Below, piece after piece: positions 1 to 64,000 of a DNA stretch of 64,000 nucleotides; position 1 is the first letter of the stretch, and every line of letters begins with the position of its first letter. The DNA is from Ralstonia sp. A12 (lineage in GTDB: Bacteria; Pseudomonadota; Gammaproteobacteria; Burkholderiales; Burkholderiaceae), in the NCBI RefSeq assembly GCF_000801955.1, contig NZ_JSZO01000002.1, positions 62,001 to 126,000 of the forward strand. Direction: 5' to 3'. The position numbers and the translations under genes were made by a program. The notes beneath the pieces are model-generated. The model had not been told where the DNA came from. It saw only the letters and a program-made list of their open reading frames with translations, and did no database searches.

Positions 1-1362
1 CAGCGCCCGCACCGAGGCGGCCGAGCATGCGCCGCCCGTGTCGGTGGCGAGCTGGCGCGAGAAGAAGTGCTTGAACTCGAAGATGCCGCGCGGCGTGGCC
101 ATGTACTTGTTGCCGGTGGCGCGCGAGATGGTCGACTCATGCAGGCCCAACTCTTCAGCCACATCGCGCAGCACCAGCGGCTTCATGGCCACTTCGCCAT
201 ATTCCAGAAAGTGCTTCTGGTGCGCGACGATGGCCTCCGCCACGCGCTGGATGGTGGCAAAACGCTGCTGCGCATTGCGGATCAGCCAGCGTGCTTCCTG
301 CAACTGATGCGCCAGCGGCGTGCGATGGTGGCCGCGCGTCTGTGCAAAGAGTTCGGCATAGACCTTGTTGACGCGCGCGCACGGTGCAACGGCCGGGTTG
401 GTGACGGCAATCCACTTGCCCTTGATCTTGGTGACGAACACATCGGGCACAACGTAGCCTGCGTGCGCCTGCGAGAAGCGCTGCCCCGGGCGCGGATCCA
501 ACGCGCGGATCAAGGCGCAGGCGTCGCGCAGTTCGTCTTCGGTGCAGGCGAGTGTGCGACGCATCAGCACGAACTCGCGCTTGGCCAGACGCGACAGGTG
601 GCTGCGCACGATGTCCTGCGCGATCTCCTGAATGCGTTCTTCGGCTTCGGTCTCTGCCGGGCGTGCTTCGATCTGCAGACGCAGGCATTCGGACAGATCA
701 CGCGCTGCCACGCCCGGCGGGTCCATGCTCTGCACCAGCGCCAGCGCAATCTGCATTTCCTTCTCGGTGGGCACGGGTTCCACGGGGGCCAGCGGGATCA
801 GCTCAGAGAGCAACTGGCGCAGGTAGCCATCGTCGTCCAGCGCTTCAACCACGGTCTGCGCCAGCACACGGTCGCGCTCTGACAAGCGATAGCTGAGCAG
901 CTCTTCGTGCAGGTGTTCGCGCAAGCTTGGGGTGGCGTGCACCCATTCGCCGATGTCGCTGTCTTCACCATCGCCGTGGCGGTTGCCGTTGTGGCTGTAG
1001 TAGGTGCTGAAGTCCGCAGGAAACTCTTCCGATGCGGCGATGGCCGGATCGGTTTCGATGGCGCTGGTGGTGGTCTCCGGCGGCACTTCTTCTGCGCGCG
1101 TGGTGTCAGCGGCAGCGTCGTTCGGCTCAGCAGAGGCGGACACCTCACCCGTGCGGGCCATGCCGTCGGCCTGAGGCTGCATGTCGGGCTGCGTGCCGGC
1201 CTCTTGTTCGACCTCTTCCAGGAACGGGTTGCTGGCGAGCGCTTCTTGCATTTCCTGCGCAAATTCGTTGGCGGACAACTGCAACAGCTTCACGGACTGC
1301 TGCAGCCGCGGCGTCAGCGCGAGATGCTGCTTCGCACGCATTTCGAGAGCGGCCTTGACCAT
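1..1362 (-). CDS. rpoN: RNA polymerase sigma-54 factor RpoN (3' end outside window)
   Basis: Sigma-54 directs core RNA polymerase to -24/-12 promoters and needs AAA+ activators to open them. The frame is open from the start at 1362 to the window edge, giving 454 codons; the family is usually about 480-500 residues, so only the C-terminal RpoN box is missing. The N-terminus carries the glutamine/leucine-rich activator-interacting region (LTPRLQQSVKLLQLS near residues 15-29), followed by an acidic linker and the core-binding region. The last visible residues (GIFEFKHFFSRQL) are the typical C-terminal DNA-binding domain. The start is supported by an AGGAGG Shine-Dalgarno about 8 nt upstream. Two sigma-54 activators lie within 4 kb. 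Which rpoN copy this is cannot be told, although Ralstonia genomes can carry two. Confidence 0.95.
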   Translation of the reverse strand, partial: MVKAALEMRAKQHLALTPRLQQSVKLLQLSANEFAQEMQEALASNPFLEEVEQEAGTQPDMQPQADGMARTGEVSASAEPNDAAADTTRAEEVPPETTTSAIETDPAIAASEEFPADFSTYYSHNGNRHGDGEDSDIGEWVHATPSLREHLHEELLSYRLSERDRVLAQTVVEALDDDGYLRQLLSELIPLAPVEPVPTEKEMQIALALVQSMDPPGVAARDLSECLRLQIEARPAETEAEERIQEIAQDIVRSHLSRLAKREFVLMRRTLACTEDELRDACALIRALDPRPGQRFSQAHAGYVVPDVFVTKIKGKWIAVTNPAVAPCARVNKVYAELFAQTRGHHRTPLAHQLQEARWLIRNAQQRFATIQRVAEAIVAHQKHFLEYGEVAMKPLVLRDVAEELGLHESTISRATGNKYMATPRGIFEFKHFFSRQLATDTGGACSAASVRAL

Positions 1363-1683
1363 TCGCCTTGCCTCCTTGGGTGAGTGGGCGCCGGTCTTGC
1401 AACCGGCATGACTCCCCCATCAATGCAAAGCGTGTGCCATGCCAGAAAACCTAGGTGCGGCAAGGCTTTGCAGGTGGCTGGCACGCCGTTTCTACATGGT
1501 CATGTCGTTTTTATATGCGCATTGTTGCCGGCACATGACAGCGCGGCGGCCGCACATGGGGCCCATCGCATGATCACAACAGGTGGCATGGCAGGTACAT
1601 AGGTTGCTGCCACGGCCAGGGAGCCGGCTGTCAGTCGAACGCCGGCTTCGCGTTCCATCACCGTCACACGTAAGGAGAAACTG
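1363..1683. other. Intergenic region between rpoN and small secreted protein
   Basis: About 320 bases without a convincing gene, between two divergent genes, so it should carry both promoters. No clear -35/-10 pair stood out. A TGGCACG string at 1479 resembles a sigma-54 -24 element but its -12 partner is wrong. Only the AAGGAG Shine-Dalgarno just before 1684 is clear. Confidence 0.5.
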
Positions 1684-2019
1684 ATGCAATCACGCACGCT
1701 GACTGCCGCCCTCGCGGGCGCCATCCTGGCCCTCGGCATGACGACAGCCATGGCTCAGACCAACCCCGCTCCGGCAGATGCGCCGCCCAATGCGCCCAAG
1801 GCGGGCACGGATGCCATGCCTGCCGATGGCAGTGCTGAAGGCGCTAAGCCGAAGGCCAAGCATAAGAAATCGCATCACGCGAAGTCTTCGAGCAAGTCAG
1901 GTGGATCAGGCAGCGCCAGTGTGGGTGACACGTCAAGCTCGGGCAAGGCCGCCGGCGGCAACGACGCAGCAGCAGGCGCCGGTATGGCGCCGTCGGGTGC
2001 GGCCAAGCAAAGCCAGTAA
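1684..2019 (+). CDS. small secreted Lys/Ser/Ala-rich protein
   Basis: A 111-residue protein of unknown function. Residues 1-25 form a classical signal peptide ending in AMA-Q, so it is expected in the periplasm or outside the cell. The mature part is low complexity: a proline/alanine stretch, a lysine/histidine cluster (KPKAKHKKSHHAK near residues 56-68), then Ser/Gly/Ala-rich sequence with no cysteines. The composition suggests a disordered, positively charged polypeptide. The start has a good AAGGAG Shine-Dalgarno. It is transcribed away from rpoN and ends in front of a long hairpin. No domain was recognised and no function is proposed. Confidence 0.75.
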   Translation: MQSRTLTAALAGAILALGMTTAMAQTNPAPADAPPNAPKAGTDAMPADGSAEGAKPKAKHKKSHHAKSSSKSGGSGSASVGDTSSSGKAAGGNDAAAGAGMAPSGAAKQSQ

Positions 2020-2162
2020 CCGACCCGTCCGACCAACATCACGTGAGGAGGCCCGCCGTGCGAGTCCAATGGTTGACGCTATGGCAGGCGGGCCGATACA
2101 GGCACACCGCAATCGACCCTGCACCACGTCGTACGCCGCATGAGCACCCAGGCGGGCGCACG

Positions 2163-2202
2163 CGCACGCATCCGCGCTGAGGCTTCAGCGTGGATGCGTG
2201 CG
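2163..2202. terminator. 18-bp stem hairpin between convergent genes
   Basis: CGCACGCATCC at 2163-2173 pairs perfectly with GGATGCGTGCG at 2192-2202. The stem continues inward (2174-2180 with 2185-2191, one G-U) to a GGCT loop at 2181-2184, giving about 18 continuous pairs. It lies between the convergent ends of the secreted-protein gene and the activator gene. There is no U-tract on either side, so it is terminator-like rather than a standard intrinsic terminator. Confidence 0.45.
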
Positions 2203-2228
2203 ATATGAAACGTGGAGAACGGGCCGGA

Positions 2229-3359
<1,131 letters not shown>

Positions 3360-3958
3360 GGCTCCCTCGTGGTCGGTCACGACGGGGACGTCCCGGCACG
3401 GAGCCGCCTGTTCAGCGATGCTGGCTCCCGATGGCTTGGCGCGTCGTCATCCCGTCACATTGTGTTAAAAAGTTGAGCCATTATCGGGGTCGCCCTAGCG
3501 CGTTGTATGTCAGGCATGCGCTGACGTTTCGGCCATCCTGTCGGCCAAACGCTGACAAGAAACGGGCCCGAGACGCTGGCGGGGCGCAGGTTTCACTCCC
3601 GCAAGCGGCGGGCGGCGTTCATTCGGCGTCCGTTCGGGCCTCATATGGCCGATAGGTGGCGAAGCCTTGGCCGTCTCACCTATGCTGAGATCACGCCCGC
3701 TTGGTCGGGCTGGCCGCCCGGAGTGATGCCTCCGAGTCTTTTGTTGCACGAGAACGTGTAAAAGTTACCGGTCTCCGCACTGGCGACATGGGCCTTGCCA
3801 CGCAACCGCCGCGCCCATCGCCGCGCGTGTCGCCGATGGAATACTTTTTGCACCTGCCGCTTGGTCGCGTCGCCTGTTCGTCATGATGGGCCCGCAGTTG
3901 CCCCGCGCATTGACCGCCGGCGATCCGATCGAATCGCCGGCCATCCAACCGAATCGAG
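3360..3958. promoter_or_regulatory. divergent intergenic region between two sigma-54 activators
   Basis: About 600 bases with no credible gene, separating two divergent paralogous activators, so it should contain both promoters. No sigma-54 -24/-12 pair with correct spacing was found. The clearest element is a perfect 8-bp stem, CCGGCGAT at 3917-3924 with ATCGCCGG at 3933-3940 and an 8-nt loop, lying 18 nt before the ATG at 3959. It could be an operator or an RNA hairpin affecting translation. Confidence 0.4.
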
Positions 3959-5362
<1,404 letters not shown>

Positions 5363-5465
5363 ACGGCGCACACAGGTGATTTGTCAGGCGCGGTACGCGG
5401 CTTGCTGACGCTGGGGGTATCCGCCGTCGCGGCGGCAAACGTATCCCACCGCACAGGAGACCGCC

Positions 5466-5633
5466 ATGCTGCGCTATGCAGTCATCTTCTTCATCATCGC
5501 CCTGATCGCGGCCGCGCTTGGGTTTGGTGGTATTGCTGCCAGCGCGGCCGGCATTGCCAAAATCCTGTTCATGATCTTCGTGGTGCTGTTCGTGGTGAGT
5601 CTGCTGTGGGGCCTGATGGCCGGGCGCAGGTGA
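5466..5633 (+). CDS. DUF1328 small membrane protein
   Basis: A 55-residue protein made almost entirely of two hydrophobic segments (about 4-30 and 33-51) joined by a short Gly/Ala turn, ending in a basic GRR tail. This is the typical pattern and size of the DUF1328/YtjA family of small inner-membrane proteins, whose function is unknown. The start has a CAGGAGA Shine-Dalgarno. It begins a same-strand series with the DUF883-like gene 26 bp downstream and the YihY gene after it, suggesting one envelope-stress-type transcription unit. Confidence 0.85.
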
Positions 5634-5659
5634 GGGTGCAATAACAGGAGCGCAGACCG

Positions 5660-5965
5660 ATGGAACCGTCACAGCCCAACCCGTTTCCCAAATCCGATGA
5701 CAACGGCAACCTGATCCGCGAAGACGTGGCGCAGGCGGCCGAGCGCGTCAAGGCGACCACCGCCCAGGCCATCGACCGCACCGCCGGCGCAGCCGCGGAT
5801 GCACTGGATCAAGCCGCCGCCCGGCGCGAGCAGTGGCGCGTATCACGGCAGCGCTTTGCGAACGATGCGGTGGATTGCATGCGCACGCATCCGCTGGCGA
5901 CGATCGCGCTGGCCTTCGGCGCCGGCTTCCTCATCAGCCGGCTACTGGGCAGCGACGACGACTGA
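5660..5965 (+). CDS. DUF883 family (YqjD/ElaB-like) protein
   Basis: A 101-residue protein with an alanine-rich amphipathic helical region (about 20-75) and one C-terminal membrane anchor (PLATIALAFGAGFLISRLL near 78-96), followed by an acidic end. This is the layout of the DUF883 family; E. coli YqjD and ElaB are membrane-anchored, ribosome-binding stationary-phase proteins. The coding start is preceded by AGGAG. A second protein of the same type is encoded on the opposite strand at 7049-7342, so two paralogues flank the yihY-like gene. The ribosome role is family knowledge, not visible here. Confidence 0.85.
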   Translation: MEPSQPNPFPKSDDNGNLIREDVAQAAERVKATTAQAIDRTAGAAADALDQAAARREQWRVSRQRFANDAVDCMRTHPLATIALAFGAGFLISRLLGSDDD

Positions 5966-6059
5966 CCGAGCCCCTGCCCTTGCTTGCGCGTATGCTGCGG
6001 GCTGACTACGCTCGAAGGCGGCGCGGGCCTTGCCGTGCCGCCTCCACCAAGGACCGTTC

Positions 6060-7052
6060 ATGCGCCTGGCTGCTTTTTTCATCGACCGCGATGTGCTCAA
6101 GCGTTCTGCCCAGGTGCTGATTGGGGCGGCACGGCAGTGGTCTGTGCATCGTGCGGCCAGCAAGGGCGCGGCGCTGTCGTTCTACACGCTGTTCTCGATG
6201 GCACCGGTGCTGGTGCTGGTCATCTCGATTGCCGGGCTGTTCTTTGGCGAGCAAGCCGCACGCGGCGAGATCTTCGGGCAGATCAAAGGTCTGGTGGGCG
6301 ATCAGGGCGCCGCTGCGGTGGAGACCGTGCTGGCCGCCACCAAGCGCTCCGGCCACGGTCTGTTTGCCGCCGTCACCGCGGTCGCGCTGTTGGTGGTGGG
6401 CGCCACCAGCGCGTTCTCTGAACTCAAGAGCAGTCTCGATGAACTCTGGGAAGTCCCGCCGCGTCAGCAGTCCGGCCTATGGGGGCTGCTGCGCGCGCGG
6501 CTGCTGTCGTTCAGCCTGATCCTGGTGCTGGCCTTCCTGCTGCTGGTCTCGCTCATCGTCAATGCCGCGTTGGCGGTGATCCAACGCTTCTGGGGCGAGA
6601 TCTGGGCGGGCGCAGGCTTCTTCGCACCGGTGGCGCAGGCCGTGTCTTCCGTGTTTGCGTTTGCGGTGGTGTCGCTGTTGTTCGGCACCATCTTCAAGAT
6701 GCTGCCCGAGACGCGCGTGGCCTGGCGCGACGTGGCTCTGGGCGCGGTGGTGACCGCCATGTTGTTTTCGCTCGGCAAGCGCTTTATTGGGCTGTATCTC
6801 GGCAGCAGCGCGGTGGCGTCTTCCTACGGCGCGGCCGGGTCCGTGGTGGCACTGATGCTGTGGATCTACTATTCCGCGCAGATTTTCTTCTTTGGCGCGC
6901 TGGTGACACGCCAATACGCGCTGCTGTTCGGCAGCCGCAAGCATGAGGCGACCGGGGCGGCGGGCGCTACGGGGTCTGCCGCACAAGCGGCGCTGCTCAA
7001 CCCGACGCTGGCGGCCGGTGCCGCCAACGGCACGCGCGACAGCGGGCGTTAA
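6060..7052 (+). CDS. YihY/BrkB family inner-membrane protein
   Basis: A 330-residue polytopic membrane protein. The N-terminal part holds the family signature (SKGAALSFYTLFSMAPVLVLVISIAG), followed by about five more hydrophobic segments including the conserved SYGAAGSVVALMLWIYYSAQIFFFGA region. The tail is Ala/Gly-rich and cytoplasmic. The YihY family is conserved but its function is unclear; older annotation as ribonuclease BN is wrong. The start at 6060 has an AAGGA Shine-Dalgarno; an in-frame ATG at 6030 is less likely. Its stop codon overlaps the stop of the convergent DUF883-like gene. Confidence 0.92.
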   Translation: MRLAAFFIDRDVLKRSAQVLIGAARQWSVHRAASKGAALSFYTLFSMAPVLVLVISIAGLFFGEQAARGEIFGQIKGLVGDQGAAAVETVLAATKRSGHGLFAAVTAVALLVVGATSAFSELKSSLDELWEVPPRQQSGLWGLLRARLLSFSLILVLAFLLLVSLIVNAALAVIQRFWGEIWAGAGFFAPVAQAVSSVFAFAVVSLLFGTIFKMLPETRVAWRDVALGAVVTAMLFSLGKRFIGLYLGSSAVASSYGAAGSVVALMLWIYYSAQIFFFGALVTRQYALLFGSRKHEATGAAGATGSAAQAALLNPTLAAGAANGTRDSGR

Positions 7053-7342
7053 TCCCGCGTCAACTGCTCCAGCAGCACCCCTGCCAAAAAGGCCAGGCAG
7101 ATCGTCAGCGCCGGACGCTGGCGCATGGAACTGCTGGCCTGCTCCGACGCGTTCGCATGCAGTGTCTTCAGTTGTGCTGTGTGCCGGTCGAATTGCGTGA
7201 GCGCGCCGGAGACCGCGCCCGCCAGCCGGTCGATGCCTTCTGTCGCGGCCTCTTTCACGCGCTGTGCGGTGTGGTCGATCTGCGGGTGCAGGGGAGTGAC
7301 GGTGGCGCCGTCAGACGGTGGTCTGGGGTTTAGCTCTGTCAT
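7049..7342 (-). CDS. DUF883-like membrane-anchored protein
   Basis: A 97-residue protein resembling the DUF883 gene at 5660: a soluble helical stretch containing QRVKEAATEGIDRLAGAVSGAL (matching QAAERVKATTAQAIDRTAGAAADAL in its paralogue) and a single C-terminal hydrophobic anchor (ALTICLAFLAGVLLEQL). The start at 7342 has an AGGAG Shine-Dalgarno. Its stop overlaps the yihY stop tail to tail, which may impose antisense interference or simply reflect compaction. Function is unknown beyond the family link to membrane-anchored ribosome-binding proteins. Confidence 0.8.
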   Translation of the reverse strand: MTELNPRPPSDGATVTPLHPQIDHTAQRVKEAATEGIDRLAGAVSGALTQFDRHTAQLKTLHANASEQASSSMRQRPALTICLAFLAGVLLEQLTRD

Positions 7343-7472
7343 GAAGGGCTCCTGCGGTGCAGTGGCAATGGTCAGTACTGCCCAGCAACCGCCATGCCCC
7401 AATACGCTGTGGCCCAAAACAAAAGGGCCACAACCGTGGCCCTGGATACTGGTGAAAACAAAAACTGCGCGA

Positions 7473-7700
7473 CTAGCCGACCGTCACCACGGTCTTGCGC
7501 ACTGCCAGAATTTCCGCTTGCAGGGCGAGTGCTGCGAGTGCCCGCAGGCTGTCCTGCGGCAAAGCCTTGATCCGCTTGCGGCGATTGGCGGCGCGCTGCT
7601 GACGCGCCGCACGCAGGCTTTCTGCGTCGAGTTGCCACGCCTTGCGGGTGGTCTCGAGAATGCGCTGCACTGCGGGATCGACAGGGGTTCGACTACGCAC
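7473..7700 (-). CDS. small basic hypothetical protein
   Basis: A 75-residue, arginine-rich and alanine-rich protein predicted to be mostly helical, without a signal peptide or membrane segment. The start is a GTG at 7700 with a strong AAGGAG Shine-Dalgarno 8 nt before it, the main reason to believe it. A cluster of basic residues (ARQQRAANRRKRIKA near residues 32-46) might bind nucleic acid, but no domain was recognised. Confidence 0.6.
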   Translation of the reverse strand: MRSRTPVDPAVQRILETTRKAWQLDAESLRAARQQRAANRRKRIKALPQDSLRALAALALQAEILAVRKTVVTVG

Positions 7701-8071
7701 GATTGGACTCCTTACTTCTTACCTTCTTTCAATGTCGCAAAGCACCATACCGATGGGTTTCGCGACGGCCTCCACAATACGGGAGCTTCATGACAACTTC
7801 GATAACACCGTCTCCGAAAGGGTTGTCGGAGCATTCCGACACCGTATTGGTCTCCACCATCCGGTGGACGGTTCCTACGGAGTTTCCCTTGCTTGCGTAC
7901 AGGGTCAGTTGATCCTAAGCAAGATCGCCGATCGCGTACAATCTCGGCTGCCCCGGATTGACAACACCGCTTGGGGCATCCATCGGCCGTCAGGATGACC
8001 CCTGCCGGCCAGCGCACACGCCACGTGCGCATTCATCCGCATTTTTCACCCCTCCCTTTCGGTTTTTGCCC
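7701..8071. promoter_or_regulatory. divergent upstream region of prfC
   Basis: About 370 bases with no convincing gene between the small basic protein and prfC, so it should hold both promoters. A perfect small hairpin, TGTCGGA-gcat-TCCGACA, occupies 7824-7841. A TACAAT hexamer at about 7937 could be a -10 box for prfC, but no -35 box is correctly spaced. Confidence 0.35.
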
Positions 8072-9667
8072 GTGAGTACGCTGCAGCAGGAGATCCGGCG
8101 CCGCCGGACGTTCGCCATCATTGCCCACCCGGATGCGGGTAAAACCACGCTGACTGAAAAGCTGCTCTGGTTCGGCGGCGCCATCCAGATGGCCGGCGCC
8201 GTGCGCGCGCGCAAGGCCAACCGCCATGCCACCTCCGACTGGATGGAGATGGAAAAGCAGCGCGGCATCTCGGTGACGTCCTCGGTGATGCAGTTCCCGT
8301 ACCAGAACGACGGCGGCGATTACATCGTCAACCTGCTCGACACCCCGGGCCACGAAGACTTTTCGGAAGACACGTACCGCACGCTCACGGCCGTCGACTC
8401 GGCCGTGATGGTGATCGACTCCGTGAACGGCGTGGAAGCGCAGACCATCAAGCTGCTCAACGTCTGCCGCCTGCGCCACACACCCATCCTCACGTTCATC
8501 AACAAGCTTGACCGCGAGGGCCGCGCGCCCATCGAACTGCTCGATGAAATTGAAGACGTGCTGCAGATCCAGTGCGCCCCGATGACGTGGCCGATCGGCA
8601 TGGGCAAGTCGTTCAAGGGCGTGTATCACCTCATCAACGACACGGTGCAGTTGTTCGACCCGAATGCCGACAGCGAGAAGGGTGCGACCGCCGGTCTGAT
8701 TCAAGGCCTCGACAACCCGGAGCTGGACCGCATCCTCGGCTCGCAAGCCGAAGAGCTGCGCATCGACATCGAACTGGTGCGCGGTGCCTCGCACACGTTC
8801 GACAAAGAGGCGTTCCTGGCTGGCAAGCAATGCCCGGTGTACTTCGGCTCGGCCGTAAACAACTTCGGGGTGCAGTCGCTGCTGGATGCACTGGTGGGCC
8901 AGTCGCCGGAGCCGCTGGCGCGCCCCACCGAGACGCGCGAAGTCAAGCCGCTGGAAGAGAAATTCACCGGCTTCGTCTTCAAGATCCAGGCCAACATGGA
9001 CCCGAAGCACCGTGACCGCATCGCCTTCGTGCGTGTGTGCTCGGGCCGCTTCGAGCGCGGCATGAAGCTGCTGCAGGTGTCGACCGGCAAGACGGTCGCC
9101 ATCAACAACGCCATCACCTTCATGGCGCAGGACCGCAATACCACGGAAGAGGCCTTTGCCGGCGACATCATCGGCGTGCCCAACCACGGCACGATCCGCC
9201 TGGGCGATGCCTTTACCGAAGGCGAGACGCTCAAGTTCACGGGCATCCCGTCGTTTGCGCCGGAATTCTTCCGCCGTGCGCGCCTGAACAACCCGCTGCG
9301 TCTGAAGCAGCTGCAGAAGGGTTTGCAGCAGCTGGCCGAAGAGGGCGCCACGCAGATGTTCCGCCCGCTGTCGTCGAACGATCTCGTGCTGGGTGCGGTC
9401 GGTATCCTGCAGTTCGACGTGGTCGCGCATCGTCTGGAGCACGAATACGGCGTCGATGCCATCTTCGAACCGCACGAATGCTCCACGGCCCGCTGGCTGC
9501 GCGGCAAGCAGGAAGACATTGACAAGCTGATTGACAAGGCCGGCCACAACGTGGCCCTGGATGGTGCGGGTGACTACGTCTACCTGGCACCGAGCCAGGT
9601 GAACTTGCGGCTGACACAGGAGCGCTTCCCGGACATCCAGTTCATGGAGACGCGGGAAATCGTCTAA
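8072..9667 (+). CDS. prfC: peptide chain release factor 3
   Basis: RF3 is a translational GTPase that recycles RF1/RF2 from the ribosome after peptide release. The protein is 531 residues, close to E. coli RF3 (529). The G domain shows the P-loop [10 protein letters not shown], switch region [20 protein letters not shown] and NKLD; a beta-barrel domain II and the RF3-specific C-terminal domain follow. The start is taken as GTG at 8072, because the family begins shortly before the [12 protein letters not shown] segment; an in-frame TTG at 7958 would add 38 unrelated residues. It stands alone and is closed by an intrinsic terminator. Confidence 0.97.
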
Positions 9668-9684
9668 GCGGGCGAGTCAAAAAG

Positions 9685-9712
9685 AAACGGGGCCAAGTGC
9701 CCCGTTTTTTAT
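9685..9712 (+). terminator. intrinsic terminator of prfC
   Basis: AACGGGGC at 9686-9693 pairs with GCCCCGTT, loop CAAGT, followed by a run of six T and TATT. An A-rich stretch on the left (9679-9687) means it could also terminate the convergent RpiR-family gene ending at 9712. Confidence 0.85.
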
Positions 9713-10677
9713 TACGACGTCTCAATCCCCAGCGCGGTAATCCACCGCTCGCGCCGCTCCAGCGCCTGCAATGAGCGCTTGCCAAGCCGCGTCGCCACCA
9801 GGTTCAGCAGTCCTTCGCAAAACACCAGATAGGCGCCCATGCTGTTGCTGAAGAAACTGCTCTCGTGTGGGATGAGGAAGGCGTGATCCGCCGGCGGCAC
9901 CAGCGGCGAGGCGAGGGTGTCGGTCAACGCAATCACCGAAAGCCCGGCCTGTTTGGCCGCGGCAGCGGCTTCGGCCACGCTGCGCGTGTATGGCGCCACG
10001 CTCGTCACGACCACCACGTCGCCCGGCTGCAGTTGCGCCAGCCCTTCAGCCACGCCAAGCCCTTGCGTATCGAGCAGGGCGACATCGGTACGGATCATGC
10101 CGAGGCCGTAGCAAAGGAAGCTGGCCAATGCACTGAACTGCCGCAGGCCATGAATGCGCACGCGCCGCGCGCTGGCCAGCAGGTGTGCGGCATCTTGCAG
10201 GTCCGTGGGCGAGAGCTGCGCAAGGCAGCGCTCGATATTGCCAATGGATTCACGCGCGAGTTGGGCCACCGTTTCCACTTCGGGCGACGTGTTCGCCGCC
10301 TGTGCCCGCGTCTTCTTACCAGCCACCAGCCGTTCGGCCTGCTGGCTGTAGAAGTGGCGATGACGCTGCGCGACGCTGTCGCGGAACACGTTCTGGAAAT
10401 CGGCAAAGCCCGCGTAGCCGAGCTTGGTCGATAACCGCGTCAACGTGGAGGCGTTGATATCGAGCGACGTGGCCAGATCGGTAATGGTGCGCACGGCGAC
10501 TTCTTCCGGACGCTCGATCAGCTTGGCCAATACCGTATGCGCCTTGGTGCCGAGCGACAGATCGGCCTCGTCGCGGCCGATGCGCAGCAGCAGTTCGCGC
10601 AGGCCGTCGACGCTGCGTGGCGGCTCGGCTTGCTGTGGTTCCGTCTTACGGCGTGACCTCTGTTTGCTGGTGTCCAT
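9712..10677 (-). CDS. MurR/RpiR family transcriptional regulator
   Basis: A 321-residue regulator with an N-terminal RpiR-type HTH (about 25-105, including TITDLATSLDINASTLTRLSTKLGY) and a C-terminal SIS sugar-isomerase-like domain (about 145-290, with RRVRIHGLRQFSALAS and a DVVVVTSVAPYTRSV segment). The SIS domain in this family binds a phosphorylated sugar or related ligand. It is the last gene of an operon with glnHPQ and a C45 hydrolase, and its start overlaps the end of the hydrolase gene, so translation is probably coupled. Three repeated palindromes upstream of glnH are plausible binding sites. An alternative start lies at 10716. Confidence 0.9.
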   Translation of the reverse strand: MDTSKQRSRRKTEPQQAEPPRSVDGLRELLLRIGRDEADLSLGTKAHTVLAKLIERPEEVAVRTITDLATSLDINASTLTRLSTKLGYAGFADFQNVFRDSVAQRHRHFYSQQAERLVAGKKTRAQAANTSPEVETVAQLARESIGNIERCLAQLSPTDLQDAAHLLASARRVRIHGLRQFSALASFLCYGLGMIRTDVALLDTQGLGVAEGLAQLQPGDVVVVTSVAPYTRSVAEAAAAAKQAGLSVIALTDTLASPLVPPADHAFLIPHESSFFSNSMGAYLVFCEGLLNLVATRLGKRSLQALERRERWITALGIETS

Positions 10678-11710
10678 TGACCATCCGATACCGGGCTGGG
10701 CGCCCGGGATGTTCATAAACCGCCCATTCTATGTGAGCCGGCAGGATGGTGATGTGGGCGGTGGCCAGCGTGTTCTCGTTGTCGGGGTCGTGTGGGTCTG
10801 CGCGGTAGATTGGCAGCGCCGCATCGCCCTGGTCGGCGAGGATGGCAAGCGGGTCGATGGCCTGACCGCTGGCCTGTGCATGCGCCAGCAACGCATCGCC
10901 GCGCGCTTGCCGGTGGCCGGAAGAGTCGGTGATGATCTGCGGCGCGTTAAGCATCGACGGATGGATCGCATGGTTGGCGTGCAGCGAGGGTTCGGTGATC
11001 TCGCGCACCGAGCAGCCGCGTGCGCCAAACTCAACGCTCAATAGCGCAGGGTGCGCGCACTGCCCCAGCGTCAGATGGAAACCGCCTGCGCGTGGGGATT
11101 CGCGTAGCAGCCACACGGCGGCGTCGAGCGTGGCGGCATCGAGCACCGCGCGCGTCAGCACCATGCGCGGCACGCCAGCCACCGCCTCAGTTGCCACATC
11201 CCGCAGGCGCAGGTTGTTCACGGTCATTGCCAAACCGGCATCAGTTACAGCAAAGGTGTGGCCGGGAAGCGAGCCCGGATAGACGAACGCCGCGAACCCG
11301 GGGCCGCCCTCGATGCGGCACTGCGCGATTGCGCAGTGCCCGGCAAAGCCAGGGTCGCCGTCTTCGTTGTGCGCAATCTGCCGCTGGCTGGTGTCGGGGA
11401 TCTGCACGGTGGTACAGCCGTCGTTGGTGGCGGCCCAGACATCGCCCCGGCAGTTCCACAGGAAGACGTCGTCGAACGGCAGTTGCAGCCCATCTGCCAG
11501 CCCTTGCAGTTCGGCCCAGATGCGCGGAAAGCGTTCGCGCACAAGTGCGGCCATGGCGTCTGCCGTTGCACTGCCGCGCCAGCGCATCACGCTTTGCCAG
11601 GACTCGGTCTTCAGTAGATGCTGGTGAACGGCGGCGGCGCCGAAGCGCCCCAGCTGTTGGCCCGCTTCAAACGGCGTGCCGGAAATCTCGACAAAAGCTA
11701 AGGACGGCAT
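10646..11710 (-). CDS. C45 family autoproteolytic acyltransferase/hydrolase
   Basis: A 354-residue Ntn-hydrolase of the acyl-CoA:6-aminopenicillanate acyltransferase (peptidase C45) type. These are precursors that cleave themselves before a cysteine, which becomes the N-terminal nucleophile; here the candidate is Cys99 in NDGCTTV, followed by the expected RQIAHNEDGDP segment (family pattern: His-Asn-Glu-Asp). Substrates are usually amide bonds of acylated amino acids or small peptides; the exact one is not readable. It is encoded between glnQ and an RpiR regulator, so it may hydrolyse an amide imported by, or feeding, the amino-acid transporter. An upstream in-frame start at 11770 would overlap glnQ; 11710 fits the family better. 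No signal peptide, so cytoplasmic. Confidence 0.88.
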   Translation of the reverse strand: MPSLAFVEISGTPFEAGQQLGRFGAAAVHQHLLKTESWQSVMRWRGSATADAMAALVRERFPRIWAELQGLADGLQLPFDDVFLWNCRGDVWAATNDGCTTVQIPDTSQRQIAHNEDGDPGFAGHCAIAQCRIEGGPGFAAFVYPGSLPGHTFAVTDAGLAMTVNNLRLRDVATEAVAGVPRMVLTRAVLDAATLDAAVWLLRESPRAGGFHLTLGQCAHPALLSVEFGARGCSVREITEPSLHANHAIHPSMLNAPQIITDSSGHRQARGDALLAHAQASGQAIDPLAILADQGDAALPIYRADPHDPDNENTLATAHITILPAHIEWAVYEHPGRPARYRMVNGHQQTEVTP

Positions 11711-11720
11711 GTGCCAGGAA

Positions 11721-12461
11721 TCATTCGACGTGTTGAAGGAAATCGCGCAGGCGCTGGTTGGGCGGCGCATCGAGCACGTTCACGGCAGGGCCATCGACGG
11801 CGATGTGGCCGTGCTCCATGAAGATTAGGCGCGTGCCGACCTTGCGCGCAAATGCCATCTCGTGGGTGACGACGACCATCGTCATGCCTTCTTCGGCAAG
11901 TGACTGCATCACGCGCAGCACCTCTTGCCGCAACTCGGGGTCGAGCGCGGAAGTGGGCTCATCAAACAGCATCAGCTTGGGTTTGACGGCCAATGCGCGC
12001 GCAATGGCGACGCGCTGCTGCTGGCCGCCGGACAACTCGCTTGGGTAGTGACCGGCGCGTGCTGCCAGCCCGACCTTGGCGAGCAGCTCGCGCGCCAGAT
12101 CTTCGGCAGCCTGCTTGCCCATGCCGCGTACCTGTCGCGGGCCGAATGCGACGTTCTCCAGCGCCGTCAATTGCGGGAACAGGTTGAACTGCTGGAAGAC
12201 CATACCGGCTTCCTGCCGGATCTCGCGCACCTTCTTTGCGCCGCCCAGCACGCTGATGCCGTCGACGATCAGGTCGCCACCGTCGATCTGTTCCAGCGCA
12301 TTGATGCAACGGAGCAGCGTCGACTTGCCCGAGCCGGAGGGGCCGATCAGCACGACCACTTCCCCCTTGATGATGTTCAGGTCCACGCCATCGAGCACGG
12401 TGGTCTGGCCGAAGCGCTTGGTGACGCGCTTGAATTGGACGATCGGGTCGTTGGTGCTCAT
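11721..12461 (-). CDS. glnQ: amino-acid ABC transporter ATP-binding protein (GlnQ-like)
   Basis: A 246-residue ABC ATPase that powers uptake through the permease encoded upstream. It shows Walker [10 protein letters not shown], the Q-loop in [11 protein letters not shown], the signature [15 protein letters not shown], Walker [14 protein letters not shown] and the H-loop VVTHEM. Sequence and length match E. coli GlnQ closely. The start at 12461 overlaps the permease stop as ATGA, indicating translational coupling. Substrate is probably glutamine or a similar polar amino acid, inferred from the whole system rather than this subunit. Confidence 0.94.
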
Positions 12462-13114
12462 AGCATCCGCATCCTCTTTTCCATCGTGCGCAGCCCGAAC
12501 GTGAGCGTGCCGATCATGCACAGGTAGATGATGGCCACGGCGGACCAGATTTCCACCGCACGGAAGTTGGACGCCATGATCTCTTGCCCCTGCCGCGTGA
12601 GTTCACCCACGCCGATGACGATGAACAGCGAGGTGTCTTTCAGGCTGACGATGAACTGGTTGCCCAGCGGTGGTGTCATGCGACGCAGCGCCACCGGTCC
12701 GATCACGAAGGCCAGCACGCGCCAGGCGGGCATGCCCAGCGCCAACCCGGCTTCCTTCAGCCCGCGCGGCACGGAGAGAAATGCGCCGCGCACGATCTCG
12801 GCAATGTAGGCGCCCGAGTTGACGATGATCGACACCACCGCGGCGGTCATCGCATCCACGCGAATGTGCAGCAGTATGGGCAGCGCAAAGTAGATGAACA
12901 TCACCTGCACGACGATGGGCGTGCCGCGCACAAACTCGACGTAGGCGAAGGCGATCTTCTGGCACAGCGCATTGCCGTAGGCGCGCATCAGGCCGAATAG
13001 CAGCCCGGTGAGCACGCCGCCGACAAGGCCAACGACTGTGATCCACACCGTCAGCCGCGCGCCCTGCAACAGCGCGGGCAGCGCGTCGACCACAACCGAC
13101 AGATCAAACTCCAT
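12458..13114 (-). CDS. glnP: amino-acid ABC transporter permease (GlnP-like)
   Basis: A 218-residue inner-membrane permease of the HisM/GlnP type with about five hydrophobic segments and the conserved EAA loop ([29 protein letters not shown]). Regions such as [19 protein letters not shown] and [21 protein letters not shown] are nearly the same as in E. coli GlnP. A single permease is encoded, so a homodimer is expected. It follows the substrate-binding gene by 33 bp and overlaps glnQ by four bases. Confidence 0.94.
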
Positions 13115-13147
13115 AAACGATCTCCAGCCTGTGTTGCATGAAAGGCA

Positions 13148-13894
13148 TCACAGCTTGGCCGGCTCGGTGCCGAACCACTTCTTGTAGATCGCCGTGTAGC
13201 GGCCATCGGCCTTGATCTTTGCCAGCGCTGCGTTGACCTTGGGCACCAGCGGGCTGCCCTTGGGGAAGGCAATGCCGTACTGGTGCGCCATCATCTGCTG
13301 GCCCACCGCTTTCACGCGGCCCTTGCCGATGGTGTTGATGTAGTACAGCACGTTGGGCGTGTCGTGCATTGCGGCATCGACGCGGCCAGTGGCCAGCTCC
13401 AGATAGGCGTTGTCGATGTTCGGGAACTGGCGCAGGTCGGTGCCGGCAAAGTGCGCCTTGGCGTAGTCGGCGGCGGAGGTGCCGGTCTTGATGGCGAGCG
13501 ATTTGCCCTTTAGGTCATCCGCGCCCTTGATCGTGCTGGCCGCCGGCACCATCAGCGTGAAGCCGCTGTCGTAGTAGCCGTCGGAGAAGTCGACGATCTT
13601 TTTGCGCTCGTCTTTGATGGTGATGCCGGCCAGCGCCACGTCGACATTGCGCGTCTGCAGCGCTGGCAGGATGCCGTTGAAGTCCATCGGCTGCAGCTTG
13701 TAGTCAAGCTTGGCGTCCTTGGCGATTTCCTTCCAGAGGTCGATGTCGAACCCGACGTACTGGTCGCCCTGCTTGAATTCGAACGGCACGAAGGCCGTAT
13801 CACATGCGACCAGCAGCGTCTCAGCCCGTGCGGCCTGACCAGCAAAGGACGCCGCGACGAGCACTGCCGCGATCAGTTTTGCAGCGAATTTCAT
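13148..13894 (-). CDS. glnH: periplasmic amino-acid-binding protein (GlnH-like)
   Basis: A 248-residue periplasmic solute-binding protein that delivers its ligand to GlnP/GlnQ. A signal peptide (about 1-23, ending QAARA) precedes the mature domain. The start of the mature part, [22 protein letters not shown], and the later [22 protein letters not shown] closely follow E. coli GlnH, so glutamine is the best guess for the ligand. The start at 13894 has an AAGGGG Shine-Dalgarno; the in-frame start at 13945 would spoil the signal peptide. It is the first gene of a five-gene operon and is preceded by three palindromes at 13930-14001. Confidence 0.94.
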
Positions 13895-13929
13895 GTGCAA
13901 CCCCTTGAAATGTGGATGTGCTTGATGAG

Positions 13930-14001
13930 GCAAGCAGATTTGCATTGATGAAATACACGCAAATCTGTTTGCGAAGTATCGGTGGGAGCAAATCAGGTTG
14001 C
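13930..14001 (-). promoter_or_regulatory. three evenly spaced palindromic operator candidates upstream of glnH
   Basis: Three copies of GCAAR-N4-YTTGC lie at 13930-13943 (GCAAGCAGATTTGC), 13959-13972 (GCAAATCTGTTTGC) and 13988-14001 (GCAAATCAGGTTGC). Their starts are exactly 29 bp apart. Each is an imperfect palindrome, and copies 1 and 2 match at 13 of 14 positions in inverted orientation. They fill the region between the glnH start and the terminator of the mdc operon. The RpiR-family protein encoded at the operon's end is the likeliest binder. Confidence 0.6.
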
Positions 14002-14027
14002 AACATCGGGTATACCCGTCAGGGCAT

Positions 14028-14055
14028 AAAAAAACGGGGCGTTGGAGCCCCGTTT
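14028..14055 (-). terminator. intrinsic terminator of the mdc operon
   Basis: On the minus strand, AAACGGGGC (14055-14047) pairs with GCCCCGTTT (14040-14032) around a six-base loop, followed by a seven-T run. It lies 20 bp past the mdcH stop and isolates the mdc operon from glnH. Confidence 0.88.
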
Positions 14056-14074
14056 CGTTGATGACTGGTCTGTC

Positions 14075-15010
14075 CTATCTGCCGTCGGCGCGCGCTTGGC
14101 GCTGTATCCGCACCCGCACCGCATCCAATCCGCCGCCCACATCCAACACCGCATCGTCCGCAAACACGCCTTGCGCGAGACGCGCCAGCGCGCCCCCGCC
14201 CGGTACCTCCACCGCCATGCGCGCACCGCGCTCAAGCGCATGGCGTAGCGTGTCGTGCCAGAGTACCGGCCGCGCCATATTCCATGTCAGGTCTTCGACG
14301 ATGAGATTCGCGCGGAAGAGCGCCCGCGCGCGGCTGCTGCTGACGTAGGTGAGCTGCGGTGCGTGTGGCGTGACCTTTGCAGCAGCAGCGGTCAGTTCAG
14401 CCGCCTGCACATCGAGCAATCGGCAGTGCGACGGCACGGCCATGCACAACCGCGTCGCCGTTGATGCGCCTGCCGCCTGCGCGAGCGCCATGACTTGTGT
14501 GAGTGCCGCATCGCTGCCCGCCACGACAATCTGTCGTTCTGCATTCAGGTTGGCGACATAAGCTGGCGTTGCCGGCGAGTTGACTTGCGCGACGACGGCG
14601 GTGACTTCGGGTTCGGTCAAACCGGCCGTGACGGCCATGCCATAGCCGCTTGGATACGCGTCCTCCATGAGCTGCCCGCGCAGGCGGACGAGGCGCAGCG
14701 CATCGCTGAAATCCAGCACGCCCGCCACGACCGCCGCGGGCCACGCGCCGATGGATAGGCCGGCTACCATGTCCGGCGCAGCGTCCTGGCGAACGAGCGT
14801 GCGTGCCACCGCCACACCGGCAATCAGCAGGCAGAGTTGAACCGCCACGGTCGACCGCAATGCCTCTGCGGTATCGAGCGTGAGCGGATCCGTACCCAGC
14901 ACATCACCGGCTTCGGCCAGTGTTTGTGCGACGGCCGGGTCATCAGGCAACGCGTGAAGCATGCCCGCACGCTGGCTGCCCTGGCCGGGGAACATGAAGA
15001 GGATGCTCAT
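14075..15010 (-). CDS. mdcH: malonate decarboxylase epsilon subunit, malonyl transferase
   Basis: A 311-residue malonyl-CoA:ACP transacylase homologue. MdcH loads malonyl onto the ACP-bound prosthetic group to prime malonate decarboxylase. It begins with the family motif FMFPGQGSQ and has the nucleophile serine in GLSIG (near residue 93), with CMAVPSH carrying the expected histidine near residue 200. The start at 15010 overlaps the mdcG stop as ATGA. It is the last gene before the operon terminator. Confidence 0.93.
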   Translation of the reverse strand: MSILFMFPGQGSQRAGMLHALPDDPAVAQTLAEAGDVLGTDPLTLDTAEALRSTVAVQLCLLIAGVAVARTLVRQDAAPDMVAGLSIGAWPAAVVAGVLDFSDALRLVRLRGQLMEDAYPSGYGMAVTAGLTEPEVTAVVAQVNSPATPAYVANLNAERQIVVAGSDAALTQVMALAQAAGASTATRLCMAVPSHCRLLDVQAAELTAAAAKVTPHAPQLTYVSSSRARALFRANLIVEDLTWNMARPVLWHDTLRHALERGARMAVEVPGGGALARLAQGVFADDAVLDVGGGLDAVRVRIQRQARADGR

Positions 15011-15642
15011 GCCACGTCGCTCCACGGGTCTGCGACGAGGCGGGGGCCGTGGTCGGTCTTGAGCAACGTCTTGTGCGGTGACGCTAGCCAATCGCGTAGT
15101 GCGAAACCACCGTGGCCGGTATCGATCTGCAGATCGACACGGCATTCGATGTCGTCCAGCAAGCGCACAAGGTGATCACGCTGTGCAGCCGATGGAGCAT
15201 GCGGCATGCGTACGACAAGATCGAGATCGCTATCCGCATGCAGCACGGGCAAACCGGTGGCGAGCGCAAAGCCTGCACCGCCAGTTGGGCCCCATGCCCA
15301 GCCGAGTGCGTTGAGTTCCGTTGCCAATGCACGCACGGTGCGGAGTGCCGCAAACGGTGCGTTGTCGGCGATGGCGACGGTGGTGGTCGCCAATGCTTCG
15401 GGTGTGATCACGCGTGTGACCGTGCTGGCAGCCGCGGTGGCCGCACAGCGTTCGCTGCGGCCACTGCCGCGCAGGCCTACCGGGATCGACCCATCGGCAC
15501 CACGCGGCGCACGGCGCACGACGACCGGCGCACCTTGCCGGCATGCCGCAACGGCCCAATCCGGCAAAGGTGCACCGTCCGCTGTCGTGGGCATCTCAGA
15601 TACCCAAAGCAGATCGTGCGCACGCAGCGGCATGTGTGTCAT
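15007..15642 (-). CDS. mdcG: malonate decarboxylase holo-ACP synthase
   Basis: A 211-residue nucleotidyltransferase. MdcG attaches the 2'-(5''-triphosphoribosyl)-3'-dephospho-CoA prosthetic group to the serine of MdcC. Visible features are the N-terminal RAHDLLWV, the glycine-rich WGPTGGAGFALATG and the metal-binding-type acidic motif DSDLDLVVR (near residue 150). The start at 15642 overlaps the madM stop (ATGA); an ATG at 15633 is also possible. It works with MdcB, which makes the prosthetic-group precursor. Confidence 0.92.
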   Translation of the reverse strand: MTHMPLRAHDLLWVSEMPTTADGAPLPDWAVAACRQGAPVVVRRAPRGADGSIPVGLRGSGRSERCAATAAASTVTRVITPEALATTTVAIADNAPFAALRTVRALATELNALGWAWGPTGGAGFALATGLPVLHADSDLDLVVRMPHAPSAAQRDHLVRLLDDIECRVDLQIDTGHGGFALRDWLASPHKTLLKTDHGPRLVADPWSDVA

Positions 15643-16403
15643 CGCAGCAGCGCTTGCGTCGCGAGGAATAGGACCGACGGACCGAGCAGGCAGCCGATGC
15701 CCGTATGGAACGTCGCCACCAGCGAGCCATAGGGCACCAGGCGCCGATCCGTGGCCGCAAGCCCAGCCGATACGCCGCTGACCGTACCCGCCAACCCGCC
15801 GAACACCATGGCCGCACGCGGGTTGTTCAGGCCCAAGGCCTTGGCTGCGAAGGGCGTGCCGACCATCACCAGGATCGCCTTGACCAGGCCCGTGGCAATC
15901 GACAACGCCATCACATCGGAGCTGGCACCCAGCGCCGCGCCCGTCACCGGGCCGACGATGTACGTGACCGCACCCGCGCCGATGGTGGTGACGCTCACCG
16001 CGTCGGTGTACCCGAAGGCGTAGGCCACGCACGCGCCGACGATGAACGGCAGCACCGTCCCCAGCAGCAGCGAGATGGCGCCGATCAGGCCTGCCTTGCG
16101 TGCCTCGGTCACCTGCACTTCGAATGCGGTGGCGACGATGGCGAAGTCGCGCAGCATCGCACCGCCCATCAGGCCGATGCCGCCGAACAGCTTGAGGTCA
16201 GCCAGGCCGCGCTCGCCGCCGGTCTGCATGCCACCCCAGTAGGCCAGCACCAGCCCGATCATGATGGCGATGGCCGAGCCGTGCACGCGCCCAAAGGTCA
16301 GCTTCTTGGACAGCCACATCGACAGGCCCATCACGATACCGACGAGCGCAAAGGCGGCGACGAGCCCGTTGTGCTGCAGAACTTTTTCCAGCATTGACAG
16401 CAT
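15639..16403 (-). CDS. madM: malonate transporter subunit MadM
   Basis: A 254-residue inner-membrane protein with roughly eight to nine hydrophobic segments. MadM, together with MadL, forms a malonate:Na+ symporter in related organisms. The sequence has the family's glycine-rich stretches (KLFGGIGLMGGAMLRDFAIVATAFEV) and a conserved C-terminal segment (VFGGLAGTVSGVSAGLAATD). It follows madL by 12 bp and overlaps mdcG, so uptake and activation of malonate are coexpressed. Confidence 0.93.
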   Translation of the reverse strand: MLSMLEKVLQHNGLVAAFALVGIVMGLSMWLSKKLTFGRVHGSAIAIMIGLVLAYWGGMQTGGERGLADLKLFGGIGLMGGAMLRDFAIVATAFEVQVTEARKAGLIGAISLLLGTVLPFIVGACVAYAFGYTDAVSVTTIGAGAVTYIVGPVTGAALGASSDVMALSIATGLVKAILVMVGTPFAAKALGLNNPRAAMVFGGLAGTVSGVSAGLAATDRRLVPYGSLVATFHTGIGCLLGPSVLFLATQALLR

Positions 16404-16414
16404 GGTGAGGCTCC

Positions 16415-16822
16415 TTAGGCGCGGGCTTGTTCGGATTCAGGCAGGGGTGGCAGTGGTTGCCGGTCTTCTGCTCTGCCTGTGCGGTTGATGAGTGCGATGC
16501 ACACGCCGCACACCACGACCGCGCCGATGGCACCGAGCAGTGCTACGGGGCCGCCGCGCAGTGCCGTCACCACGTTCTGCGTGGCGGCCATTGCCACCAC
16601 CACCGGGATGTACATCGCGCCCCAGAATGAGACGCCGGCCTCGGTGGCGGCCGGCATCAGCCCGCGCTTGTGCAGGTAGAGGCGCGCAAAGATCAGCAGC
16701 AACATGGCGATGCCTACGCCGCCAACGTTGGCTTTCACGCCGATGGCCTGGCCGAGCAAGTCGCCCAGGAAGAGGCCGGCGATGTGACATAGCGCCAGCA
16801 GGGTCGTACCGTAGATGATCAC
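16415..16822 (-). CDS. madL: malonate transporter subunit MadL
   Basis: A 135-residue inner-membrane protein with about four hydrophobic segments and the MadL pattern (LGQAIGVKANVGGVGIAMLLL, FWGAMYIPVVVAMAATQNVV). It is the small partner of MadM in the malonate:sodium symporter. It begins the distal part of the mdc operon: a repeat element of about 200 bp lies between it and mdcE, whereas all the other genes overlap or nearly touch. A TCAGGAGAC Shine-Dalgarno precedes the ATG. Confidence 0.93.
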   Translation of the reverse strand: MIIYGTTLLALCHIAGLFLGDLLGQAIGVKANVGGVGIAMLLLIFARLYLHKRGLMPAATEAGVSFWGAMYIPVVVAMAATQNVVTALRGGPVALLGAIGAVVVCGVCIALINRTGRAEDRQPLPPLPESEQARA

Positions 16823-16915
16823 GTCTTTGTCTCCTGAAGGAACGGCGATGGGTCGCCTGTTATGGGTGTTGTGGTGATCGAGGTGTGAAGACTGCTTGTT
16901 TGCGTTAGTGGTGCA

Positions 16916-17116
16916 TCCCTTGTTTCATCCCCTGCCGGGGCTGACTCACTTTCTTTGTCTTGCCAAAGAAAGTAAGCAAAGAAAGGCGCGCCCGAGATGG
17001 CGACCCATCCCTTGAATTTCTGTAACCGGGCGGAGAAGGAGGCAAACTCGCTTCGCTCAAACAGGCCTCCTTCTTTTTTCCGCCCGCTCACAGAAATTCA
17101 AGGCGCCATCTAGGGC
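16916..17116. repeat. intergenic repeat with long nested inverted repeat
   Basis: Inside the mdc operon, 16990-17116 forms a near-perfect inverted repeat. GCCCGAGATGGCG at 16990-17002 pairs with 17104-17116 (one mismatch), CTTGAATTTCTG with CAGAAATTCAAG, and GGGCGGAGAAGGAGGC with GCCTCCTTCT..CCGCCC, around a short loop near 17046-17062. A separate hairpin (ACTTTCTTT..AAAGAAAGT, 16947-16973) and a GTTTCATCCCCTGCCGGGG leader precede it. The translated sequence resembles peptides often mis-annotated in Ralstonia and Xanthomonas genomes, which suggests a dispersed palindromic repeat. A shortened relative of the leader lies near 58378. Confidence 0.75.
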
Positions 17117-17172
17117 AGGTACGGCCAAACCGACTGGGCGCTTGGGTTGGCGCCGGTGTCATCTCCTGTTCG

Positions 17173-17988
17173 TTACGCGTTCCATTGCGCGCGCAGGCGT
17201 TCGCGTACTTCCGACGACGCCTTGCGCAGCGGTGCGCCCAGCCGGCTTTCCAGCCCGCGCGATGGGTCGGCTGCAATGTCAGCGAGTGCCGCTGCAAGTG
17301 CGGTCTGCACGGCGTCGACGTCGCCTGCATCCGGTGCGTTGGCGGACTTGACCTTCAGCAGCTTCCACAGCAGCCCGAGCGACGCAAAGCTGGCAATGTC
17401 GTACGCCATGGGCGGGATCTCCTGCGCGAGGCGTTCGAGGTCGGCCACCGAGCGCAGCGTCACGCGTGCAGCGGCCGCCTTGCCCATCGCGTGCACCATC
17501 ACCTCGGCATCGTCGAGTGCGAGCAGTCGATTGGCCTGATAGCCGTGCGCCAGCAGCGCGCCCGACATGGCGCGGCCAACGATCAGGCCGATCACCGGAT
17601 GCCCAGCCAACCGCGCGGCAGCGTAGGCATCGGCTGCTGCGGCCAGTGCGAGGTGGATACCGTAGGCTTCCTCGCGGCGGCCGTAGGCTTGGCTTGCCAC
17701 ATCAATCACCGCGACGATGGCGCGCTTCTTGTCTTGCCCGGCGTCTTCGGCCATGACATCGCGCACGGCGCGCGCGAGCTGCCAGCCTTCAACCAGGCCG
17801 ACCTCGCCATTGCGAGCACGCGGGAAGCGGTTCTTGGCATCGGGCACCACGGCGATGTAGCGGGCGGGTTGATCCGCCAGCGTGGCATCGATGACTTGCA
17901 ACGTGCTGCCGTAGCCGGCAACCGGTGTGCCGCCGGTGAGCGCGCGCATCCAGGTTGCGCCGCGTGTGGAGAGTTCTGTTTGGCTCAT
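17173..17988 (-). CDS. mdcE: malonate decarboxylase gamma subunit
   Basis: A 271-residue carboxyltransferase-fold protein. With MdcD it forms the biotin-independent decarboxylase that converts malonyl-S-ACP to acetyl-S-ACP plus CO2. Family features include TRGATWMRALTGG at the start, QAYGRREEAYGIHLALAAAADAYAAAR and GHPVIGLIVGRAMSGA, typical of the crotonase-like oxyanion-hole region. The start at 17988 overlaps the mdcD stop (ATGA). Translation ends at 17173, just before a repeat element. Confidence 0.94.
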   Translation of the reverse strand: MSQTELSTRGATWMRALTGGTPVAGYGSTLQVIDATLADQPARYIAVVPDAKNRFPRARNGEVGLVEGWQLARAVRDVMAEDAGQDKKRAIVAVIDVASQAYGRREEAYGIHLALAAAADAYAAARLAGHPVIGLIVGRAMSGALLAHGYQANRLLALDDAEVMVHAMGKAAAARVTLRSVADLERLAQEIPPMAYDIASFASLGLLWKLLKVKSANAPDAGDVDAVQTALAAALADIAADPSRGLESRLGAPLRKASSEVRERLRAQWNA

Positions 17989-18833
17989 GCTTGATCCTTG
18001 GCAGCGTAGAGCGTGCGCACATCTTCGGCCATGGCCTGACGCGAGGTGTCGACAGCGGCGAGCTGTGCGAGGTAATGGTCGACTTGTTCGCTGCGCTGGT
18101 GCTTGGGCGAACCGGCACGCAGCCACTCGATCACCTGCGCGCGGATGCTGACGGCATCGTCTTCGATACAGACATCGGCCAGGCCGGTAGCATTGCGTTG
18201 TTCGCCGCCGGTCAGGCTCCAGATGAAGGGGCGGTCGCGCGAGTCATATTCCTCGATGCCGGCTTCCTGCTCGATCACTTGCGGGCCGTTGAGGCCCAAG
18301 CGTGCCTCGCGCGTCATCAGCAGGTAGCTGCACAGGCCCGCTGCGATGCTCATGCCGCCAAAGCAGCCGACCACGCCCGCGGTGATGCCGATCACCGGCC
18401 CGTACTCACGTAGCGCGCGGATGGCCGCATGGATCTCGGCAATGGCGGCGAGGCCAAGGTTGGCCTCCTGCAGCCGCACACCGCCGGTCTCGAAGACGAT
18501 CACGGCGCGCGTCGGAATGCCGTTGCGGTTGTCTTCTGCCGCCAACTCCAGCGCGCCGGCAATCTTGGCGCCGGACACCTCGCCCATGCTGCCGCCCTGG
18601 AAGGCGCCTTCAATGGCGAGCACCACGGCGGGTTGTCCGCCCAATGTGCCGCGCGCCACCACCACGCCGTCATCGGCCTGCGTGACGATGCCCTGGCGCG
18701 GCAGCCACGGCGAGGTCAGTTGTTCGAACGGGTCAAGCAGCTCGCGGAAGGTGCCGGGGTCGAGCAGGGCCATCGCACGACGGCGCGCATCGCGTTCGAT
18801 AAAGCTGTCGCGTTCAATCGGGTTGCGTGACAT
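17985..18833 (-). CDS. mdcD: malonate decarboxylase beta subunit
   Basis: A 282-residue protein, the partner of MdcE in the decarboxylase. It has the carboxyltransferase segments FQGGSMGEVSGAKIAGALELA, FETGGVRLQEANLGLAAIAE and GPVIGITAGVVGCFGGMSIAAG, the latter two supplying oxyanion-hole glycines in the crotonase superfamily. The start at 18833 lies 9 bp after mdcC and has a GAGAGG Shine-Dalgarno. The biotin-independent type is inferred from the absence of biotin-carrier genes in the operon. Confidence 0.94.
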   Translation of the reverse strand: MSRNPIERDSFIERDARRRAMALLDPGTFRELLDPFEQLTSPWLPRQGIVTQADDGVVVARGTLGGQPAVVLAIEGAFQGGSMGEVSGAKIAGALELAAEDNRNGIPTRAVIVFETGGVRLQEANLGLAAIAEIHAAIRALREYGPVIGITAGVVGCFGGMSIAAGLCSYLLMTREARLGLNGPQVIEQEAGIEEYDSRDRPFIWSLTGGEQRNATGLADVCIEDDAVSIRAQVIEWLRAGSPKHQRSEQVDHYLAQLAAVDTSRQAMAEDVRTLYAAKDQA

Positions 18834-18842
18834 GGCCTCTCC

Positions 18843-19139
18843 TTACGACGTGAGCGCTTCGAGCGCCTGCTCAAGTCGCAACCGCACCACGGCCGGTGTC
18901 GCGCCGAAGTCGTTGATGACGATCTTGGCAGCGGGCCATGGATGCGAGCCGAACACGCGCGCAAGCTGCGCCTGCCACGTCGCGCCCATGCCGTTGACGG
19001 AGGTGGTGATGGCCACGTCGATCTGGCCGGCGTTGCCGGGGGTCAGCAGCACTTCGAGGTCGCCCGAGCCGACCACGCCGGCATACGCACGCCGGCCGGC
19101 GGGTGCGCCGCCAGTGAACTGAAAATCAAGATGCTCCAT
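18843..19139 (-). CDS. mdcC: malonate decarboxylase delta subunit (acyl carrier protein)
   Basis: A 98-residue carrier protein, matching the family's usual 99. It bears the dephospho-CoA-derived prosthetic group on a serine, most likely Ser25 in VGSGDLEVL. Acetyl and malonyl groups are exchanged on this arm during catalysis. The start at 19139 overlaps the end of mdcB by 14 bases, which implies tight translational coupling. Upstream in-frame codons to 19439 lie inside mdcB and are not used. Confidence 0.93.
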   Translation of the reverse strand: MEHLDFQFTGGAPAGRRAYAGVVGSGDLEVLLTPGNAGQIDVAITTSVNGMGATWQAQLARVFGSHPWPAAKIVINDFGATPAVVRLRLEQALEALTS

Positions 19140-20052
19140 GTTCGGTTTCCTGAAGGAGGGACGCAGATTCGGATTCGAGGTCGGATGCGTGTGCGCTGGC
19201 GGGCAGTCGGTCGAGGAATAGCGCGGCGGCCAGCAGGTCGGCTGCACCGCCGGGTGACACGTGTCGCGCCAGCATGTCTTGTTCGAGCAAGCGGAACGCG
19301 TGGCGGCCCTGCGGCATGGCGAGACCGCCTTCGGCGCGTACCGTTGCCGCGCCGGTTTGCACGACGCGCAACGCATCGGCGCCACCGCGCGCGAGCACGC
19401 AGGTGTCGTCCAGCGTGGCCATGATGGCGAGCAGCGCATCCACGCGCGCGTGGTCTTCGCGCAACCCCGCTGCCCGCGCTTGACGCAACGCCGGCAACGC
19501 CACCTTGATCACATGCGGAAAACCGGCACAGGCCTGGCCCTTGGCGCCACCGACGCCATAGTCATTGCATGCGCGCTCGCCCTTGTGGCCGGTCGACATG
19601 GGTGCAAAGCGATCGGGGATGTTGGCCAGGCGCGCTGCGCGGCTTGCAACAGCGGCAGCACCCAGTGCATGCGGTGCCTGCGCAGCCGCCGTCACCAGCA
19701 GGCCGAGTGCCCAGATGGCACCGCGGTGTGTGTTGATGCCACCGGTGGCGTCCAGCATGGCCGCTTCGCCTTCGCGGCCCAGGCGGCCGATGCGTTCACG
19801 CAGGGCCAGCGGCGAATCAATCTGTGCGCCAGCCAGCGCCATGGCTTCAAACGCGGGGCGCAGCGTCTGGGCCGAATGCACCATCAGCGTCCAGTCGAGA
19901 TCGTGATGCGCGCCGTTGCCACGCACATCGACGAGGCCAGGTTTGGGCGAGAGCGTCACCTCGTCGATGAGCGCGGACTCCACGAGCGCGGCTAATCGCT
20001 TTGCGCGTGCTTTCGGGCTGGCGGGCAGGGGCCGATTCAGGATCTTTTCCAT
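19126..20052 (-). CDS. mdcB: triphosphoribosyl-dephospho-CoA synthase
   Basis: A 308-residue enzyme (CitG/MdcB family) that condenses ATP with dephospho-CoA to give the malonate decarboxylase prosthetic-group precursor. Conserved features are ESALIDEVTLSPKPGLVDVRGNGAHHDLD at the N-terminus (shown in part), GINTHRGAIWALGLL and CNDYGVGGAKGQACAGFPHV. The ATG at 20052 overlaps the mdcA stop as TGATG; a GTG one codon earlier (20055) is an equal alternative. The product is used by MdcG on MdcC. Confidence 0.94.
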   Translation of the reverse strand: MEKILNRPLPASPKARAKRLAALVESALIDEVTLSPKPGLVDVRGNGAHHDLDWTLMVHSAQTLRPAFEAMALAGAQIDSPLALRERIGRLGREGEAAMLDATGGINTHRGAIWALGLLVTAAAQAPHALGAAAVASRAARLANIPDRFAPMSTGHKGERACNDYGVGGAKGQACAGFPHVIKVALPALRQARAAGLREDHARVDALLAIMATLDDTCVLARGGADALRVVQTGAATVRAEGGLAMPQGRHAFRLLEQDMLARHVSPGGAADLLAAALFLDRLPASAHASDLESESASLLQETEHGAS

Positions 20053-21731
20053 CACCAGCTCCGGAAGCGTGCAGGCGGGTCATACAAGCCGCCGGACCAT
20101 TCCACCAAGTCCGCGATGCTCTTGGCGGCGAGCAGCTCGCGGCTGGCATCGCTGCGGCGCACGTCGAGGTCTTCGGGCAGGGCGATCAGGCCGTCGCGGC
20201 GCATCTGTTCCGTCTTGGACGGATCGTGGCGCAGGCCGATGGAGGTCACGCCCGCCACGGCGGCAATCATCGCGCGCCGCTCTTCCAGCGAGCGCGCCTT
20301 GTAGAGATACGCGATGCCGTCTTCGGTCAGCAGGTGGGTGACGTCGTCGCCGTAGATCATGATGGGCGCAAGCGGCATGCCGCTTTGCTTGGCGACGGCC
20401 ACCGCATCCAGCGTGTCGACGAAGGTCGGCTTGCCGCCTTCCTGGAACGTCTCGACCATTTGCACGACGAGCTTCTTGCCGCGCTCCAGCATCGTCACCG
20501 GTTCAGTCATGTCGAGCCATGCGGGCGTGGCATGACGGCGGCCGCGCGGGTCGTGGCCCATGTTGGGCGCACCGCCAAAGCCGGCCAGGCGACCACGCGT
20601 GACGGTGGACGAATGCCCATCGCCATCGACTTGCAGCGTCGCGCCGATGAAGAGGTCCACCGCGTATTGCCCGGCCAATTGGCACAGCATGCGGTTCGAG
20701 CGCAGCGAGCCATCACGCCCGGTGAAGAACACATCGGGGCGCGCGGCCACGTAGCGTTCCATGCCGAGTTCGGTGCCGAAGCAATGCACGCTTTCCACCC
20801 AGCCCGATTCGATGGCGGGGATCAGCGTCGGGTGCGGGTTGAGTGTCCAGTTGCGGCAGATCTTGCCCTTGAGGCCGAGGCGTTCACCGTAGGTCGGCAG
20901 GATCAGCTCGATGGCCGCCGTGTTGAAGCCAATGCCGTGGTTGAGCGACTGCACGTTGTGCCGCTGGTAGATGCCGCGAATGGCCATCATCGCCATCAGC
21001 ACGTGCACGGGCTTGATGAGGCGCGGGTCACGCGTAAACAGCGGCTCGATGTAGAACGGCTTGTCGGCCTGCACGATGAAGTCGACCCATGAGCCGGGAA
21101 TGTCAACGCGCGGCAGATCGGCCGGGTCATCGACGATCTCGTTGACCTGCACGATGACGATGCCATCGGAGAACGCCGCGGGCTCGACCAGCGCGGGTGT
21201 GTCTTCGGTGCTGGGGCCGGTGTAGATGTTGCCTTGGCGGTCCGCCTTGAAGCCGGCCACCAGCGACACGTTGGGGATCAGGTCCACCACCAGCCGTGCA
21301 TACAGCTCGATGTAGGTGTGGATGGCGCCGACTTCCAGCAGCCCGTCGGCCAGCAGCTGGCTGATGCGCAGGCTCTGCGGCCCGGCAAACGAGAAGTCGA
21401 GCTTGTGCGCAATGCCGGCTTCGAAGATGTCGAGGTGCTCGGCGCGGCTCACGCTCGGCATGATCATGTGCAGATCGTGCAGGTGCTCGGGGTTCACCTT
21501 GGCCAGCGAGCGCGACAGGAAGTCGGCCTGCTTCTGGTTGTTGCCCTCCAGCACCACGCGGTCGCCCGGGGCGAGCAGCGCTTCGAGCGCGGCGACGATA
21601 TCGCCGGTGGGGATGACCTTGCCGTTGGCGATCCGGCGGGCGGCGGCCAGGCGGCGTTCCTTCTCGTCGCGCCGCTTGCGCCACTGGGGCGGGATGGCGG
21701 CGTTGGCCGGATTGTTGGACATCGCTTGCAT
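20052..21731 (-). CDS. mdcA: malonate decarboxylase alpha subunit (acetyl-S-ACP:malonate ACP transferase)
   Basis: A 559-residue CoA-transferase-like subunit that swaps acetyl for malonate on the carrier protein MdcC. It begins with the family's basic WRKRRDEKERRLAAA stretch and contains ALEALLAPGDRVVLEGNNQKQADFL, TGPSTEDTPALVEPAAF and GGAPNMGHDPRGRRH, all typical of MdcA. The start is set at 21731 because a GGAG Shine-Dalgarno lies 10 nt before it; an ATG at 21722 is also possible. First gene of the operon, transcribed divergently from mdcR across a perfect 27-bp palindrome. Confidence 0.95.
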   Translation of the reverse strand: MQAMSNNPANAAIPPQWRKRRDEKERRLAAARRIANGKVIPTGDIVAALEALLAPGDRVVLEGNNQKQADFLSRSLAKVNPEHLHDLHMIMPSVSRAEHLDIFEAGIAHKLDFSFAGPQSLRISQLLADGLLEVGAIHTYIELYARLVVDLIPNVSLVAGFKADRQGNIYTGPSTEDTPALVEPAAFSDGIVIVQVNEIVDDPADLPRVDIPGSWVDFIVQADKPFYIEPLFTRDPRLIKPVHVLMAMMAIRGIYQRHNVQSLNHGIGFNTAAIELILPTYGERLGLKGKICRNWTLNPHPTLIPAIESGWVESVHCFGTELGMERYVAARPDVFFTGRDGSLRSNRMLCQLAGQYAVDLFIGATLQVDGDGHSSTVTRGRLAGFGGAPNMGHDPRGRRHATPAWLDMTEPVTMLERGKKLVVQMVETFQEGGKPTFVDTLDAVAVAKQSGMPLAPIMIYGDDVTHLLTEDGIAYLYKARSLEERRAMIAAVAGVTSIGLRHDPSKTEQMRRDGLIALPEDLDVRRSDASRELLAAKSIADLVEWSGGLYDPPARFRSW

Positions 21732-21810
21732 GAGTGGGCAGCTCCAACCGTGAACTCGATGGGCTGTACCGTATGCCGGAAGGCCATGCACTTCAATCAA
21801 CCTTGTCGCG

Positions 21811-21837
21811 GTTTCATTAACTTGAAGTTAATGAAAC
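21811..21837. promoter_or_regulatory. perfect 27-bp palindrome, probable MdcR operator
   Basis: GTTTCATTAACTT-G-AAGTTAATGAAAC is an exact inverted repeat of 13-bp arms around one base. It lies in the 165-bp space between the divergent mdcA and mdcR starts. It fits the LysR-type T-N11-A rule and is the natural site for MdcR control of the mdc operon. Confidence 0.75.
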
Positions 21838-21896
21838 AATGGGCAAATCACGGCAAAGTGCGGCGCAGCAAGCCCACGCCCGGCGGAGACAGGACC

Positions 21897-22802
21897 ATGG
21901 CAATTGATGAAGACATCACGTTGAAGAAGCTGGAGGTGTTCCAGTCCTTCATGACGCTGGGCAATATGGCGCGCGTGTCGGAGGCGCTTGGGCAGAGCAC
22001 GGTGAGCGTGCACCGCGCGCTGCATTCGTTGGAGGAAGGGCTACGCTGTCCGCTGTTCAAGCGCGACGGGCGCAAGCTCATTCCGCTGTCCACCGCCTAT
22101 GTGTTTGCCGAGCATGTGGAGCGCATCCTGGCCGAATGCGAAGCCGGTGTGCGCCGCACGCGCGAGGCAGCGGGGTTCTCGTCGACGACGCTGAAGATCG
22201 GCGGGCTCTATTCGATGACGGTCGGCACGCTGCCGCGCATCTTCGCAGGGCTGAAGACGCGGCGCTCTGCGCTCGACATCGAACTTACGCTGGGCTCGAA
22301 CCGCAGCCTGCTGGCCAAGCTGGAAGACGGCCAGCTCGACGCCATCGTCATCGCGCTGGGCGAGCCGCTGCGCAATCCCGATTTGCTGACCGTGCCGATG
22401 TTCGATGATGAGATTTTGTTTGCCGCGCCGCTCGGTTCGCCGTATGCGCCATCGGCGGAGATCGATCTGCAGGCCGTGCGCGGCGAGAAGTTCGTCGCAC
22501 TCGGGGACGACTTCGCCACGTATCACGACTTCATGGCTGCGTTCGACAAGGCGGGCTACGCGCCGCAGATCGCGCTGCGCGTGGGCGACATCTTCTCGCT
22601 CATGAACCTGGTGAGCGGCGGCATCGGCTATGCACTGCTGCCGCGCCGCGTGGCGGATTTCAGCCCCAAGGTGCAGCTGATTCCGCTGGCGGCGCGCTAC
22701 GCGATCAGTCAGCACATCGTGCTGGTGATGCAGCGCAATCGGGAGCGGGATCCGAATTTGTTGGCGTTGTCGGCGGAGTGTCGGTTGTTGGGCGCCAGAT
22801 GA
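21897..22802 (+). CDS. mdcR: LysR family regulator of malonate utilisation
   Basis: A 301-residue LysR-type regulator. The N-terminal winged HTH spans about residues 8-68 (KLEVFQSFMTLGNMARVSEALGQSTVSVHRAL); the effector-binding domain follows from about 95. MdcR proteins activate mdc genes in response to malonate. The start at 21897 has a GGAGACAGGA Shine-Dalgarno. Upstream in-frame codons back to 21234 lie inside mdcA and are ignored. Divergent placement next to mdcA and the palindrome between them support the assignment. Confidence 0.92.
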   Translation: MAIDEDITLKKLEVFQSFMTLGNMARVSEALGQSTVSVHRALHSLEEGLRCPLFKRDGRKLIPLSTAYVFAEHVERILAECEAGVRRTREAAGFSSTTLKIGGLYSMTVGTLPRIFAGLKTRRSALDIELTLGSNRSLLAKLEDGQLDAIVIALGEPLRNPDLLTVPMFDDEILFAAPLGSPYAPSAEIDLQAVRGEKFVALGDDFATYHDFMAAFDKAGYAPQIALRVGDIFSLMNLVSGGIGYALLPRRVADFSPKVQLIPLAARYAISQHIVLVMQRNRERDPNLLALSAECRLLGAR

Positions 22803-23318
22803 TCATGTGTGCCGCACCACGTGGAAGCCTTCTTCCGCCGTGGGCGGGACAAAGTAGCGTGTGATCTCTTCGAACTCCGCATCGGTCGGCGCGAACGGAT
22901 GGGCGCCGGCTGCATTGCGATCGTGCAGACGCTGCTTGCAGACCACATCGGGAACGTCCAGGTAATGCAGTTGGTGCGCGACACCGGCGCGCTCGAAGAC
23001 TTCGCGCATCCACGCGCGGCTGATGGGCGTGTTGGCCGGGAAATCCAGCACAACGGAGAGCCCCGTGCCTAACAGCGCGCAGAGGTGGTCAGTCAATGCA
23101 CCACGCAAGCGGCGCGCACTGCGGGCGTAGTCGGCCACGCTCTTGATCTCGTCCGGGTACAGATGCGCGAGCCAGGTGTCTTCACTCAGCAGCACGGTGG
23201 CGGGCGCGTCGGCTAGCCGCTGCGTCAACGTCGATTTTCCTGCGCCAATCTTGCCGCACACCAGATGCAGCGTGACCTGGGTGCATGCGGCGGCGGGCGT
23301 GTGCGATTGCTGCGTCAT
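22803..23318 (-). CDS. P-loop kinase-like ATPase (AAA_33 type)
   Basis: A 171-residue nucleotide-binding protein with Walker A CGKIGAGKST near residues 21-30, a Walker B-like VVLDFPAN near 90-97, and a lid-type KQRLHDRNAAGAHPF segment. It resembles small kinases of the AAA_33/zeta-toxin-like group that phosphorylate a small molecule or antibiotic; the substrate is not readable. It is convergent with mdcR, with no intergenic gap. A terminator-like hairpin stands about 40 bp upstream of its start, which could attenuate its transcription. Confidence 0.8.
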   Translation of the reverse strand: MTQQSHTPAAACTQVTLHLVCGKIGAGKSTLTQRLADAPATVLLSEDTWLAHLYPDEIKSVADYARSARRLRGALTDHLCALLGTGLSVVLDFPANTPISRAWMREVFERAGVAHQLHYLDVPDVVCKQRLHDRNAAGAHPFAPTDAEFEEITRYFVPPTAEEGFHVVRHT

Positions 23319-23356
23319 GACAAGCTCCTGACAGGGGAGGGTTCAGGAGGCGGGCA

Positions 23357-23387
23357 CAAAAAAACCCGCCTCGGGGGCGGGTTTGTT
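23357..23387 (-). terminator. orphan intrinsic terminator upstream of the P-loop kinase gene
   Basis: On the minus strand AAACCCGCC..GGCGGGTTT folds into a strong stem followed by a run of seven T. The previous minus-strand gene already has its own terminator at 23595-23625, so this one must end a short transcript starting in 23388-23590 or act as an attenuator for the kinase gene at 23318. Confidence 0.75.
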
Positions 23388-23594
23388 CGCTACTAGCTGA
23401 CGCGCGCTAACCCACCATTCCAGGAATGGTGCGAATAATCGACGCGAGGCAGGCGGTATGGCGAGGCATGGTGGGGAGCTTGGTGGATTGGGTTGGTGTT
23501 GTCAACGGTGGATTGCGGTTGGTGTTCCTTGATGCCATTGGCGCGTACATCCTGCTTGCACTGGAAGCGGTGGAGCGTCGATAGCCGCAACCGC
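23388..23594 (-). ncRNA. possible leader or small RNA between two terminators
   Basis: About 200 bases between two minus-strand terminators. It contains a TTGACA hexamer (minus strand, near 23505), a perfect 19-bp hairpin CACCATTCC-T-GGAATGGTG (23413-23431), and a 20-codon reading frame (ATG at about 23469 to TAG at 23409). This layout is that of a leader/attenuator or small RNA, but there is no Shine-Dalgarno for the short frame and no known RNA family was recognised. Confidence 0.3.
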
Positions 23595-23625
23595 AAATAA
23601 AAACGCCCTGAGCGGGTCAGGGCGT
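23595..23625 (-). terminator. intrinsic terminator of the GGDEF-EAL gene
   Basis: Minus strand ACGCCCTGA..TCAGGGCGT (9-bp stem, 5-base loop, 23603-23625) followed by a T-rich tract read from 23602-23595. It begins 10 bp after the stop at 23635. Confidence 0.85.
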
Positions 23626-23634
23626 CTCAGTCCC

Positions 23635-26577
23635 TCATGCCTCAGCATCAGCAGCGCGTTTTGCAGACTGCGGCCACACCCGCTGTTCAAACGCATGCGG
23701 CAGGACCGGCGTCGAATAGAAAAAGCCCTGCGCAAAATCGCAATCGACCGCCTTGAGAAAATCCCGTTGCTCTGCGGTCTCCACACCCTCGGCAATGACT
23801 TTGAGCCCCAGTTTGTGCGCGAGGACGACCATTGCCTCGCACAGCGCCTGGTTGTCTTCATCAAAGCTCAGGTTGTGGACGAATGAACGATCGATCTTCA
23901 GGTAGTCAATGTCGAAGCGCTTGAGATAGGCGAGCGATGAGTAACCGGTCCCGAAGTCGTCGATCGAGATCCCAATGCCAGCGCTGCGCAAGGTCAGCAG
24001 CGCCTCGTCCGTCCGCGATTCGGCCTGCAATAGCAGCCCTTCCGTGATTTCCACCATCACGCTCTGCACCGGCAAGCCTTCGCGCGCGAGGAAGTCGGAC
24101 CATCGCGCGCACAGTTGGCCATCCTGGCGCATCTGGACCGGAGACATGTTGACGCTGATCTGGAAAGAAGGATGGAATTGATCGCGCCATTGACGCGCCT
24201 GTTGCACAGCTTGCTTGAACACCCAATCGCCGATGGGGATGATGAGGCCCGTGTCTTCCGCCACGGAAATGAAATCGTGCGGGCTGATCGTGCCGCGCTC
24301 GGGGTGCAGCCAACGGATCAGCGCCTCGGCTTTGCAAACCTCGCCCGTTGCGAGGTCGACAATGGGCTGATAGCAGACTTGAAACTGCTGGCTTGGCAGC
24401 GCGGCGCGCAAATCGTTGGTGAGCCGCAGGCGCCTTTCGGCCTCCACCTGCATATCGGGCTTGAAATAGCTGAAGCGATTGCGCCCGGCGTTCTTGGCCG
24501 CATACATGGCTTGATCGGCGTTCTTGAACAGCGCATCGAGATCGCGGGCGTCGTCGGGGTAAAACGTGACGCCGAGGCTGGCAGAAATGAACGCTTCGTC
24601 CGTGCCCAGCTTGAATGGCTCGGCCAGCTTGCCGATGATGGTCTTTGCGATCCGCTCAGCGCTCTCTGCGTCATCCAGATTGGGCAGAATGACGGTGAAC
24701 TCATCGCCGCCAAGACGGGCGACCGTATCCGATTGGCGCACGCATGAAGCGATGCGTTTGCCGGCTTCGATCAGCAAAACATCGCCCATGTCGTGCCCGA
24801 GCGAGTCGTTGACCTCCTTGAAGCGGTCGAGATCGATCAGCATCAACGCCATGCGCTGCCCGAAGCGGCTTGGCTGTCCGGCTTCCTGAGCGAGGCGCTC
24901 ATGGAACATCTGGCGATTCGGCAGGCCCGTCAGTGCATCGAAATTGGCCTGTTTCCAGATGGTTGCCTCAAACGCCATCCGGTCGGAGAGATCACGACCG
25001 ACAGCCAACACGGAATGCACATGGCCAGCGTGGTCGGCCTCCGGCGTGAGGCGGACGTGCGTGCATTGTTCCTGCCCATCCTTGCCGGCCCATCTCAGTT
25101 CGAACTGCGCGCTGGTTCCGCTTGCAATGACGTCGCTGATGATCTTTTCGTAGACGCGCGCGTTGGCGCCACCAGGCAGCTCCGAGGGCCGCTTGCCGAG
25201 CGCTTCCGTGAGACTGCACCCCGCCGACGCACAGAACGCGGGATTGGCGTAGATGCGGCGAGACTCGCGGTCATAGCGGGCAATCGTATCGGGCGAGTTC
25301 TCGATCAGCGTGCGCGACTCCCGCTCCCGCGTGACAAGCTCTGCCGTCCGTTCGATGACGGTTTGCTCGAGCGAGGCATTGATCTCGTTGATCTTTTGGA
25401 TCTTCTGCTTGATCGCTTCGCGCATTCTCTCGAAGCGCTGCGCGAGCCTGCTCAGTTCGTCCTTGGCGCGGGCCCCTGCGTCGGCTTGCTTCCCGTCGTC
25501 CACCTGGGCACCGGCATCGTCGCCGGTATCGTGCACCTTGCGCACCAGCTCCCTGAGCGGCGCAGAAATGCTGTGCGATATGAAGTAAGCAAGGAAGATC
25601 GACAGCAACACCCCCGAGATGCCGACCAGCGCGATCTGGTTTCGCACGGCTTGTGCCTCGGCCGTCAGTTTTTTCTCCGCGATGGTGCTCACCACGAACC
25701 AGGTCGTGCCGGGGATTTTCGCGTACGCAGCCAGGTAACGTCCGCCGCGCTTTCCCTCGACCGCGACGAAGCTTTGCGCTTCGCCCGAAGTTGCGTTGCG
25801 CGCGATGTTTTCGAGCAGGCCGGGTTCGGGTGCCGCGCCGGTGTCATTCGATGCGTCGGCGGCCCGGATGATCACCTCGTTGCTCGCATCGAGGATGTAG
25901 ATTTGCGTACCACTGCCGGTAGCAACGTCGTTGAAGATGGTCGAGAAGTAGGCCGGGCGGAGGATCAGAACCAGATTGCCGAGCTGCTGGTTGCTGTTCT
26001 TGTCGATGATGGCGCGCACTACCCCGAGGTTTTGCTGTCCGACACCGTTGTCGTAGCTGCCCCAGTACGTGTGCCCACGCTCGTCCTGAGCGCGCCCAAC
26101 GAGGCGCGTCACACCCTGGGTCAATTGCGTGGCGGCCTGTGTGTCCAGAATTCGGTTGTTCTTGTCGAGCAGATACTTCTGGTTGATGAAATCAACCGAT
26201 CCGTAATGCTCGAGGAGCAGCCGCGCCATGTCCTGGCGTGCCTCGCTCTGCTCCTTGCCGTTGCCGCTTGCCGCCCTGGAAAGCGCGCCCTGAACCCGAT
26301 TGGAGAGCACCAGCAAGTTGCTTTCCGTCTCGATCTGCTGCATGCGCAACTCGATGTTTCTCGATACCTGCTTGACCACCTCCTTCGAGAATATCTCTGC
26401 GTTGTCCTTGATTGCCGCGATCGAGTTCACATACGAAATGCACGCCGAAATGAAGATCGGCAGCAGAGACAGCAGGATGAACGCGGCAACCAACCGGTGG
26501 CGAATCTCAACGCGGCGAAGCAGGTCCTGTGAGAGATAGTCGAAAGCGCGTCGCAGCAACCTTGGGATCGAGTTCAT
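23635..26577 (-). CDS. membrane sensor with Cache, HAMP, PAS, GGDEF and EAL domains
   Basis: A 980-residue inner-membrane c-di-GMP enzyme. TM1 lies near residues 29-52, a large periplasmic Cache-type sensor fills about 53-310, TM2 is near 318-340, and a HAMP/linker with predicted coiled coil follows. A PAS domain (ENSPDTIARYDRES) spans about 425-545. The diguanylate cyclase motif GGDEF is intact near 622, and the phosphodiesterase domain has EAL near 751, DDFGTGYSS, EITEG and VIAEGVE, so both activities could exist. It overlaps the upstream solute-binding lipoprotein gene by four bases (ATGA), pointing to a joint sensory unit. A terminator follows. Confidence 0.93.
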   Translation of the reverse strand: MNSIPRLLRRAFDYLSQDLLRRVEIRHRLVAAFILLSLLPIFISACISYVNSIAAIKDNAEIFSKEVVKQVSRNIELRMQQIETESNLLVLSNRVQGALSRAASGNGKEQSEARQDMARLLLEHYGSVDFINQKYLLDKNNRILDTQAATQLTQGVTRLVGRAQDERGHTYWGSYDNGVGQQNLGVVRAIIDKNSNQQLGNLVLILRPAYFSTIFNDVATGSGTQIYILDASNEVIIRAADASNDTGAAPEPGLLENIARNATSGEAQSFVAVEGKRGGRYLAAYAKIPGTTWFVVSTIAEKKLTAEAQAVRNQIALVGISGVLLSIFLAYFISHSISAPLRELVRKVHDTGDDAGAQVDDGKQADAGARAKDELSRLAQRFERMREAIKQKIQKINEINASLEQTVIERTAELVTRERESRTLIENSPDTIARYDRESRRIYANPAFCASAGCSLTEALGKRPSELPGGANARVYEKIISDVIASGTSAQFELRWAGKDGQEQCTHVRLTPEADHAGHVHSVLAVGRDLSDRMAFEATIWKQANFDALTGLPNRQMFHERLAQEAGQPSRFGQRMALMLIDLDRFKEVNDSLGHDMGDVLLIEAGKRIASCVRQSDTVARLGGDEFTVILPNLDDAESAERIAKTIIGKLAEPFKLGTDEAFISASLGVTFYPDDARDLDALFKNADQAMYAAKNAGRNRFSYFKPDMQVEAERRLRLTNDLRAALPSQQFQVCYQPIVDLATGEVCKAEALIRWLHPERGTISPHDFISVAEDTGLIIPIGDWVFKQAVQQARQWRDQFHPSFQISVNMSPVQMRQDGQLCARWSDFLAREGLPVQSVMVEITEGLLLQAESRTDEALLTLRSAGIGISIDDFGTGYSSLAYLKRFDIDYLKIDRSFVHNLSFDEDNQALCEAMVVLAHKLGLKVIAEGVETAEQRDFLKAVDCDFAQGFFYSTPVLPHAFEQRVWPQSAKRAADAEA

Positions 26578-27863
26578 TTGTAGTGCATCTTCGCTTCATT
26601 CTTGACCGATTCGTCGAGGCGCTTTGCTGCTTGCCTGGGCGACATCTTTTTGAGCAACACGTCCTGCATCAATCCATGCAGTGACTCGAGCGTGTTTGAA
26701 GGTAGCGTCGAATAGTACGGGCTGGCAGTGACCAGATAGCGGCTGACCGTGTTCGTGTAGTCGACGATTTCCGGGTCGCTGACGGCCGTTTCTGCGCCTT
26801 GCTGGAACGGAGAGATGTTGTGGCGCTTTCTCTGCAGAATCGGGAAGCCTTTGCCGGCGATGAATTCCAGAAAGCGCATCGCAGCCGCTTTGTTGGGCGT
26901 CTCGCACACGGCAAAGCCTGTCTCGCTGCCGAGCACGGGCACCACCTGCTCGCCGCGCTTATTCCATGGCGGAATGAACACGCCGACCGCGAAGCGATTG
27001 CCGTGCAGCAGCAGGCCCGCTGCCCAACTGCCCTGGAAAGCCATCGCCACCTTGCCTTCCTTGAAAAGACGCATGCCGTCGTCGTAGCCGGTTGCCATGA
27101 ACGATGCCTGGACGTAACCGCGTTCGGGCAGCAGCGCCATCCTGGCGAAGATATCGGCGACCTCGGGCGTGCCGAGATCCAGCGTGCCCTCGGCCATCTT
27201 GCTTTTCCAGTTCGGCTCGTGCGCGACCACGTTGTTGGCGAAGCCCGAGGCAAACGGTCCGTTTCCGAGCATGTTCGGGAATGCGCCGTTCAACATCATG
27301 GGCGTGAATCCTGCCCGTTTGAGCTGCGCACAAACACGCAGGAACTCGTCGAAATTCGCCGGCAGCTTGTCGACGCCCGCTTTTGTGAACATCTCACGGT
27401 TGTAGTAGATCATCGTCGTCGCGACACCGCCCGAGATGCCGAATCCTTTGCCGCGGCGGCTGGTCCAGTCCCGCTTGAGCGGGGCGAGCATGTGCGTCCA
27501 CGCCGATGTCTGGCTGACATCGGCAAGGACGCTCTGATCGGCCAGTTCGGCTGAATAGGCATTGGGGTTGACGCTCAACAGATCGGGCAGCGTGCCGGCG
27601 GCGACGCGTGGTTTGATGTTCTCTTCGACCGAATTGCCGATCATGAACTGAACGTCCACCTGCACATCGGGATTGAACTTGCTGAACTCGGCCGCCATCT
27701 GAAGCATCTGCTCGGGCCAGTCCGGCGCCCAGATCAATGCCGTAATGCTGGTCCGGTGTGGCGGGGGCGAACTGGTGATGGGGGCGTCTTGCTGGTGGCA
27801 ACCGCACAGAACCAGCAAACCGATCAGGCCGGATAGCAGCCGGGCAAAGTGGCTTTGTCGCAC
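26574..27863 (-). CDS. extracellular solute-binding lipoprotein (ABC sugar-binding type)
   Basis: A 429-residue periplasmic binding protein of the family-1 (sugar) type. The N-terminus is a lipoprotein signal with lipobox LCGC (Cys near residue 22), so it should be membrane-anchored. Further on are TALIWAPDWPEQMLQMAAEF, DVQFMIGNSVEENIKPRVAAG and KEGKVAMAFQGSWAAG, typical of this fold. No permease or ATPase gene is nearby; the only partner is the GGDEF-EAL sensor, whose start overlaps its stop. It therefore probably presents a ligand to the sensor's periplasmic domain rather than serving transport. The ligand is unknown. Confidence 0.9.
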   Translation of the reverse strand: MRQSHFARLLSGLIGLLVLCGCHQQDAPITSSPPPHRTSITALIWAPDWPEQMLQMAAEFSKFNPDVQVDVQFMIGNSVEENIKPRVAAGTLPDLLSVNPNAYSAELADQSVLADVSQTSAWTHMLAPLKRDWTSRRGKGFGISGGVATTMIYYNREMFTKAGVDKLPANFDEFLRVCAQLKRAGFTPMMLNGAFPNMLGNGPFASGFANNVVAHEPNWKSKMAEGTLDLGTPEVADIFARMALLPERGYVQASFMATGYDDGMRLFKEGKVAMAFQGSWAAGLLLHGNRFAVGVFIPPWNKRGEQVVPVLGSETGFAVCETPNKAAAMRFLEFIAGKGFPILQRKRHNISPFQQGAETAVSDPEIVDYTNTVSRYLVTASPYYSTLPSNTLESLHGLMQDVLLKKMSPRQAAKRLDESVKNEAKMHYK

Positions 27864-28326
27864 ATCAGGCTCGCTTTGGAGTTCGGTACGGGCTGGTCTG
27901 GCTCGCGCAGCAGGAGAGACTTCTCGTGGGCGCCTGTCGATCGGAGTGCTCGATATTGCTGACCATCGATTGCCTGCAGATGACGGCGTGCGCCAGCAGC
28001 GCCGACCAGATCGGAAAGCCCATACGGCAGCCAGAATGCGGATAGTTGGGCATGACGACGAATAAGCTGATTGACCGCAACAGACGCAATCAGCTCATCG
28101 GCAGCCAACATGAATCCTTTAATGGTCGCGAGGCGCGGGTGTTTGTTGCTCATGCGGCCCAAGCGCCCAAATGAACCCGGCACCTCGGCAAACGGCAATC
28201 CGCAATCGTTTGGCCCATGACGAAGGCGTTGCCGGTCGCCATCAGCATGACCTCGGCGATCTCGCTCGCGGGGCGAGATGGGCTTGCCTCCAATCACCCG
28301 CAGCTAGCGGGCAGACCTATCGGCAC
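27864..28326. other. intergenic region with decayed sequence
   Basis: About 460 bases upstream of the lipoprotein gene with no intact gene. It should hold the promoter of the lipoprotein/GGDEF-EAL unit. On the minus strand a short stretch reads like the end of a short-chain dehydrogenase (annotated separately). Open frames here are not credible as genes. Confidence 0.45.
28199..28293 (-). pseudogene. short-chain dehydrogenase remnant
   Basis: The minus strand reads SRPASEIAEVMLMATGNAFVM followed by GQTIAD. This closely follows the C-terminal SDR segment that usually continues into VDGG. An in-frame stop lies just upstream (28294-28296), and no NAD-binding or YxxxK part is present, so only about 30 codons remain. 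It looks like a relic of a deleted gene. Confidence 0.4.
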
Positions 28327-28932
28327 CTATGGACGCAAGCCAAACAACCCCTGCCAGAACGACTCAAACGTACTGGGGTGCCGCGCGTGTGTCGTCGGCT
28401 CATCGGCCTTTGACTCTGGTGCTTCGTCAGGTGTCGGGGTAGCCTGCGTGTCCGGCGCGTCTGCGGCAGCCACACTCGCCCGCCGCGCTTCCTGCAGGGC
28501 CCATACGCTGTCTGCAATGCGCGCTGCGAGTTCTGCCTCGCAATCCCGGCCAAGCAGCACGCCGAACAGGGTGTCGCGGTTGTGGCCGTCATCTGCAAAG
28601 CGCATCGCAATGGCGACCATCTTTTCGTAGTGCTCCTGGGCAATGCGTTCACGCTCGCGTTGAGCGGCGCGCTCCTTCGCTTCTTGCGCTTCGCGCTCGG
28701 TCTGCCAGCGCTGCGTTTCCTGTGCGAACACTTCGTCGTAGACCCGGCGTTGTTCCGCGTCGGAGAGGATGGCGTAGGCCTCGCGGATTTCCTGGAACGC
28801 TGCATAGGCCTCTGCCTCGCGGCCAAGGTTGCGGTCGGGGTGCCACTTCATCGTGGCGCGGCGGTAAGCGCGCTTGATCTCGTCCAGGGTCGCGTCCGGC
28901 TGCACGCCGAGGGTCGCGTAGATGGTCGTCAT
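28327..28932 (-). CDS. J-domain (DnaJ-like) protein
   Basis: A 201-residue protein with an N-terminal J domain (about 3-68) holding the HPD motif at residues 31-33, so it should stimulate the ATPase of an Hsp70 partner. The next region (about 68-105) is a charged, Glu/Arg/Ala-rich helix, likely coiled coil. The C-terminus is acidic and proline-rich, ending in STFESFWQGLFGLRP. It lacks the Gly/Phe and zinc-finger regions of DnaJ itself, so it is a specialised type III J protein. The client is unknown. Confidence 0.9.
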   Translation of the reverse strand: MTTIYATLGVQPDATLDEIKRAYRRATMKWHPDRNLGREAEAYAAFQEIREAYAILSDAEQRRVYDEVFAQETQRWQTEREAQEAKERAAQRERERIAQEHYEKMVAIAMRFADDGHNRDTLFGVLLGRDCEAELAARIADSVWALQEARRASVAAADAPDTQATPTPDEAPESKADEPTTHARHPSTFESFWQGLFGLRP

Positions 28933-29099
28933 GGCGGAAGGGGCGGCTGCCGGGGGAGCGATGATCCTAGCATGCGGTTGTTAACCTCTTATGGCCGATT
29001 CCCGGTCGCGCGCACTCCTCTCTTCGAATGAGTCGCGTTGACCCCTGGCGCTCGCGCGGTGCATGCTGCTATCGAGTCGTCACCCATAGGGTGAGTGCC

Positions 29100-30479
29100 G
29101 TGGCAACGAAATCATCCGGCCTGTCAAAAGCGGTCGCCCATTGCCGGCACGCTTTACGGCTTGCGCGCTTTCCAGCGGGGTGGGGCCGTCAACATTCAGA
29201 GGGCAGCGACCAGACCCTGCTGTACTTCGGCTGCCTGACCCTGTTCATCGCGCTGGCATCGCCGGCGGGTTATCTGGTGGACATCCAGACGTCGTACCTG
29301 CTCAAGAACCAGTTGCATGCCACAGCGACGCAGATCGCGATGTTCCGGCTGGTAACGGGTATCCCGGTGTATCTGGCGTTCGCGTTCGGCCTCGCGCGCG
29401 ACCAGTGGAACCCGCTGGGTTTGCGCGATCGCGGCTTCTTCCTGATATTCGCGCCGATCACCGCACTGGCACTTGTCGGGATGGCGTTGTCGGGGCTCTC
29501 ATACCCGGCGCTGCTCGTGGGGATGTTGCTCGCGATGTTGTCGTCTCGGTTTGTCGCCGCGGCGTACCAGGGGTTGATTGCACTGGTGGGCCAGGAGAAG
29601 CGCATGTCCGGGCGCCTGAGCGTGCTGTTGAATATTGTCGGCACGCTGCCTGTCGTTGCGAGTGCGTTTGCCTCCGGATACGTCTCTGATCATCTTGCTC
29701 CGAAGCAGGCCTTTCTCTTGGCGGCGGCACTCACGTTGCTTGTGGCCATGCTGGGGCTATGGAAGCCCGTTTCCGTCTTCGGTCATGCTTATGAGAAGCC
29801 GCAAGCCAGGGGTGTGGATTTCGTGGGGAATGTCAGGCGACTGGTGAGGCATCGGGCTGTGTATCCGGCGGTGCTCATCTGCTTTCTGTGGAACTTCGCG
29901 CCAGGCGCGGCCACGCCGCTGCAGTTCTATCTGACCAACGAACTGCATGCATCGGATTCCGTCTATTCGTACTACAACGGAATCTTTGCTGCCGCGTTCA
30001 TCCCGACCTTTCTGTTGTATGCCGTGCTGTGCAAGACCGTTCCGCTGAACAGGCTGCTGTGGTGGGGAACGATCGTCGCCGTGCCGCAAATGGTGCCGCT
30101 GGCATTCATTCACTCGGCCGACCTCGCGCTCGTGCTGGCGGCACCGATCGGGCTGATGGGCGGCGTCGCCACGGCAGCGTACTTCGACCTTGCCATGCGG
30201 TCCTGTCCGCCAGGGCTGCAAGGCACGTTGATGATGTTGGTGGATGGTGTGCTTGCGCTCTCTGCACGTGCCGGCGATCTGCTGGGCTCACGAATCTACA
30301 GCAGCAGCCCAACGCACGGATTCGCGTACTGCGTGATCGCGACAACCGTGGTGTACGCGCTGATTCTGCCCCTGATCGCGCTGGTGCCGAAGGGGTTGAT
30401 TGCCACGAGGGATGGTGAGCCCAATCCGGAAGTCGAGGCTGAGGTGGTGAGCGAGGTTCGGGAAACGGAGCCGACTTAG
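29100..30479 (+). CDS. MFS-type membrane transporter
   Basis: A protein of about 459 residues with about 12 hydrophobic segments in two blocks. The first half has the signature SRFVAAAYQGLIALVGQEKRMSG region, and the second half FLWNFAPGAATPLQFYLTNEL. It resembles BT1/folate-biopterin-like MFS proteins, but the substrate cannot be assigned. The start is uncertain: GTG at 29100 has an AGGGTGAG Shine-Dalgarno; GTG at 29091 and ATG at 29028 are in frame. It ends with an acidic cytoplasmic tail. Confidence 0.82.
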   Translation: MATKSSGLSKAVAHCRHALRLARFPAGWGRQHSEGSDQTLLYFGCLTLFIALASPAGYLVDIQTSYLLKNQLHATATQIAMFRLVTGIPVYLAFAFGLARDQWNPLGLRDRGFFLIFAPITALALVGMALSGLSYPALLVGMLLAMLSSRFVAAAYQGLIALVGQEKRMSGRLSVLLNIVGTLPVVASAFASGYVSDHLAPKQAFLLAAALTLLVAMLGLWKPVSVFGHAYEKPQARGVDFVGNVRRLVRHRAVYPAVLICFLWNFAPGAATPLQFYLTNELHASDSVYSYYNGIFAAAFIPTFLLYAVLCKTVPLNRLLWWGTIVAVPQMVPLAFIHSADLALVLAAPIGLMGGVATAAYFDLAMRSCPPGLQGTLMMLVDGVLALSARAGDLLGSRIYSSSPTHGFAYCVIATTVVYALILPLIALVPKGLIATRDGEPNPEVEAEVVSEVRETEPT

Positions 30480-30809
30480 ACGCCGAACCGAATGTGCCAA
30501 CAGCTGTTGCCTGCATGCAATTGACAAGGCTTGCGCGCCTCTCTAAGCTCCGCCCTCAATTTCCGTTCCACCTCTATTTCGATTGGTGAATAAAGTGCCC
30601 GTAGCTCTCCGTCACATCGCCTGACGCCGACGACTACCAGTTTCCTGGTATCGCGGTTGCCTGCCCGTCCGTACTGAACGCAGTGCCGTTCTGGATCGGA
30701 ACACTTCGGCAGGCGCGGTTCCGGGAGCGCGCGCTACACCCAATCTTTCGCCTCTCCCTTTCCGTTTTTCCGCGTCGTCGGCTTTTCCCACATTGGCTTG
30801 GAGAAAACC
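30480..30809 (+). promoter_or_regulatory. upstream region of the RNA-repair operon with sigma-70-like promoter
   Basis: No gene lies in these 330 bases. A good promoter candidate is TTGACA at 30521-30526 and TAAGCT at 30544-30549, spaced by 17 bp. It lies about 260 bp before the RNA ligase start, leaving a long leader. A perfect TACCAG-tttc-CTGGTA hairpin (near 30637-30652) falls within that leader. Confidence 0.45.
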
Positions 30810-31715
30810 ATGACGCTGGATCATCGCGCGCTTGCGCAATCACTCGACCTGTTTCGCTATCCGCGCACGCCGCATCTGGAAGGTTCGCGTTTGCAGGACG
30901 GTGATGCTGGTTACGAACACATACCCTATCGCCCGCTGCACGGGCAGTACCTCGTGGTCGAAGAGAAGATCGACGGGGCCAACACGGGCATCAGTTTCAG
31001 TGCCGCTGGCGAATTGCTGCTGCAGTCCAGAGGCCACTACCTGGTAGGTGGTGGGCGGGAGCGCCAGTTCAGCTTCGTCAAGGCGTGGGCTGCGGCGCAT
31101 GAAGCCTGGTTGCTGGAGCGCCTGGAAGACCGCTACGTGATGTACGGCGAGACCGTCTCCAAGAAGCACGCGGTTTTCTACGACGCGTTGCCTCACCACT
31201 TCTTCGAGTTCGACGTGCTTGACCGCCATACGGGGGCGTTCCTGTCCACCGCTGCGCGTCGCGTGCTGCTGGCAGATGGACCGGTGCTTTCCGTTCCAGT
31301 GTTGTACGAAGGAACGGCTCCGGCCACGCTCACTGCGCTCAAAGCGCTGTTGCGGCCGTCATTGGCCAAGACGGCGCATTGGCGAGGCGCCTTCGAGCAG
31401 ACCGTGCAACGAGCCGGGCTCGATCTGACGCTCGCATGGCGGCAGTGCGACAAGTCGGATCTGTCGGAGGGCCTGTACATCAAGGTGGAGATCGACGGTG
31501 AGACGGTCGGTCGATACAAGTGGGTTCGGCAGGATTTTGTGCAAGCCATTTTGGAGTCGGAGAAGCACCATTCCGAGCAGCCGTTCATCCCGAACTTGTT
31601 GTTGCCTGGTGTCGATCTGTATACGCCACGTCCCACGGTAACGTGGGACACATTGCGCGCAATCGCAGCGCCCACGGGCGCGTGGGCGGATGCCGTGCAA
31701 GAGAGGAGATCATGA
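30810..31715 (+). CDS. RNA ligase family protein
   Basis: A 301-residue ATP-dependent RNA ligase-like enzyme. The adenylation lysine motif KxDG occurs as EKIDGANTGI with Lys53, followed by YGETVSKKH (motif III-like), EGLYIKVE (motif IV) and GRYKWVR (motif V), in the proper order. Such ligases seal RNA 3'-OH/5'-phosphate ends through a covalent AMP intermediate. A GGAG Shine-Dalgarno supports the ATG at 30810. Its stop overlaps the start of the HD-Pnk gene, so a healing enzyme and a sealing enzyme are made together. Confidence 0.88.
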   Translation: MTLDHRALAQSLDLFRYPRTPHLEGSRLQDGDAGYEHIPYRPLHGQYLVVEEKIDGANTGISFSAAGELLLQSRGHYLVGGGRERQFSFVKAWAAAHEAWLLERLEDRYVMYGETVSKKHAVFYDALPHHFFEFDVLDRHTGAFLSTAARRVLLADGPVLSVPVLYEGTAPATLTALKALLRPSLAKTAHWRGAFEQTVQRAGLDLTLAWRQCDKSDLSEGLYIKVEIDGETVGRYKWVRQDFVQAILESEKHHSEQPFIPNLLLPGVDLYTPRPTVTWDTLRAIAAPTGAWADAVQERRS

Positions 31716-32848
31716 TGCGCTACGAACACTTGCGGGCCCTGGTGCCCGCACCGGGCATGTCGCCCGATTTCCAGGCGTGTCTTGCGGCGTTTCCCGTGCT
31801 TGAACTTGCCAAGACGACGCCGCAGGACCCGAGGTATCACGCCGAAGGTGATGTCTGGACCCATACGCAGATGGTGGTTGAAGCGCTGCTGGCGCTACCG
31901 GGCTATCAGAGTGCCACGCGTGCCGAGCAGGAGACGGTATTCCTGGCGGCGTTGTTGCATGACATGGCCAAGTACAGCACCACCGTCATCGATCCGGTGA
32001 CGGGGGCTATCGGTCAGCCCGGGCATTCGCGCAAGGGCGCGATTGATGCGCGTATCGCCCTGTGGGATGCCGGTGTGCCATTTGATGTGCGGGAAGCCAT
32101 CAGCCGGCTGATCAGTGTGCACCAGCTGCCGTTCTTTGCACTGGAGGGGGCGCGTCGAGGCTCGCCGGAGTTTCTTGTGCGCGAGCTTTCCTGGCAGCTC
32201 AGCATCCCGTTGCTCGCCATGCTGGCAGAGGCTGACATGCGTGGCCGCATCTGCGGCGACAGCGCGAGCGTGCTCGACAACATCGAGCTTTTTCGGGAGA
32301 TCGCTCGGGACGATGGATGCTACGGTCAACCGAGGGCCTTTGCTGATGCTCATACCGCGGTCAGCTACTTCCGAGGTGCGGAAATTCATCCGGACTTCGC
32401 GCTCTTTCAGGAGGAAGGCTCCAAGGTCATCGTGATGTCGGGCTTGCCGGCGTCTGGCAAGAACACATGGGTAGCCGCCAATCACCCGGACCTCCCAGTT
32501 GTCTCTTTTGACGATGCGCGGGAAGAGTTGAGACTGCGCCATGGCAAGAATGAAGGCATGGTGGCGCATCGGGCTGTGGATCGAGCGAAGGAGCTGCTGC
32601 GTGCCAAGAAGCCGTTCGTGTGGAATGCAACGAACCTTAGCGAGCTGATGCGCAAGAAGACGCTTGATCTGCTGTTCGCATACGGCGCAGAAGTTGAGTT
32701 GGTGTACCTGGAAAAACCACGTACCGAGCTGTTGCGTCGGAATTCGAAGCGGGATACCTCGCTGACTAACAAGACGCTGGAAGGCATGCTTCATCGGTGG
32801 GATTTGCCTCTTCCTACTGAAGTGCACCGTATCCAATACCTGGTGTAG
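31712..32848 (+). CDS. HD phosphohydrolase-polynucleotide kinase fusion (HD-Pnk)
   Basis: A 378-residue two-domain protein. The N-terminal HD domain (about 30-215) has H51 in VWTHTQ, the HD pair at 83-84 in LLHDMAKYST, H105 in PGHSRKGA and an Asp near 174. The C-terminal P-loop kinase (about 235-378) has Walker A GLPASGKNT (244-252) and an SFDD motif near 265-268. Runella HD-Pnk, of the same architecture, removes 2',3'-cyclic or 3' phosphates and phosphorylates 5'-OH RNA ends. Here it overlaps an RNA ligase gene by four bases, so together they could heal and seal broken RNA. The role in this organism is inferred. Confidence 0.88.
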   Translation: MMRYEHLRALVPAPGMSPDFQACLAAFPVLELAKTTPQDPRYHAEGDVWTHTQMVVEALLALPGYQSATRAEQETVFLAALLHDMAKYSTTVIDPVTGAIGQPGHSRKGAIDARIALWDAGVPFDVREAISRLISVHQLPFFALEGARRGSPEFLVRELSWQLSIPLLAMLAEADMRGRICGDSASVLDNIELFREIARDDGCYGQPRAFADAHTAVSYFRGAEIHPDFALFQEEGSKVIVMSGLPASGKNTWVAANHPDLPVVSFDDAREELRLRHGKNEGMVAHRAVDRAKELLRAKKPFVWNATNLSELMRKKTLDLLFAYGAEVELVYLEKPRTELLRRNSKRDTSLTNKTLEGMLHRWDLPLPTEVHRIQYLV

Positions 32849-32860
32849 AGGATGCTCCTG

Positions 32861-32882
32861 AGGAGAGGCGTCTTCTCTTTTG
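32861..32882 (+). terminator. weak intrinsic terminator after HD-Pnk
   Basis: AGGAGA (32861-32866) pairs with TCTTCT (32871-32876, one G-U) around GGCG, followed by CTTTTT-like sequence. Outer arms TCCTGAG (32856) and CTCAGGA (32886) could extend it. It begins 12 bp past the HD-Pnk stop. Confidence 0.35.
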
Positions 32883-33006
32883 GGGCTCAGGAACGTAACC
32901 GTGATGGAGTCGCCCTTGGCGCTGAGAGCTACGTTCCCGATTGATCGGGTGAACCTACGATGTACCCGGCGCTGTATCGAAAAGGTTGTCGAGGGGGATA
33001 TCTTTC

Positions 33007-33447
33007 TCAAGAGAGACCAAATACGCGGCCTATACAGCTAAACACCGCTACAGTGAAGCCGCAGAAAACAAGGCTCGCGACGAAAAAGAAGAAGAGCCTG
33101 GCCCGCGCAGCAACGCCTTCTTCACTCAAATAGCGAGCACTAAGCACGTAGTAGCCAAAATAGGACTTCGCTTCTTCCTGATTGGCATCGCTCCTCTTGG
33201 ATGCAATCACCTCCAGGAAGTTGAACAGCACGCTGACCCAGCAAACCAGAAACGATATGGCGCCGGAGATCAGGACTCCCAGTGCCAGGCTTCTGGGTAC
33301 CCGGCCCATTTGAGGGAATGTGCTGCTTACCGATGGCGGGGCGCCCGACATCCCCGCCACGAACCCCACAACAAAGAGCAGCGATGCCATCAGAAGCATG
33401 GCGCAGACGTACCTGCGTAGATTGAAGCGTTGCCGCACCGCTGTCAC
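33007..33447 (-). CDS. hypothetical three-helix membrane protein
   Basis: A 146-residue protein with three hydrophobic segments (about 13-35, 54-78 and 118-141) and a short cytoplasmic-type charged loop (KRSDANQEEAKSYFGYYVLSARY). It has no recognised domain. The GTG start at 33447 is backed by a strong GGAGG Shine-Dalgarno. It sits in a stretch of hypothetical genes that looks less GC-rich than its surroundings, with the RNA-repair pair convergent on its left. Confidence 0.65.
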   Translation of the reverse strand: MTAVRQRFNLRRYVCAMLLMASLLFVVGFVAGMSGAPPSVSSTFPQMGRVPRSLALGVLISGAISFLVCWVSVLFNFLEVIASKRSDANQEEAKSYFGYYVLSARYLSEEGVAARARLFFFFVASLVFCGFTVAVFSCIGRVFGLS

Positions 33448-33573
33448 GTTTTTCCTCCAGGCCTCACTGGCCAGATGGCAGCAAGTTCACGGTTAGCAGT
33501 CGAGTGGCTACTCCAGAGAGAACCGTACGCCACGACGATGGTCACGGCGCGGCCATTGCAAAAGCCCGCTGAC

Positions 33574-34437
33574 TCAGCGCTTGGGGCGGTTTGCAAACCA
33601 GTCGTTCTCCACAGGCCCGGAGACTGTGAAAACTGGACGCACTCGGCAAGGCTTCACTGCAGCCCAGCTACCAACCGCAAGGTGCAACAACTGCGTTCTC
33701 ACTTCGGCCGAGCCAATGCCCTGCGTAGAGAATTCGGCACGAGGGTTAAGCCAATTGATATTGAGGTCGTCCTCGCAGACATACGGGCCAATCACGTGGC
33801 TGTAAAAGGTCAGGTGGTCAAAGAAAACAAGGGACATCGCTGTCGGCAATCGTTGACTGCCCGTATCAACCGGCACACCCGACGTAACGAGTACCTCGCG
33901 AACGTAAGCGCCAAGATGTCCGTAGTGCCCGTTTTGGCTGAGATACCCAGCGATGCGTACTCGAACCGGCTTGTTGCTTCGTTGGACGTTATCCAGCCCT
34001 ACATCGCGCCATGTACGCCTACCGAATGGGGTAATCCACCATTCGCCCTCTCCAGCTTCAGCGTCGGTTGGCCAGAAAGCACTCTTTTCAAAGCCTTGTG
34101 ACCAAACGCCTTCTAGCTCGACAGCGTCGTACCCGTATGCCGCCAAAAGCGCGTCGCGTTCGGACGGGTAATCACGCCAGTAGGTTTGACCGTGCGTATA
34201 CGCGTCCTTCATTAGGTCCGAATCTGTATAAATCCCACCAGATGGATGGGTAAAGCCTTGAAAGAACCAGACCGAATACGCTTCGCGCAGTGACAGGCCT
34301 GAGGACAATCGTTCAGCCTTCGTCTGCGATTGTGCGAAAGCATCTGCGTATTGGAGGACGACATCGGGGACTTCCCCGGCCGTCGCCTTTCCAGCGAGCG
34401 CGCCTACGATCAAAATCGTCGAGATCAGCCGAAACAT
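33574..34437 (-). CDS. hypothetical secreted protein
   Basis: A 287-residue protein with a signal peptide (about 1-20, ending KATAG), so probably periplasmic. It is rich in Trp and Tyr (for example EGEWWITPFGRRTWRDVG) and has two cysteines in the mature part (about 215 and 267). No domain was recognised. The start at 34437 has a GGAAGGA Shine-Dalgarno. It lies 126 bp upstream of the three-helix membrane protein gene on the same strand, so the two may form a unit. Confidence 0.65.
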   Translation of the reverse strand: MFRLISTILIVGALAGKATAGEVPDVVLQYADAFAQSQTKAERLSSGLSLREAYSVWFFQGFTHPSGGIYTDSDLMKDAYTHGQTYWRDYPSERDALLAAYGYDAVELEGVWSQGFEKSAFWPTDAEAGEGEWWITPFGRRTWRDVGLDNVQRSNKPVRVRIAGYLSQNGHYGHLGAYVREVLVTSGVPVDTGSQRLPTAMSLVFFDHLTFYSHVIGPYVCEDDLNINWLNPRAEFSTQGIGSAEVRTQLLHLAVGSWAAVKPCRVRPVFTVSGPVENDWFANRPKR

Positions 34438-34588
34438 CGCGTTTCATCCTTCCAGTTCTTAGATGGCCATTGTGGGTGATCTGCTTTTCTGGCCTGCAGC
34501 GGACTTTCGCAGCGCTATTGGGGCGCGTCAACTGCCGAAGGCTAATCTAGTTGAACTGGCCGGCACGCGTGAGCGTGTTTGGGTTGAT

Positions 34589-34777
34589 TTAACTGTTGGG
34601 CATGACCCCGCGTGGACGCAGCGCCGCCGCGACCGCCTCCCAGAAATCGCCTTCGTCAAGGCGAGCATCTTCTTTGGCTTCCGTCGCAAGCTGCTTCGCA
34701 AATAGATAGCCGTTGCGTCCGTGGTCAGCTTCAACCTGGTGCGCGACCCTGCTCACTTCAATCCAGTCAACCGTCAT
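34589..34777 (-). CDS. small conserved-type hypothetical protein
   Basis: A 62-residue soluble protein with two predicted helices. It shows a pattern (HGRNGYLFAKQLATEAKEDARLDEGDFWEAVAAALRPR, in part) that I associate with small Burkholderiaceae proteins of unknown role, often in accessory regions. The Shine-Dalgarno is weak. I include it because of this pattern and because overlapping frames look non-coding. Confidence 0.5.
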   Translation of the reverse strand: MTVDWIEVSRVAHQVEADHGRNGYLFAKQLATEAKEDARLDEGDFWEAVAAALRPRGVMPNS

Positions 34778-35031
34778 ATCGGCTCGTCCGAAGTTCGCTT
34801 TGCCGACCCGGCGCGGGTTGCCGAAATAGGTCGGGTGGGGTGATGGGTGGTGTGAGTGATTGCTTTGCGGCTATGCAGTTGAATGTTTGCATCTGGCCGA
34901 GAGCGAACTGCCAACGCTGTGCCGGCCCCCTCCTGACCAAAGCAAGACATTCGACGTGGCGCTCGGAAATCGCCAACAATACGGGGCCGATTGATGCCTC
35001 GCCTTCTCGCAAACTGCCAGGAATTCGATAC

Positions 35032-35454
35032 GTGTGCTCTGAGAATGACGTGCCCTTGCATGAACGCGTGCTCCTTGTCGAGGGCCGCGCTTCGGAGGCA
35101 GCACTGGCTCATATTCGACGCGGACTCCCGCAAGATAAGCCAGCCAACTCCGAAGTCTTGTTTGTTTCCTTCTCGTACGCGGATATTCCACTGGGGCATA
35201 CGTTCTCGATGGTGTTTCCTACAGACGCTCCAGAAATTGTCATACGGACAAGCTGCCAAATCCTCGCGGTAACGCAACAGTACGCCGAGCCATTTGGCGG
35301 AATTCCTCATGGCTGGAAAACCATTTGCCTTGTGAAGTTCGAGGGCGGTATCCCCGATGCAATTGCCTCACTGCCATTGGTCAGTGGATGGTACGAGAAT
35401 CGGAATACCGTTTCTCTTTGCGACGAGGAGACCTGGCGGTTGAAAGCTGGGTGA
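35032..35454 (+). CDS. hypothetical protein, uncertain start
   Basis: A 140-residue frame whose sequence reads like a folded soluble protein (VLFVSFSYADIPLGHTFSMVF, GGIPHGWKTICLVKF) although no family was recognised. GTG at 35032 is preceded by AGGA nine nt upstream; the frame is open further left to 34612 but that part overlaps the 62-residue gene and looks non-coding. Lower confidence because nothing but codon pattern and the Shine-Dalgarno supports it. Confidence 0.4.
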   Translation: MCSENDVPLHERVLLVEGRASEAALAHIRRGLPQDKPANSEVLFVSFSYADIPLGHTFSMVFPTDAPEIVIRTSCQILAVTQQYAEPFGGIPHGWKTICLVKFEGGIPDAIASLPLVSGWYENRNTVSLCDEETWRLKAG

Positions 35455-35668
35455 TTGCAATGGTTGCGACCCTATCGAGAGATACGAAACCGGGCGATTG
35501 GGAGAATTGGCAGCCAACCTGTTCTTCCCGGAGCGTTCGCGAGCTGGGAGGCCGGTGTCAGCCTCCCCCATCATGCAGACTCCATGACTCTGCAGGGCAT
35601 CAAGAACGCTTTGTAGGTTGAGTGTGGTCGAGCGGCGCGCGCCGGCTCCCCCGCTTTCACCAAGCGCA

Positions 35669-36046
35669 TCAGGTGACCGTCAACATGCCATTCATCGTCT
35701 CATGCCCTGTGCCGCAGAAGATGTCGCACAGAAAATCAAACGTGCCGGTCTTGTCAGGTGTGAGCGCTAGGCGCACGGTCTGCCCCGGCACCACATCCGC
35801 ACGCACATTGAAGTCGGGAATCGAAAAGCCCATCAGGATGTCCTGCCCGGTCAGCTCGAACACCACGGGCACGCCGCGCTTGAGCGTGATCTTGTCGGGC
35901 GTGAAGGTGAACTTGCGCGCATGCACGCGAATCACCTGCGGGCCTTCGCCGTGCGCGACGCAGGCGAGTGCGGCACCGGCGGCCAGCACGGTGAACTGAC
36001 GCAGCGCCAGGCGCCGCTTGGGGTTGTGTGCAATGAGGGGGCGCAT
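35669..36046 (-). CDS. cupredoxin-domain (COX2-like) exported protein
   Basis: A 125-residue protein with an N-terminal signal (about 10-32) and a cupredoxin domain like that of cytochrome oxidase subunit II. The C-terminal copper-binding loop is present as C107-x3-C111-x3-H115-x2-M118 (LCDIFCGTGHETM). The upstream histidine ligand expected in subunit II is replaced by Met72 in DILMGFSIPDF. It would act in the periplasm, possibly in copper binding or electron transfer. Its ATG follows the stop of the metallophosphoesterase gene by one base, so they are co-transcribed. Confidence 0.85.
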   Translation of the reverse strand: MRPLIAHNPKRRLALRQFTVLAAGAALACVAHGEGPQVIRVHARKFTFTPDKITLKRGVPVVFELTGQDILMGFSIPDFNVRADVVPGQTVRLALTPDKTGTFDFLCDIFCGTGHETMNGMLTVT

Positions 36047-36047
36047 G

Positions 36048-37001
36048 TCAGGTGGTCTCCGGGTTCTTGGTGATACTGCTGGCTTCGCTGCTGGCCTGGA
36101 TTGGCTGTTCGGCCAGTGCCCAGGTGGCGGCATCCTGCTTGCCGTGCTCGGTGATGCTGCGCCAGCCCAGGCCGCGATACGGCTGAGTGGCATCCCACGG
36201 GATCGGGTCGCGCCTCGGTTGCGAGCCCGGCGCGGGCAGCGGGAACATCAACGAGCGCGCCGAGTGATGCGCGATGTGCCCGGTCATGTGGTGGTGTTCC
36301 TGGTGGATGTGTCCGTAGAACACCGTCACGTTCGGGTGCGGCATGAGCACGTCGACCACTTGCTGGCCGTCGCGCGTGGCCCAGTCCCATTGCGGGTACA
36401 GGTCAAACAGCGGCCGGTGCGTGAACACCACGATGGGCGTGTGCTCCGGCACCGAGCGCACGTCCGCCGCCAGCCACGCGAGTTGTGCCTCACCCACTTG
36501 CGCGCGCGGGTCCGATACGTTGTCGATGGCGATGAAGTGCACGCCCTTATGGTCGAACGAATAGTGCGTGCGGCCGAACAGTTCGATGTAGGCGGCGCCG
36601 TTGTCGAGCGAAGCGTCGTGCTCGCCGGGCATGTAATGCACCACCGGTACCGTGAGCTTGGCGGCAATGTCGCGGAATTCCAGCAGGCGCTTGCGGCGCT
36701 CGGCAGGGTCTTCGCTGATGTGGGTGAGGTCGCCCGTGAACACAACAAAATCCGGGGCGGGCGACAGGGCGTTCACGGCGGCAATCGCCTTGGGCAGCGT
36801 GCCGCGTGCGTCGGGGTTGGGTGCACCCTTGAAGCCCCAGTGGCAGTCCGATAGCTGCACGAAGTAGAAGTCCTCCTGCTTGGCGCCTGCTGCGCGCGTG
36901 GTGGCGGCCATCGCCTGCCAGCCAGGCAGGCCGGAGGCGTACACCAGACCGCCGACCGCGGCCAGTTGCAGAAACTGGCGTCGTCCGGGTTGCTTGCTCA
37001 T
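36048..37001 (-). CDS. Tat-exported metallophosphoesterase
   Basis: A 317-residue calcineurin-like phosphoesterase. A twin-arginine signal (GRRQFLQLAA, then a hydrophobic stretch to about residue 32) indicates Tat export of a folded protein. Metal-binding motifs are in order: SDCHWG (usual DxH), FTGDLTH (GDxxx), PGEHD (usual GNHD, with Glu for Asn), VVFTHRPL and YGHIHQEHHH. The substitution in the third motif may alter the active site. It is divergent from the ECF sigma gene and followed immediately by the cupredoxin gene. Substrate unknown. Confidence 0.9.
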   Translation of the reverse strand: MSKQPGRRQFLQLAAVGGLVYASGLPGWQAMAATTRAAGAKQEDFYFVQLSDCHWGFKGAPNPDARGTLPKAIAAVNALSPAPDFVVFTGDLTHISEDPAERRKRLLEFRDIAAKLTVPVVHYMPGEHDASLDNGAAYIELFGRTHYSFDHKGVHFIAIDNVSDPRAQVGEAQLAWLAADVRSVPEHTPIVVFTHRPLFDLYPQWDWATRDGQQVVDVLMPHPNVTVFYGHIHQEHHHMTGHIAHHSARSLMFPLPAPGSQPRRDPIPWDATQPYRGLGWRSITEHGKQDAATWALAEQPIQASSEASSITKNPETT

Positions 37002-37133
37002 GGGGTGTCCCCTGCGTTGGGTAGCTGATCCGGCGAGGTGGAGAGGAATGGAACGCCGGTCCTGCCTGTCATACCGGCCAGGGCCGCGGTGTATTCCAGG
37101 AAATGCGCGTTTCCACAAAATTTTTACGTGGCG

Positions 37134-37161
37134 GGAATAAACTGGATCGCACCCGGGTATA
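37134..37161 (+). promoter_or_regulatory. ECF-type promoter candidate
   Basis: GGAATAA at 37134-37140 and GGTATA at 37156-37161, spaced by 15 bp, resemble the -35 GGAAT/-10 pattern of ECF sigma promoters. It ends 26 bp before the sigma-factor start, where autoregulation would be expected. Confidence 0.4.
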
Positions 37162-37187
37162 CGGAGGTCAACCGCCTCCAGGCCGCC

Positions 37188-37838
37188 ATGTCCGACCTGT
37201 CAGACCCCACGCTCGAAATGCCCGCTGACGCCCAGCGCTTCGCTCAGGCGGTGCTGCCGCATGTCGATGCCGCCTATAACCTGGCGCGCTGGCTGTCGGG
37301 CGATGCGCAAGACGCCGACGACATCGTCCAGGAAGCCTGCCTGCGCGCGTTCCGGTTGTTTGGCGGATTCCGGGGCGGCGATGGGCGCCCGTGGCTGCTG
37401 GCGATCGTGCGCAACACGTGGTTTTCGGAATGCGCGCGCCGCAAGCAGGCACCGGCCCAACCGTGGAATGACGAAGCCGCTGCGGGCCAGACGACGGACG
37501 ACAGCGCCAGCTACGGCGTAGATCCCGCCGCGCTGCTCGCCCGTATCGACGATGTGCGCCGGGTGCATGCCGCGCTGGCGCAACTGCCGGTGCCGTATCG
37601 CGAGGTGCTCGTGCTGCGCGAGCTGGAAGACCTGCCGTATCGCGACATTGCCGCCGTGGTCGATGCGCCCATCGGTACGGTCATGTCGCGGCTGGCACGT
37701 GCGCGGCAGCAACTCGCGCGCCTGTTGACCGAAGACAACGCGCCACCGCGCACCAATGTCACGCCCATTCGATCGCCGGTCGGATCGTCGGCGGGAGGGA
37801 TGGGAAACAGCACCAAGGAGGCCCGCCATGAACTGTGA
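37188..37838 (+). CDS. ECF RNA polymerase sigma factor
   Basis: A 216-residue extracytoplasmic-function sigma factor. Region 2 spans about 15-85 (DAQDADDIVQEACLRAFRLFGGFRG, then RPWLLAIVRNTWF) and region 4 about 120-175 (LPVPYREVLVLRELEDLPYRDIAAVVDAPIGTVMSRLARAR in part). A Pro/Ser tail follows. The start at 37188 has no strong Shine-Dalgarno; the frame extends upstream to 37038. Its end overlaps the anti-sigma gene by 11 bases. The divergent phosphoesterase/cupredoxin pair may be part of its regulon. Confidence 0.92.
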   Translation: MSDLSDPTLEMPADAQRFAQAVLPHVDAAYNLARWLSGDAQDADDIVQEACLRAFRLFGGFRGGDGRPWLLAIVRNTWFSECARRKQAPAQPWNDEAAAGQTTDDSASYGVDPAALLARIDDVRRVHAALAQLPVPYREVLVLRELEDLPYRDIAAVVDAPIGTVMSRLARARQQLARLLTEDNAPPRTNVTPIRSPVGSSAGGMGNSTKEARHEL

Positions 37839-38661
37839 CGACATCCGCGCTCTACTGGCCGCGCGCGCCGATGGCGAACTCGGTGCGGCCGACAGCCTGC
37901 GCATGGAAACGCATCTGGGCACCTGCTCTGCCTGCACCGACGTTGCCACACGTCACGACGCCGTGGTGCGCACGCTGCGCCAGGGGCTGCGTGCGCCCGC
38001 GCTCTATATGAAAGCACCGGCCAGTTTGAGCGAGCGCGTGCTGCATACCGTGCGGGCGGAAGCGCAGGCCAAGGCAGGTGCGCGGCCGCAAGCGTCGCCC
38101 GTGCGTGCGCGGCCGCGGGCGGAATCCCCTTGGCAACGCCTTGCCGGATGGTTCACGACGCCCACCCGCGGGCTCGGTCTGGGCCTGGGGGCGGGCACGC
38201 TGGCTGCAGTGGCGCTGGGTGTGGGCGTGCTGGTCGGCCGGCCCGATACCGTTGCACTCACCGCACACGACATCACCGCCAGCCACGTGCGAGCGCTGCT
38301 GGGCGCACGCGAGACCGACGTGCTGTCGTCGGATCGCCACACGGTCAAACCATGGTTCAACGGCCGTATCGACTACGCGCCGCCGGTGACGGACCTGGCC
38401 ACGCGCGGCTTCCCGCTCATCGGCGGGCGGCTGGACTACATCGACGGCCGCCCCGTGGCAGTGCTGGTCTATCGCTCCGCGCAGCATCCGGTGGACCTGT
38501 ACGTACGCCCCGAGGCCGGCGCCGACACCGAGCCCGCCCTGCGCACCGAGCGCGGTTACCAGCTCCTGCACTGGCGCAACGCTGGTATGGGTTACTGGGC
38601 CATCACCGATGCCTCTGCAGACGTGGTGCAAGCGTTTGCGCGTGCCGTGCGCGGTAGCTGA
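37828..38661 (+). CDS. anti-sigma factor with zinc-finger (zf-HC2) domain
   Basis: A 277-residue membrane anti-sigma factor. The N-terminal ZAS domain holds the His-x3-Cys-x2-Cys zinc motif (ETHLGTCSACTD, near residues 26-36). One transmembrane segment lies near 112-134 (glycine-rich), followed by a periplasmic domain of about 140 residues. It should hold the ECF sigma inactive until an envelope signal is sensed. A strong AAGGAGG Shine-Dalgarno precedes the ATG, and the gene overlaps the sigma gene. Confidence 0.92.
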   Translation: MNCDDIRALLAARADGELGAADSLRMETHLGTCSACTDVATRHDAVVRTLRQGLRAPALYMKAPASLSERVLHTVRAEAQAKAGARPQASPVRARPRAESPWQRLAGWFTTPTRGLGLGLGAGTLAAVALGVGVLVGRPDTVALTAHDITASHVRALLGARETDVLSSDRHTVKPWFNGRIDYAPPVTDLATRGFPLIGGRLDYIDGRPVAVLVYRSAQHPVDLYVRPEAGADTEPALRTERGYQLLHWRNAGMGYWAITDASADVVQAFARAVRGS

Positions 38662-38798
38662 AACCGGCGTTTCTTTCGCGCGTTTGCGGAAAGCGCAACG
38701 CATGTGTGCCGTGTGCGCTTTCGCCGCACCTTGCCGGATGTCTTGAATGTTGCCCATGACTGGCACGGCAAGGACTTACCCGAATTTGTCTGCAAGCA

Positions 38799-38826
38799 CA
38801 AAGGTTTCGGTTCCTGTGGCCGATAC
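38799..38826 (+). promoter_or_regulatory. sigma-28 (FliA)-like promoter candidate
   Basis: CAAAGGTT at 38799-38806 and GCCGATAC at 38819-38826, separated by 12 bp, resemble the motility sigma consensus TAAAGTTT-N11-GCCGATAA. It lies 88 bp before the wspA start. The spacing is one base long, so this is a candidate only. Confidence 0.45.
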
Positions 38827-38913
38827 CTTCCTTTACCATTCAACACAGTTTTGTGGGGTGTGCTCTGCGAGCCGCTTCCATGTCTTCCCGGTATCTGTTT
38901 CATAGGTTTAAAC

Positions 38914-40590
38914 ATGGTTTCTGCGACGCCCCGCATCAGTAACGCAACCCTGGCAAGCATGCTTCGCGGCGGCCGGTTCTCACTCGGCAACCGCATCGTC
39001 TTCAGTTTTGGCGTGCTGTTCGTGTTGATGGTCATCATGGCAGCGGTGGCGTACGACCGCCTGCGCGTGATTGACGAAGAGGCCGTGAGCCTGGAGCGTG
39101 ATTCTGTGCCTGGGCTGTACCTGTCGACCTCGCTGCGTGCGGCCACGCGCAACAGCCACGCGACGCTCGAGCGCGCGCTGTTTGTCGACGCCGACGCCGC
39201 GACTGCTAACCGTGATCTCGAACGCGCCGCCCAGATCGCGCGAGATCTCGACCAGAACTCGACCGCTTACGAGTCCACCATCTACCGCGAAGACGATCGC
39301 CAACGTTTCCGGGCCTATCGCGCGGCGGTCGACAAGTACCTGGTGCTCTTCAACGAGGCGATGCAGTTGGCGCGCACGTCCAAGCCGGCGGCGCAGGCGG
39401 TTGTGCTGCGTTCCACGGCGGTCTGGGAAGAAGCGACCGGCCTCGTCGACAAGCTCGTCGCCGACAACCGCACCGTGGCCGATGAATCGGCGCGGCAGAT
39501 CCGCACCTCTGTGCAGGGCACCGAGGTGACGCTGGCCGTGGCGCTGGGTATGGTGCTGCTGGCGGCGCTGGTGCTCGGCTACATCCTGCACAAGGCGATT
39601 ACCGTGCCGATGGCGCGGCTGGTGCAGGTGCACGACAACATGCGCACCGGCAATCTGTCGGGGCGGCTGGACCTGCACCGCAGCGATGAATTCGGCACGC
39701 TGGAAGAAGGCTTCAACCGCATGGCCGAAGAGCTGGCGAGCCTGGTGTCGCAGGCGCAGAAGTCTTCGCTGCAGGTGACGACCTCGGTGGCCGAGATTGC
39801 CGCCACCTCCAAGGAGCAGCAGGCCACCGCTGCCGAGACTGCCGCCACTACCACCGAAATCGGCGCGACCTCGCGCGAGATCTTCGCCACCTCGCGCGAT
39901 CTGCTGCGCACCATGAACGAGGTGTCGACCGTGGCCGAGCAGTCCGCCACGCTGGCCGGTGCCAGCCAGAGCGGCCTCACCCGCATGGAAGACACCATGC
40001 GCGGCGTGATGGAAGCCGCGGGTTCGGTCAACGCCAAGCTGGCCATCCTCAACGAGAAGGCCACCAACATCAACCAGGTGGTGTCCACCATCACCAAGGT
40101 GGCGGACCAGACCAACCTGCTGTCGCTCAACGCCGCCATCGAGGCGGAAAAGGCGGGTGAATACGGCCGCGGCTTCGCGGTGGTTGCCACCGAGATCCGC
40201 CGCCTGGCCGATCAGACGGCCGTGGCCACCTACGACATCGAACAGACGGTCAAGGAAATCCAGTCTGCCGTGTCGGCCGGTGTGATGGGCATGGACAAGT
40301 TCTCGGAAGAGGTGCGGCGCGGCATGCGCGATGTGCAGCAGGTCGGCACGCAGCTCTCGCAGATCATTACCGAGGTGCAGACGCTGGCGCCGCGCTTCCA
40401 GATGGTGAACGAAGGCATGCAGACGCAGGCGACCGGCGCCGAGCAGATCACGCAGGCGCTGTCGCAGTTGTCGGAGGCCGCACAGCAGACGGCGGAATCG
40501 CTGCGCCAGTCGTCGCAGGCGATTGATGACCTGACGCTGGTGGCCAACCAGCTTCGTACCGGCGTGTCGCGTTTCAAGATCGAAGCCTGA
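38914..40590 (+). CDS. wspA: Wsp methyl-accepting chemoreceptor WspA
   Basis: A 558-residue transmembrane receptor. TM1 is near 27-48, a periplasmic four-helix-type sensor at about 49-190, TM2 near 195-217, a HAMP domain to about 275, then a long cytoplasmic signalling domain. The hairpin tip reads [45 protein letters not shown] (in part), which is the characteristic WspA version rather than the generic chemoreceptor tip. It senses surface contact or envelope state in Pseudomonas. First gene of a seven-gene wsp operon. Confidence 0.92.
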
Positions 40591-40626
40591 CGTCTGCCGG
40601 AGTTTTTTGCTGTAGCGAGAATCGCC

Positions 40627-41103
40627 ATGCTTTACCTCCTGTTCGAACTCGATGGCGACCGCTATGCGCTCGATGTGGCGCAGATTGCCGAGGTGCTGCC
40701 GCTGGCCGCACCCAAGGCGATCCCCGGCGCGCCCGCGTGGGTTGCCGGGGTGATCGAGCGGCATGGCGTGCCGGTGCCGGTGATTGACGTGCCGCAGCTC
40801 GCGCTCGGGCGCCCAGCGCGGCCGCTGCGTTCCACGCGCCTGGTGCTGGTGCAGTACGAGGCACGCATGCAAGACCCCATGCGCGGCGATGCTGCACCGC
40901 TGCTCGGCCTGATCGTCGAGCATGCCACCCACACGCGCCGCATTGACGAAGCGCGTTTTGCCGACAGCGGCGTCGCCACCCCCAACGCGCGTTGGCTCGG
41001 GCCTGTTGCCAGCCTGGAGGGCGGCCTCGTGCAGCGCGTCGACGCACAGGCGATGCTCGATGCGCAGGCCCGTGCGCTGCTGTTTCCGGCCGCCGTTGCC
41101 TGA
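40627..41103 (+). CDS. wspB: Wsp CheW-like coupling protein WspB
   Basis: A 158-residue single CheW domain (ELDGDRYALDVAQIAEVLPL at the start, later GVPVPVIDVPQLALG). It should link the receptor WspA to the kinase WspE. It follows wspA by 36 bp and precedes wspC by 5 bp. Which CheW is WspB or WspD is decided by gene order. Confidence 0.9.
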   Translation: MLYLLFELDGDRYALDVAQIAEVLPLAAPKAIPGAPAWVAGVIERHGVPVPVIDVPQLALGRPARPLRSTRLVLVQYEARMQDPMRGDAAPLLGLIVEHATHTRRIDEARFADSGVATPNARWLGPVASLEGGLVQRVDAQAMLDAQARALLFPAAVA

Positions 41104-41108
41104 TCGTT

Positions 41109-42536
41109 ATGGTGGCCGTTGACCCCCGTTTTGAAGCCTGGCTCTCACACGAGACCGGTATTGATGCGCCGTCGCTCGGCGCGAATACGCTGGAGCGCGT
41201 GGTGCTGGACCGCACCCGCACCATGCTGGCCGCGCGCGGCATGTCGCAGGCCGTGGATGCGGCAGCGCTGGATGCGTACTGGCTGCGCCTGAACACCTCG
41301 CCCGAAGAGCGCCAGGCGCTGATCGAAGCGCTGGTGGTGCCCGAGACCTGGTTCTTCCGAGACCGCGAAGCCTTTGTCACGCTCACTCGACTGGCCAGCG
41401 AGAAGCTTGTGCGCGAGCCGATGCGTGTGCTGCGCATCCTGAGCGCACCGTGCTCGACCGGCGAGGAACCCTATTCCGCGGCGATGGCGCTGCTCGACGC
41501 GGGCATCGACCCCGCGCGCTTCACCATCGACGCGATCGACATCAGTGCGCGTGCGCTCGAAGCGGCCAAGCGCTCGGTCTATGGGCGCAACGCGTTTCGC
41601 GGCCATCCGCTCACCTTCCGCGACCGGCATTTCACCGAGGCCGAGGGCGGCTGGCAGTTGAACGACACCGTGCGCGGGCTGGTGCGCTTTACGCAGGCCA
41701 ACCTGTCGGATGCACCCGCTGAGGACACGCGCTACGACTTCATCTTTTGCCGCAACGTGCTCATTTACTTCCACCGCGATGCGCAGGACCAGGCGATCCG
41801 CCGGCTTGATGCGCAACTGGCGGAGGACGGGATGATCTTTGTCGGCCCGGCGGAGACCGGCCTGATGATGCGCCATGCCATGAGTTCCGCGCGCATTCCG
41901 TTGGCCTTTGCCTTCCAGCGCACGCCGGCGGGTGAGATGGGTGTGCGGACACCGCTGCCGTTTCGCCTGCCGCTGCCTCCGGAACTGCCAGCCGCGCTGC
42001 CGGTGGGTTTGCCCGGCATTACGCTGCCGACCGTGCCTGTGCGCCCGGTGGCGGCGCGCGTGCCCGCCGCCAAACCGGCCCCCGCGTTTGCAGCACGGCC
42101 CGCGGCGCTGACCGTACCTGCCATCCCCGTTCTTGACGCCGTGCTGCCCGAGCCGCCGACCTTGGCGGAAGCACGCCGGCTGGCCGATGCGGGCCGTTTT
42201 GACGAAGCCGAGCACGTGGCGCTGGAGATCGCCAACCTGCGCGCGCCCGAAGCCGATACGTTCTACCTGCTCGGCCTGATTGCCGATGCGCGTAGCCGCC
42301 ATACCGATGCCGGTGATTTCTACCGCAAGGCGCTGTACCTGGAACCGGCTCACTATGAGGCCCTGACCCACCTGGCCGCGCTGCTGGACGTGGCCGGCGA
42401 CACGGTGGGCGCGCGCCAGCTGATGCTGCGCGCGGAGCGGGCGCTGGCGCGCCAGGGTAGGGCGCCTTCCGGATCATCCGCACCATCCGAACCACCGCAG
42501 TACTCACGAGGAACGCATGGCGCACGCCGTCCATGA
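41109..42536 (+). CDS. wspC: Wsp CheR-type methyltransferase with TPR tail, WspC
   Basis: A 475-residue protein. The CheR methyltransferase domain fills about 1-280 and has LSAPCSTGEEPYSAAM (SAM-binding), IDAIDISARAL and the CheR signature FIFCRNVLIYF. It methylates WspA for adaptation. A Pro/Ala-rich linker (about 290-355) joins it to a C-terminal TPR region (about 360-455), as in WspC of Pseudomonas. The upstream in-frame start at 40992 overlaps wspB and is not used. It overlaps wspD by 20 bases. Confidence 0.92.
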   Translation: MVAVDPRFEAWLSHETGIDAPSLGANTLERVVLDRTRTMLAARGMSQAVDAAALDAYWLRLNTSPEERQALIEALVVPETWFFRDREAFVTLTRLASEKLVREPMRVLRILSAPCSTGEEPYSAAMALLDAGIDPARFTIDAIDISARALEAAKRSVYGRNAFRGHPLTFRDRHFTEAEGGWQLNDTVRGLVRFTQANLSDAPAEDTRYDFIFCRNVLIYFHRDAQDQAIRRLDAQLAEDGMIFVGPAETGLMMRHAMSSARIPLAFAFQRTPAGEMGVRTPLPFRLPLPPELPAALPVGLPGITLPTVPVRPVAARVPAAKPAPAFAARPAALTVPAIPVLDAVLPEPPTLAEARRLADAGRFDEAEHVALEIANLRAPEADTFYLLGLIADARSRHTDAGDFYRKALYLEPAHYEALTHLAALLDVAGDTVGARQLMLRAERALARQGRAPSGSSAPSEPPQYSRGTHGARRP

Positions 42537-43221
42537 CCACGCGGGCGTGACCACGCTCGTTGACGACTGCTGGAACCGCATCGGCACCCGCGGCGACCAC
42601 TCCTGCCCGCAGTTGCCGACGTACACGCGCTGCCTGAACTGCCCCGTTTTCGAGCAGGGCGCTGCAGCGCTGCTCGATCGCGCGCTGAGCCAGGACGATC
42701 TGGAAGCCGCCGCACGCGCCCATCGCAACGCCGCGCCATTGCGTGCACAAGACCAAGCCGACGCAGAGCTGGCCGTGCTCGTCTTCCGCATTGCCGACGA
42801 ATGGCTGGCGCTGCCGGCCACCGCACTGCGGCAGATCGACAAGCCACGCGCCATCCACTCGTTGCCGCATCGGCGCAATCGGGTGGTGCTGGGGCTGGTC
42901 AACATTCGCGGTGCGCTCACGGTGGCCGTGTCGCTGGGGGAGCTGCTCGGCCTGGACCGCTCGGGTGGCGGCAAGCACGCGAGCCGCAACGGCTATGCAC
43001 GCCTGCTGGTGGCAGCCCACCAGGATGAACCGGCAGTCTTCCCCGTTGATGAGGTGGAGGGCGTGCTGCGCTTTCCCGCGTCTGCCTTGCTGCCGGTGCC
43101 GTCCACTTTGACTTATGCCGCCACGGCGCACGCACGCGGTGTGCTGGCCTGGCGTGAGACAACGATCGGCCTGCTCGACGCCGATCGCCTGTTCGATTCG
43201 ATCGCCCGGAGCCTGCGATGA
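42517..43221 (+). CDS. wspD: Wsp CheW-like coupling protein WspD
   Basis: A 234-residue protein with an N-terminal extension of about 90 residues containing CPQLPTYTRCLNCPVF, a cysteine cluster seen in WspD, and a C-terminal CheW domain (VFRIADEWLALPATALRQI). It is the second coupling protein of the Wsp complex. An AGGA Shine-Dalgarno precedes the start, which lies inside the end of wspC; the stop overlaps wspE (ATGA). Confidence 0.92.
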   Translation: MAHAVHDHAGVTTLVDDCWNRIGTRGDHSCPQLPTYTRCLNCPVFEQGAAALLDRALSQDDLEAAARAHRNAAPLRAQDQADAELAVLVFRIADEWLALPATALRQIDKPRAIHSLPHRRNRVVLGLVNIRGALTVAVSLGELLGLDRSGGGKHASRNGYARLLVAAHQDEPAVFPVDEVEGVLRFPASALLPVPSTLTYAATAHARGVLAWRETTIGLLDADRLFDSIARSLR

Positions 43222-45569
43222 GCATGGATGACGATCTGGGCCGACAGTCGCTGCTCGCGCTGTTCCACGAAGAGGCGCAGACGCAGACACGCGTGCTGTC
43301 CACCGGCCTGCTGACGCTGGAGCGTGCGCCCACCGATGCCGCCGCGCTGGAAGCCTGCATGCGCGCCGCACATTCGCTCAAGGGTGCCGCGCGCATTATT
43401 GGCTTGCAGGACGGTGTGGATATCGCGCACCGCATGGAGGAGTGGTTCGTGGCCGCGCAGCGGGGGCAACTGGTGCTGACTGCCGCGCATGTTGATGTGC
43501 TGCTGCGTGGGACCGACCTGTTGCTGCGCGTGGGTCAGCCCGCTACCGCTGGGCAGGTGCCGCGCGCGGAGATCGATGCCGTGCTCGCCGCATTCTCTGC
43601 CGCCGACGGTGTTTCCGCCGCACCCACCGCTACAACGTTTGCTGACCCCGAGCAGGCCGCCGAAGACGCAACGCTGAAGGCCGCGATGGCCCTGCTGAAC
43701 GCTGAGGTGGCGGCCCTGTCTGCACCGGCGACACCACCGGAACCTCCGCCCGAACCCATCGCACCGGCGCCGCATCGTGCCTCTATCGGCACCACGCGCC
43801 CGGGTTCCCACGACGGACAACGCATGCTGCGCGTGCGGGCTGACAACCTCGACCGGCTGCTGAGCCTGTCGGGGGAATCGTTGGTGGAATCGCGCTGGCT
43901 TAAGCCGTTTGGTGAGTCGATGCTGCGCGTCAAACGCAGCCATCGCTCGACCACGCTGGCGCTCGATACGCTGTACGAAACGCTAGTCGAACGGTTGGAC
44001 CCGCATGCCGATGCCGACATGCACGCCGCGCTCAACGATGTGCGCCAGATGCTCGGTCACATGCAGCAGACGCTGGGCGAGCACATCGACGATCTCGACC
44101 GCTTCGACCGCCGCAGCACGCACCTCGCCCAGCAGCTTTACGACGAAGCCCTGCAATGCCGCATGCGCCCCTTTGGCGATGCCACGCACGCTTATCCGCG
44201 CGTGGTGCGTGATCTGGCGCGTTCGCTGGCCAAGCGCGTGCGCTTTGCCATCGTGGGGGAAGCCACGCAGGTCGATCGCGACATCCTCGACATGCTGGAT
44301 GCGCCGCTGGGTCACCTGCTGCGCAACGCCATCGACCATGGTGTGGAAACGCCCGAAGCCCGTGAGGCACAGGGCAAGCCGGCCGAGGCCAGCATCACGC
44401 TGGAGGCCCGCCACAGCGCCGGCAAGCTGCTGATTACCGTGGCCGATGACGGCGCGGGCATCGACCTGGAAGCCGTGCGTGCAGCGGTGGTGCGGCGCGG
44501 CTTGTCAGACGCCGATACGGCCAGCCGCCTGTCGGACCACGAACTGCTCGACTTCCTGCTGCTGCCGGGCTTCTCGATGCGTGAGCAGGTGACGGATCTG
44601 TCCGGGCGCGGTGTCGGGCTCGATGCCGTGCACGAGATGGTCAAGGCAGTGCGCGGCACCGTGCGCATCCAGACCGAGCCCGGGCGCGGCACGCGCTTTA
44701 TGCTGCAGTTGCCGCTCACGCTGTCGGTCATCCGCAGCCTGCTGGTGGATGTGGGCGGCGAGGCGTATGCGTTTCCGCTGGCCTACGTGCGGCGCACGCT
44801 GGAGTTGGCCCGCACCGAGATTGACATGCTCGAAGGGCAGCAGCACTTCCGTTTCGACGGCCGCCCGGTTGGGCTGGTGACGGCGCACCAATTGCTCGGC
44901 ACACAGCCGCTGGGCGAGGCGCGCGACAGCGTGCCGGTGGTTGTCATTGGCGAGGGTGCAGAGACTTACGGCATTGCCGTCGACCGCTTTCTGGGCGAGC
45001 GCATGCTGGTCGTGCAGCCGCTGGATGCGCGACTTGGCAAGGTGCGCGACATCGCCGCTGCGGCGCTGATGGAGAACGGCGATGCGGTGTTGATCGTCGA
45101 TGTGGATGACCTGCTGCGCTCGGTCGACAAGTTGGTGCGCGGCGGCCAGCTCGATAAGGTGCAGCGCGGGCAGGGCGTGGCCGTGCAGCACCGCAAGCAT
45201 GTGCTGGTGGTGGACGACTCGCTCACCGTGCGCGAGCTGGAGCGCAAGCTGCTGGAGAAGCGCGGCTACGCCGTCACCGTGGCGGTGGACGGCATGGATG
45301 GCTGGAACGCCCTGCGTGGCGCCCAGTTCGACCTCGTCGTCACCGACATCGACATGCCGCGCATGGACGGTATCGAGCTGGTCACGCTCATCAAGCGTGA
45401 TGCGGTGCTCAAGTCACTGCCAGTGATGGTCGTTTCCTACAAGGATCGTGAGGAGGATCGCCGCCGCGGGCTGGACGCCGGCGCCGACTACTACCTCGCC
45501 AAGGGCAGTTTCCACGATGAAGCACTGCTCGACGCGGTGCATGACCTGATTGGGGAGGCGCGGACATGA
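43218..45569 (+). CDS. wspE: Wsp hybrid CheA kinase with receiver domain, WspE
   Basis: A 783-residue histidine kinase-response regulator. The N-terminal HPt domain has the phosphoacceptor His in AHSLKGAARI (near 53). Then a Pro/Ala linker, the dimerisation region, the HATPase domain (LRNAIDHGVE, VADDGAGID, GRGVGLDAV), a CheW-like regulatory domain, and a C-terminal receiver (VLVVDDSLTVRELE, Asp in VVTDIDMPRMDG). It phosphorylates WspR and WspF. Overlaps its neighbours on both sides. Confidence 0.94.
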   Translation: MSMDDDLGRQSLLALFHEEAQTQTRVLSTGLLTLERAPTDAAALEACMRAAHSLKGAARIIGLQDGVDIAHRMEEWFVAAQRGQLVLTAAHVDVLLRGTDLLLRVGQPATAGQVPRAEIDAVLAAFSAADGVSAAPTATTFADPEQAAEDATLKAAMALLNAEVAALSAPATPPEPPPEPIAPAPHRASIGTTRPGSHDGQRMLRVRADNLDRLLSLSGESLVESRWLKPFGESMLRVKRSHRSTTLALDTLYETLVERLDPHADADMHAALNDVRQMLGHMQQTLGEHIDDLDRFDRRSTHLAQQLYDEALQCRMRPFGDATHAYPRVVRDLARSLAKRVRFAIVGEATQVDRDILDMLDAPLGHLLRNAIDHGVETPEAREAQGKPAEASITLEARHSAGKLLITVADDGAGIDLEAVRAAVVRRGLSDADTASRLSDHELLDFLLLPGFSMREQVTDLSGRGVGLDAVHEMVKAVRGTVRIQTEPGRGTRFMLQLPLTLSVIRSLLVDVGGEAYAFPLAYVRRTLELARTEIDMLEGQQHFRFDGRPVGLVTAHQLLGTQPLGEARDSVPVVVIGEGAETYGIAVDRFLGERMLVVQPLDARLGKVRDIAAAALMENGDAVLIVDVDDLLRSVDKLVRGGQLDKVQRGQGVAVQHRKHVLVVDDSLTVRELERKLLEKRGYAVTVAVDGMDGWNALRGAQFDLVVTDIDMPRMDGIELVTLIKRDAVLKSLPVMVVSYKDREEDRRRGLDAGADYYLAKGSFHDEALLDAVHDLIGEART

Positions 45570-46573
45570 ACATCGGCATCGTCAACGATATGCCGCTGGC
45601 GGTGGAAGCCATGCGTCGCACGATTGCGCGCCGGCCCGAGCACCGCGTGCTGTGGGTGGCGACCGATGGTGCGCAGGCGGTGGATTTTTGCGCCGCGCAG
45701 CCGCCCGACGTGGTGCTCATGGACCTGATCATGCCGCGCTTTGACGGCGTGGAGGCCACCCGCCGCATCATGGCGTCGAGCCACCCGTGCGCGATCCTGG
45801 TGGTCACCAGCAGCGTGGGCGCCAACGCCTGGCGTGTGTACGAGGCGATGGGCGCGGGGGCACTCGATGCCGTGGATACGCCCACGCTGACCAGCGGCAC
45901 CGATGCCGAGGGCAACCACCCGCTGCTGACCAAAATCGACCAGATCGGCCGCCTGCTGGAAAAGCCTATCGTGCCCAGGCCGCGTGTCAGCACGCCGGTG
46001 CGTGACGGCGCCGCGTCGCTGGTGGCCATTGGCGCCTCTGCCGGGGGCCCGACGGCGCTGGCGGCCGTGCTGGGCAAGCTGACGGCCGAGTTTCCAGCGG
46101 GCATTGCCGTGGTCCAGCACGTGGACCAGGCCTTTGCTGCCGGCATGGCGGAATGGCTGGACGGCCAGACCGAATTGAAGGTGCGGGTGGCCGTGGAAGG
46201 CGACCGCCCGCGTGCTGGCGAGGTGCTGCTGGCCGCCACCAACGACCACATGCACGTGCTGCCCGGCGGCACGTTCAGCTACACGCGCGAGCCGGCCAGC
46301 ACGCCGTACCGCCCGTCGGTGGACGTGTTCTTTCACAGCCTGGTCGAGCACTGGCAGGGCACCGCCATCGGTGTGTTGCTCACGGGCATGGGGCGTGACG
46401 GCGCCATTGGCCTGAAGGCGATGCGTGCCAAGGGCTATCACACCATCGCGCAGGACCAGGCGACCAGCGCGGTGTACGGCATGCCCAAGGCGGCGGCAGC
46501 CCTGGATGCGGCGCGCGCGATCCTGCCGCTGGGTCGTATTGCCGACGAACTCACGAGGCTCGTGCGCCAATGA
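45566..46573 (+). CDS. wspF: Wsp CheB-type methylesterase WspF
   Basis: A 335-residue protein with a receiver domain (about 1-125, Asp in VVLMDLIMPRFDG near residue 54) and a methylesterase domain (about 150-335) with the active-site serine in GASAGGP and a His in VVQHVDQ, plus GMGRDGAIGL. It removes methyl groups from WspA and dampens signalling; wspF loss is the classic cause of wrinkly colonies in Pseudomonas. Translationally coupled to wspE. Confidence 0.94.
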   Translation: MNIGIVNDMPLAVEAMRRTIARRPEHRVLWVATDGAQAVDFCAAQPPDVVLMDLIMPRFDGVEATRRIMASSHPCAILVVTSSVGANAWRVYEAMGAGALDAVDTPTLTSGTDAEGNHPLLTKIDQIGRLLEKPIVPRPRVSTPVRDGAASLVAIGASAGGPTALAAVLGKLTAEFPAGIAVVQHVDQAFAAGMAEWLDGQTELKVRVAVEGDRPRAGEVLLAATNDHMHVLPGGTFSYTREPASTPYRPSVDVFFHSLVEHWQGTAIGVLLTGMGRDGAIGLKAMRAKGYHTIAQDQATSAVYGMPKAAAALDAARAILPLGRIADELTRLVRQ

Positions 46574-46626
46574 GAGCGGCACGGGCCAGTATCGACAACA
46601 CATAACCAAAAAACGGGGAGCATCAC

Positions 46627-47724
46627 ATGACCAACCAACCACACGACAGCCCTGATAGCCCTGACGACAAGCCCACACGGGCTGCGGAAGCCGCGCTGGA
46701 CGCGGCGCGCGCCCTGCTGCGTACGCCGGCCGCCGCCGACGTACCGGTGATGGTGCTGCTGGTGGACGACCAGGCCATCGTGGCCGAGGCCGTGCGCCAG
46801 GCGCTGGCCGGTGAAGACCGCATTGACTTCCATTACTGCGCGCGCTCGGACGAGGCGATGATCGCCGCCATCCAGACACGCCCCACCGTCATCCTGCAGG
46901 ACCTGGTGATGCCGGGCACCGATGGCCTGACGCTGGTGCGCGACTACCGCGCCAACCCGGTGCTGCGTGACGTGCCCATCATCGTGCTGTCCACCAAGGA
47001 AGAGCCGGTCATCAAGAGTGCCGCGTTTGCCGCGGGTGCCAATGACTACCTGGTCAAGCTGCCGGACCGCATCGAGCTGCTTGCGCGCATTCGCTACCAC
47101 TCGCGCTCGTATGTGAACCTGCTGCAGCGCGACGAGGCCTACCGCGCGCTGCGCCAGTCGCAGCAGCAGTTGCTGGAAGCCAATCTGGAGCTGCGCCGCC
47201 TGACCAACTCCGACGGCCTGACGGGCCTGGCCAACCGCCGCTACCTCGACGAATACTTGAGCGCGGAATGGCGGCGCGGCGCGCGCGAGGGCACGACGCT
47301 GTCGTTCCTGATGATCGACGTCGACAACTTCAAGCTCTACAACGACAACTACGGCCACGTTGCGGGTGACGAGGTGCTCAAGCGCATTGGCAGTACGGTG
47401 GAAGCGTGCCTGGGCCGCCCCGGTGATCTGGCTGCGCGCTTTGGCGGCGAAGAGTTTGCCGTGGTCCTGCCCGGCACCAGCCCCGAGGGGTTGAAGGTGC
47501 TGGCCGAGAAAATCCGCAGCGCCATCGAGACGCTGCAGGTGCCGCACGCGCATTCGTCCACGGGCGGGTACGTGACCGCTAGCGTGGGCGGTGCGGTGGT
47601 CAGCCCAGTGCACGATGTGCCGACCACCACGCTGATCGAAGCCGCAGATCTGGCGCTCTACCAGGCCAAGCACGAAGGCAAGAATCGCTCGGTGGTCGGG
47701 GCCGGCGCGGGCCGGGGCGTCTAG
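46627..47724 (+). CDS. wspR: Wsp diguanylate cyclase response regulator WspR
   Basis: A 365-residue REC-GGDEF protein. The receiver has its phosphoacceptor Asp92 in VILQDLVMPG. The cyclase domain has the active motif GGEEF at 273-277, and an intact product-inhibition site RxxD at 264-267 (RPGD), five residues before it. When phosphorylated by WspE it makes c-di-GMP. It is the last wsp gene, 53 bp after wspF, and has an N-terminal extension of about 35 residues. Its stop overlaps the stop of the convergent GGDEF-EAL gene by three bases. Confidence 0.95.
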   Translation: MTNQPHDSPDSPDDKPTRAAEAALDAARALLRTPAAADVPVMVLLVDDQAIVAEAVRQALAGEDRIDFHYCARSDEAMIAAIQTRPTVILQDLVMPGTDGLTLVRDYRANPVLRDVPIIVLSTKEEPVIKSAAFAAGANDYLVKLPDRIELLARIRYHSRSYVNLLQRDEAYRALRQSQQQLLEANLELRRLTNSDGLTGLANRRYLDEYLSAEWRRGAREGTTLSFLMIDVDNFKLYNDNYGHVAGDEVLKRIGSTVEACLGRPGDLAARFGGEEFAVVLPGTSPEGLKVLAEKIRSAIETLQVPHAHSSTGGYVTASVGGAVVSPVHDVPTTTLIEAADLALYQAKHEGKNRSVVGAGAGRGV

Positions 47725-50399
47725 GTTTCTGCGAGCTGCCGTTCGACCACGAAGGCTTCAAACGCTGCCGGCGGCACCGGCGGGCAGAAGAGGTGGCCCT
47801 GCCCGTAGTCGCATCCGGCGGCAACGAGGATTGCCTTCTGCTCTTCGGTCTCAATGCCTTCGGCAATGACCTTGATGCGCAGTGCGTGCGCCATGCTCAC
47901 GATGGCGCTGCACAGCGCGATGTCTTTCGGGTCGTGTGCCAGGCTGCGCACAAACGACTGGTCGATCTTGATGTAGTCAATGTCGAAGCGCTTGAGGTAC
48001 GACAGCGACGAATATCCGGTGCCGAAATCGTCCAGCGCAATGTCGATGCCGGCGCGCCGGAAATCGTGCAGGTGCTCGACCACTTCTGCGTTGTCTTCCA
48101 TCAATGAGCCTTCCGTAATCTCGACCACGAGACCGTGCGGCGGGATTGCCCGACGCTCCACGACCTTGGGCCAGGATTCGGCCGTCGACTGGTGGGCGCG
48201 AAACTCCACCGGTGACTTGTTAACCGACACCTGCAGCGTGCTGTCGAGCGTGGCGTGCCAGTGCGTGAGCTGGTCCAATGCCTGATTCAGGACCCACTTG
48301 CCGATCTCGACGATCAGCCCACTGTCTTCGGCCACCGGAATGAAATCGGCCGGATCAATCTCGCCGCGCATCGGGTGCGTCCAGCGGATCAATGCCTCCG
48401 CCTTGCGAACCTTGCCGGTGTGCATGTCGACAATGGGCTGGTAGTGCACGGCAAGCTGACCTTGCTCCAGCGCCACGCGCAGGTCACTCGTGATGCGCAA
48501 CCGCTCCTGTTCCGCGCGCTGCAGCGCCGGGGTGAAGACGGCCCATTGATTCCGCCCCGCGCTCTTGGCCGCGAACATGGCTTGGTCAGCGCGCACCAGC
48601 AACGATTCCGCGCTGTCCGCATCGCGCGGGTACAGCGCCAACCCGATGCTGGCCGATACCTCCACGCTTTCCTCGCCCAGCCGCAGCGGTGAGGCAATGC
48701 GTGTCAGCAGGGCGCGGATGATGGGGGTGGCGGTGGCGGCATCGGGCAGGTCCGGCAGGATGATGGTGAACTCGTCACCGGCCAGCCGCGCCACCGTGTC
48801 GGTGCCGCGCACGATGGCCGAGATGCGGCGCGCGATCTCTTTGAGCAGGACATCGCCCTGGTCGTGGCCAAGCGTGTCGTTCACCTCCTTGAAGCGGTCC
48901 AGATCGATGAACAGCAGCGCCAGTTGCGTGTGCGACTGGCGGGCCCGTGCGATCTCCTGGCGCAGGCGGTCGTAGAACATGTGCCGGTTGGGCAGCTCGG
49001 TGAGCGTGTCGAAGTTGGCCTGCCGCCAGATGACCTCTTCCGCACGCTTCTTCTCGGTCATGTCATGGAAGAGCGCAACGCGGCGCGGCCCGCCCAGCGT
49101 GCTGCCTGCATAGGTGTCGATGGTAAGCAAGGCGGGGAACTCGCTGCCGTCCTTGCGGCGGATCAGGTATTCACCGCTCCATGTGCCCTTGTCGGCAACG
49201 GCGGTGCGCATGGCATTGACGACCGTGTCCTCGTTGCATTCGGAGCGGATGGTGTCACTGGACTGGCCTTTGAACTCCCGCGCGCCATAGCCCGTCGTGA
49301 CGGTAAAGGCCGGGTTCACGTCGACGACCTCGCCATCGAGCGTCGTCACCATCATCGCTTCGCTGCTCGACGCATAGACGAGCGAGGCCATGCGCATCTC
49401 TTCCAGGTGCCGCTTGCGTTCCGCCATCTGCCGACGCAGCGTGAGATACAGCAGGCCGATCAGCAAGGTCGAGGCAAAGCCCCCGACCACGGCCGTGTGC
49501 CGATATGTCTCGAACGGCTCCAGCACCGATGCCACCGACTCACCGACCAGGAAGTAGAGCCCGATCTCGGGCACATGGTGATAGCCGATGATGCGCTCCA
49601 CGCCGTCCGTGCCCGAGACCACGCGGTAGCTGCCCGTTTCCGGGGAGCCCGGCTGGTTGAACTGGCGTTTGCGCGGCGGCTTCTCGATGCCGACGGTCGG
49701 GTTGGGCACCCGGGCGATGATCAGGCCCGAGTCTTTGATGATGGTGGCCACGCCGTCCTTGCCGACGGTGAGCGTGTTGGCAAAGCCCGCAAACTGTTCC
49801 GGGCTGACGGACACCACCACCACGCCTGCAAAGCGCCCAGCCTTGAGGATGGGCCGCGTGAACTGGATCGACCACTTTTTCGAGACCTTGCCCTGGACCG
49901 GGTCGCTGATGAACAGCGTGTCGCGTCCGCCCGATTCCTTGTGCACGCGAAAGTGCTCGCGCTGGCTCAGGTCAACGCGGTCCGTGACGGGACCGATGCT
50001 GGAGTAGAGCAGCATGCCGTTTGCGTCGATCACGGCCACCTGGAAGGTCAGGTCGCGCACGACTTCCTGCCGCTCGTGGATGACCTGCTCGAACACCTCG
50101 CGGCCGGCCAGCCAGCTGGCGCGCAGGTCGAGCAGGAACTCCGACACGCGCCGCGTGCTGCCGAGCGAGTATTCGCCAAAGGCCTGCGCTTCAACTTCGG
50201 TGCGCGCCTCGGCGTCGCGGATCAGGCGGTCGTGCTCTTTCGTGAGCTGGTGGAACGTGAACCACCAGATGAAGATCAGGCATGCCACCACCCCAAGGTT
50301 GAGCGGCGACAGCAGCCCGCGCAGCCCAGTTGATCTACTGGGCCGCCACCACCGCTCCGACGTCGTGTCATCTGAAGCCTTCGATTGCGCCGCGGCCAT
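47721..50399 (-). CDS. membrane sensor with dCache-type, PAS, GGDEF (AGDEF) and EAL domains
   Basis: An 892-residue inner-membrane protein. TM1 lies near 34-53, a periplasmic dCache-type sensor at about 54-310, TM2 near 315-335 and a PAS domain at about 350-470. The cyclase motif is AGDEF rather than GGDEF (near 538), so cyclase activity may be altered or lost. The EAL domain looks competent: AEALIRW near 668, NKSPVEF, EITEG, DDFGTGYSS and VIAEGIETEEQ. It is most likely a phosphodiesterase or a bifunctional enzyme. The start at 50399 has a GGAG Shine-Dalgarno five nt upstream; a GTG lies two codons earlier. It converges on wspR with overlapping stops. Confidence 0.92.
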   Translation of the reverse strand: MAAAQSKASDDTTSERWWRPSRSTGLRGLLSPLNLGVVACLIFIWWFTFHQLTKEHDRLIRDAEARTEVEAQAFGEYSLGSTRRVSEFLLDLRASWLAGREVFEQVIHERQEVVRDLTFQVAVIDANGMLLYSSIGPVTDRVDLSQREHFRVHKESGGRDTLFISDPVQGKVSKKWSIQFTRPILKAGRFAGVVVVSVSPEQFAGFANTLTVGKDGVATIIKDSGLIIARVPNPTVGIEKPPRKRQFNQPGSPETGSYRVVSGTDGVERIIGYHHVPEIGLYFLVGESVASVLEPFETYRHTAVVGGFASTLLIGLLYLTLRRQMAERKRHLEEMRMASLVYASSSEAMMVTTLDGEVVDVNPAFTVTTGYGAREFKGQSSDTIRSECNEDTVVNAMRTAVADKGTWSGEYLIRRKDGSEFPALLTIDTYAGSTLGGPRRVALFHDMTEKKRAEEVIWRQANFDTLTELPNRHMFYDRLRQEIARARQSHTQLALLFIDLDRFKEVNDTLGHDQGDVLLKEIARRISAIVRGTDTVARLAGDEFTIILPDLPDAATATPIIRALLTRIASPLRLGEESVEVSASIGLALYPRDADSAESLLVRADQAMFAAKSAGRNQWAVFTPALQRAEQERLRITSDLRVALEQGQLAVHYQPIVDMHTGKVRKAEALIRWTHPMRGEIDPADFIPVAEDSGLIVEIGKWVLNQALDQLTHWHATLDSTLQVSVNKSPVEFRAHQSTAESWPKVVERRAIPPHGLVVEITEGSLMEDNAEVVEHLHDFRRAGIDIALDDFGTGYSSLSYLKRFDIDYIKIDQSFVRSLAHDPKDIALCSAIVSMAHALRIKVIAEGIETEEQKAILVAAGCDYGQGHLFCPPVPPAAFEAFVVERQLAET

Positions 50400-50625
50400 C
50401 CCCACTCCAGGGTGTGCTTATCCATTTGTTTCCGGGGCCAGTCGTCTGTGGGGACGTGTTGCGGCCCGGGGCTCGGCAACTCCATGTACACCCACTCTAT
50501 ATCGGAGCAGATCACATGTGTCTTAAGCCAAACGGTAGGAGGGAGACGGAGGAACCGCAATCGTTTGCCAGCACATGCTTGCCTTGGGGGCTGGTGTGCA
50601 GGCGCAACGCTCAGCGCACGTGGGG

Positions 50626-51585
50626 TCAGCGCATGTTGTCGAGCATGCCGCGCGCTCGGGCGCGGGGGAGGTTGGCCGCGGACACGGCGTCTACCTTGTC
50701 TGAGGTAGGTGCCGCCGTGCACCTGCGAATGACAGCCCAGTATGACGGTGCGATGCAGCGGGCGTGCACGTAGTAGCCGCGCTGCGTCAGCAACTGGTGC
50801 AGCGCGGGCAGCCGGTAAGACGGCACGCTTGCGGCCAGGTGGTGTTCAACGTGAAAGTTCACCCGGTTCGGGCCGATGAGCAGCCGCCCGAGCGGCCCGG
50901 CCAGCGTGGTGCCGGTGTTCTCACGTGGGTCGCGTGAGAGGTGGTCGGGCACGCCGCCGTGCTCGCTCATCACCCGCACGCGCACCAGCAGCGGAAACAC
51001 GAACACCATGCCGATCCACCAGCAGGCGTACACCTGCGGCACGCCCAGCGCCCACAGCGAGCCGAACAGCACGCCGTGCGAGACAAGGAACGGCGCGGTG
51101 GTTTTCCAATGAAAGGTCTGCACCTGATAGACGAGGTTCTTCACGCCGTTGATGCCCGACATGTCGCGCAGGAGCTTGCGTGCGAGGCTCGCCCGCGTGG
51201 CGGGGTAGCCGTGCACGAAGGCGAGGTCGGGGTCGTTGGCGGTGCCGGCAGTGCGGTGATGTTCCAGATGGCCCTTGCGATACGCCTGGTACGGCACGTT
51301 GGGCAGGCCGCCGAACAGCCACGTGCCAGCCCATTCGTTCATGCGCCGTGAGCGGAAGAACGCCAGATGCGCCGTGTCATGCGTGAGGATGCCCAGCCCC
51401 AGTGCCCGCCCTGCCAGCACGGCAGACGCCACACCCCACGCAAGCGGATGCGGCCACACGGCGGGCAGCGCAAACGCTGCGGCAATCAACGCAAAGTTGA
51501 CCGCCGTGACCCACCATGCGCGCCAGTCTGACGGCGTGGTCAGCGCCTTCAGCTCGGTCTTGTCGATGACGTGCAGGACGGACAT
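50626..51585 (-). CDS. fatty acid desaturase
   Basis: A 319-residue membrane di-iron desaturase. The three histidine boxes are present: HDTAH (about 70-74), HLEHH (about 106-110) and HVEHH (about 256-260). Several hydrophobic segments separate them. It introduces a double bond into membrane or acyl-chain fatty acids, with the exact position unknown. It is the last gene after the beta-oxidation genes, 29 bp downstream of the hydratase/dehydrogenase, and its C-terminal about 45 residues are unrelated to the core. Start 51585 is chosen because the family begins shortly before the first hydrophobic segment. Confidence 0.88.
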   Translation of the reverse strand: MSVLHVIDKTELKALTTPSDWRAWWVTAVNFALIAAAFALPAVWPHPLAWGVASAVLAGRALGLGILTHDTAHLAFFRSRRMNEWAGTWLFGGLPNVPYQAYRKGHLEHHRTAGTANDPDLAFVHGYPATRASLARKLLRDMSGINGVKNLVYQVQTFHWKTTAPFLVSHGVLFGSLWALGVPQVYACWWIGMVFVFPLLVRVRVMSEHGGVPDHLSRDPRENTGTTLAGPLGRLLIGPNRVNFHVEHHLAASVPSYRLPALHQLLTQRGYYVHARCIAPSYWAVIRRCTAAPTSDKVDAVSAANLPRARARGMLDNMR

Positions 51586-51614
51586 CGTGCGGCCCCCGTA
51601 CTTGTTGATGTCGA

Positions 51615-53741
51615 TCAGCGTTCGTAGAACGCAGCCTGCCGCGCTGCCATGTCGCGCAACAGTGCGGGCGGCGTAAAGCGGCGGCCATGTTCGGCAGCCA
51701 GCCGATCGCACAGCGCAACGAACGCACCCACGCCCACGCGCTGGATGTGCGATACCGGCCCGCCCCGGAACGCCGGGAAGCCCCAGCCGAGCAGCGCACC
51801 GACATCAGCATCGCGCGGGTCCGTCACCACGCGTTCGTCCAGGCAGCGCGCGGTTTCCACGGCTTGCACGGTGATGAGGCGATCGACGAGGGTTTGCACA
51901 TCGGGCTGCGTGGCGGCTTTGGGATACGCCGTGGCCAACCCTGGCCACAGCGCCTTCTTGCCGCCCTCGGGATAGTCGTAGAAGCCCTGGCCCGCCTTGC
52001 GGCCGATACGGCCCAGCGCCACCATGCGCTCGGCCACGGCTTCACCCGGGCGCTCGATGTAAGCGATGCCCAGGTCCGCGCGGGTCTGCTGGTTGACCTT
52101 GTGGATCAGCTCGCTCGATACCTCGTCGATGAGCGCCAGCGGGCCGACCGGCATGCCGGCCTGCACCCCGGCATTCTCGATGAGTGCGGGTGCCACGCCC
52201 TCGGCCAGCATGGCCAGCCCTTCAAGCACGTAGGTCGAGAACACGCGGCTCGTATAGAAGCCCCGGCTGTCATTGACGACGATGGGCGTCATGCCGATGG
52301 CGCGCACGTAGTCGAGCGCTTGCGCCAGTGTGGTCTGCGTGGTCTGCCGCCCGACGATCACCTCCACCAGCGGCATCTTGTCGACCGGCGAGAAGAAGTG
52401 CAGGCCGATGAAGTTGCCCGGTCGGCTGCTGGCCTCCGCCAACCCGGTGATCGGCAGCGTGGAAGTGTTGGAGGCAAACACCGCATCGGGCGACAGCACG
52501 GCCTCTGCCTGGCGCGTGACATCGGCCTTGATGTCGCGCTGCTCGAACACGGCTTCGATGACGAGTTCGGCGCCGTCCAGATCCGCATAGCGCGTGGTGG
52601 GCTTGATACGCGCGAGCAGCGCCTCCGCCTGTTCGGCATGCAGGCGGCCGCGCTGTACCTGTTTCTCGACCAGCTTGCGCGAATAGTCCTTGCCGCGCTC
52701 GGCGGCTTCCTGTGTGCTGTCGAGCAGCACGACCTGCAGCCCAGCCTTGGCGGTGACGTACGCAATGCCGGCGCCCATCATGCCCGCGCCCAGCACACCC
52801 ACCTTCGCGTAGCGGCGCACCGGCACATCGGCGGGACGCGCGGCCAGTTTGTTGGCTGCATTCATGCTGAAGAAGAGGGTACGGATCATCGCGCGCGCCT
52901 CAGGCGACAGCACAGCCTGCACGAAGTAGCGCGCCTCGGTCTTCAGGCCCGTGTCGAGATCGGTGATGAGCCCTTCGTACACGCACGACAGGATGCTGGC
53001 CGCCGCCGGGTAGTTGCCGTATGTCTTCTGACGCAGCATGGCGTTGGCCGCTGTGAAGATCTGCTGCACGGCAGGGCTTGAGATGCCGCCGCCGGGCACC
53101 TTGTAGCCCTTGACATCCCACGGTTGTTGCGCGCGGGTTTGGCCTTCGCCCAACAGCCACGCACGCGCGGCGTCGGCTTCCTCACCGGCATTGACCACCG
53201 CATCGACGATGCCGAGCTTGAGTGCGTCGGCGGCCTTGATGCGCTTGCCTTCGAGCAGCATCGGCAGTGCCTTCTGCACGCCAATCAGGCGCGGCAGGCG
53301 CTGCGTGCCGCCACCGCCCGGTAGCAAGCCCAGCGTGACTTCCGGCAGGCCGAAGCGTGCGCGCGCATTGTCTGCGGCCACGCGGTAGTGGCATGCCAGC
53401 GCAATCTCCAACCCGCCCCCCAGCGTGGAGCCAGGCAGCGCCGCCGCCACGGGTTTGCCGCAGGTCTCCAGCTTGCGCAGCGCACGGTGCAGCTCACACG
53501 TGCGTGTGAACAGCGTGGCCGCATCGTCACTGGCCTGCAGCCATTCCAGGTCTCCACCGGCAATGAAATCCGGCTTGGCGGAGGTGACGAGGATGCCTTT
53601 GACGCTGGCGTCCGCAACCACTTGATCGATGGCGGTGAAGAAGGCGGCGCAGGTCTCGCCGTTGAGCACGTTCTGTGCGCGGCCCGGCTGGTTCCACGTG
53701 AGCGTGGCGATGCCGTCGTTGTCGAGGGTGATGTCGATCAT
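51615..53741 (-). CDS. bifunctional enoyl-CoA hydratase/3-hydroxyacyl-CoA dehydrogenase (FadJ/FadB-like)
   Basis: A 708-residue beta-oxidation multienzyme. The N-terminal crotonase domain (about 1-190) has FIAGGDLEWL and the oxyanion-hole/catalytic region TLGGGLEIALACHYRVA..FGLPEVTLGLLPGGGGTQRL. After a linker, the NAD-binding domain begins with GVLGAGMMGAGIAY (near 316) and is followed by the dehydrogenase C-terminal domains (GLHFFSPVDKMPLVEV, VNDSRGFYTSRVF). It acts on trans-2-enoyl-CoA and L-3-hydroxyacyl-CoA. It follows the thiolase by 13 bp, so they form an alpha/beta pair. Confidence 0.92.
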   Translation of the reverse strand: MIDITLDNDGIATLTWNQPGRAQNVLNGETCAAFFTAIDQVVADASVKGILVTSAKPDFIAGGDLEWLQASDDAATLFTRTCELHRALRKLETCGKPVAAALPGSTLGGGLEIALACHYRVAADNARARFGLPEVTLGLLPGGGGTQRLPRLIGVQKALPMLLEGKRIKAADALKLGIVDAVVNAGEEADAARAWLLGEGQTRAQQPWDVKGYKVPGGGISSPAVQQIFTAANAMLRQKTYGNYPAAASILSCVYEGLITDLDTGLKTEARYFVQAVLSPEARAMIRTLFFSMNAANKLAARPADVPVRRYAKVGVLGAGMMGAGIAYVTAKAGLQVVLLDSTQEAAERGKDYSRKLVEKQVQRGRLHAEQAEALLARIKPTTRYADLDGAELVIEAVFEQRDIKADVTRQAEAVLSPDAVFASNTSTLPITGLAEASSRPGNFIGLHFFSPVDKMPLVEVIVGRQTTQTTLAQALDYVRAIGMTPIVVNDSRGFYTSRVFSTYVLEGLAMLAEGVAPALIENAGVQAGMPVGPLALIDEVSSELIHKVNQQTRADLGIAYIERPGEAVAERMVALGRIGRKAGQGFYDYPEGGKKALWPGLATAYPKAATQPDVQTLVDRLITVQAVETARCLDERVVTDPRDADVGALLGWGFPAFRGGPVSHIQRVGVGAFVALCDRLAAEHGRRFTPPALLRDMAARQAAFYER

Positions 53742-53754
53742 GTCGGCTCTCCGT

Positions 53755-54960
<1,206 letters not shown>

Positions 54961-54987
54961 AGCGTTCAGTCCTGGGTGTCGTACGCG

Positions 54988-56130
54988 TTAGAGGGTGCGG
55001 GCGATCAGTTCTTTCATGATCTCGTTGGTGCCGCCGTAGATCTGCTGCACGCGCGAATCGGCCCACGCGCGGGCGATGGGGTATTCCCACATGTAGCCGT
55101 AGCCGCCGTGCAGTTGCACGCAGCGGTCCATGACTTTGAACTGCAGGTCGGTGGTCCAGTACTTGGCCATGGATGCGGTGGCCGCATCGAGCTTGCCGGC
55201 CAGCTTCAATGCAATGCATTGGTCCACAAACACGCGGCCGATCTGCACTTCTGTTTTCAACTCGGCCAGCGCGTGGCGCGCGGTCTGGAAGTCGAGGATG
55301 GACTTGCCGAAGGCCTGGCGCTCGCGCACATAGCGCAGCGTCCAGTCGAGCGCGCCTTCGGCCGAGGCGATGGCACTGATGGCGATTTGCAGGCGCTCCC
55401 ATGGCAACTCCTGCATCAGGTACGCGAAGCCGCGATGTTCTTCGCCGAGCAGATTGGAGGTGGGCACGCGCACGTTGTCGAAGAACAGCTCGGCGGTGTC
55501 CTGTGCCTTCATGCCGACTTTCTTCAGGCGCTTGCCCTTGCTGAAGCCGTCCATGGTGGTGTCCACCACCAGCAGGCTCGTGCCCTTGGCGCCGCCTTCC
55601 GGCGTGGTGCGCGCCACGACGATCACCACATCGGCATGCCAACCGTTGGTGATGAAGATTTTCGAGCCGTTGAGCACGTAGTAGTCGCCATCGCTGCTAC
55701 GTGTCGCGGTGGTGCGCACGCCCTGCAGGTCGGAGCCGGCGCTGGGCTCGGTCATGGCAATCGCACCGATCATCTCTGCGCTGGCGAGCTTGGGCAGGTA
55801 GTGCTGCTTCAACGCTTCGCTGCCGTAGTGCAGCAGGTAGGGCGCGACGATTTCCGAGTGCAGGCCAAAGCCGAGGCCGGTGGCACCCGCGCGGGCAATC
55901 TCTTCGATCAGCACGGTGCTGTAGCGGATGTCGGCACCGGCACCGCCGTACGCCTCGGGCATGCTCGCGCAGTGGTAGCCCGCGGCGGCTGCCTGCTCCC
56001 AGACGGTGCGGTCGACGTAGCCCTGGTCTTCCCAGCGTTCGTGGTGGGGCAGGACTTCTGCGTCGATAAAGCGGCGAACGGATTCGCGGAAGGTGTCGTG
56101 TTCAGCGTCGAACAGCGTACGGGCAATCAT
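54988..56130 (-). CDS. acyl-CoA dehydrogenase
   Basis: A 380-residue FAD-dependent dehydrogenase that makes trans-2-enoyl-CoA. The flavin/substrate region reads IGAIAMTEPSAGSDLQGV, followed by NGSKIFITNGWHADVVIVVART, and the C-terminal end has QLHGGYGYMWEYPIARAWAD, the typical position next to the catalytic glutamate. It is the first gene of the desaturase/beta-oxidation operon and is divergent from an AraC-family regulator 86 bp away. Confidence 0.94.
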   Translation of the reverse strand: MIARTLFDAEHDTFRESVRRFIDAEVLPHHERWEDQGYVDRTVWEQAAAAGYHCASMPEAYGGAGADIRYSTVLIEEIARAGATGLGFGLHSEIVAPYLLHYGSEALKQHYLPKLASAEMIGAIAMTEPSAGSDLQGVRTTATRSSDGDYYVLNGSKIFITNGWHADVVIVVARTTPEGGAKGTSLLVVDTTMDGFSKGKRLKKVGMKAQDTAELFFDNVRVPTSNLLGEEHRGFAYLMQELPWERLQIAISAIASAEGALDWTLRYVRERQAFGKSILDFQTARHALAELKTEVQIGRVFVDQCIALKLAGKLDAATASMAKYWTTDLQFKVMDRCVQLHGGYGYMWEYPIARAWADSRVQQIYGGTNEIMKELIARTL

Positions 56131-56216
56131 GACGGCTCCGGTTGAGGGGCGGATGGTTGCCGTATTTCAGCAAGACCAGCACAATTCCGGTTGATCTGGA
56201 TCGCCACGTTCTTGAT

Positions 56217-57254
56217 ATGAAGCGCCAGCCGAAAACGACCTCCAAACGCCCGCGCCGGCTTGAGCGCCCAGCGCGCGCCCGCATCGCCATCCTGCTGCCG
56301 CCGCGTCTGTTCGCAGGCTACGTGTTCCTCACGCAGGAGATGTTGCTGGTGGCTGGCACCATGCAGGCGCGCAGCGTGGACGTGATGGGCAGCCGTCTGT
56401 TCGAGATCGATCTACTGTCGGCCGATGGGCAACCGGCGATCAGCTTTGCCGACATGGCCGTGCCGGCGAATGGTGTGCTGCAAACGGCCGGCCCGCATGA
56501 CGTGGTGATCGTGCCCGGCCAGTTCGCGCCGCAGGTCATGCTGGAAGGGGCGGAGGCGCTATTTGCCGATTGGCTGCGCACGCAGTACGACGCCGGTGCG
56601 CTGCTGGTGGGCCTGAATGCGGCACCGCTGTTTGCCAAGGCGGGTTTGCTCGATGGTCGCCGCGCGACAGGACTGGCGAGTGAGCGCGCCTGGTTCGCCC
56701 GACACTTTCCCGACGTGCAGTACACGCCGGACAAGCCACTCGTGGTGGATGGCCGCCTCATCACCGTCAGCGGGATCAACCCGGCCGTGGATGCCTGTGC
56801 CTACGTGATCGACCACTGCCGAGGTGCGGGCGCATCACGGCGTCTGCTGCGCACGGCGCTCACGCAGTCGCTGCCGTCTTACGAGCACATGGCGGTGTGG
56901 ACGGCGCAGTTCAAGCGCCACGGCGATGCGGCCGTGCTGGCGATTCAGGAGATCGTGGAGCGGGAGTTGGCAGCACCGCCAGCGTTGGCGGTGCTGGCCG
57001 CCCAGGCGGCGATGAGTGAGCGGACCCTGACACGCCGTTTTGCTGCTGCTACCGGCAGCAACCTGCGGCGCTATGTGGCGGCGTTAAGGCTGGAACTAGC
57101 GGCTTTCCTATTGCGCACGGGCAGGCAGCCGTTGGATCACATTGCGGATGAATGTGGTTTTGGCAGCGTCAGTGCGCTGAGCCGCGCGTTTGCCGCAGGC
57201 CACGGCTGCAGCCCGTTGCGCTATCGGGCGCAGCAGCGTGGTAGCAGCAGTTGA
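56217..57254 (+). CDS. GlxA/AraC family transcriptional regulator
   Basis: A 345-residue regulator with an N-terminal DJ-1/PfpI-like domain (about 25-200) and a C-terminal AraC HTH (about 235-335, with SERTLTRRFAAATGSNLRRYV and IADECGFGSVSALSRAF). The usual PfpI nucleophile position reads GLNAAPLFAKAGLL, without a cysteine, so that domain is probably a ligand sensor, not an enzyme. Divergent from the acyl-CoA dehydrogenase operon, which it may regulate. The start at 56217 fits the family; the frame extends to 56142. The alternative domain assignments are minor. Confidence 0.9.
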   Translation: MKRQPKTTSKRPRRLERPARARIAILLPPRLFAGYVFLTQEMLLVAGTMQARSVDVMGSRLFEIDLLSADGQPAISFADMAVPANGVLQTAGPHDVVIVPGQFAPQVMLEGAEALFADWLRTQYDAGALLVGLNAAPLFAKAGLLDGRRATGLASERAWFARHFPDVQYTPDKPLVVDGRLITVSGINPAVDACAYVIDHCRGAGASRRLLRTALTQSLPSYEHMAVWTAQFKRHGDAAVLAIQEIVERELAAPPALAVLAAQAAMSERTLTRRFAAATGSNLRRYVAALRLELAAFLLRTGRQPLDHIADECGFGSVSALSRAFAAGHGCSPLRYRAQQRGSSS

Positions 57255-57259
57255 GTGCA

Positions 57260-57394
57260 TCACGGGCGGAACAGGTCGTAACCGGCGAGCAGTACAACAC
57301 CCGCCAACGCGGTCAACGCCAATGAATGTTGGCCGAAATACAGCAACGCAGCGGCCAGCCAACTGGCCGCGAAAAAAGCACTCATGCGGTTCAT
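57260..57394 (-). CDS. small single-span membrane protein
   Basis: A 44-residue protein with one hydrophobic stretch (about 5-39, ASWLAAALLYFG..LALTALAGVVLLAG) and a short charged end DLFRP. It is probably an inner-membrane peptide. It lies 54 bp after the tautomerase gene on the same strand and 5 bp past the convergent regulator's stop. Start 57394 has only a weak CAGGTG Shine-Dalgarno; ATG at 57385 is an alternative. Confidence 0.55.
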   Translation of the reverse strand: MNRMSAFFAASWLAAALLYFGQHSLALTALAGVVLLAGYDLFRP

Positions 57395-57448
57395 GATCAC
57401 ACCTGATTGTTATGTGGGTGGAGTGGCGCTGCCGGCACATTGTGCGCA

Positions 57449-57841
57449 TCACGCGTGCTGGAAGCGATACTCCTGGGTCTTGCCGCCATAGCCGTACGCT
57501 GCAGCGCGGACGTCCTGTACATAGATATAGGACTCTTCGTGCAGGTTGCCGAGCAACGCTGCAAAAGCCTCGAACGCCTCGGCGATGTACTGCGCCTTTT
57601 CCGCCTTGGTGTTGGTTTCGTCCGTCACCTTGATGTCGAAATAGACGCTGCTCTTGCCTTGCGCGGCCAGCGTTTGCCCGCCGACGATCCAGTCCGCCGG
57701 GTCGACGTAGTCGATGACGATGGCTGTGACCTTCGGGTCCTTGCCAAGGATGCGGGAGGTGAGTTCCAGCAGCGTGGTGGAAATCTTCTGCGTCATTTCC
57801 GCAGAACGCTGGGCACTGACTTTGACGTTGAGGATCGGCAT
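57449..57841 (-). CDS. tautomerase family protein
   Basis: A 130-residue member of the 4-oxalocrotonate tautomerase superfamily. The N-terminus MPILNVKV gives Pro1 after Met removal, the family's catalytic base. It is about twice the length of 4-OT, matching the fused two-motif type. Conserved stretches include VIDYVDPADWIVGG. The substrate is unknown. A copy of the sequence AGTTGCAT..CTAAC lies 17 bp upstream and recurs before the neighbouring MarR gene, so it is likely controlled by that regulator. Confidence 0.88.
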   Translation of the reverse strand: MPILNVKVSAQRSAEMTQKISTTLLELTSRILGKDPKVTAIVIDYVDPADWIVGGQTLAAQGKSSVYFDIKVTDETNTKAEKAQYIAEAFEAFAALLGNLHEESYIYVQDVRAAAYGYGGKTQEYRFQHA

Positions 57842-57857
57842 GATAGCTTCCTTTATT

Positions 57858-57873
57858 GGTTAGCAATGCAACT
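57858..57873 (-). promoter_or_regulatory. MarR-type operator candidate upstream of tautomerase
   Basis: GGTTAGCAATGCAACT (plus strand) matches AGTTAGATATGCAACT at 58338-58353 in 13 of 16 positions, with the same orientation and similar distance to the following start codon (17 and 14 nt). Both are imperfect palindromes around a central AT-rich core. Confidence 0.5.
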
Positions 57874-57895
57874 ATAAGAGCCAGAAAAAATGCGC

Positions 57896-58324
57896 TCAGG
57901 TCAGGGTCGAGCGCACACCTCGGATTTTCGACACCGTGTCGGTGAACTCTGTGCTGCCCAGCACGCGCTTGAGGCGGGCGGTGACTGCGCCACTTGCATC
58001 ATTCAACGCCGCGCCGATCTTCATGGCCTCGGGCGTCGGGAAGATCGCGGTCTCGCGGCCGTCGGCTTCTGTCTTGCGGCGCTCGATCAGGCCCTTGGCT
58101 TCCAGGCCATCCAGCGCACGCGTTGCCGTGGGGCGCGTGACGGACATCGCTTCCGATAGCTCGCTTTGCAGCATACCGGGACGGTCGACGATCGCTCTCA
58201 ACATGAAGCCTTGTGGGGGCGTCAGGTCGAAGGGCGCGAAGGCATCTGCCCAGACGCGTTCGAGCTTGCGGGCTAGTGCTGAGGTGTTGAAGTAGAGGCA
58301 GTGGTCGAACATGGTGAGTTGCAT
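57896..58324 (-). CDS. MarR family transcriptional regulator
   Basis: A 142-residue winged-helix repressor with the MarR-type HTH (about 45-105, including LQSELSEAMSVTRPTATRALDGLEAKGLIERR). It begins a minus-strand set with the tautomerase 54 bp downstream and a small membrane protein, so the three are likely co-transcribed and autoregulated. Repeated 16-bp sites before it and before the tautomerase are probable operators. The Shine-Dalgarno at 58324 is weak. Confidence 0.9.
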   Translation of the reverse strand: MQLTMFDHCLYFNTSALARKLERVWADAFAPFDLTPPQGFMLRAIVDRPGMLQSELSEAMSVTRPTATRALDGLEAKGLIERRKTEADGRETAIFPTPEAMKIGAALNDASGAVTARLKRVLGSTEFTDTVSKIRGVRSTLT

Positions 58325-58337
58325 GGTAGGTGTTGTT

Positions 58338-58353
58338 AGTTAGATATGCAACT
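58338..58353 (-). promoter_or_regulatory. MarR-type operator candidate upstream of the regulator gene
   Basis: AGTTAGATATGCAACT is an imperfect palindrome (AGTT-xx-ATAT-xx-AACT) 14 nt before the MarR start. It is the partner of the site at 57858-57873. Confidence 0.5.
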
Positions 58354-58439
58354 TGTTTTTGGTTTTGTTGTTGGTGGTCCATCCCTGTTTCGTACCCTGC
58401 CGGGCACGAAAGGGAGGCAAACCACCAGCGCAAGAAAAC

Positions 58440-60635
58440 TCAGAAATAAACAGTCGCACTCGCCCGGAAAGTCCGCGGCGCCCCCTGCGCAAGAATGAAC
58501 CCCCAACTCGGCAACCAATACTTCTCATTCGTCAGGTTGTCGACATTGAACCGCAACGTCACAGGCTTACCGCCCACCTTGGTGGAATACCGCGCCCCCA
58601 CATCAAACGTGTGATATCCCGGCACGATATTGCTGTTGTTGGCCTCCAGCGCCGAGTTGCCGACGTACTGGCCACCCGCCGAGAGCACCAGCCCCGGCAT
58701 GGCCGGCACCGCATATTCCACATACGCCGTTGCCTTGAACCGCGGCGACCCGTAGGCACGTTTTCCCAGCACGGACACATCGGATTCCGTGTTCTCGGAG
58801 TTCATGAACAACACCCCGCCCAGCACCGTCCAGTCACGCGCCAGCTTGCCGCGTGCGCTCAGCTCCAGGCCGCGATAACGCGTCATGCCGTCTTGCGTGT
58901 AGATGTTGTCGGGGCGCAGGTAAGCGAGGCCCCGCTGCACCTGGAACAGGGCCGCGCCCAGGGTCCAGTCATGTATCTCGGCCTTGGCACCGATCTCGTA
59001 CTGCTTGCTTTTGAGCGGGCCGAACACGGTGCCCGCATTGGCCGCCGTGATGGGCGCGCTGGCACCGGCTTCGAGCGATTCCACATAGCTCGCATACAGC
59101 GTCATCGGCTGCACGGGTTTGAACATCAGCGCCACCGTGGGCGTGATCGGTTCGCGGTCGTACTTGGCCGAGATGCTGCCGGTCGGCGTGTAGCCGGTCT
59201 GACTGAAGCGCGTGTAGCGCAGGCCACCAAGCACCGACCACTGTTCGTTGAACTTGACCGTGTCACTGGCGAAGACCGAGGTCTGGTTGATCTTCGATGT
59301 GCGGTACATCCCCTCGGACGACGGCACCTGCATCAACTGCGCTCCCGACGACACGAAGGCCGACGGGTTGTACAGATTGCCCGTGCCAAGGAAGGTGGAC
59401 GCGAAGCCGGTGGTCGCCTGCGTCAGACTCTGCCACGACGTGCCGAACACCAGCTCGTGCTCGATCGAGCCGGTGTGGACCTTGCCGTTGGCCATCACCT
59501 GCGCTTGGCTGTATGCATAGCGCTGGTACGAGCCGTACTGCAGCTCACTGAAGGTGCCAGCGTTGTCGGTCAGCTGGATGGCGCTGTCGGCGTTGCCGCG
59601 GTTCTGCTGCGTGTAGCGGTACGACGCGCGCACGTTCCAGTCGGGTGTGGCAGCCCAGTTCAGCTCGGTGCCAACGGACTTGATCTCGGTCTCATAGTAC
59701 GAACCGCGCGAGGCCACGCGCTGGCTGCCGTCGATGGCGCGCGGCGTGCGCACAAACTCGGTCACCGGCACGCCAAAGTCCTGCCCGGGGATGATGCCGT
59801 AGTACGCGCCCTGCACGTTGCGCTGCATATAGAGGCCATCAAACGACCACTGCAGATCCGGCGTGATGCGCGCATCGAGCGCGAGCGACGCGGAGTCTCG
59901 CTTGATATGGCCGCCGTCGACAAAGGTGTCGCCTTCTTCATGCACGACGCCAAGCCGCGCACCCAGTGCCTTGGTGGGGCCAAAACGACCGCCCAGGTCG
60001 ATCGATTCCTTGAGCGTGCCGCCGCTGGCAAAGCCGAACGTGGCGCTGCCGCCAAAGGTGTTGGTGGGGCGTTTGGTGACGAAGTTGGCAATGCCACCCG
60101 GCGTGCCGAAGCCGTACATGAAACCCGACAGACCTTTGAGCAGTTCCACGCGCTCGAAGTGCTCCAGCGGCACATCGCTGCCCCAGTTCGGCACGGCCAT
60201 GCCGTCGATCTTGTAGCCCTCCAGCAAGTCGAGCTGCAGGCCGCGGATGGTGATGTTCGATGCCTCGCCAATGTAGCCATCGTTGTTGGCGGTCACGGAC
60301 GGGTCACCCTTGAACACCTCGCCAATCGTCTGCGCCTGGCGGTTCTGGATCAGCTCCTGCGTGACGACGTTGATGGAGAACGGCGTGTCGAGCAGGGGCT
60401 TGTCACCCAGCGCGCCGGTGCTCGCCTGCTTGGCCCCATACGCAGCCGCTTTGCCGGCCCAGACCTGTGTGGCTGGCAGGTCGACCTGGGTCGAGGTCTG
60501 CTGCGCCCAGGCGGGTGCGCCCGCACTCATGGCGGCGAGCATCCACGCGAGTTGTCGCGTCAGCGGCGTGACGCGCAAACGTGCGGCCCGCGTGCGGCGG
60601 CGAAGGGTGGATCGGCGAGAAACTGCGGCTGACAT
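58440..60635 (-). CDS. TonB-dependent siderophore receptor
   Basis: A 731-residue outer-membrane receptor. A long signal peptide (about 1-45, ending APAWA) is followed by the plug domain (DTPFSINVVTQELIQNRQ, ITIRGLQLDLLEGYKIDGM, PGGIANFVTKRP) and a 22-strand barrel ending in the aromatic YF. It imports ferric siderophore or a similar chelate with TonB energy. It follows the PepSY gene on the same strand by 119 bp, in a Fur-regulated set. The start at 60635 has a GGGGAG Shine-Dalgarno. The siderophore is unknown. Confidence 0.94.
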   Translation of the reverse strand: MSAAVSRRSTLRRRTRAARLRVTPLTRQLAWMLAAMSAGAPAWAQQTSTQVDLPATQVWAGKAAAYGAKQASTGALGDKPLLDTPFSINVVTQELIQNRQAQTIGEVFKGDPSVTANNDGYIGEASNITIRGLQLDLLEGYKIDGMAVPNWGSDVPLEHFERVELLKGLSGFMYGFGTPGGIANFVTKRPTNTFGGSATFGFASGGTLKESIDLGGRFGPTKALGARLGVVHEEGDTFVDGGHIKRDSASLALDARITPDLQWSFDGLYMQRNVQGAYYGIIPGQDFGVPVTEFVRTPRAIDGSQRVASRGSYYETEIKSVGTELNWAATPDWNVRASYRYTQQNRGNADSAIQLTDNAGTFSELQYGSYQRYAYSQAQVMANGKVHTGSIEHELVFGTSWQSLTQATTGFASTFLGTGNLYNPSAFVSSGAQLMQVPSSEGMYRTSKINQTSVFASDTVKFNEQWSVLGGLRYTRFSQTGYTPTGSISAKYDREPITPTVALMFKPVQPMTLYASYVESLEAGASAPITAANAGTVFGPLKSKQYEIGAKAEIHDWTLGAALFQVQRGLAYLRPDNIYTQDGMTRYRGLELSARGKLARDWTVLGGVLFMNSENTESDVSVLGKRAYGSPRFKATAYVEYAVPAMPGLVLSAGGQYVGNSALEANNSNIVPGYHTFDVGARYSTKVGGKPVTLRFNVDNLTNEKYWLPSWGFILAQGAPRTFRASATVYF

Positions 60636-60754
60636 GTGATGCTCCCCTGGACAGCGTTGTCATCGAAAAAACGTGTGCGTGCCCACGCATGCCGTTGAAC
60701 GGCAGGCGCGGGAACGTGCGTGTGGTTGTGGTTTTGTGCTGCTGGTTTGGGGCG

Positions 60755-62401
60755 TTAAGGCTCTTTGGCCACGCTCGGATGCAGGCCGTTGCCGGCGCGT
60801 GCGGCAGGGGTGTTTCTGGTGTCGGTCTTGCGTGCCGGCATGGCCCAGACAGAATCAGGCGCACCGTGGCGCGCCCGGCGCAGCGTGGCATGTGCGAGGG
60901 CGACAAAGCCGCACGCAAGCACCAGTGCGCCAAGGTCGAAGCCGGCCACGTTCCATTCGCCGCGCGCGATCGTGCGCAGCAGGTGGTCGCCAGTCACGAT
61001 GGCATTGGTGATGGGCACAAGCACCGCCGCAATGGCAGCGGCGCTCAGCAGTTCAACGGCACCGCGCGCAGGCGGCCGTACCAGTGCCCACGCAATCGCC
61101 GCGAAGAACACCGTGTAGTACGTCACGCCCGTTGAGCGTTCCGGCCACAGCAGTGCCGCCGGGAACATCGCCATCACGCCCACGCAACAACCGATGCATA
61201 CGCCCACCGTGGCGCGCGCCAGTAGTTGATGCACACGCGGCTGATCGATCTTGCGCTGCTTGCGGCGCGATTCGATCCACAGCAGGTTGCCCGAGTAGAA
61301 GACAAAGGCACCGGCAATGCCCATCACCAGGTATGCCAGGCGCAGGACGATGTCGCCATAGGTGCCGAAGTGCAGGCCGTAGACGAGGCTGAAGATGCCG
61401 TGGTTGGTGTCACGTGCACCGGGCGTCTGGTTGCTGACGAGCTGGCCGCTGTTGGACTGGCCGGCGGCGGCATGAATGGCGACGGAGCCGTAGTCGCCCA
61501 CCGCGCGCGTGCTGCTGCCGCGCACTTCTGCCACGGCGTTGGCATCGCCGATGTGCTGGTAGTGGATCGACTTGACGGTGAAGTTGGGGCCGGCGGTTTC
61601 ACGTGCGCGGGCCAGCAGTTCCTCGGCCGACAACATCGATGCCGAGCGGTTGGCCGCCACCACCGTACCGGCCGCCGTGGTGACGCGCGGCACGGCATCA
61701 AACAGCTTGCCGTTGAGCGCCACGCTGTTGAACACCGTCATCAGCATCACGCTCAGGCACAGCACCGGCGCGGTCATCGCAAAGATCAGGTGGAACGGCA
61801 GGCTGAACAGGCCGAGCACGTTGTGCACGTCCATCCAGAAGCGCTTGAGGTTGCGTCCGGGGCGTACGGCCAGCAGGTCCTTCTTCAGGCGCGGCAGGTG
61901 CAGCAGCACGCCGGAGATGAGCGCCACGCCATACAGCACCGAGATCGCCCCCATGAAGTACATGCCCACATCTTCCAGCCCCAGCGAGTAGTGCAGCCGG
62001 TTCAGGAAGTTGGCCAGTTCCCCCTTGGAGGGTTCGAGCGACAGGTCTTTCGGTGCAGTCTTGCCGGCGGTGAGCTTGCTGCCGGTGGTCGTTTGCCATT
62101 CGCCCACCTTGTCTTGCCAGTAGGCAGCGAACTCGGGCTCACCCTCGTTGGGGAGGATGACGTAGGCGCTGGCGGCCGCAGCCGGGTGCGTGCGCACCAG
62201 CGTGTTTACGAAGTGGTCGACATCGGCCGGCGTGGTGGCAACGGCTGCATGTTCGGCCCGTAGCGGGTTCTGCCACGCGTGCAACTCTTCATGGAACACC
62301 GTGAGCGCGCCGGCAAAGAACGCGATGAATAGTGCCCAGCCAGCCATCAGGCCGACCCACGTATGCAGCGTCTGATACAGGCGGAGGGTGGCGGATTTCA
62401 T
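60755..62401 (-). CDS. PepSY-associated TM (PiuB-like) membrane protein
   Basis: A 548-residue inner-membrane protein with four to five main transmembrane segments: TM1 near 13-35 (WVGLMAGWALFIAFFAGALTVF), later segments near 165-190, 205-235, 350-375 and two to four near the C-terminus. It has periplasmic PepSY-like domains. Members of this family act as ferric-siderophore reductases or assist siderophore iron release, as FpvG does in Pseudomonas. It starts two bases after the DUF3649 gene. Conserved histidines (HTW, HEELHAW, HYSLG, HNVLG) could bind haem. Confidence 0.92.
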   Translation of the reverse strand: MKSATLRLYQTLHTWVGLMAGWALFIAFFAGALTVFHEELHAWQNPLRAEHAAVATTPADVDHFVNTLVRTHPAAAASAYVILPNEGEPEFAAYWQDKVGEWQTTTGSKLTAGKTAPKDLSLEPSKGELANFLNRLHYSLGLEDVGMYFMGAISVLYGVALISGVLLHLPRLKKDLLAVRPGRNLKRFWMDVHNVLGLFSLPFHLIFAMTAPVLCLSVMLMTVFNSVALNGKLFDAVPRVTTAAGTVVAANRSASMLSAEELLARARETAGPNFTVKSIHYQHIGDANAVAEVRGSSTRAVGDYGSVAIHAAAGQSNSGQLVSNQTPGARDTNHGIFSLVYGLHFGTYGDIVLRLAYLVMGIAGAFVFYSGNLLWIESRRKQRKIDQPRVHQLLARATVGVCIGCCVGVMAMFPAALLWPERSTGVTYYTVFFAAIAWALVRPPARGAVELLSAAAIAAVLVPITNAIVTGDHLLRTIARGEWNVAGFDLGALVLACGFVALAHATLRRARHGAPDSVWAMPARKTDTRNTPAARAGNGLHPSVAKEP

Positions 62402-62403
62402 GA

Positions 62404-62670
62404 TCAGAGATGCAGCAGGCGCGGCAGCCAGAGCACGCCAAAGGACAGGAGGTTGGCCGTGCCGAACACGATCCACGCATGGACGCTGGTCGAAAACAGC
62501 ACGCTCACGCTGATGAAGACAGCCCACAGCGGCAGGCAGACGAGCAGCGCGCCAATCAGGCCGCTCTCCCAGCCGCCCGGCAGCCACAGGATCGCCAGCG
62601 TGCACAGCGCAATCGACAACGGCAGGCCGAGCACCGCACCGGCCAGCCATTTGGTGCCCATGCCGTTCAT
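62404..62670 (-). CDS. DUF3649-like small membrane protein
   Basis: An 88-residue protein with three hydrophobic segments and a central LLVCLPLWAVFISVSVLF; this pattern resembles DUF3649 proteins encoded beside PepSY iron-uptake genes. It overlaps the upstream gene by four bases (ATGA) and ends two bases before the PepSY start. An ATG three codons later (62661) is possible. Its role is likely accessory to siderophore iron release. Confidence 0.75.
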   Translation of the reverse strand: MNGMGTKWLAGAVLGLPLSIALCTLAILWLPGGWESGLIGALLVCLPLWAVFISVSVLFSTSVHAWIVFGTANLLSFGVLWLPRLLHL

Positions 62671-62951
62671 GACCGTGCCTCCGCGGCTTGACGACGTTGC
62701 TGCATCCATGCGCCCGCCATCGGCCACAGCGAGAGGCCACCTGCCACCACCAGCAACACGCCGATGGTTGCGCCGGCCCAGCCAAGCACGTCGTTCCACA
62801 GCACGATGGCAATCGCCGCCATCACCAGCGCGGCAGCGCACAGCACACGGCCACGCGCAATCGAGCCTGGCGCCAGCAGCGCTTGGTTAGGCGAGGCCGC
62901 GTACAGGCAGCCTGCGGCCAGCAACCCGAGCAGAAGGGCAACACCGTGCAT
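62667..62951 (-). CDS. DUF3325-like small membrane protein
   Basis: A 94-residue protein with three hydrophobic segments and the YAASPNQALLAPGSIARGRVL region resembling DUF3325. It begins a minus-strand operon (DUF3325, DUF3649, PepSY, TonB receptor). The ATG at 62951 is preferred because the Fur box lies directly upstream; longer frames would start within or beyond the operator. No clear Shine-Dalgarno. Confidence 0.75.
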   Translation of the reverse strand: MHGVALLLGLLAAGCLYAASPNQALLAPGSIARGRVLCAAALVMAAIAIVLWNDVLGWAGATIGVLLVVAGGLSLWPMAGAWMQQRRQAAEARS

Positions 62952-62982
62952 GACAGAGGTCAATGGAATCAATAACGCAAAT

Positions 62983-63001
62983 GATAATGATTCGCATTGA
63001 A
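62983..63001 (-). promoter_or_regulatory. Fur box upstream of iron-uptake operon
   Basis: The minus strand reads TTCAATGCGAATCATTATC, matching 14 of 19 positions of the Fur consensus GATAATGATAATCATTATC, with the entire right half perfect. It lies about 30 bp upstream of the first gene's start, as expected for iron repression. Confidence 0.75.
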
Positions 63002-63044
63002 TGAGGCAAGCCGATGCCGGGTCGCGTCGTAAGGTAGGAAGAAA

Positions 63045-63054
63045 GGGGGGGGGG
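63045..63054. repeat. homopolymeric G10 tract
   Basis: Ten consecutive G on the plus strand in the gap between the DsbA-like gene's stop (63092) and the iron operon's Fur box. Confidence 0.9.
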
Positions 63055-63091
63055 AGATGCGCCGGCACACCATTGCCGGCGCATGTGGGTG

Positions 63092-63679
63092 TCAGGACAG
63101 CGCCTGCTCGACAAAATGCAGACGGTCCTGCCCCCAGAACATGTCATTGCCGACAAAGAACGTGGGTGCGCCGAACACGCCGCGCGCCACGGCCTCTTCC
63201 GTGGTTTTGCGCAGCGTCTGCTTGACGTGGTCGTCCTGCACCAGCTCCATCATCAGCGCAGGGGAGATGCCAGCGGCCTCCAGCACGGCGGCCAGCTCTT
63301 TCAGGTCACCCAGGTTGCGCGGGTGCTCGAACATCGCGCTGAAGATGGTGGCGAGGTAGCGGTGGAACTCGGCCTCGCTGCGCAACTGCATGCCCACGGC
63401 ACCGCGCATCAGTTGCAGCGTGTTGATGGGGAAGTGTGGGTTCTGCTGGATCGGCACGCCAAAGGACTTTGCCCAGCGCTCCAGATCGATGTTGGAGTGG
63501 TGACCTTTGGCCAGAATGGTGGCCGGGCTGCTGTTGCCCGTGGCCTGAAACACGCCGCCCAGCAACATCGGCCGCCAGATGATCTCCGCGCCCTTGGCTT
63601 GCGCGATCTTCGGCAACTGGTGATACGCGAGGTAGCTGTACGGACTGCCCACATCAAAGAAGAATTCAACCTGCTTCAT
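63092..63679 (-). CDS. DsbA-family 2-hydroxychromene-2-carboxylate isomerase-like protein
   Basis: A 195-residue thioredoxin-fold protein of the HCCA isomerase/DsbA group. It begins FFFDVGSPYSYLAYHQLP, where the serine replaces the Cys of the CxxC motif, as in HCCA isomerases that use glutathione. Later GVFGAPTFFVGNDMFWGQDRL is a typical C-terminal motif (cis-Pro loop). Likely a glutathione-dependent isomerase or transferase of aromatic compounds; the substrate is uncertain. The start 63679 has a GGAGACAC Shine-Dalgarno. It follows the SDR gene by 28 bp. Confidence 0.9.
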   Translation of the reverse strand: MKQVEFFFDVGSPYSYLAYHQLPKIAQAKGAEIIWRPMLLGGVFQATGNSSPATILAKGHHSNIDLERWAKSFGVPIQQNPHFPINTLQLMRGAVGMQLRSEAEFHRYLATIFSAMFEHPRNLGDLKELAAVLEAAGISPALMMELVQDDHVKQTLRKTTEEAVARGVFGAPTFFVGNDMFWGQDRLHFVEQALS

Positions 63680-63707
63680 GCGTGTGTCTCCTGGTGTTGT
63701 GATGGTC

Positions 63708-64000
63708 TTACCAGCGCTCGATCCACGGACGCAGATCCAGTTCATGCGTCCAGGCATCGCGCGGTTGCGTGTGCAGGTACCAGTAGTTCTCGGCGATGTG
63801 CTGGGGGTTGAGGATGCCGTCCTGGTCTTTCAGGGCGTAGCGCTCGGGAAAGTTCTCGCGGATGAATTCCGTGTCGATCGCACCGTCGACCACCACATGC
63901 GCCACGTGGATCCCCTTGGGGCCCAGCTCGCGCGCCATGCTTTGCGCCAGTGCCCGCAGCGCATGCTTGGCGCCCGCAAATGCCGCAAAGTTGGCCGATC
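63708..64000 (-). CDS. short-chain dehydrogenase/reductase (5' end outside window)
   Basis: The last about 97 codons of an SDR gene. Visible are ANFAAFAGAKHALRALAQSMARELGPKGIHVAHVVVDGAIDT (shown in part), the region after the active-site lysine in a family where the usual YxxxK reads FAGAK, so the catalytic Tyr is absent. It ends DLRPWIERW. Linked to the downstream isomerase. Function is uncertain, as the N-terminal NAD-binding part lies beyond 64000. Confidence 0.85.
   Translation of the reverse strand, partial: SANFAAFAGAKHALRALAQSMARELGPKGIHVAHVVVDGAIDTEFIRENFPERYALKDQDGILNPQHIAENYWYLHTQPRDAWTHELDLRPWIERW

Follow-up and report, generated by a model that had tools for sequence, protein, structure and literature searches.

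What does a bacterial end-healing and sealing operon repair, and what tells the cell when to make it? Genes for HD-Pnk often adjoin a ligase gene, and the HD-Pnk of Runella slithyformis has reportedly been described by Munir and Shuman in 2017. To our knowledge, neither a natural substrate nor a trigger is known for such HD-Pnk/ligase operons, and we know of no report of a leader RNA, upstream ORF (uORF), or attenuator in them. A locus of this type lies in Ralstonia sp. A12, within the 64,000-nucleotide stretch of DNA analyzed here (the window). On balance, we favor the view that the operon heals and seals ends, most likely on RNA, and that its translation is gated by translation of a uORF acting through the leader. 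This leader, between promoter and ligase, is apparently an undescribed RNA switch and is absent from an earlier, sequence-only reading of the locus. The genes and their motifs, the uORF, the helix P1, the anti-Shine-Dalgarno pairing, and the conservation of each are established by sequence comparison.

The first gene (30810..31715, + strand; ATG at 30810, stop codon TGA at 31713-31715) encodes an RNA_ligase-domain protein of 301 aa, identified by Pfam search and a 31-sequence alignment. The protein matches Pfam RNA_ligase (PF09414, E=2.6e-31), and K53-x-D55-G56, R74, G113-E114, E133-x-D135, E220-G221, and K237 are invariant in all 31 aligned ligases. We take the invariant blocks after KxDG to be motifs III, IIIa, IV, and V, which together with the KxDG lysine mark the protein as a PF09414 nucleotidyltransferase. 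The family match and the invariant residues bear out the earlier identification of a ligase with a KIDG lysine motif followed by the later motifs in order.

The second gene (31715..32848, + strand) encodes HD-Pnk, an HD phosphoesterase fused to a P-loop polynucleotide kinase, identified by Pfam, alignment, and profile searches; it starts at ATG 31715 (377 aa) or ATG 31712 (378 aa) and stops at 32848. Its P-loop matches AAA_33 (E=1.5e-17), and G248-K249, D266, R269, and R346 are invariant across 30 sequences, placing a P-loop with GK, catalytic Asp, and Arg in the C-terminal kinase part. The N-terminal HD domain scores 19.7 bits (E=0.0011), below the Pfam cut-off of 22. Despite this score, the H...HD...D residues are in place: H50, D83, and D174 are invariant in the 30 sequences and H82 is conserved in at least 90%, and these four are presumably the metal residues of the HD domain. 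Among solved structures, the 30-sequence profile matches L-seryl-tRNA(Sec) kinase (1.4e-17), entry 4gp7 (2.8e-15; listed as a metallophosphoesterase and, we assume, the clostridial Pnkp kinase), and T4 Pnk (1e-10), and its HD part matches a poly A polymerase (2.7e-10). The predicted fusion of an HD phosphohydrolase with a 5'-polynucleotide kinase is thus upheld by the AAA_33 match, the invariant residues of both halves, and the T4 Pnk match. Translational coupling of the two genes also holds, as the overlap reads ATGATG; the HD-Pnk ribosome site is AGAGAGGAGA at 31700-31709. The pair is a putative end-healing and sealing kit of a known kind, represented by the HD-Pnk proteins of Runella and Deinococcus.

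To place the pair in other genomes, we compared 88 loci, which are those fetched, all with an HD-Pnk relative, rather than a census. The ligase and HD-Pnk behave as a unit, because a blastp relative of the ligase is found in 64 of these loci and every other neighbor cluster within 7 kb of HD-Pnk occurs in at most nine. A third, HNH-like gene accompanies the pair in some relatives; the HNH-like protein was masked inside the ligase cluster, probably through a fusion in locus L005. HD-Pnk and this class of ligase also occur on large viral contigs. The sequence-only reading had suggested tRNA-cutting toxins as a possible adversary and proposed a search for linked ribotoxins: no ribotoxin or regulator was recognized among neighbors within 7 kb in the 88 loci, with eight of the 20 smaller clusters read from one example each. 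Those eight are generic or unrelated families, and the other 12 could still include a toxin linked in a minority of loci.

Within the genus, the operon lies on a 5.19-kb segment (30487..35675, no strand assigned; G+C 0.58) that has no blastn match in five same-genus loci when window positions 20001-46000 serve as the query. The corresponding place holds ≈70 bases in two of the five and other genes in three. No RtcB is encoded inside the window, but RtcB is encoded at two other sites in the genome (contigs C37 and C27; the window is on C12). A known defense system was considered and rejected, since PADLOC returned only a Cas3c match to HD-Pnk at E=0.035 and nothing for the ligase. Overall, what stands of the earlier account of the locus is a coupled ligase/HD-Pnk pair preceded by a promoter-like site, with both partners present in 64 of the 88 loci.

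From the domains, we infer that the HD domain would remove a 2',3'-cyclic or 3' phosphate, the kinase would phosphorylate the 5'-OH, and the ligase would reseal the ends, most likely on RNA. That broken DNA, with 3'-phosphate and 5'-OH ends, is the main substrate is unlikely in our judgment, but several observations point that way. The Deinococcus operon DRB0098-0100 has a proposed DNA repair role and is strongly upregulated by irradiation, according to an excerpt of PMC1997131, and a title in the reference list of PMC9146567 reports that HD-Pnk helps Deinococcus withstand ionizing radiation and mitomycin C. The solved structures that best match our ligase profile are ATP-dependent DNA ligases, a weak match (E=0.0012) that nonetheless ranks ahead of RNA ligases (0.008-0.023), and the HNH-like third gene of some relatives would also suit a DNA substrate. 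On the other hand, the ligase is an RNA_ligase family member in which Pfam finds no further ligase domain. In the same excerpt of PMC1997131, Deinococcus DRB0100 underwent adenylylation but ligated neither DNA nor RNA. A leader linked to translation would also fit RNA damage better.

The leader begins downstream of a promoter-like site, TTGACA-N17-TAAGCT (30521..30549, + strand), recognized by inspection of the hexamers. Of the 38 leaders compared below, 29 have a TTGACN and a second hexamer whose end lies 38-46 nt upstream of the uORF, a count that is the best of many positions and has no control. The claim that the pair has its own -35/-10 elements is supported by this site and its counterparts but not by a consensus promoter scanner, which found no promoters and did not pass the 30521-30549 site. 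The conserved leader RNA extends over 30575..30821 (+ strand), as defined by the match to our model R1 (153.5 bits, with this sequence in the training set). Within it, inspection finds a ribosome site, GGTGA (30585..30589, + strand), before a uORF of nine codons (30595..30624, + strand) with a GTG start, a TGA stop, and the sequence VPVALRHIA, the first residue of which would be Met. Strand 1, the 5' strand of P1 (GCCGACGAC; 30626..30634, + strand), lies 1 nt past the uORF stop. Strand 2 covers 30774-30789 and consists of the 3' strand of P1 (GTCGTCGGC; 30774..30782, + strand) and an anti-Shine-Dalgarno part, TTTTCCC (30783..30789, + strand), assigned by folding and by co-variation with the ribosome site; the anti-Shine-Dalgarno strand overlaps P1. 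Strand 3 (30798..30814, + strand), assigned by folding and inspection, contains the ribosome site and start codon of the ligase. By eye, a hairpin just 3' of strand 1 and a second, GC-rich hairpin seem to recur among leaders.

We compared 38 leaders with 22 different uORFs, collected upstream of this ligase in Burkholderiales, Pseudomonadaceae, and Pectobacterium; L031 comes from Chitinimonas prasina and L023 from a soil Pseudomonas protegens. The uORF is eight or nine codons long in all of them (27 nt in 25, 30 nt in 13), starts with GTG in 33 and ATG in five, stops with TGA in 29 and TAA in nine, and is preceded by at least four of five matches to GGAGA in 34. Its stop lies 1-3 nt 5' of P1 in 38 of 38. 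Because an ORF and P1 were search conditions for collecting the set, we tested this placement by shuffling the uORF interior: the first in-frame stop then fell within the 3 nt immediately 5' of P1 in 0.5-5.4% of the trials per representative, compared with 15 of 15 lineage representatives observed, in which the start-to-P1 distances take all three phases. Translation of the uORF itself seems to matter, since the peptide is conserved solely at Met-Pro/Ser.

The helix P1 is also preserved in the comparison. Across 33 distinct leaders, 98.6% of its cells are paired and 17 cells are changed on both sides; none of 500 shuffles reaches either the number of pairings or the covariation score, and the number of doubly changed pairs alone, which is weaker support, is reached by 22 of 500. 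A free alignment of 16 sequences gives the same picture. Sliding the strands by +3 keeps 54% of the cells paired because strand 2 contains an internal three-base repeat. P1 pairs better within than across leaders (0 of 20,000 permutations, 15 representatives), as does the anti-Shine-Dalgarno strand with the Shine-Dalgarno sequence (0 of 20,000, 11 representatives), although these figures are not strict probabilities, as the representatives were picked after the leaders had been viewed and share ancestry. The anti-Shine-Dalgarno strand suits its own ribosome site better than average in 16 of 17 leaders; in L023, which lies outside the 11-leader permutation, it does worse than with others. A DNA operator was rejected, as the arms are far apart with no fixed spacing and contain G-U pairs, which argue for RNA. 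A transcription terminator was also rejected: the T-run after P1 is missing in L004, L031, and L133, whose tracts instead match their ribosome sites, and the P1 span of 68-207 nt disfavors it as well. Overall, the leader has the parts of an attenuator, with a short, translated-looking ORF before the gene and, by comparison and folding, an RNA structure over the ribosome site and a competing helix beside the uORF; the exceptions to this structure are L004, L023, L029, and five leaders with no clear ribosome site.

The leader appears to be specific to this ligase. Over 2.85 Mb, counting both strands (L001, L002, L003, and L089 omitted as copies or short, and L012 and L101 being the same DNA), a strict scan gave 14 full matches, all 14 directly before this ligase. 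Across 399 genomes of the order, model R1 gave five strong matches, a count that excludes matches of E 1e-3 to 0.5, and these are five of the seven genomes that encode a ligase of 57% identity or higher. No credible copy away from this ligase was found in the scans, and none of 17 pattern matches on viral contigs passed the strict scan. R1 finds no leader at nine of 46 proteobacterial ligase loci, a set that excludes L013, whose contig begins inside the ligase. A known RNA family was rejected, as no Rfam match exceeds its curated threshold: Rfam 15 gives none in window positions 30400-35700 at E<=1, and ten relative loci give two, one scoring 24.6 bits (threshold 95.5) and the other 22.9 bits (threshold 50), and neither falls on a leader on that leader's own strand. 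In cyanobacteria, 10 of 36 loci (three of 39 dropped, two too short and one without a start) have a similar layout, with a start-stop uORF before the ligase.

These features suggest that the trigger, the 'when' of the operon, is a change in translation. Strand 2 has two possible partners, strand 1 (in P1) and strand 3. A ribosome that reached the end of the uORF would cover strand 1, and therefore strand 2 would close strand 3 and the kit would be off. If uORF initiations were few, or ribosomes stalled in the first codons, strand 1 would be free and P1 could form as the RNA emerges, since strand 2 is transcribed ahead of strand 3; this would open the ligase start, and the coupled HD-Pnk gene would follow. 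We infer from this order of events that a translated uORF means off and that the leader probably lets the cell make the kit during failing protein synthesis.

Constrained folding of 17 leaders (L014, L015, L017, L018, and L032 were left out for want of a clear ribosome site after P1) bears on the sign of the switch. The mean unpaired probability of the AUG is 0.08 with strand 1 masked and 0.60 with P1 formed (0.01 and 0.52 in the window leader), and P1 makes the AUG more accessible in 16 of 17 leaders. The ribosome site itself stays mostly paired with P1 (mean unpaired 0.25 versus 0.11; window 0.23 versus 0.20), and in L029 it does not open. Under the opposite sign, the operon would be switched on by a ribosome that has stalled on the uORF or is terminating there, the behavior of toiL-topAI and of antibiotic-induced leaders; this alternative goes against the AUG result and seems to us unlikely. 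It draws on L004, where P1 leaves the AUG slightly more closed (0.47 unpaired versus 0.58), and on cyanobacterial L152, where CCTCTCCA, adjacent to the start-stop uORF, pairs with TGGAGAGG, the ligase ribosome site located 9 nt upstream of the ATG; an occupied uORF would there free the ribosome site, so that this pairing would wire the switch the opposite way. E. coli toiL-topAI, which is also a precedent for uORF gating as such, works with this opposite sign; its uORF, in an excerpt of PMC12121999, responds to many translation stresses by way of a hairpin blocking the ribosome-binding site. When folding is unconstrained (22 leaders), the closed state is favored in most; the probability of P1 is 0.00 in the window leader, 0.72 in L009, and 0.83 in L017. 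In the favored scheme, P1 must therefore win through folding order or help.

Two further readings give the helix another role. Ribosome shunting, for which we know of no bacterial precedent, would have P1 set the uORF stop beside the ligase start and pass terminating ribosomes over the loop, as in plant pararetroviruses. The geometry fits, with a short ORF ending 1-3 nt before the stem base and a start shortly after the stem, and by eye, no clear ribosome site accompanies the start codon that follows P1 in five leaders. We consider it quite improbable, as the anti-Shine-Dalgarno co-variation would be unneeded and the tract after P1 in L004, L031, and L133 is no pyrimidine run and matches the ribosome sites of these leaders, as expected of an anti-Shine-Dalgarno strand, whereas shunting needs a short ORF before the stem and a pyrimidine stretch just after it, by the excerpted account in PMC3291615. 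Very improbable, in our estimate, is a leader that is itself sensor and substrate of repair, in which a cut in the loop would change the folding and the operon enzymes would reseal it as feedback: a long, variable loop held by P1 and an operon for end repair make the idea conceivable by inference, but it would leave unexplained why the uORF and its ribosome site are conserved. Returning to the uORF-gated switch, a broader version that we put forward tentatively, as possible rather than probable, is an undescribed RNA family through which repair kits respond to failing translation, that is, to any damage (cut tRNAs, rRNA) that blocks a free-sequence uORF of 8-9 codons; it would span two phyla, with a start-stop uORF in cyanobacteria, and may be shunt-like where the ribosome site is absent.

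If gating by the uORF is true, cells would sense RNA damage through its effect on ribosomes and, in contrast to the RtcR route, not through the broken RNA. A leader responsive to translation would also offer a direct, cheap reporter assay for when such kits switch on, would add a new RNA family, and would serve as a marker in searches for these operons.

Among known systems, the Runella slithyformis HD-Pnk likewise fuses an HD phosphoesterase to a polynucleotide kinase. The Deinococcus radiodurans operon DRB0098-DRB0099-DRB0100 (L209) likewise combines an HD-Pnk (29.9% identity) with a ligase but differs in its third, macro-domain-like gene DRB0099 (TIGR02452 in the annotation), its shorter ligase of about 210 codons, and its radiation induction. 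The Pnkp1-Rnl-Hen1 system also joins bacterial healing and sealing enzymes, against ribotoxin damage, but comprises three proteins with Hen1, as excerpted from PMC4411300; the bacterial Pnkp family TIGR04075 scores 16.4 bits here against a cut-off of 750. The rsr-yrlBA-rtcBA operon is likewise an RNA repair operon controlled by a damage signal, but excerpts of PMC7790460 describe RtcB/RtcA chemistry and RtcR binding tRNA fragments, whereas the Ralstonia operon has a leader RNA with a uORF and no RtcB member. The RTBV/RTSV shunt leaders share a short ORF before a stem and a main start after it but, in the excerpt of PMC3291615, are eukaryotic plant-virus leaders without Shine-Dalgarno pairing. 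The toiL leader of topAI-yjhQ, a general translation-stress sensor, likewise combines a short uORF with RNA structure over the ribosome site; in the excerpt of PMC12121999, toiL itself pairs with the ribosome site and controls a toxin-antitoxin pair, whereas in the Ralstonia leader the competitor for strand 2 would be a distinct strand downstream of the uORF stop.

The pair proposed by the sequence-only reading, an RNA ligase gene overlapping one for an HD-Pnk protein, is borne out by Pfam matches, by the ATGATG at which the two genes overlap and by conserved catalytic residues. The ligase gene (30810-31715) encodes a 301-residue RNA_ligase-family protein (PF09414, E = 2.6e-31), and the HD-Pnk gene (31715-32848), which has a ribosome site upstream of its start, encodes 377 residues that comprise an HD domain at the N-terminus and a P-loop kinase at the C-terminus. 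The ligase catalytic residues are invariant in all 31 aligned sequences, and those of the HD and kinase parts are invariant or almost so in an alignment of 30. Sequence profile searches liken the HD part to poly A polymerases, and the kinase part to L-seryl-tRNA(Sec) kinase, T4 Pnk and entry 4gp7, which we take to be clostridial Pnkp. The ligase profile matches solved structures weakly; ATP-dependent DNA ligases rank first (E = 0.0012), followed by archaeal PAB1020 (0.008) and a Naegleria RNA ligase (0.023). We predict that RNA is probably the main substrate of these enzymes.

The operon belongs to an accessory segment of 5.2 kb, with lower G+C content, at a changeable site, because positions 30487-35675 are absent or replaced in all five relatives compared. 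Two of these have the flanks only about 70-75 bases apart, and three carry other genes there, between the transporter gene and a cupredoxin gene; by eye, the replacements look regulator/acetyltransferase-like, ArsR-like or beta-propeller-like. Two further ORFs share the inserted segment, 33007-33447 and 33574-34437 (- strand), neither with a Pfam match above the cut-off. The HD-Pnk gene is single-copy in this genome and was found in none of the 15 other genomes of the genus searched, and the flanking transporter gene is present in 6 of the 16 genomes, its own included. In relatives, the pair is plasmid-borne too. RtcB is encoded at two other places in the same genome (L210 on contig C37, L211/L212 on contig C27), so the ligase and HD-Pnk form an additional repair route rather than the sole one.

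A scan of named genomes placed an HD-Pnk relative at no fewer than 80 loci, in Burkholderiales, Pseudomonas, cyanobacteria, planctomycetes, Verrucomicrobia and myxobacteria. With the first eight loci added (the window's own included), 64 of 88 carry a blastp relative of the window's ligase; 24 do not, some of them at loci where the contig ends. Seven loci (L005, L019, L049, L073, L074, L076 and L078) have a ligase of another class, only 23-31% identical, and Deinococcus has a short one, from which we infer that the healing enzyme has swapped sealing partners. At L005 (4900-7164) and L019 (7291-9137), HD-Pnk shares 71% and 65% identity with that of the window and sits beside a ligase of the other class (about 25% identity). 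Pseudobacteroides L054 (6067-9104) has two ligases and HD-Pnk in a row, one ligase of the window's class and the other with a T4 Rnl2 C-terminal domain. In Burkholderia aenigmatica (L016, about 8128-15152), a 7-kb element splits HD-Pnk near codon 42; it carries three genes resembling, by eye, a site-specific recombinase set as well as another HD-Pnk gene with 70% identity to P0002, the window's HD-Pnk protein.

An HNH-like protein of about 125-170 residues (CxxC...DAHH...N...HH) recurs with the pair, at six of the first 88 loci as well as at L205 and viral L236, L230 and L231. Its gene lies between ligase and HD-Pnk (L013, L018, L205), adjoins HD-Pnk (L034) or the ligase (L065), or is nearby (viral L230, L231); elsewhere the HNH-like part is fused to the ligase C-terminus (L005) or N-terminus (L061, viral L236). 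These proteins are nearly invisible to Pfam, the sole HNH-family match among four tested having E = 0.047, and a single-sequence search run without a positive control found none in the window's genome.

Upstream of the ligase, a pattern of five parts is conserved in relatives. A ribosome site (GGAG or GGTGA) precedes a uORF (30595-30624 in the window) of 8 or 9 codons that starts GTG-CCC, or with ATG or with TCT as second codon, and whose peptide shows no conservation. Strand 1 of helix P1 (window GCCGACGAC, 30626-30634) begins 1-3 nt past the uORF stop; strand 2 (window GTCGTCGGC, 30774-30782) closes a P1 span of 68-207 nt and runs directly into a stretch complementary to the ligase ribosome site (the anti-SD), and the ribosome site and start of the ligase form the last part. 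We collected 38 leaders with 22 different uORFs, several being near-identical copies from sister species (L134 repeats L031); the pattern was defined on the first 23 (16 different uORFs). Among ligase loci found later, the leader is present in 12 of 12 from Pseudomonadaceae at 61% identity or above (L180-L191, excluding L148, which is L022 again), in L133 and in plasmid locus L206, and these 14 add six new uORFs and otherwise repeat earlier ones. In L184, the uORF nucleotide sequence is mostly gone, yet its length, stop position and P1 are kept. Two leaders in which the ribosome site is not clear, L014 and L018, have another very short ORF, of 5 codons, after P1 and ahead of the ligase start.

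Several tests indicate that this leader very probably acts in cis as a genuine element tied to translation of the uORF. When uORF interiors were shuffled, the first in-frame stop fell within 3 nt before P1 in 0.5-5.4% of trials per representative; all 15 real representatives have it there, and their distances from start to P1 cover all three phases. Across 33 distinct leaders, aligned by fitting to the model (an earlier free alignment of 16 agreed), 98.6% of P1 cells pair and both sides have changed at three positions (17 cells). No shuffle out of 500 reached the covariation score or as many changed cells; the tally of doubly changed pairs, reached by 22 of the 500, stands out less. P1 slid by +3 is still 54% paired because of an internal repeat. 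Pairing of P1 (15 representatives) and of anti-SD:SD (11), all hand-chosen by the analyst, is better inside a leader than across leaders (0 of 20,000 permutations in each case), and the anti-SD fits its own site better than the average other in 16 of 17 tabulated leaders, L023 being the exception. A strict scan of the collected loci minus four (2.85 Mb, both strands summed) gave 21 raw matches, and all 14 with a downstream start precede the window's ligase class. R1, a model of the leader, gave 22 matches over 71 loci at E ≤ 5, 21 of them before the ligase (13 training sequences and 6 of their near relatives); the other, at 8.8 bits, is not credible. Under stricter filters, it yielded five strong matches in 399 genomes of the order, which are five of the seven with a ligase at least 57% identical. 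Among proteobacterial ligase loci, R1 matches 37 of 46 at E ≤ 0.05, and one of the nine without a match, L137, still has a similar uORF by eye. No Rfam family fits the leader.

Strand 2 could either pair with strand 1 or take part in full closure of the ligase start, not both, and a ribosome at the uORF stop would mask strand 1. Folding of 17 leaders (two of them identical), after exclusion of five that lack a clear ribosome site, gave a mean unpaired probability for the ligase AUG of 0.08 with strand 1 masked versus 0.60 with P1 formed. The window's own AUG goes from 0.01 to 0.52, its ligase ribosome site is almost unchanged (0.20 versus 0.23), and L004 behaves oppositely, its AUG being no more open with P1. 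With the AUG closed when strand 1 is masked and open with P1, a translated uORF should mean off: translation would keep the operon off, and initiation failure or early stalling would turn it on. We hold this sign to be slightly more likely than not. For most leaders, however, the energy model prefers closure in any case. P1 would therefore have to prevail through the order of synthesis, in which strand 2 precedes strand 3 (the ribosome site and AUG of the ligase). A gated repair kit, whose least secure part is the sign, is our best explanation; we lean toward it by a small measure, and not more strongly because parts of it are contradicted by L004, L023 and L029, in the last of which the ribosome site does not open.

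Cyanobacterial leaders suggest the same principle in another sequence, short of proof. Of 39 cyanobacterial ligase loci, 36 have enough upstream DNA, and ten of these (L150, L162, L164, L036, L040, L041, L043, L048, L066 and L207; L164 and L066 are identical) have a start-stop uORF (ATG-TAG/TAA) 9-10 nt ahead of CAATCAA or a near copy, the complement of which lies 18-24 nt upstream of the ligase ATG; CAATCAAA or alike pairs with TTTGATTG just before the ligase. The test for this layout failed at 25 of the 36. L152 also has ATG-TAG, but followed by a strand that pairs directly with the ribosome site; by eye L155, L156, L157 and L161 look similar, and they did not pass.

The cassette is of a known kind, unlike its wiring. 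Our literature search, mostly outside subscription journals, found among the papers listed no report of such a uORF leader for RNA repair, and translation-stress control by a uORF, applied to RNA repair, would be new. In general plan, a uORF with structure over a ribosome site, the leader is like toiL-topAI, a studied uORF that reads translation stress through such structure, as described in PMC12121999. It differs from the rtcBA operon, which, according to PMC7790460, is controlled by RtcR, a sensor of tRNA fragments, whereas control here is proposed to lie in the uORF leader.
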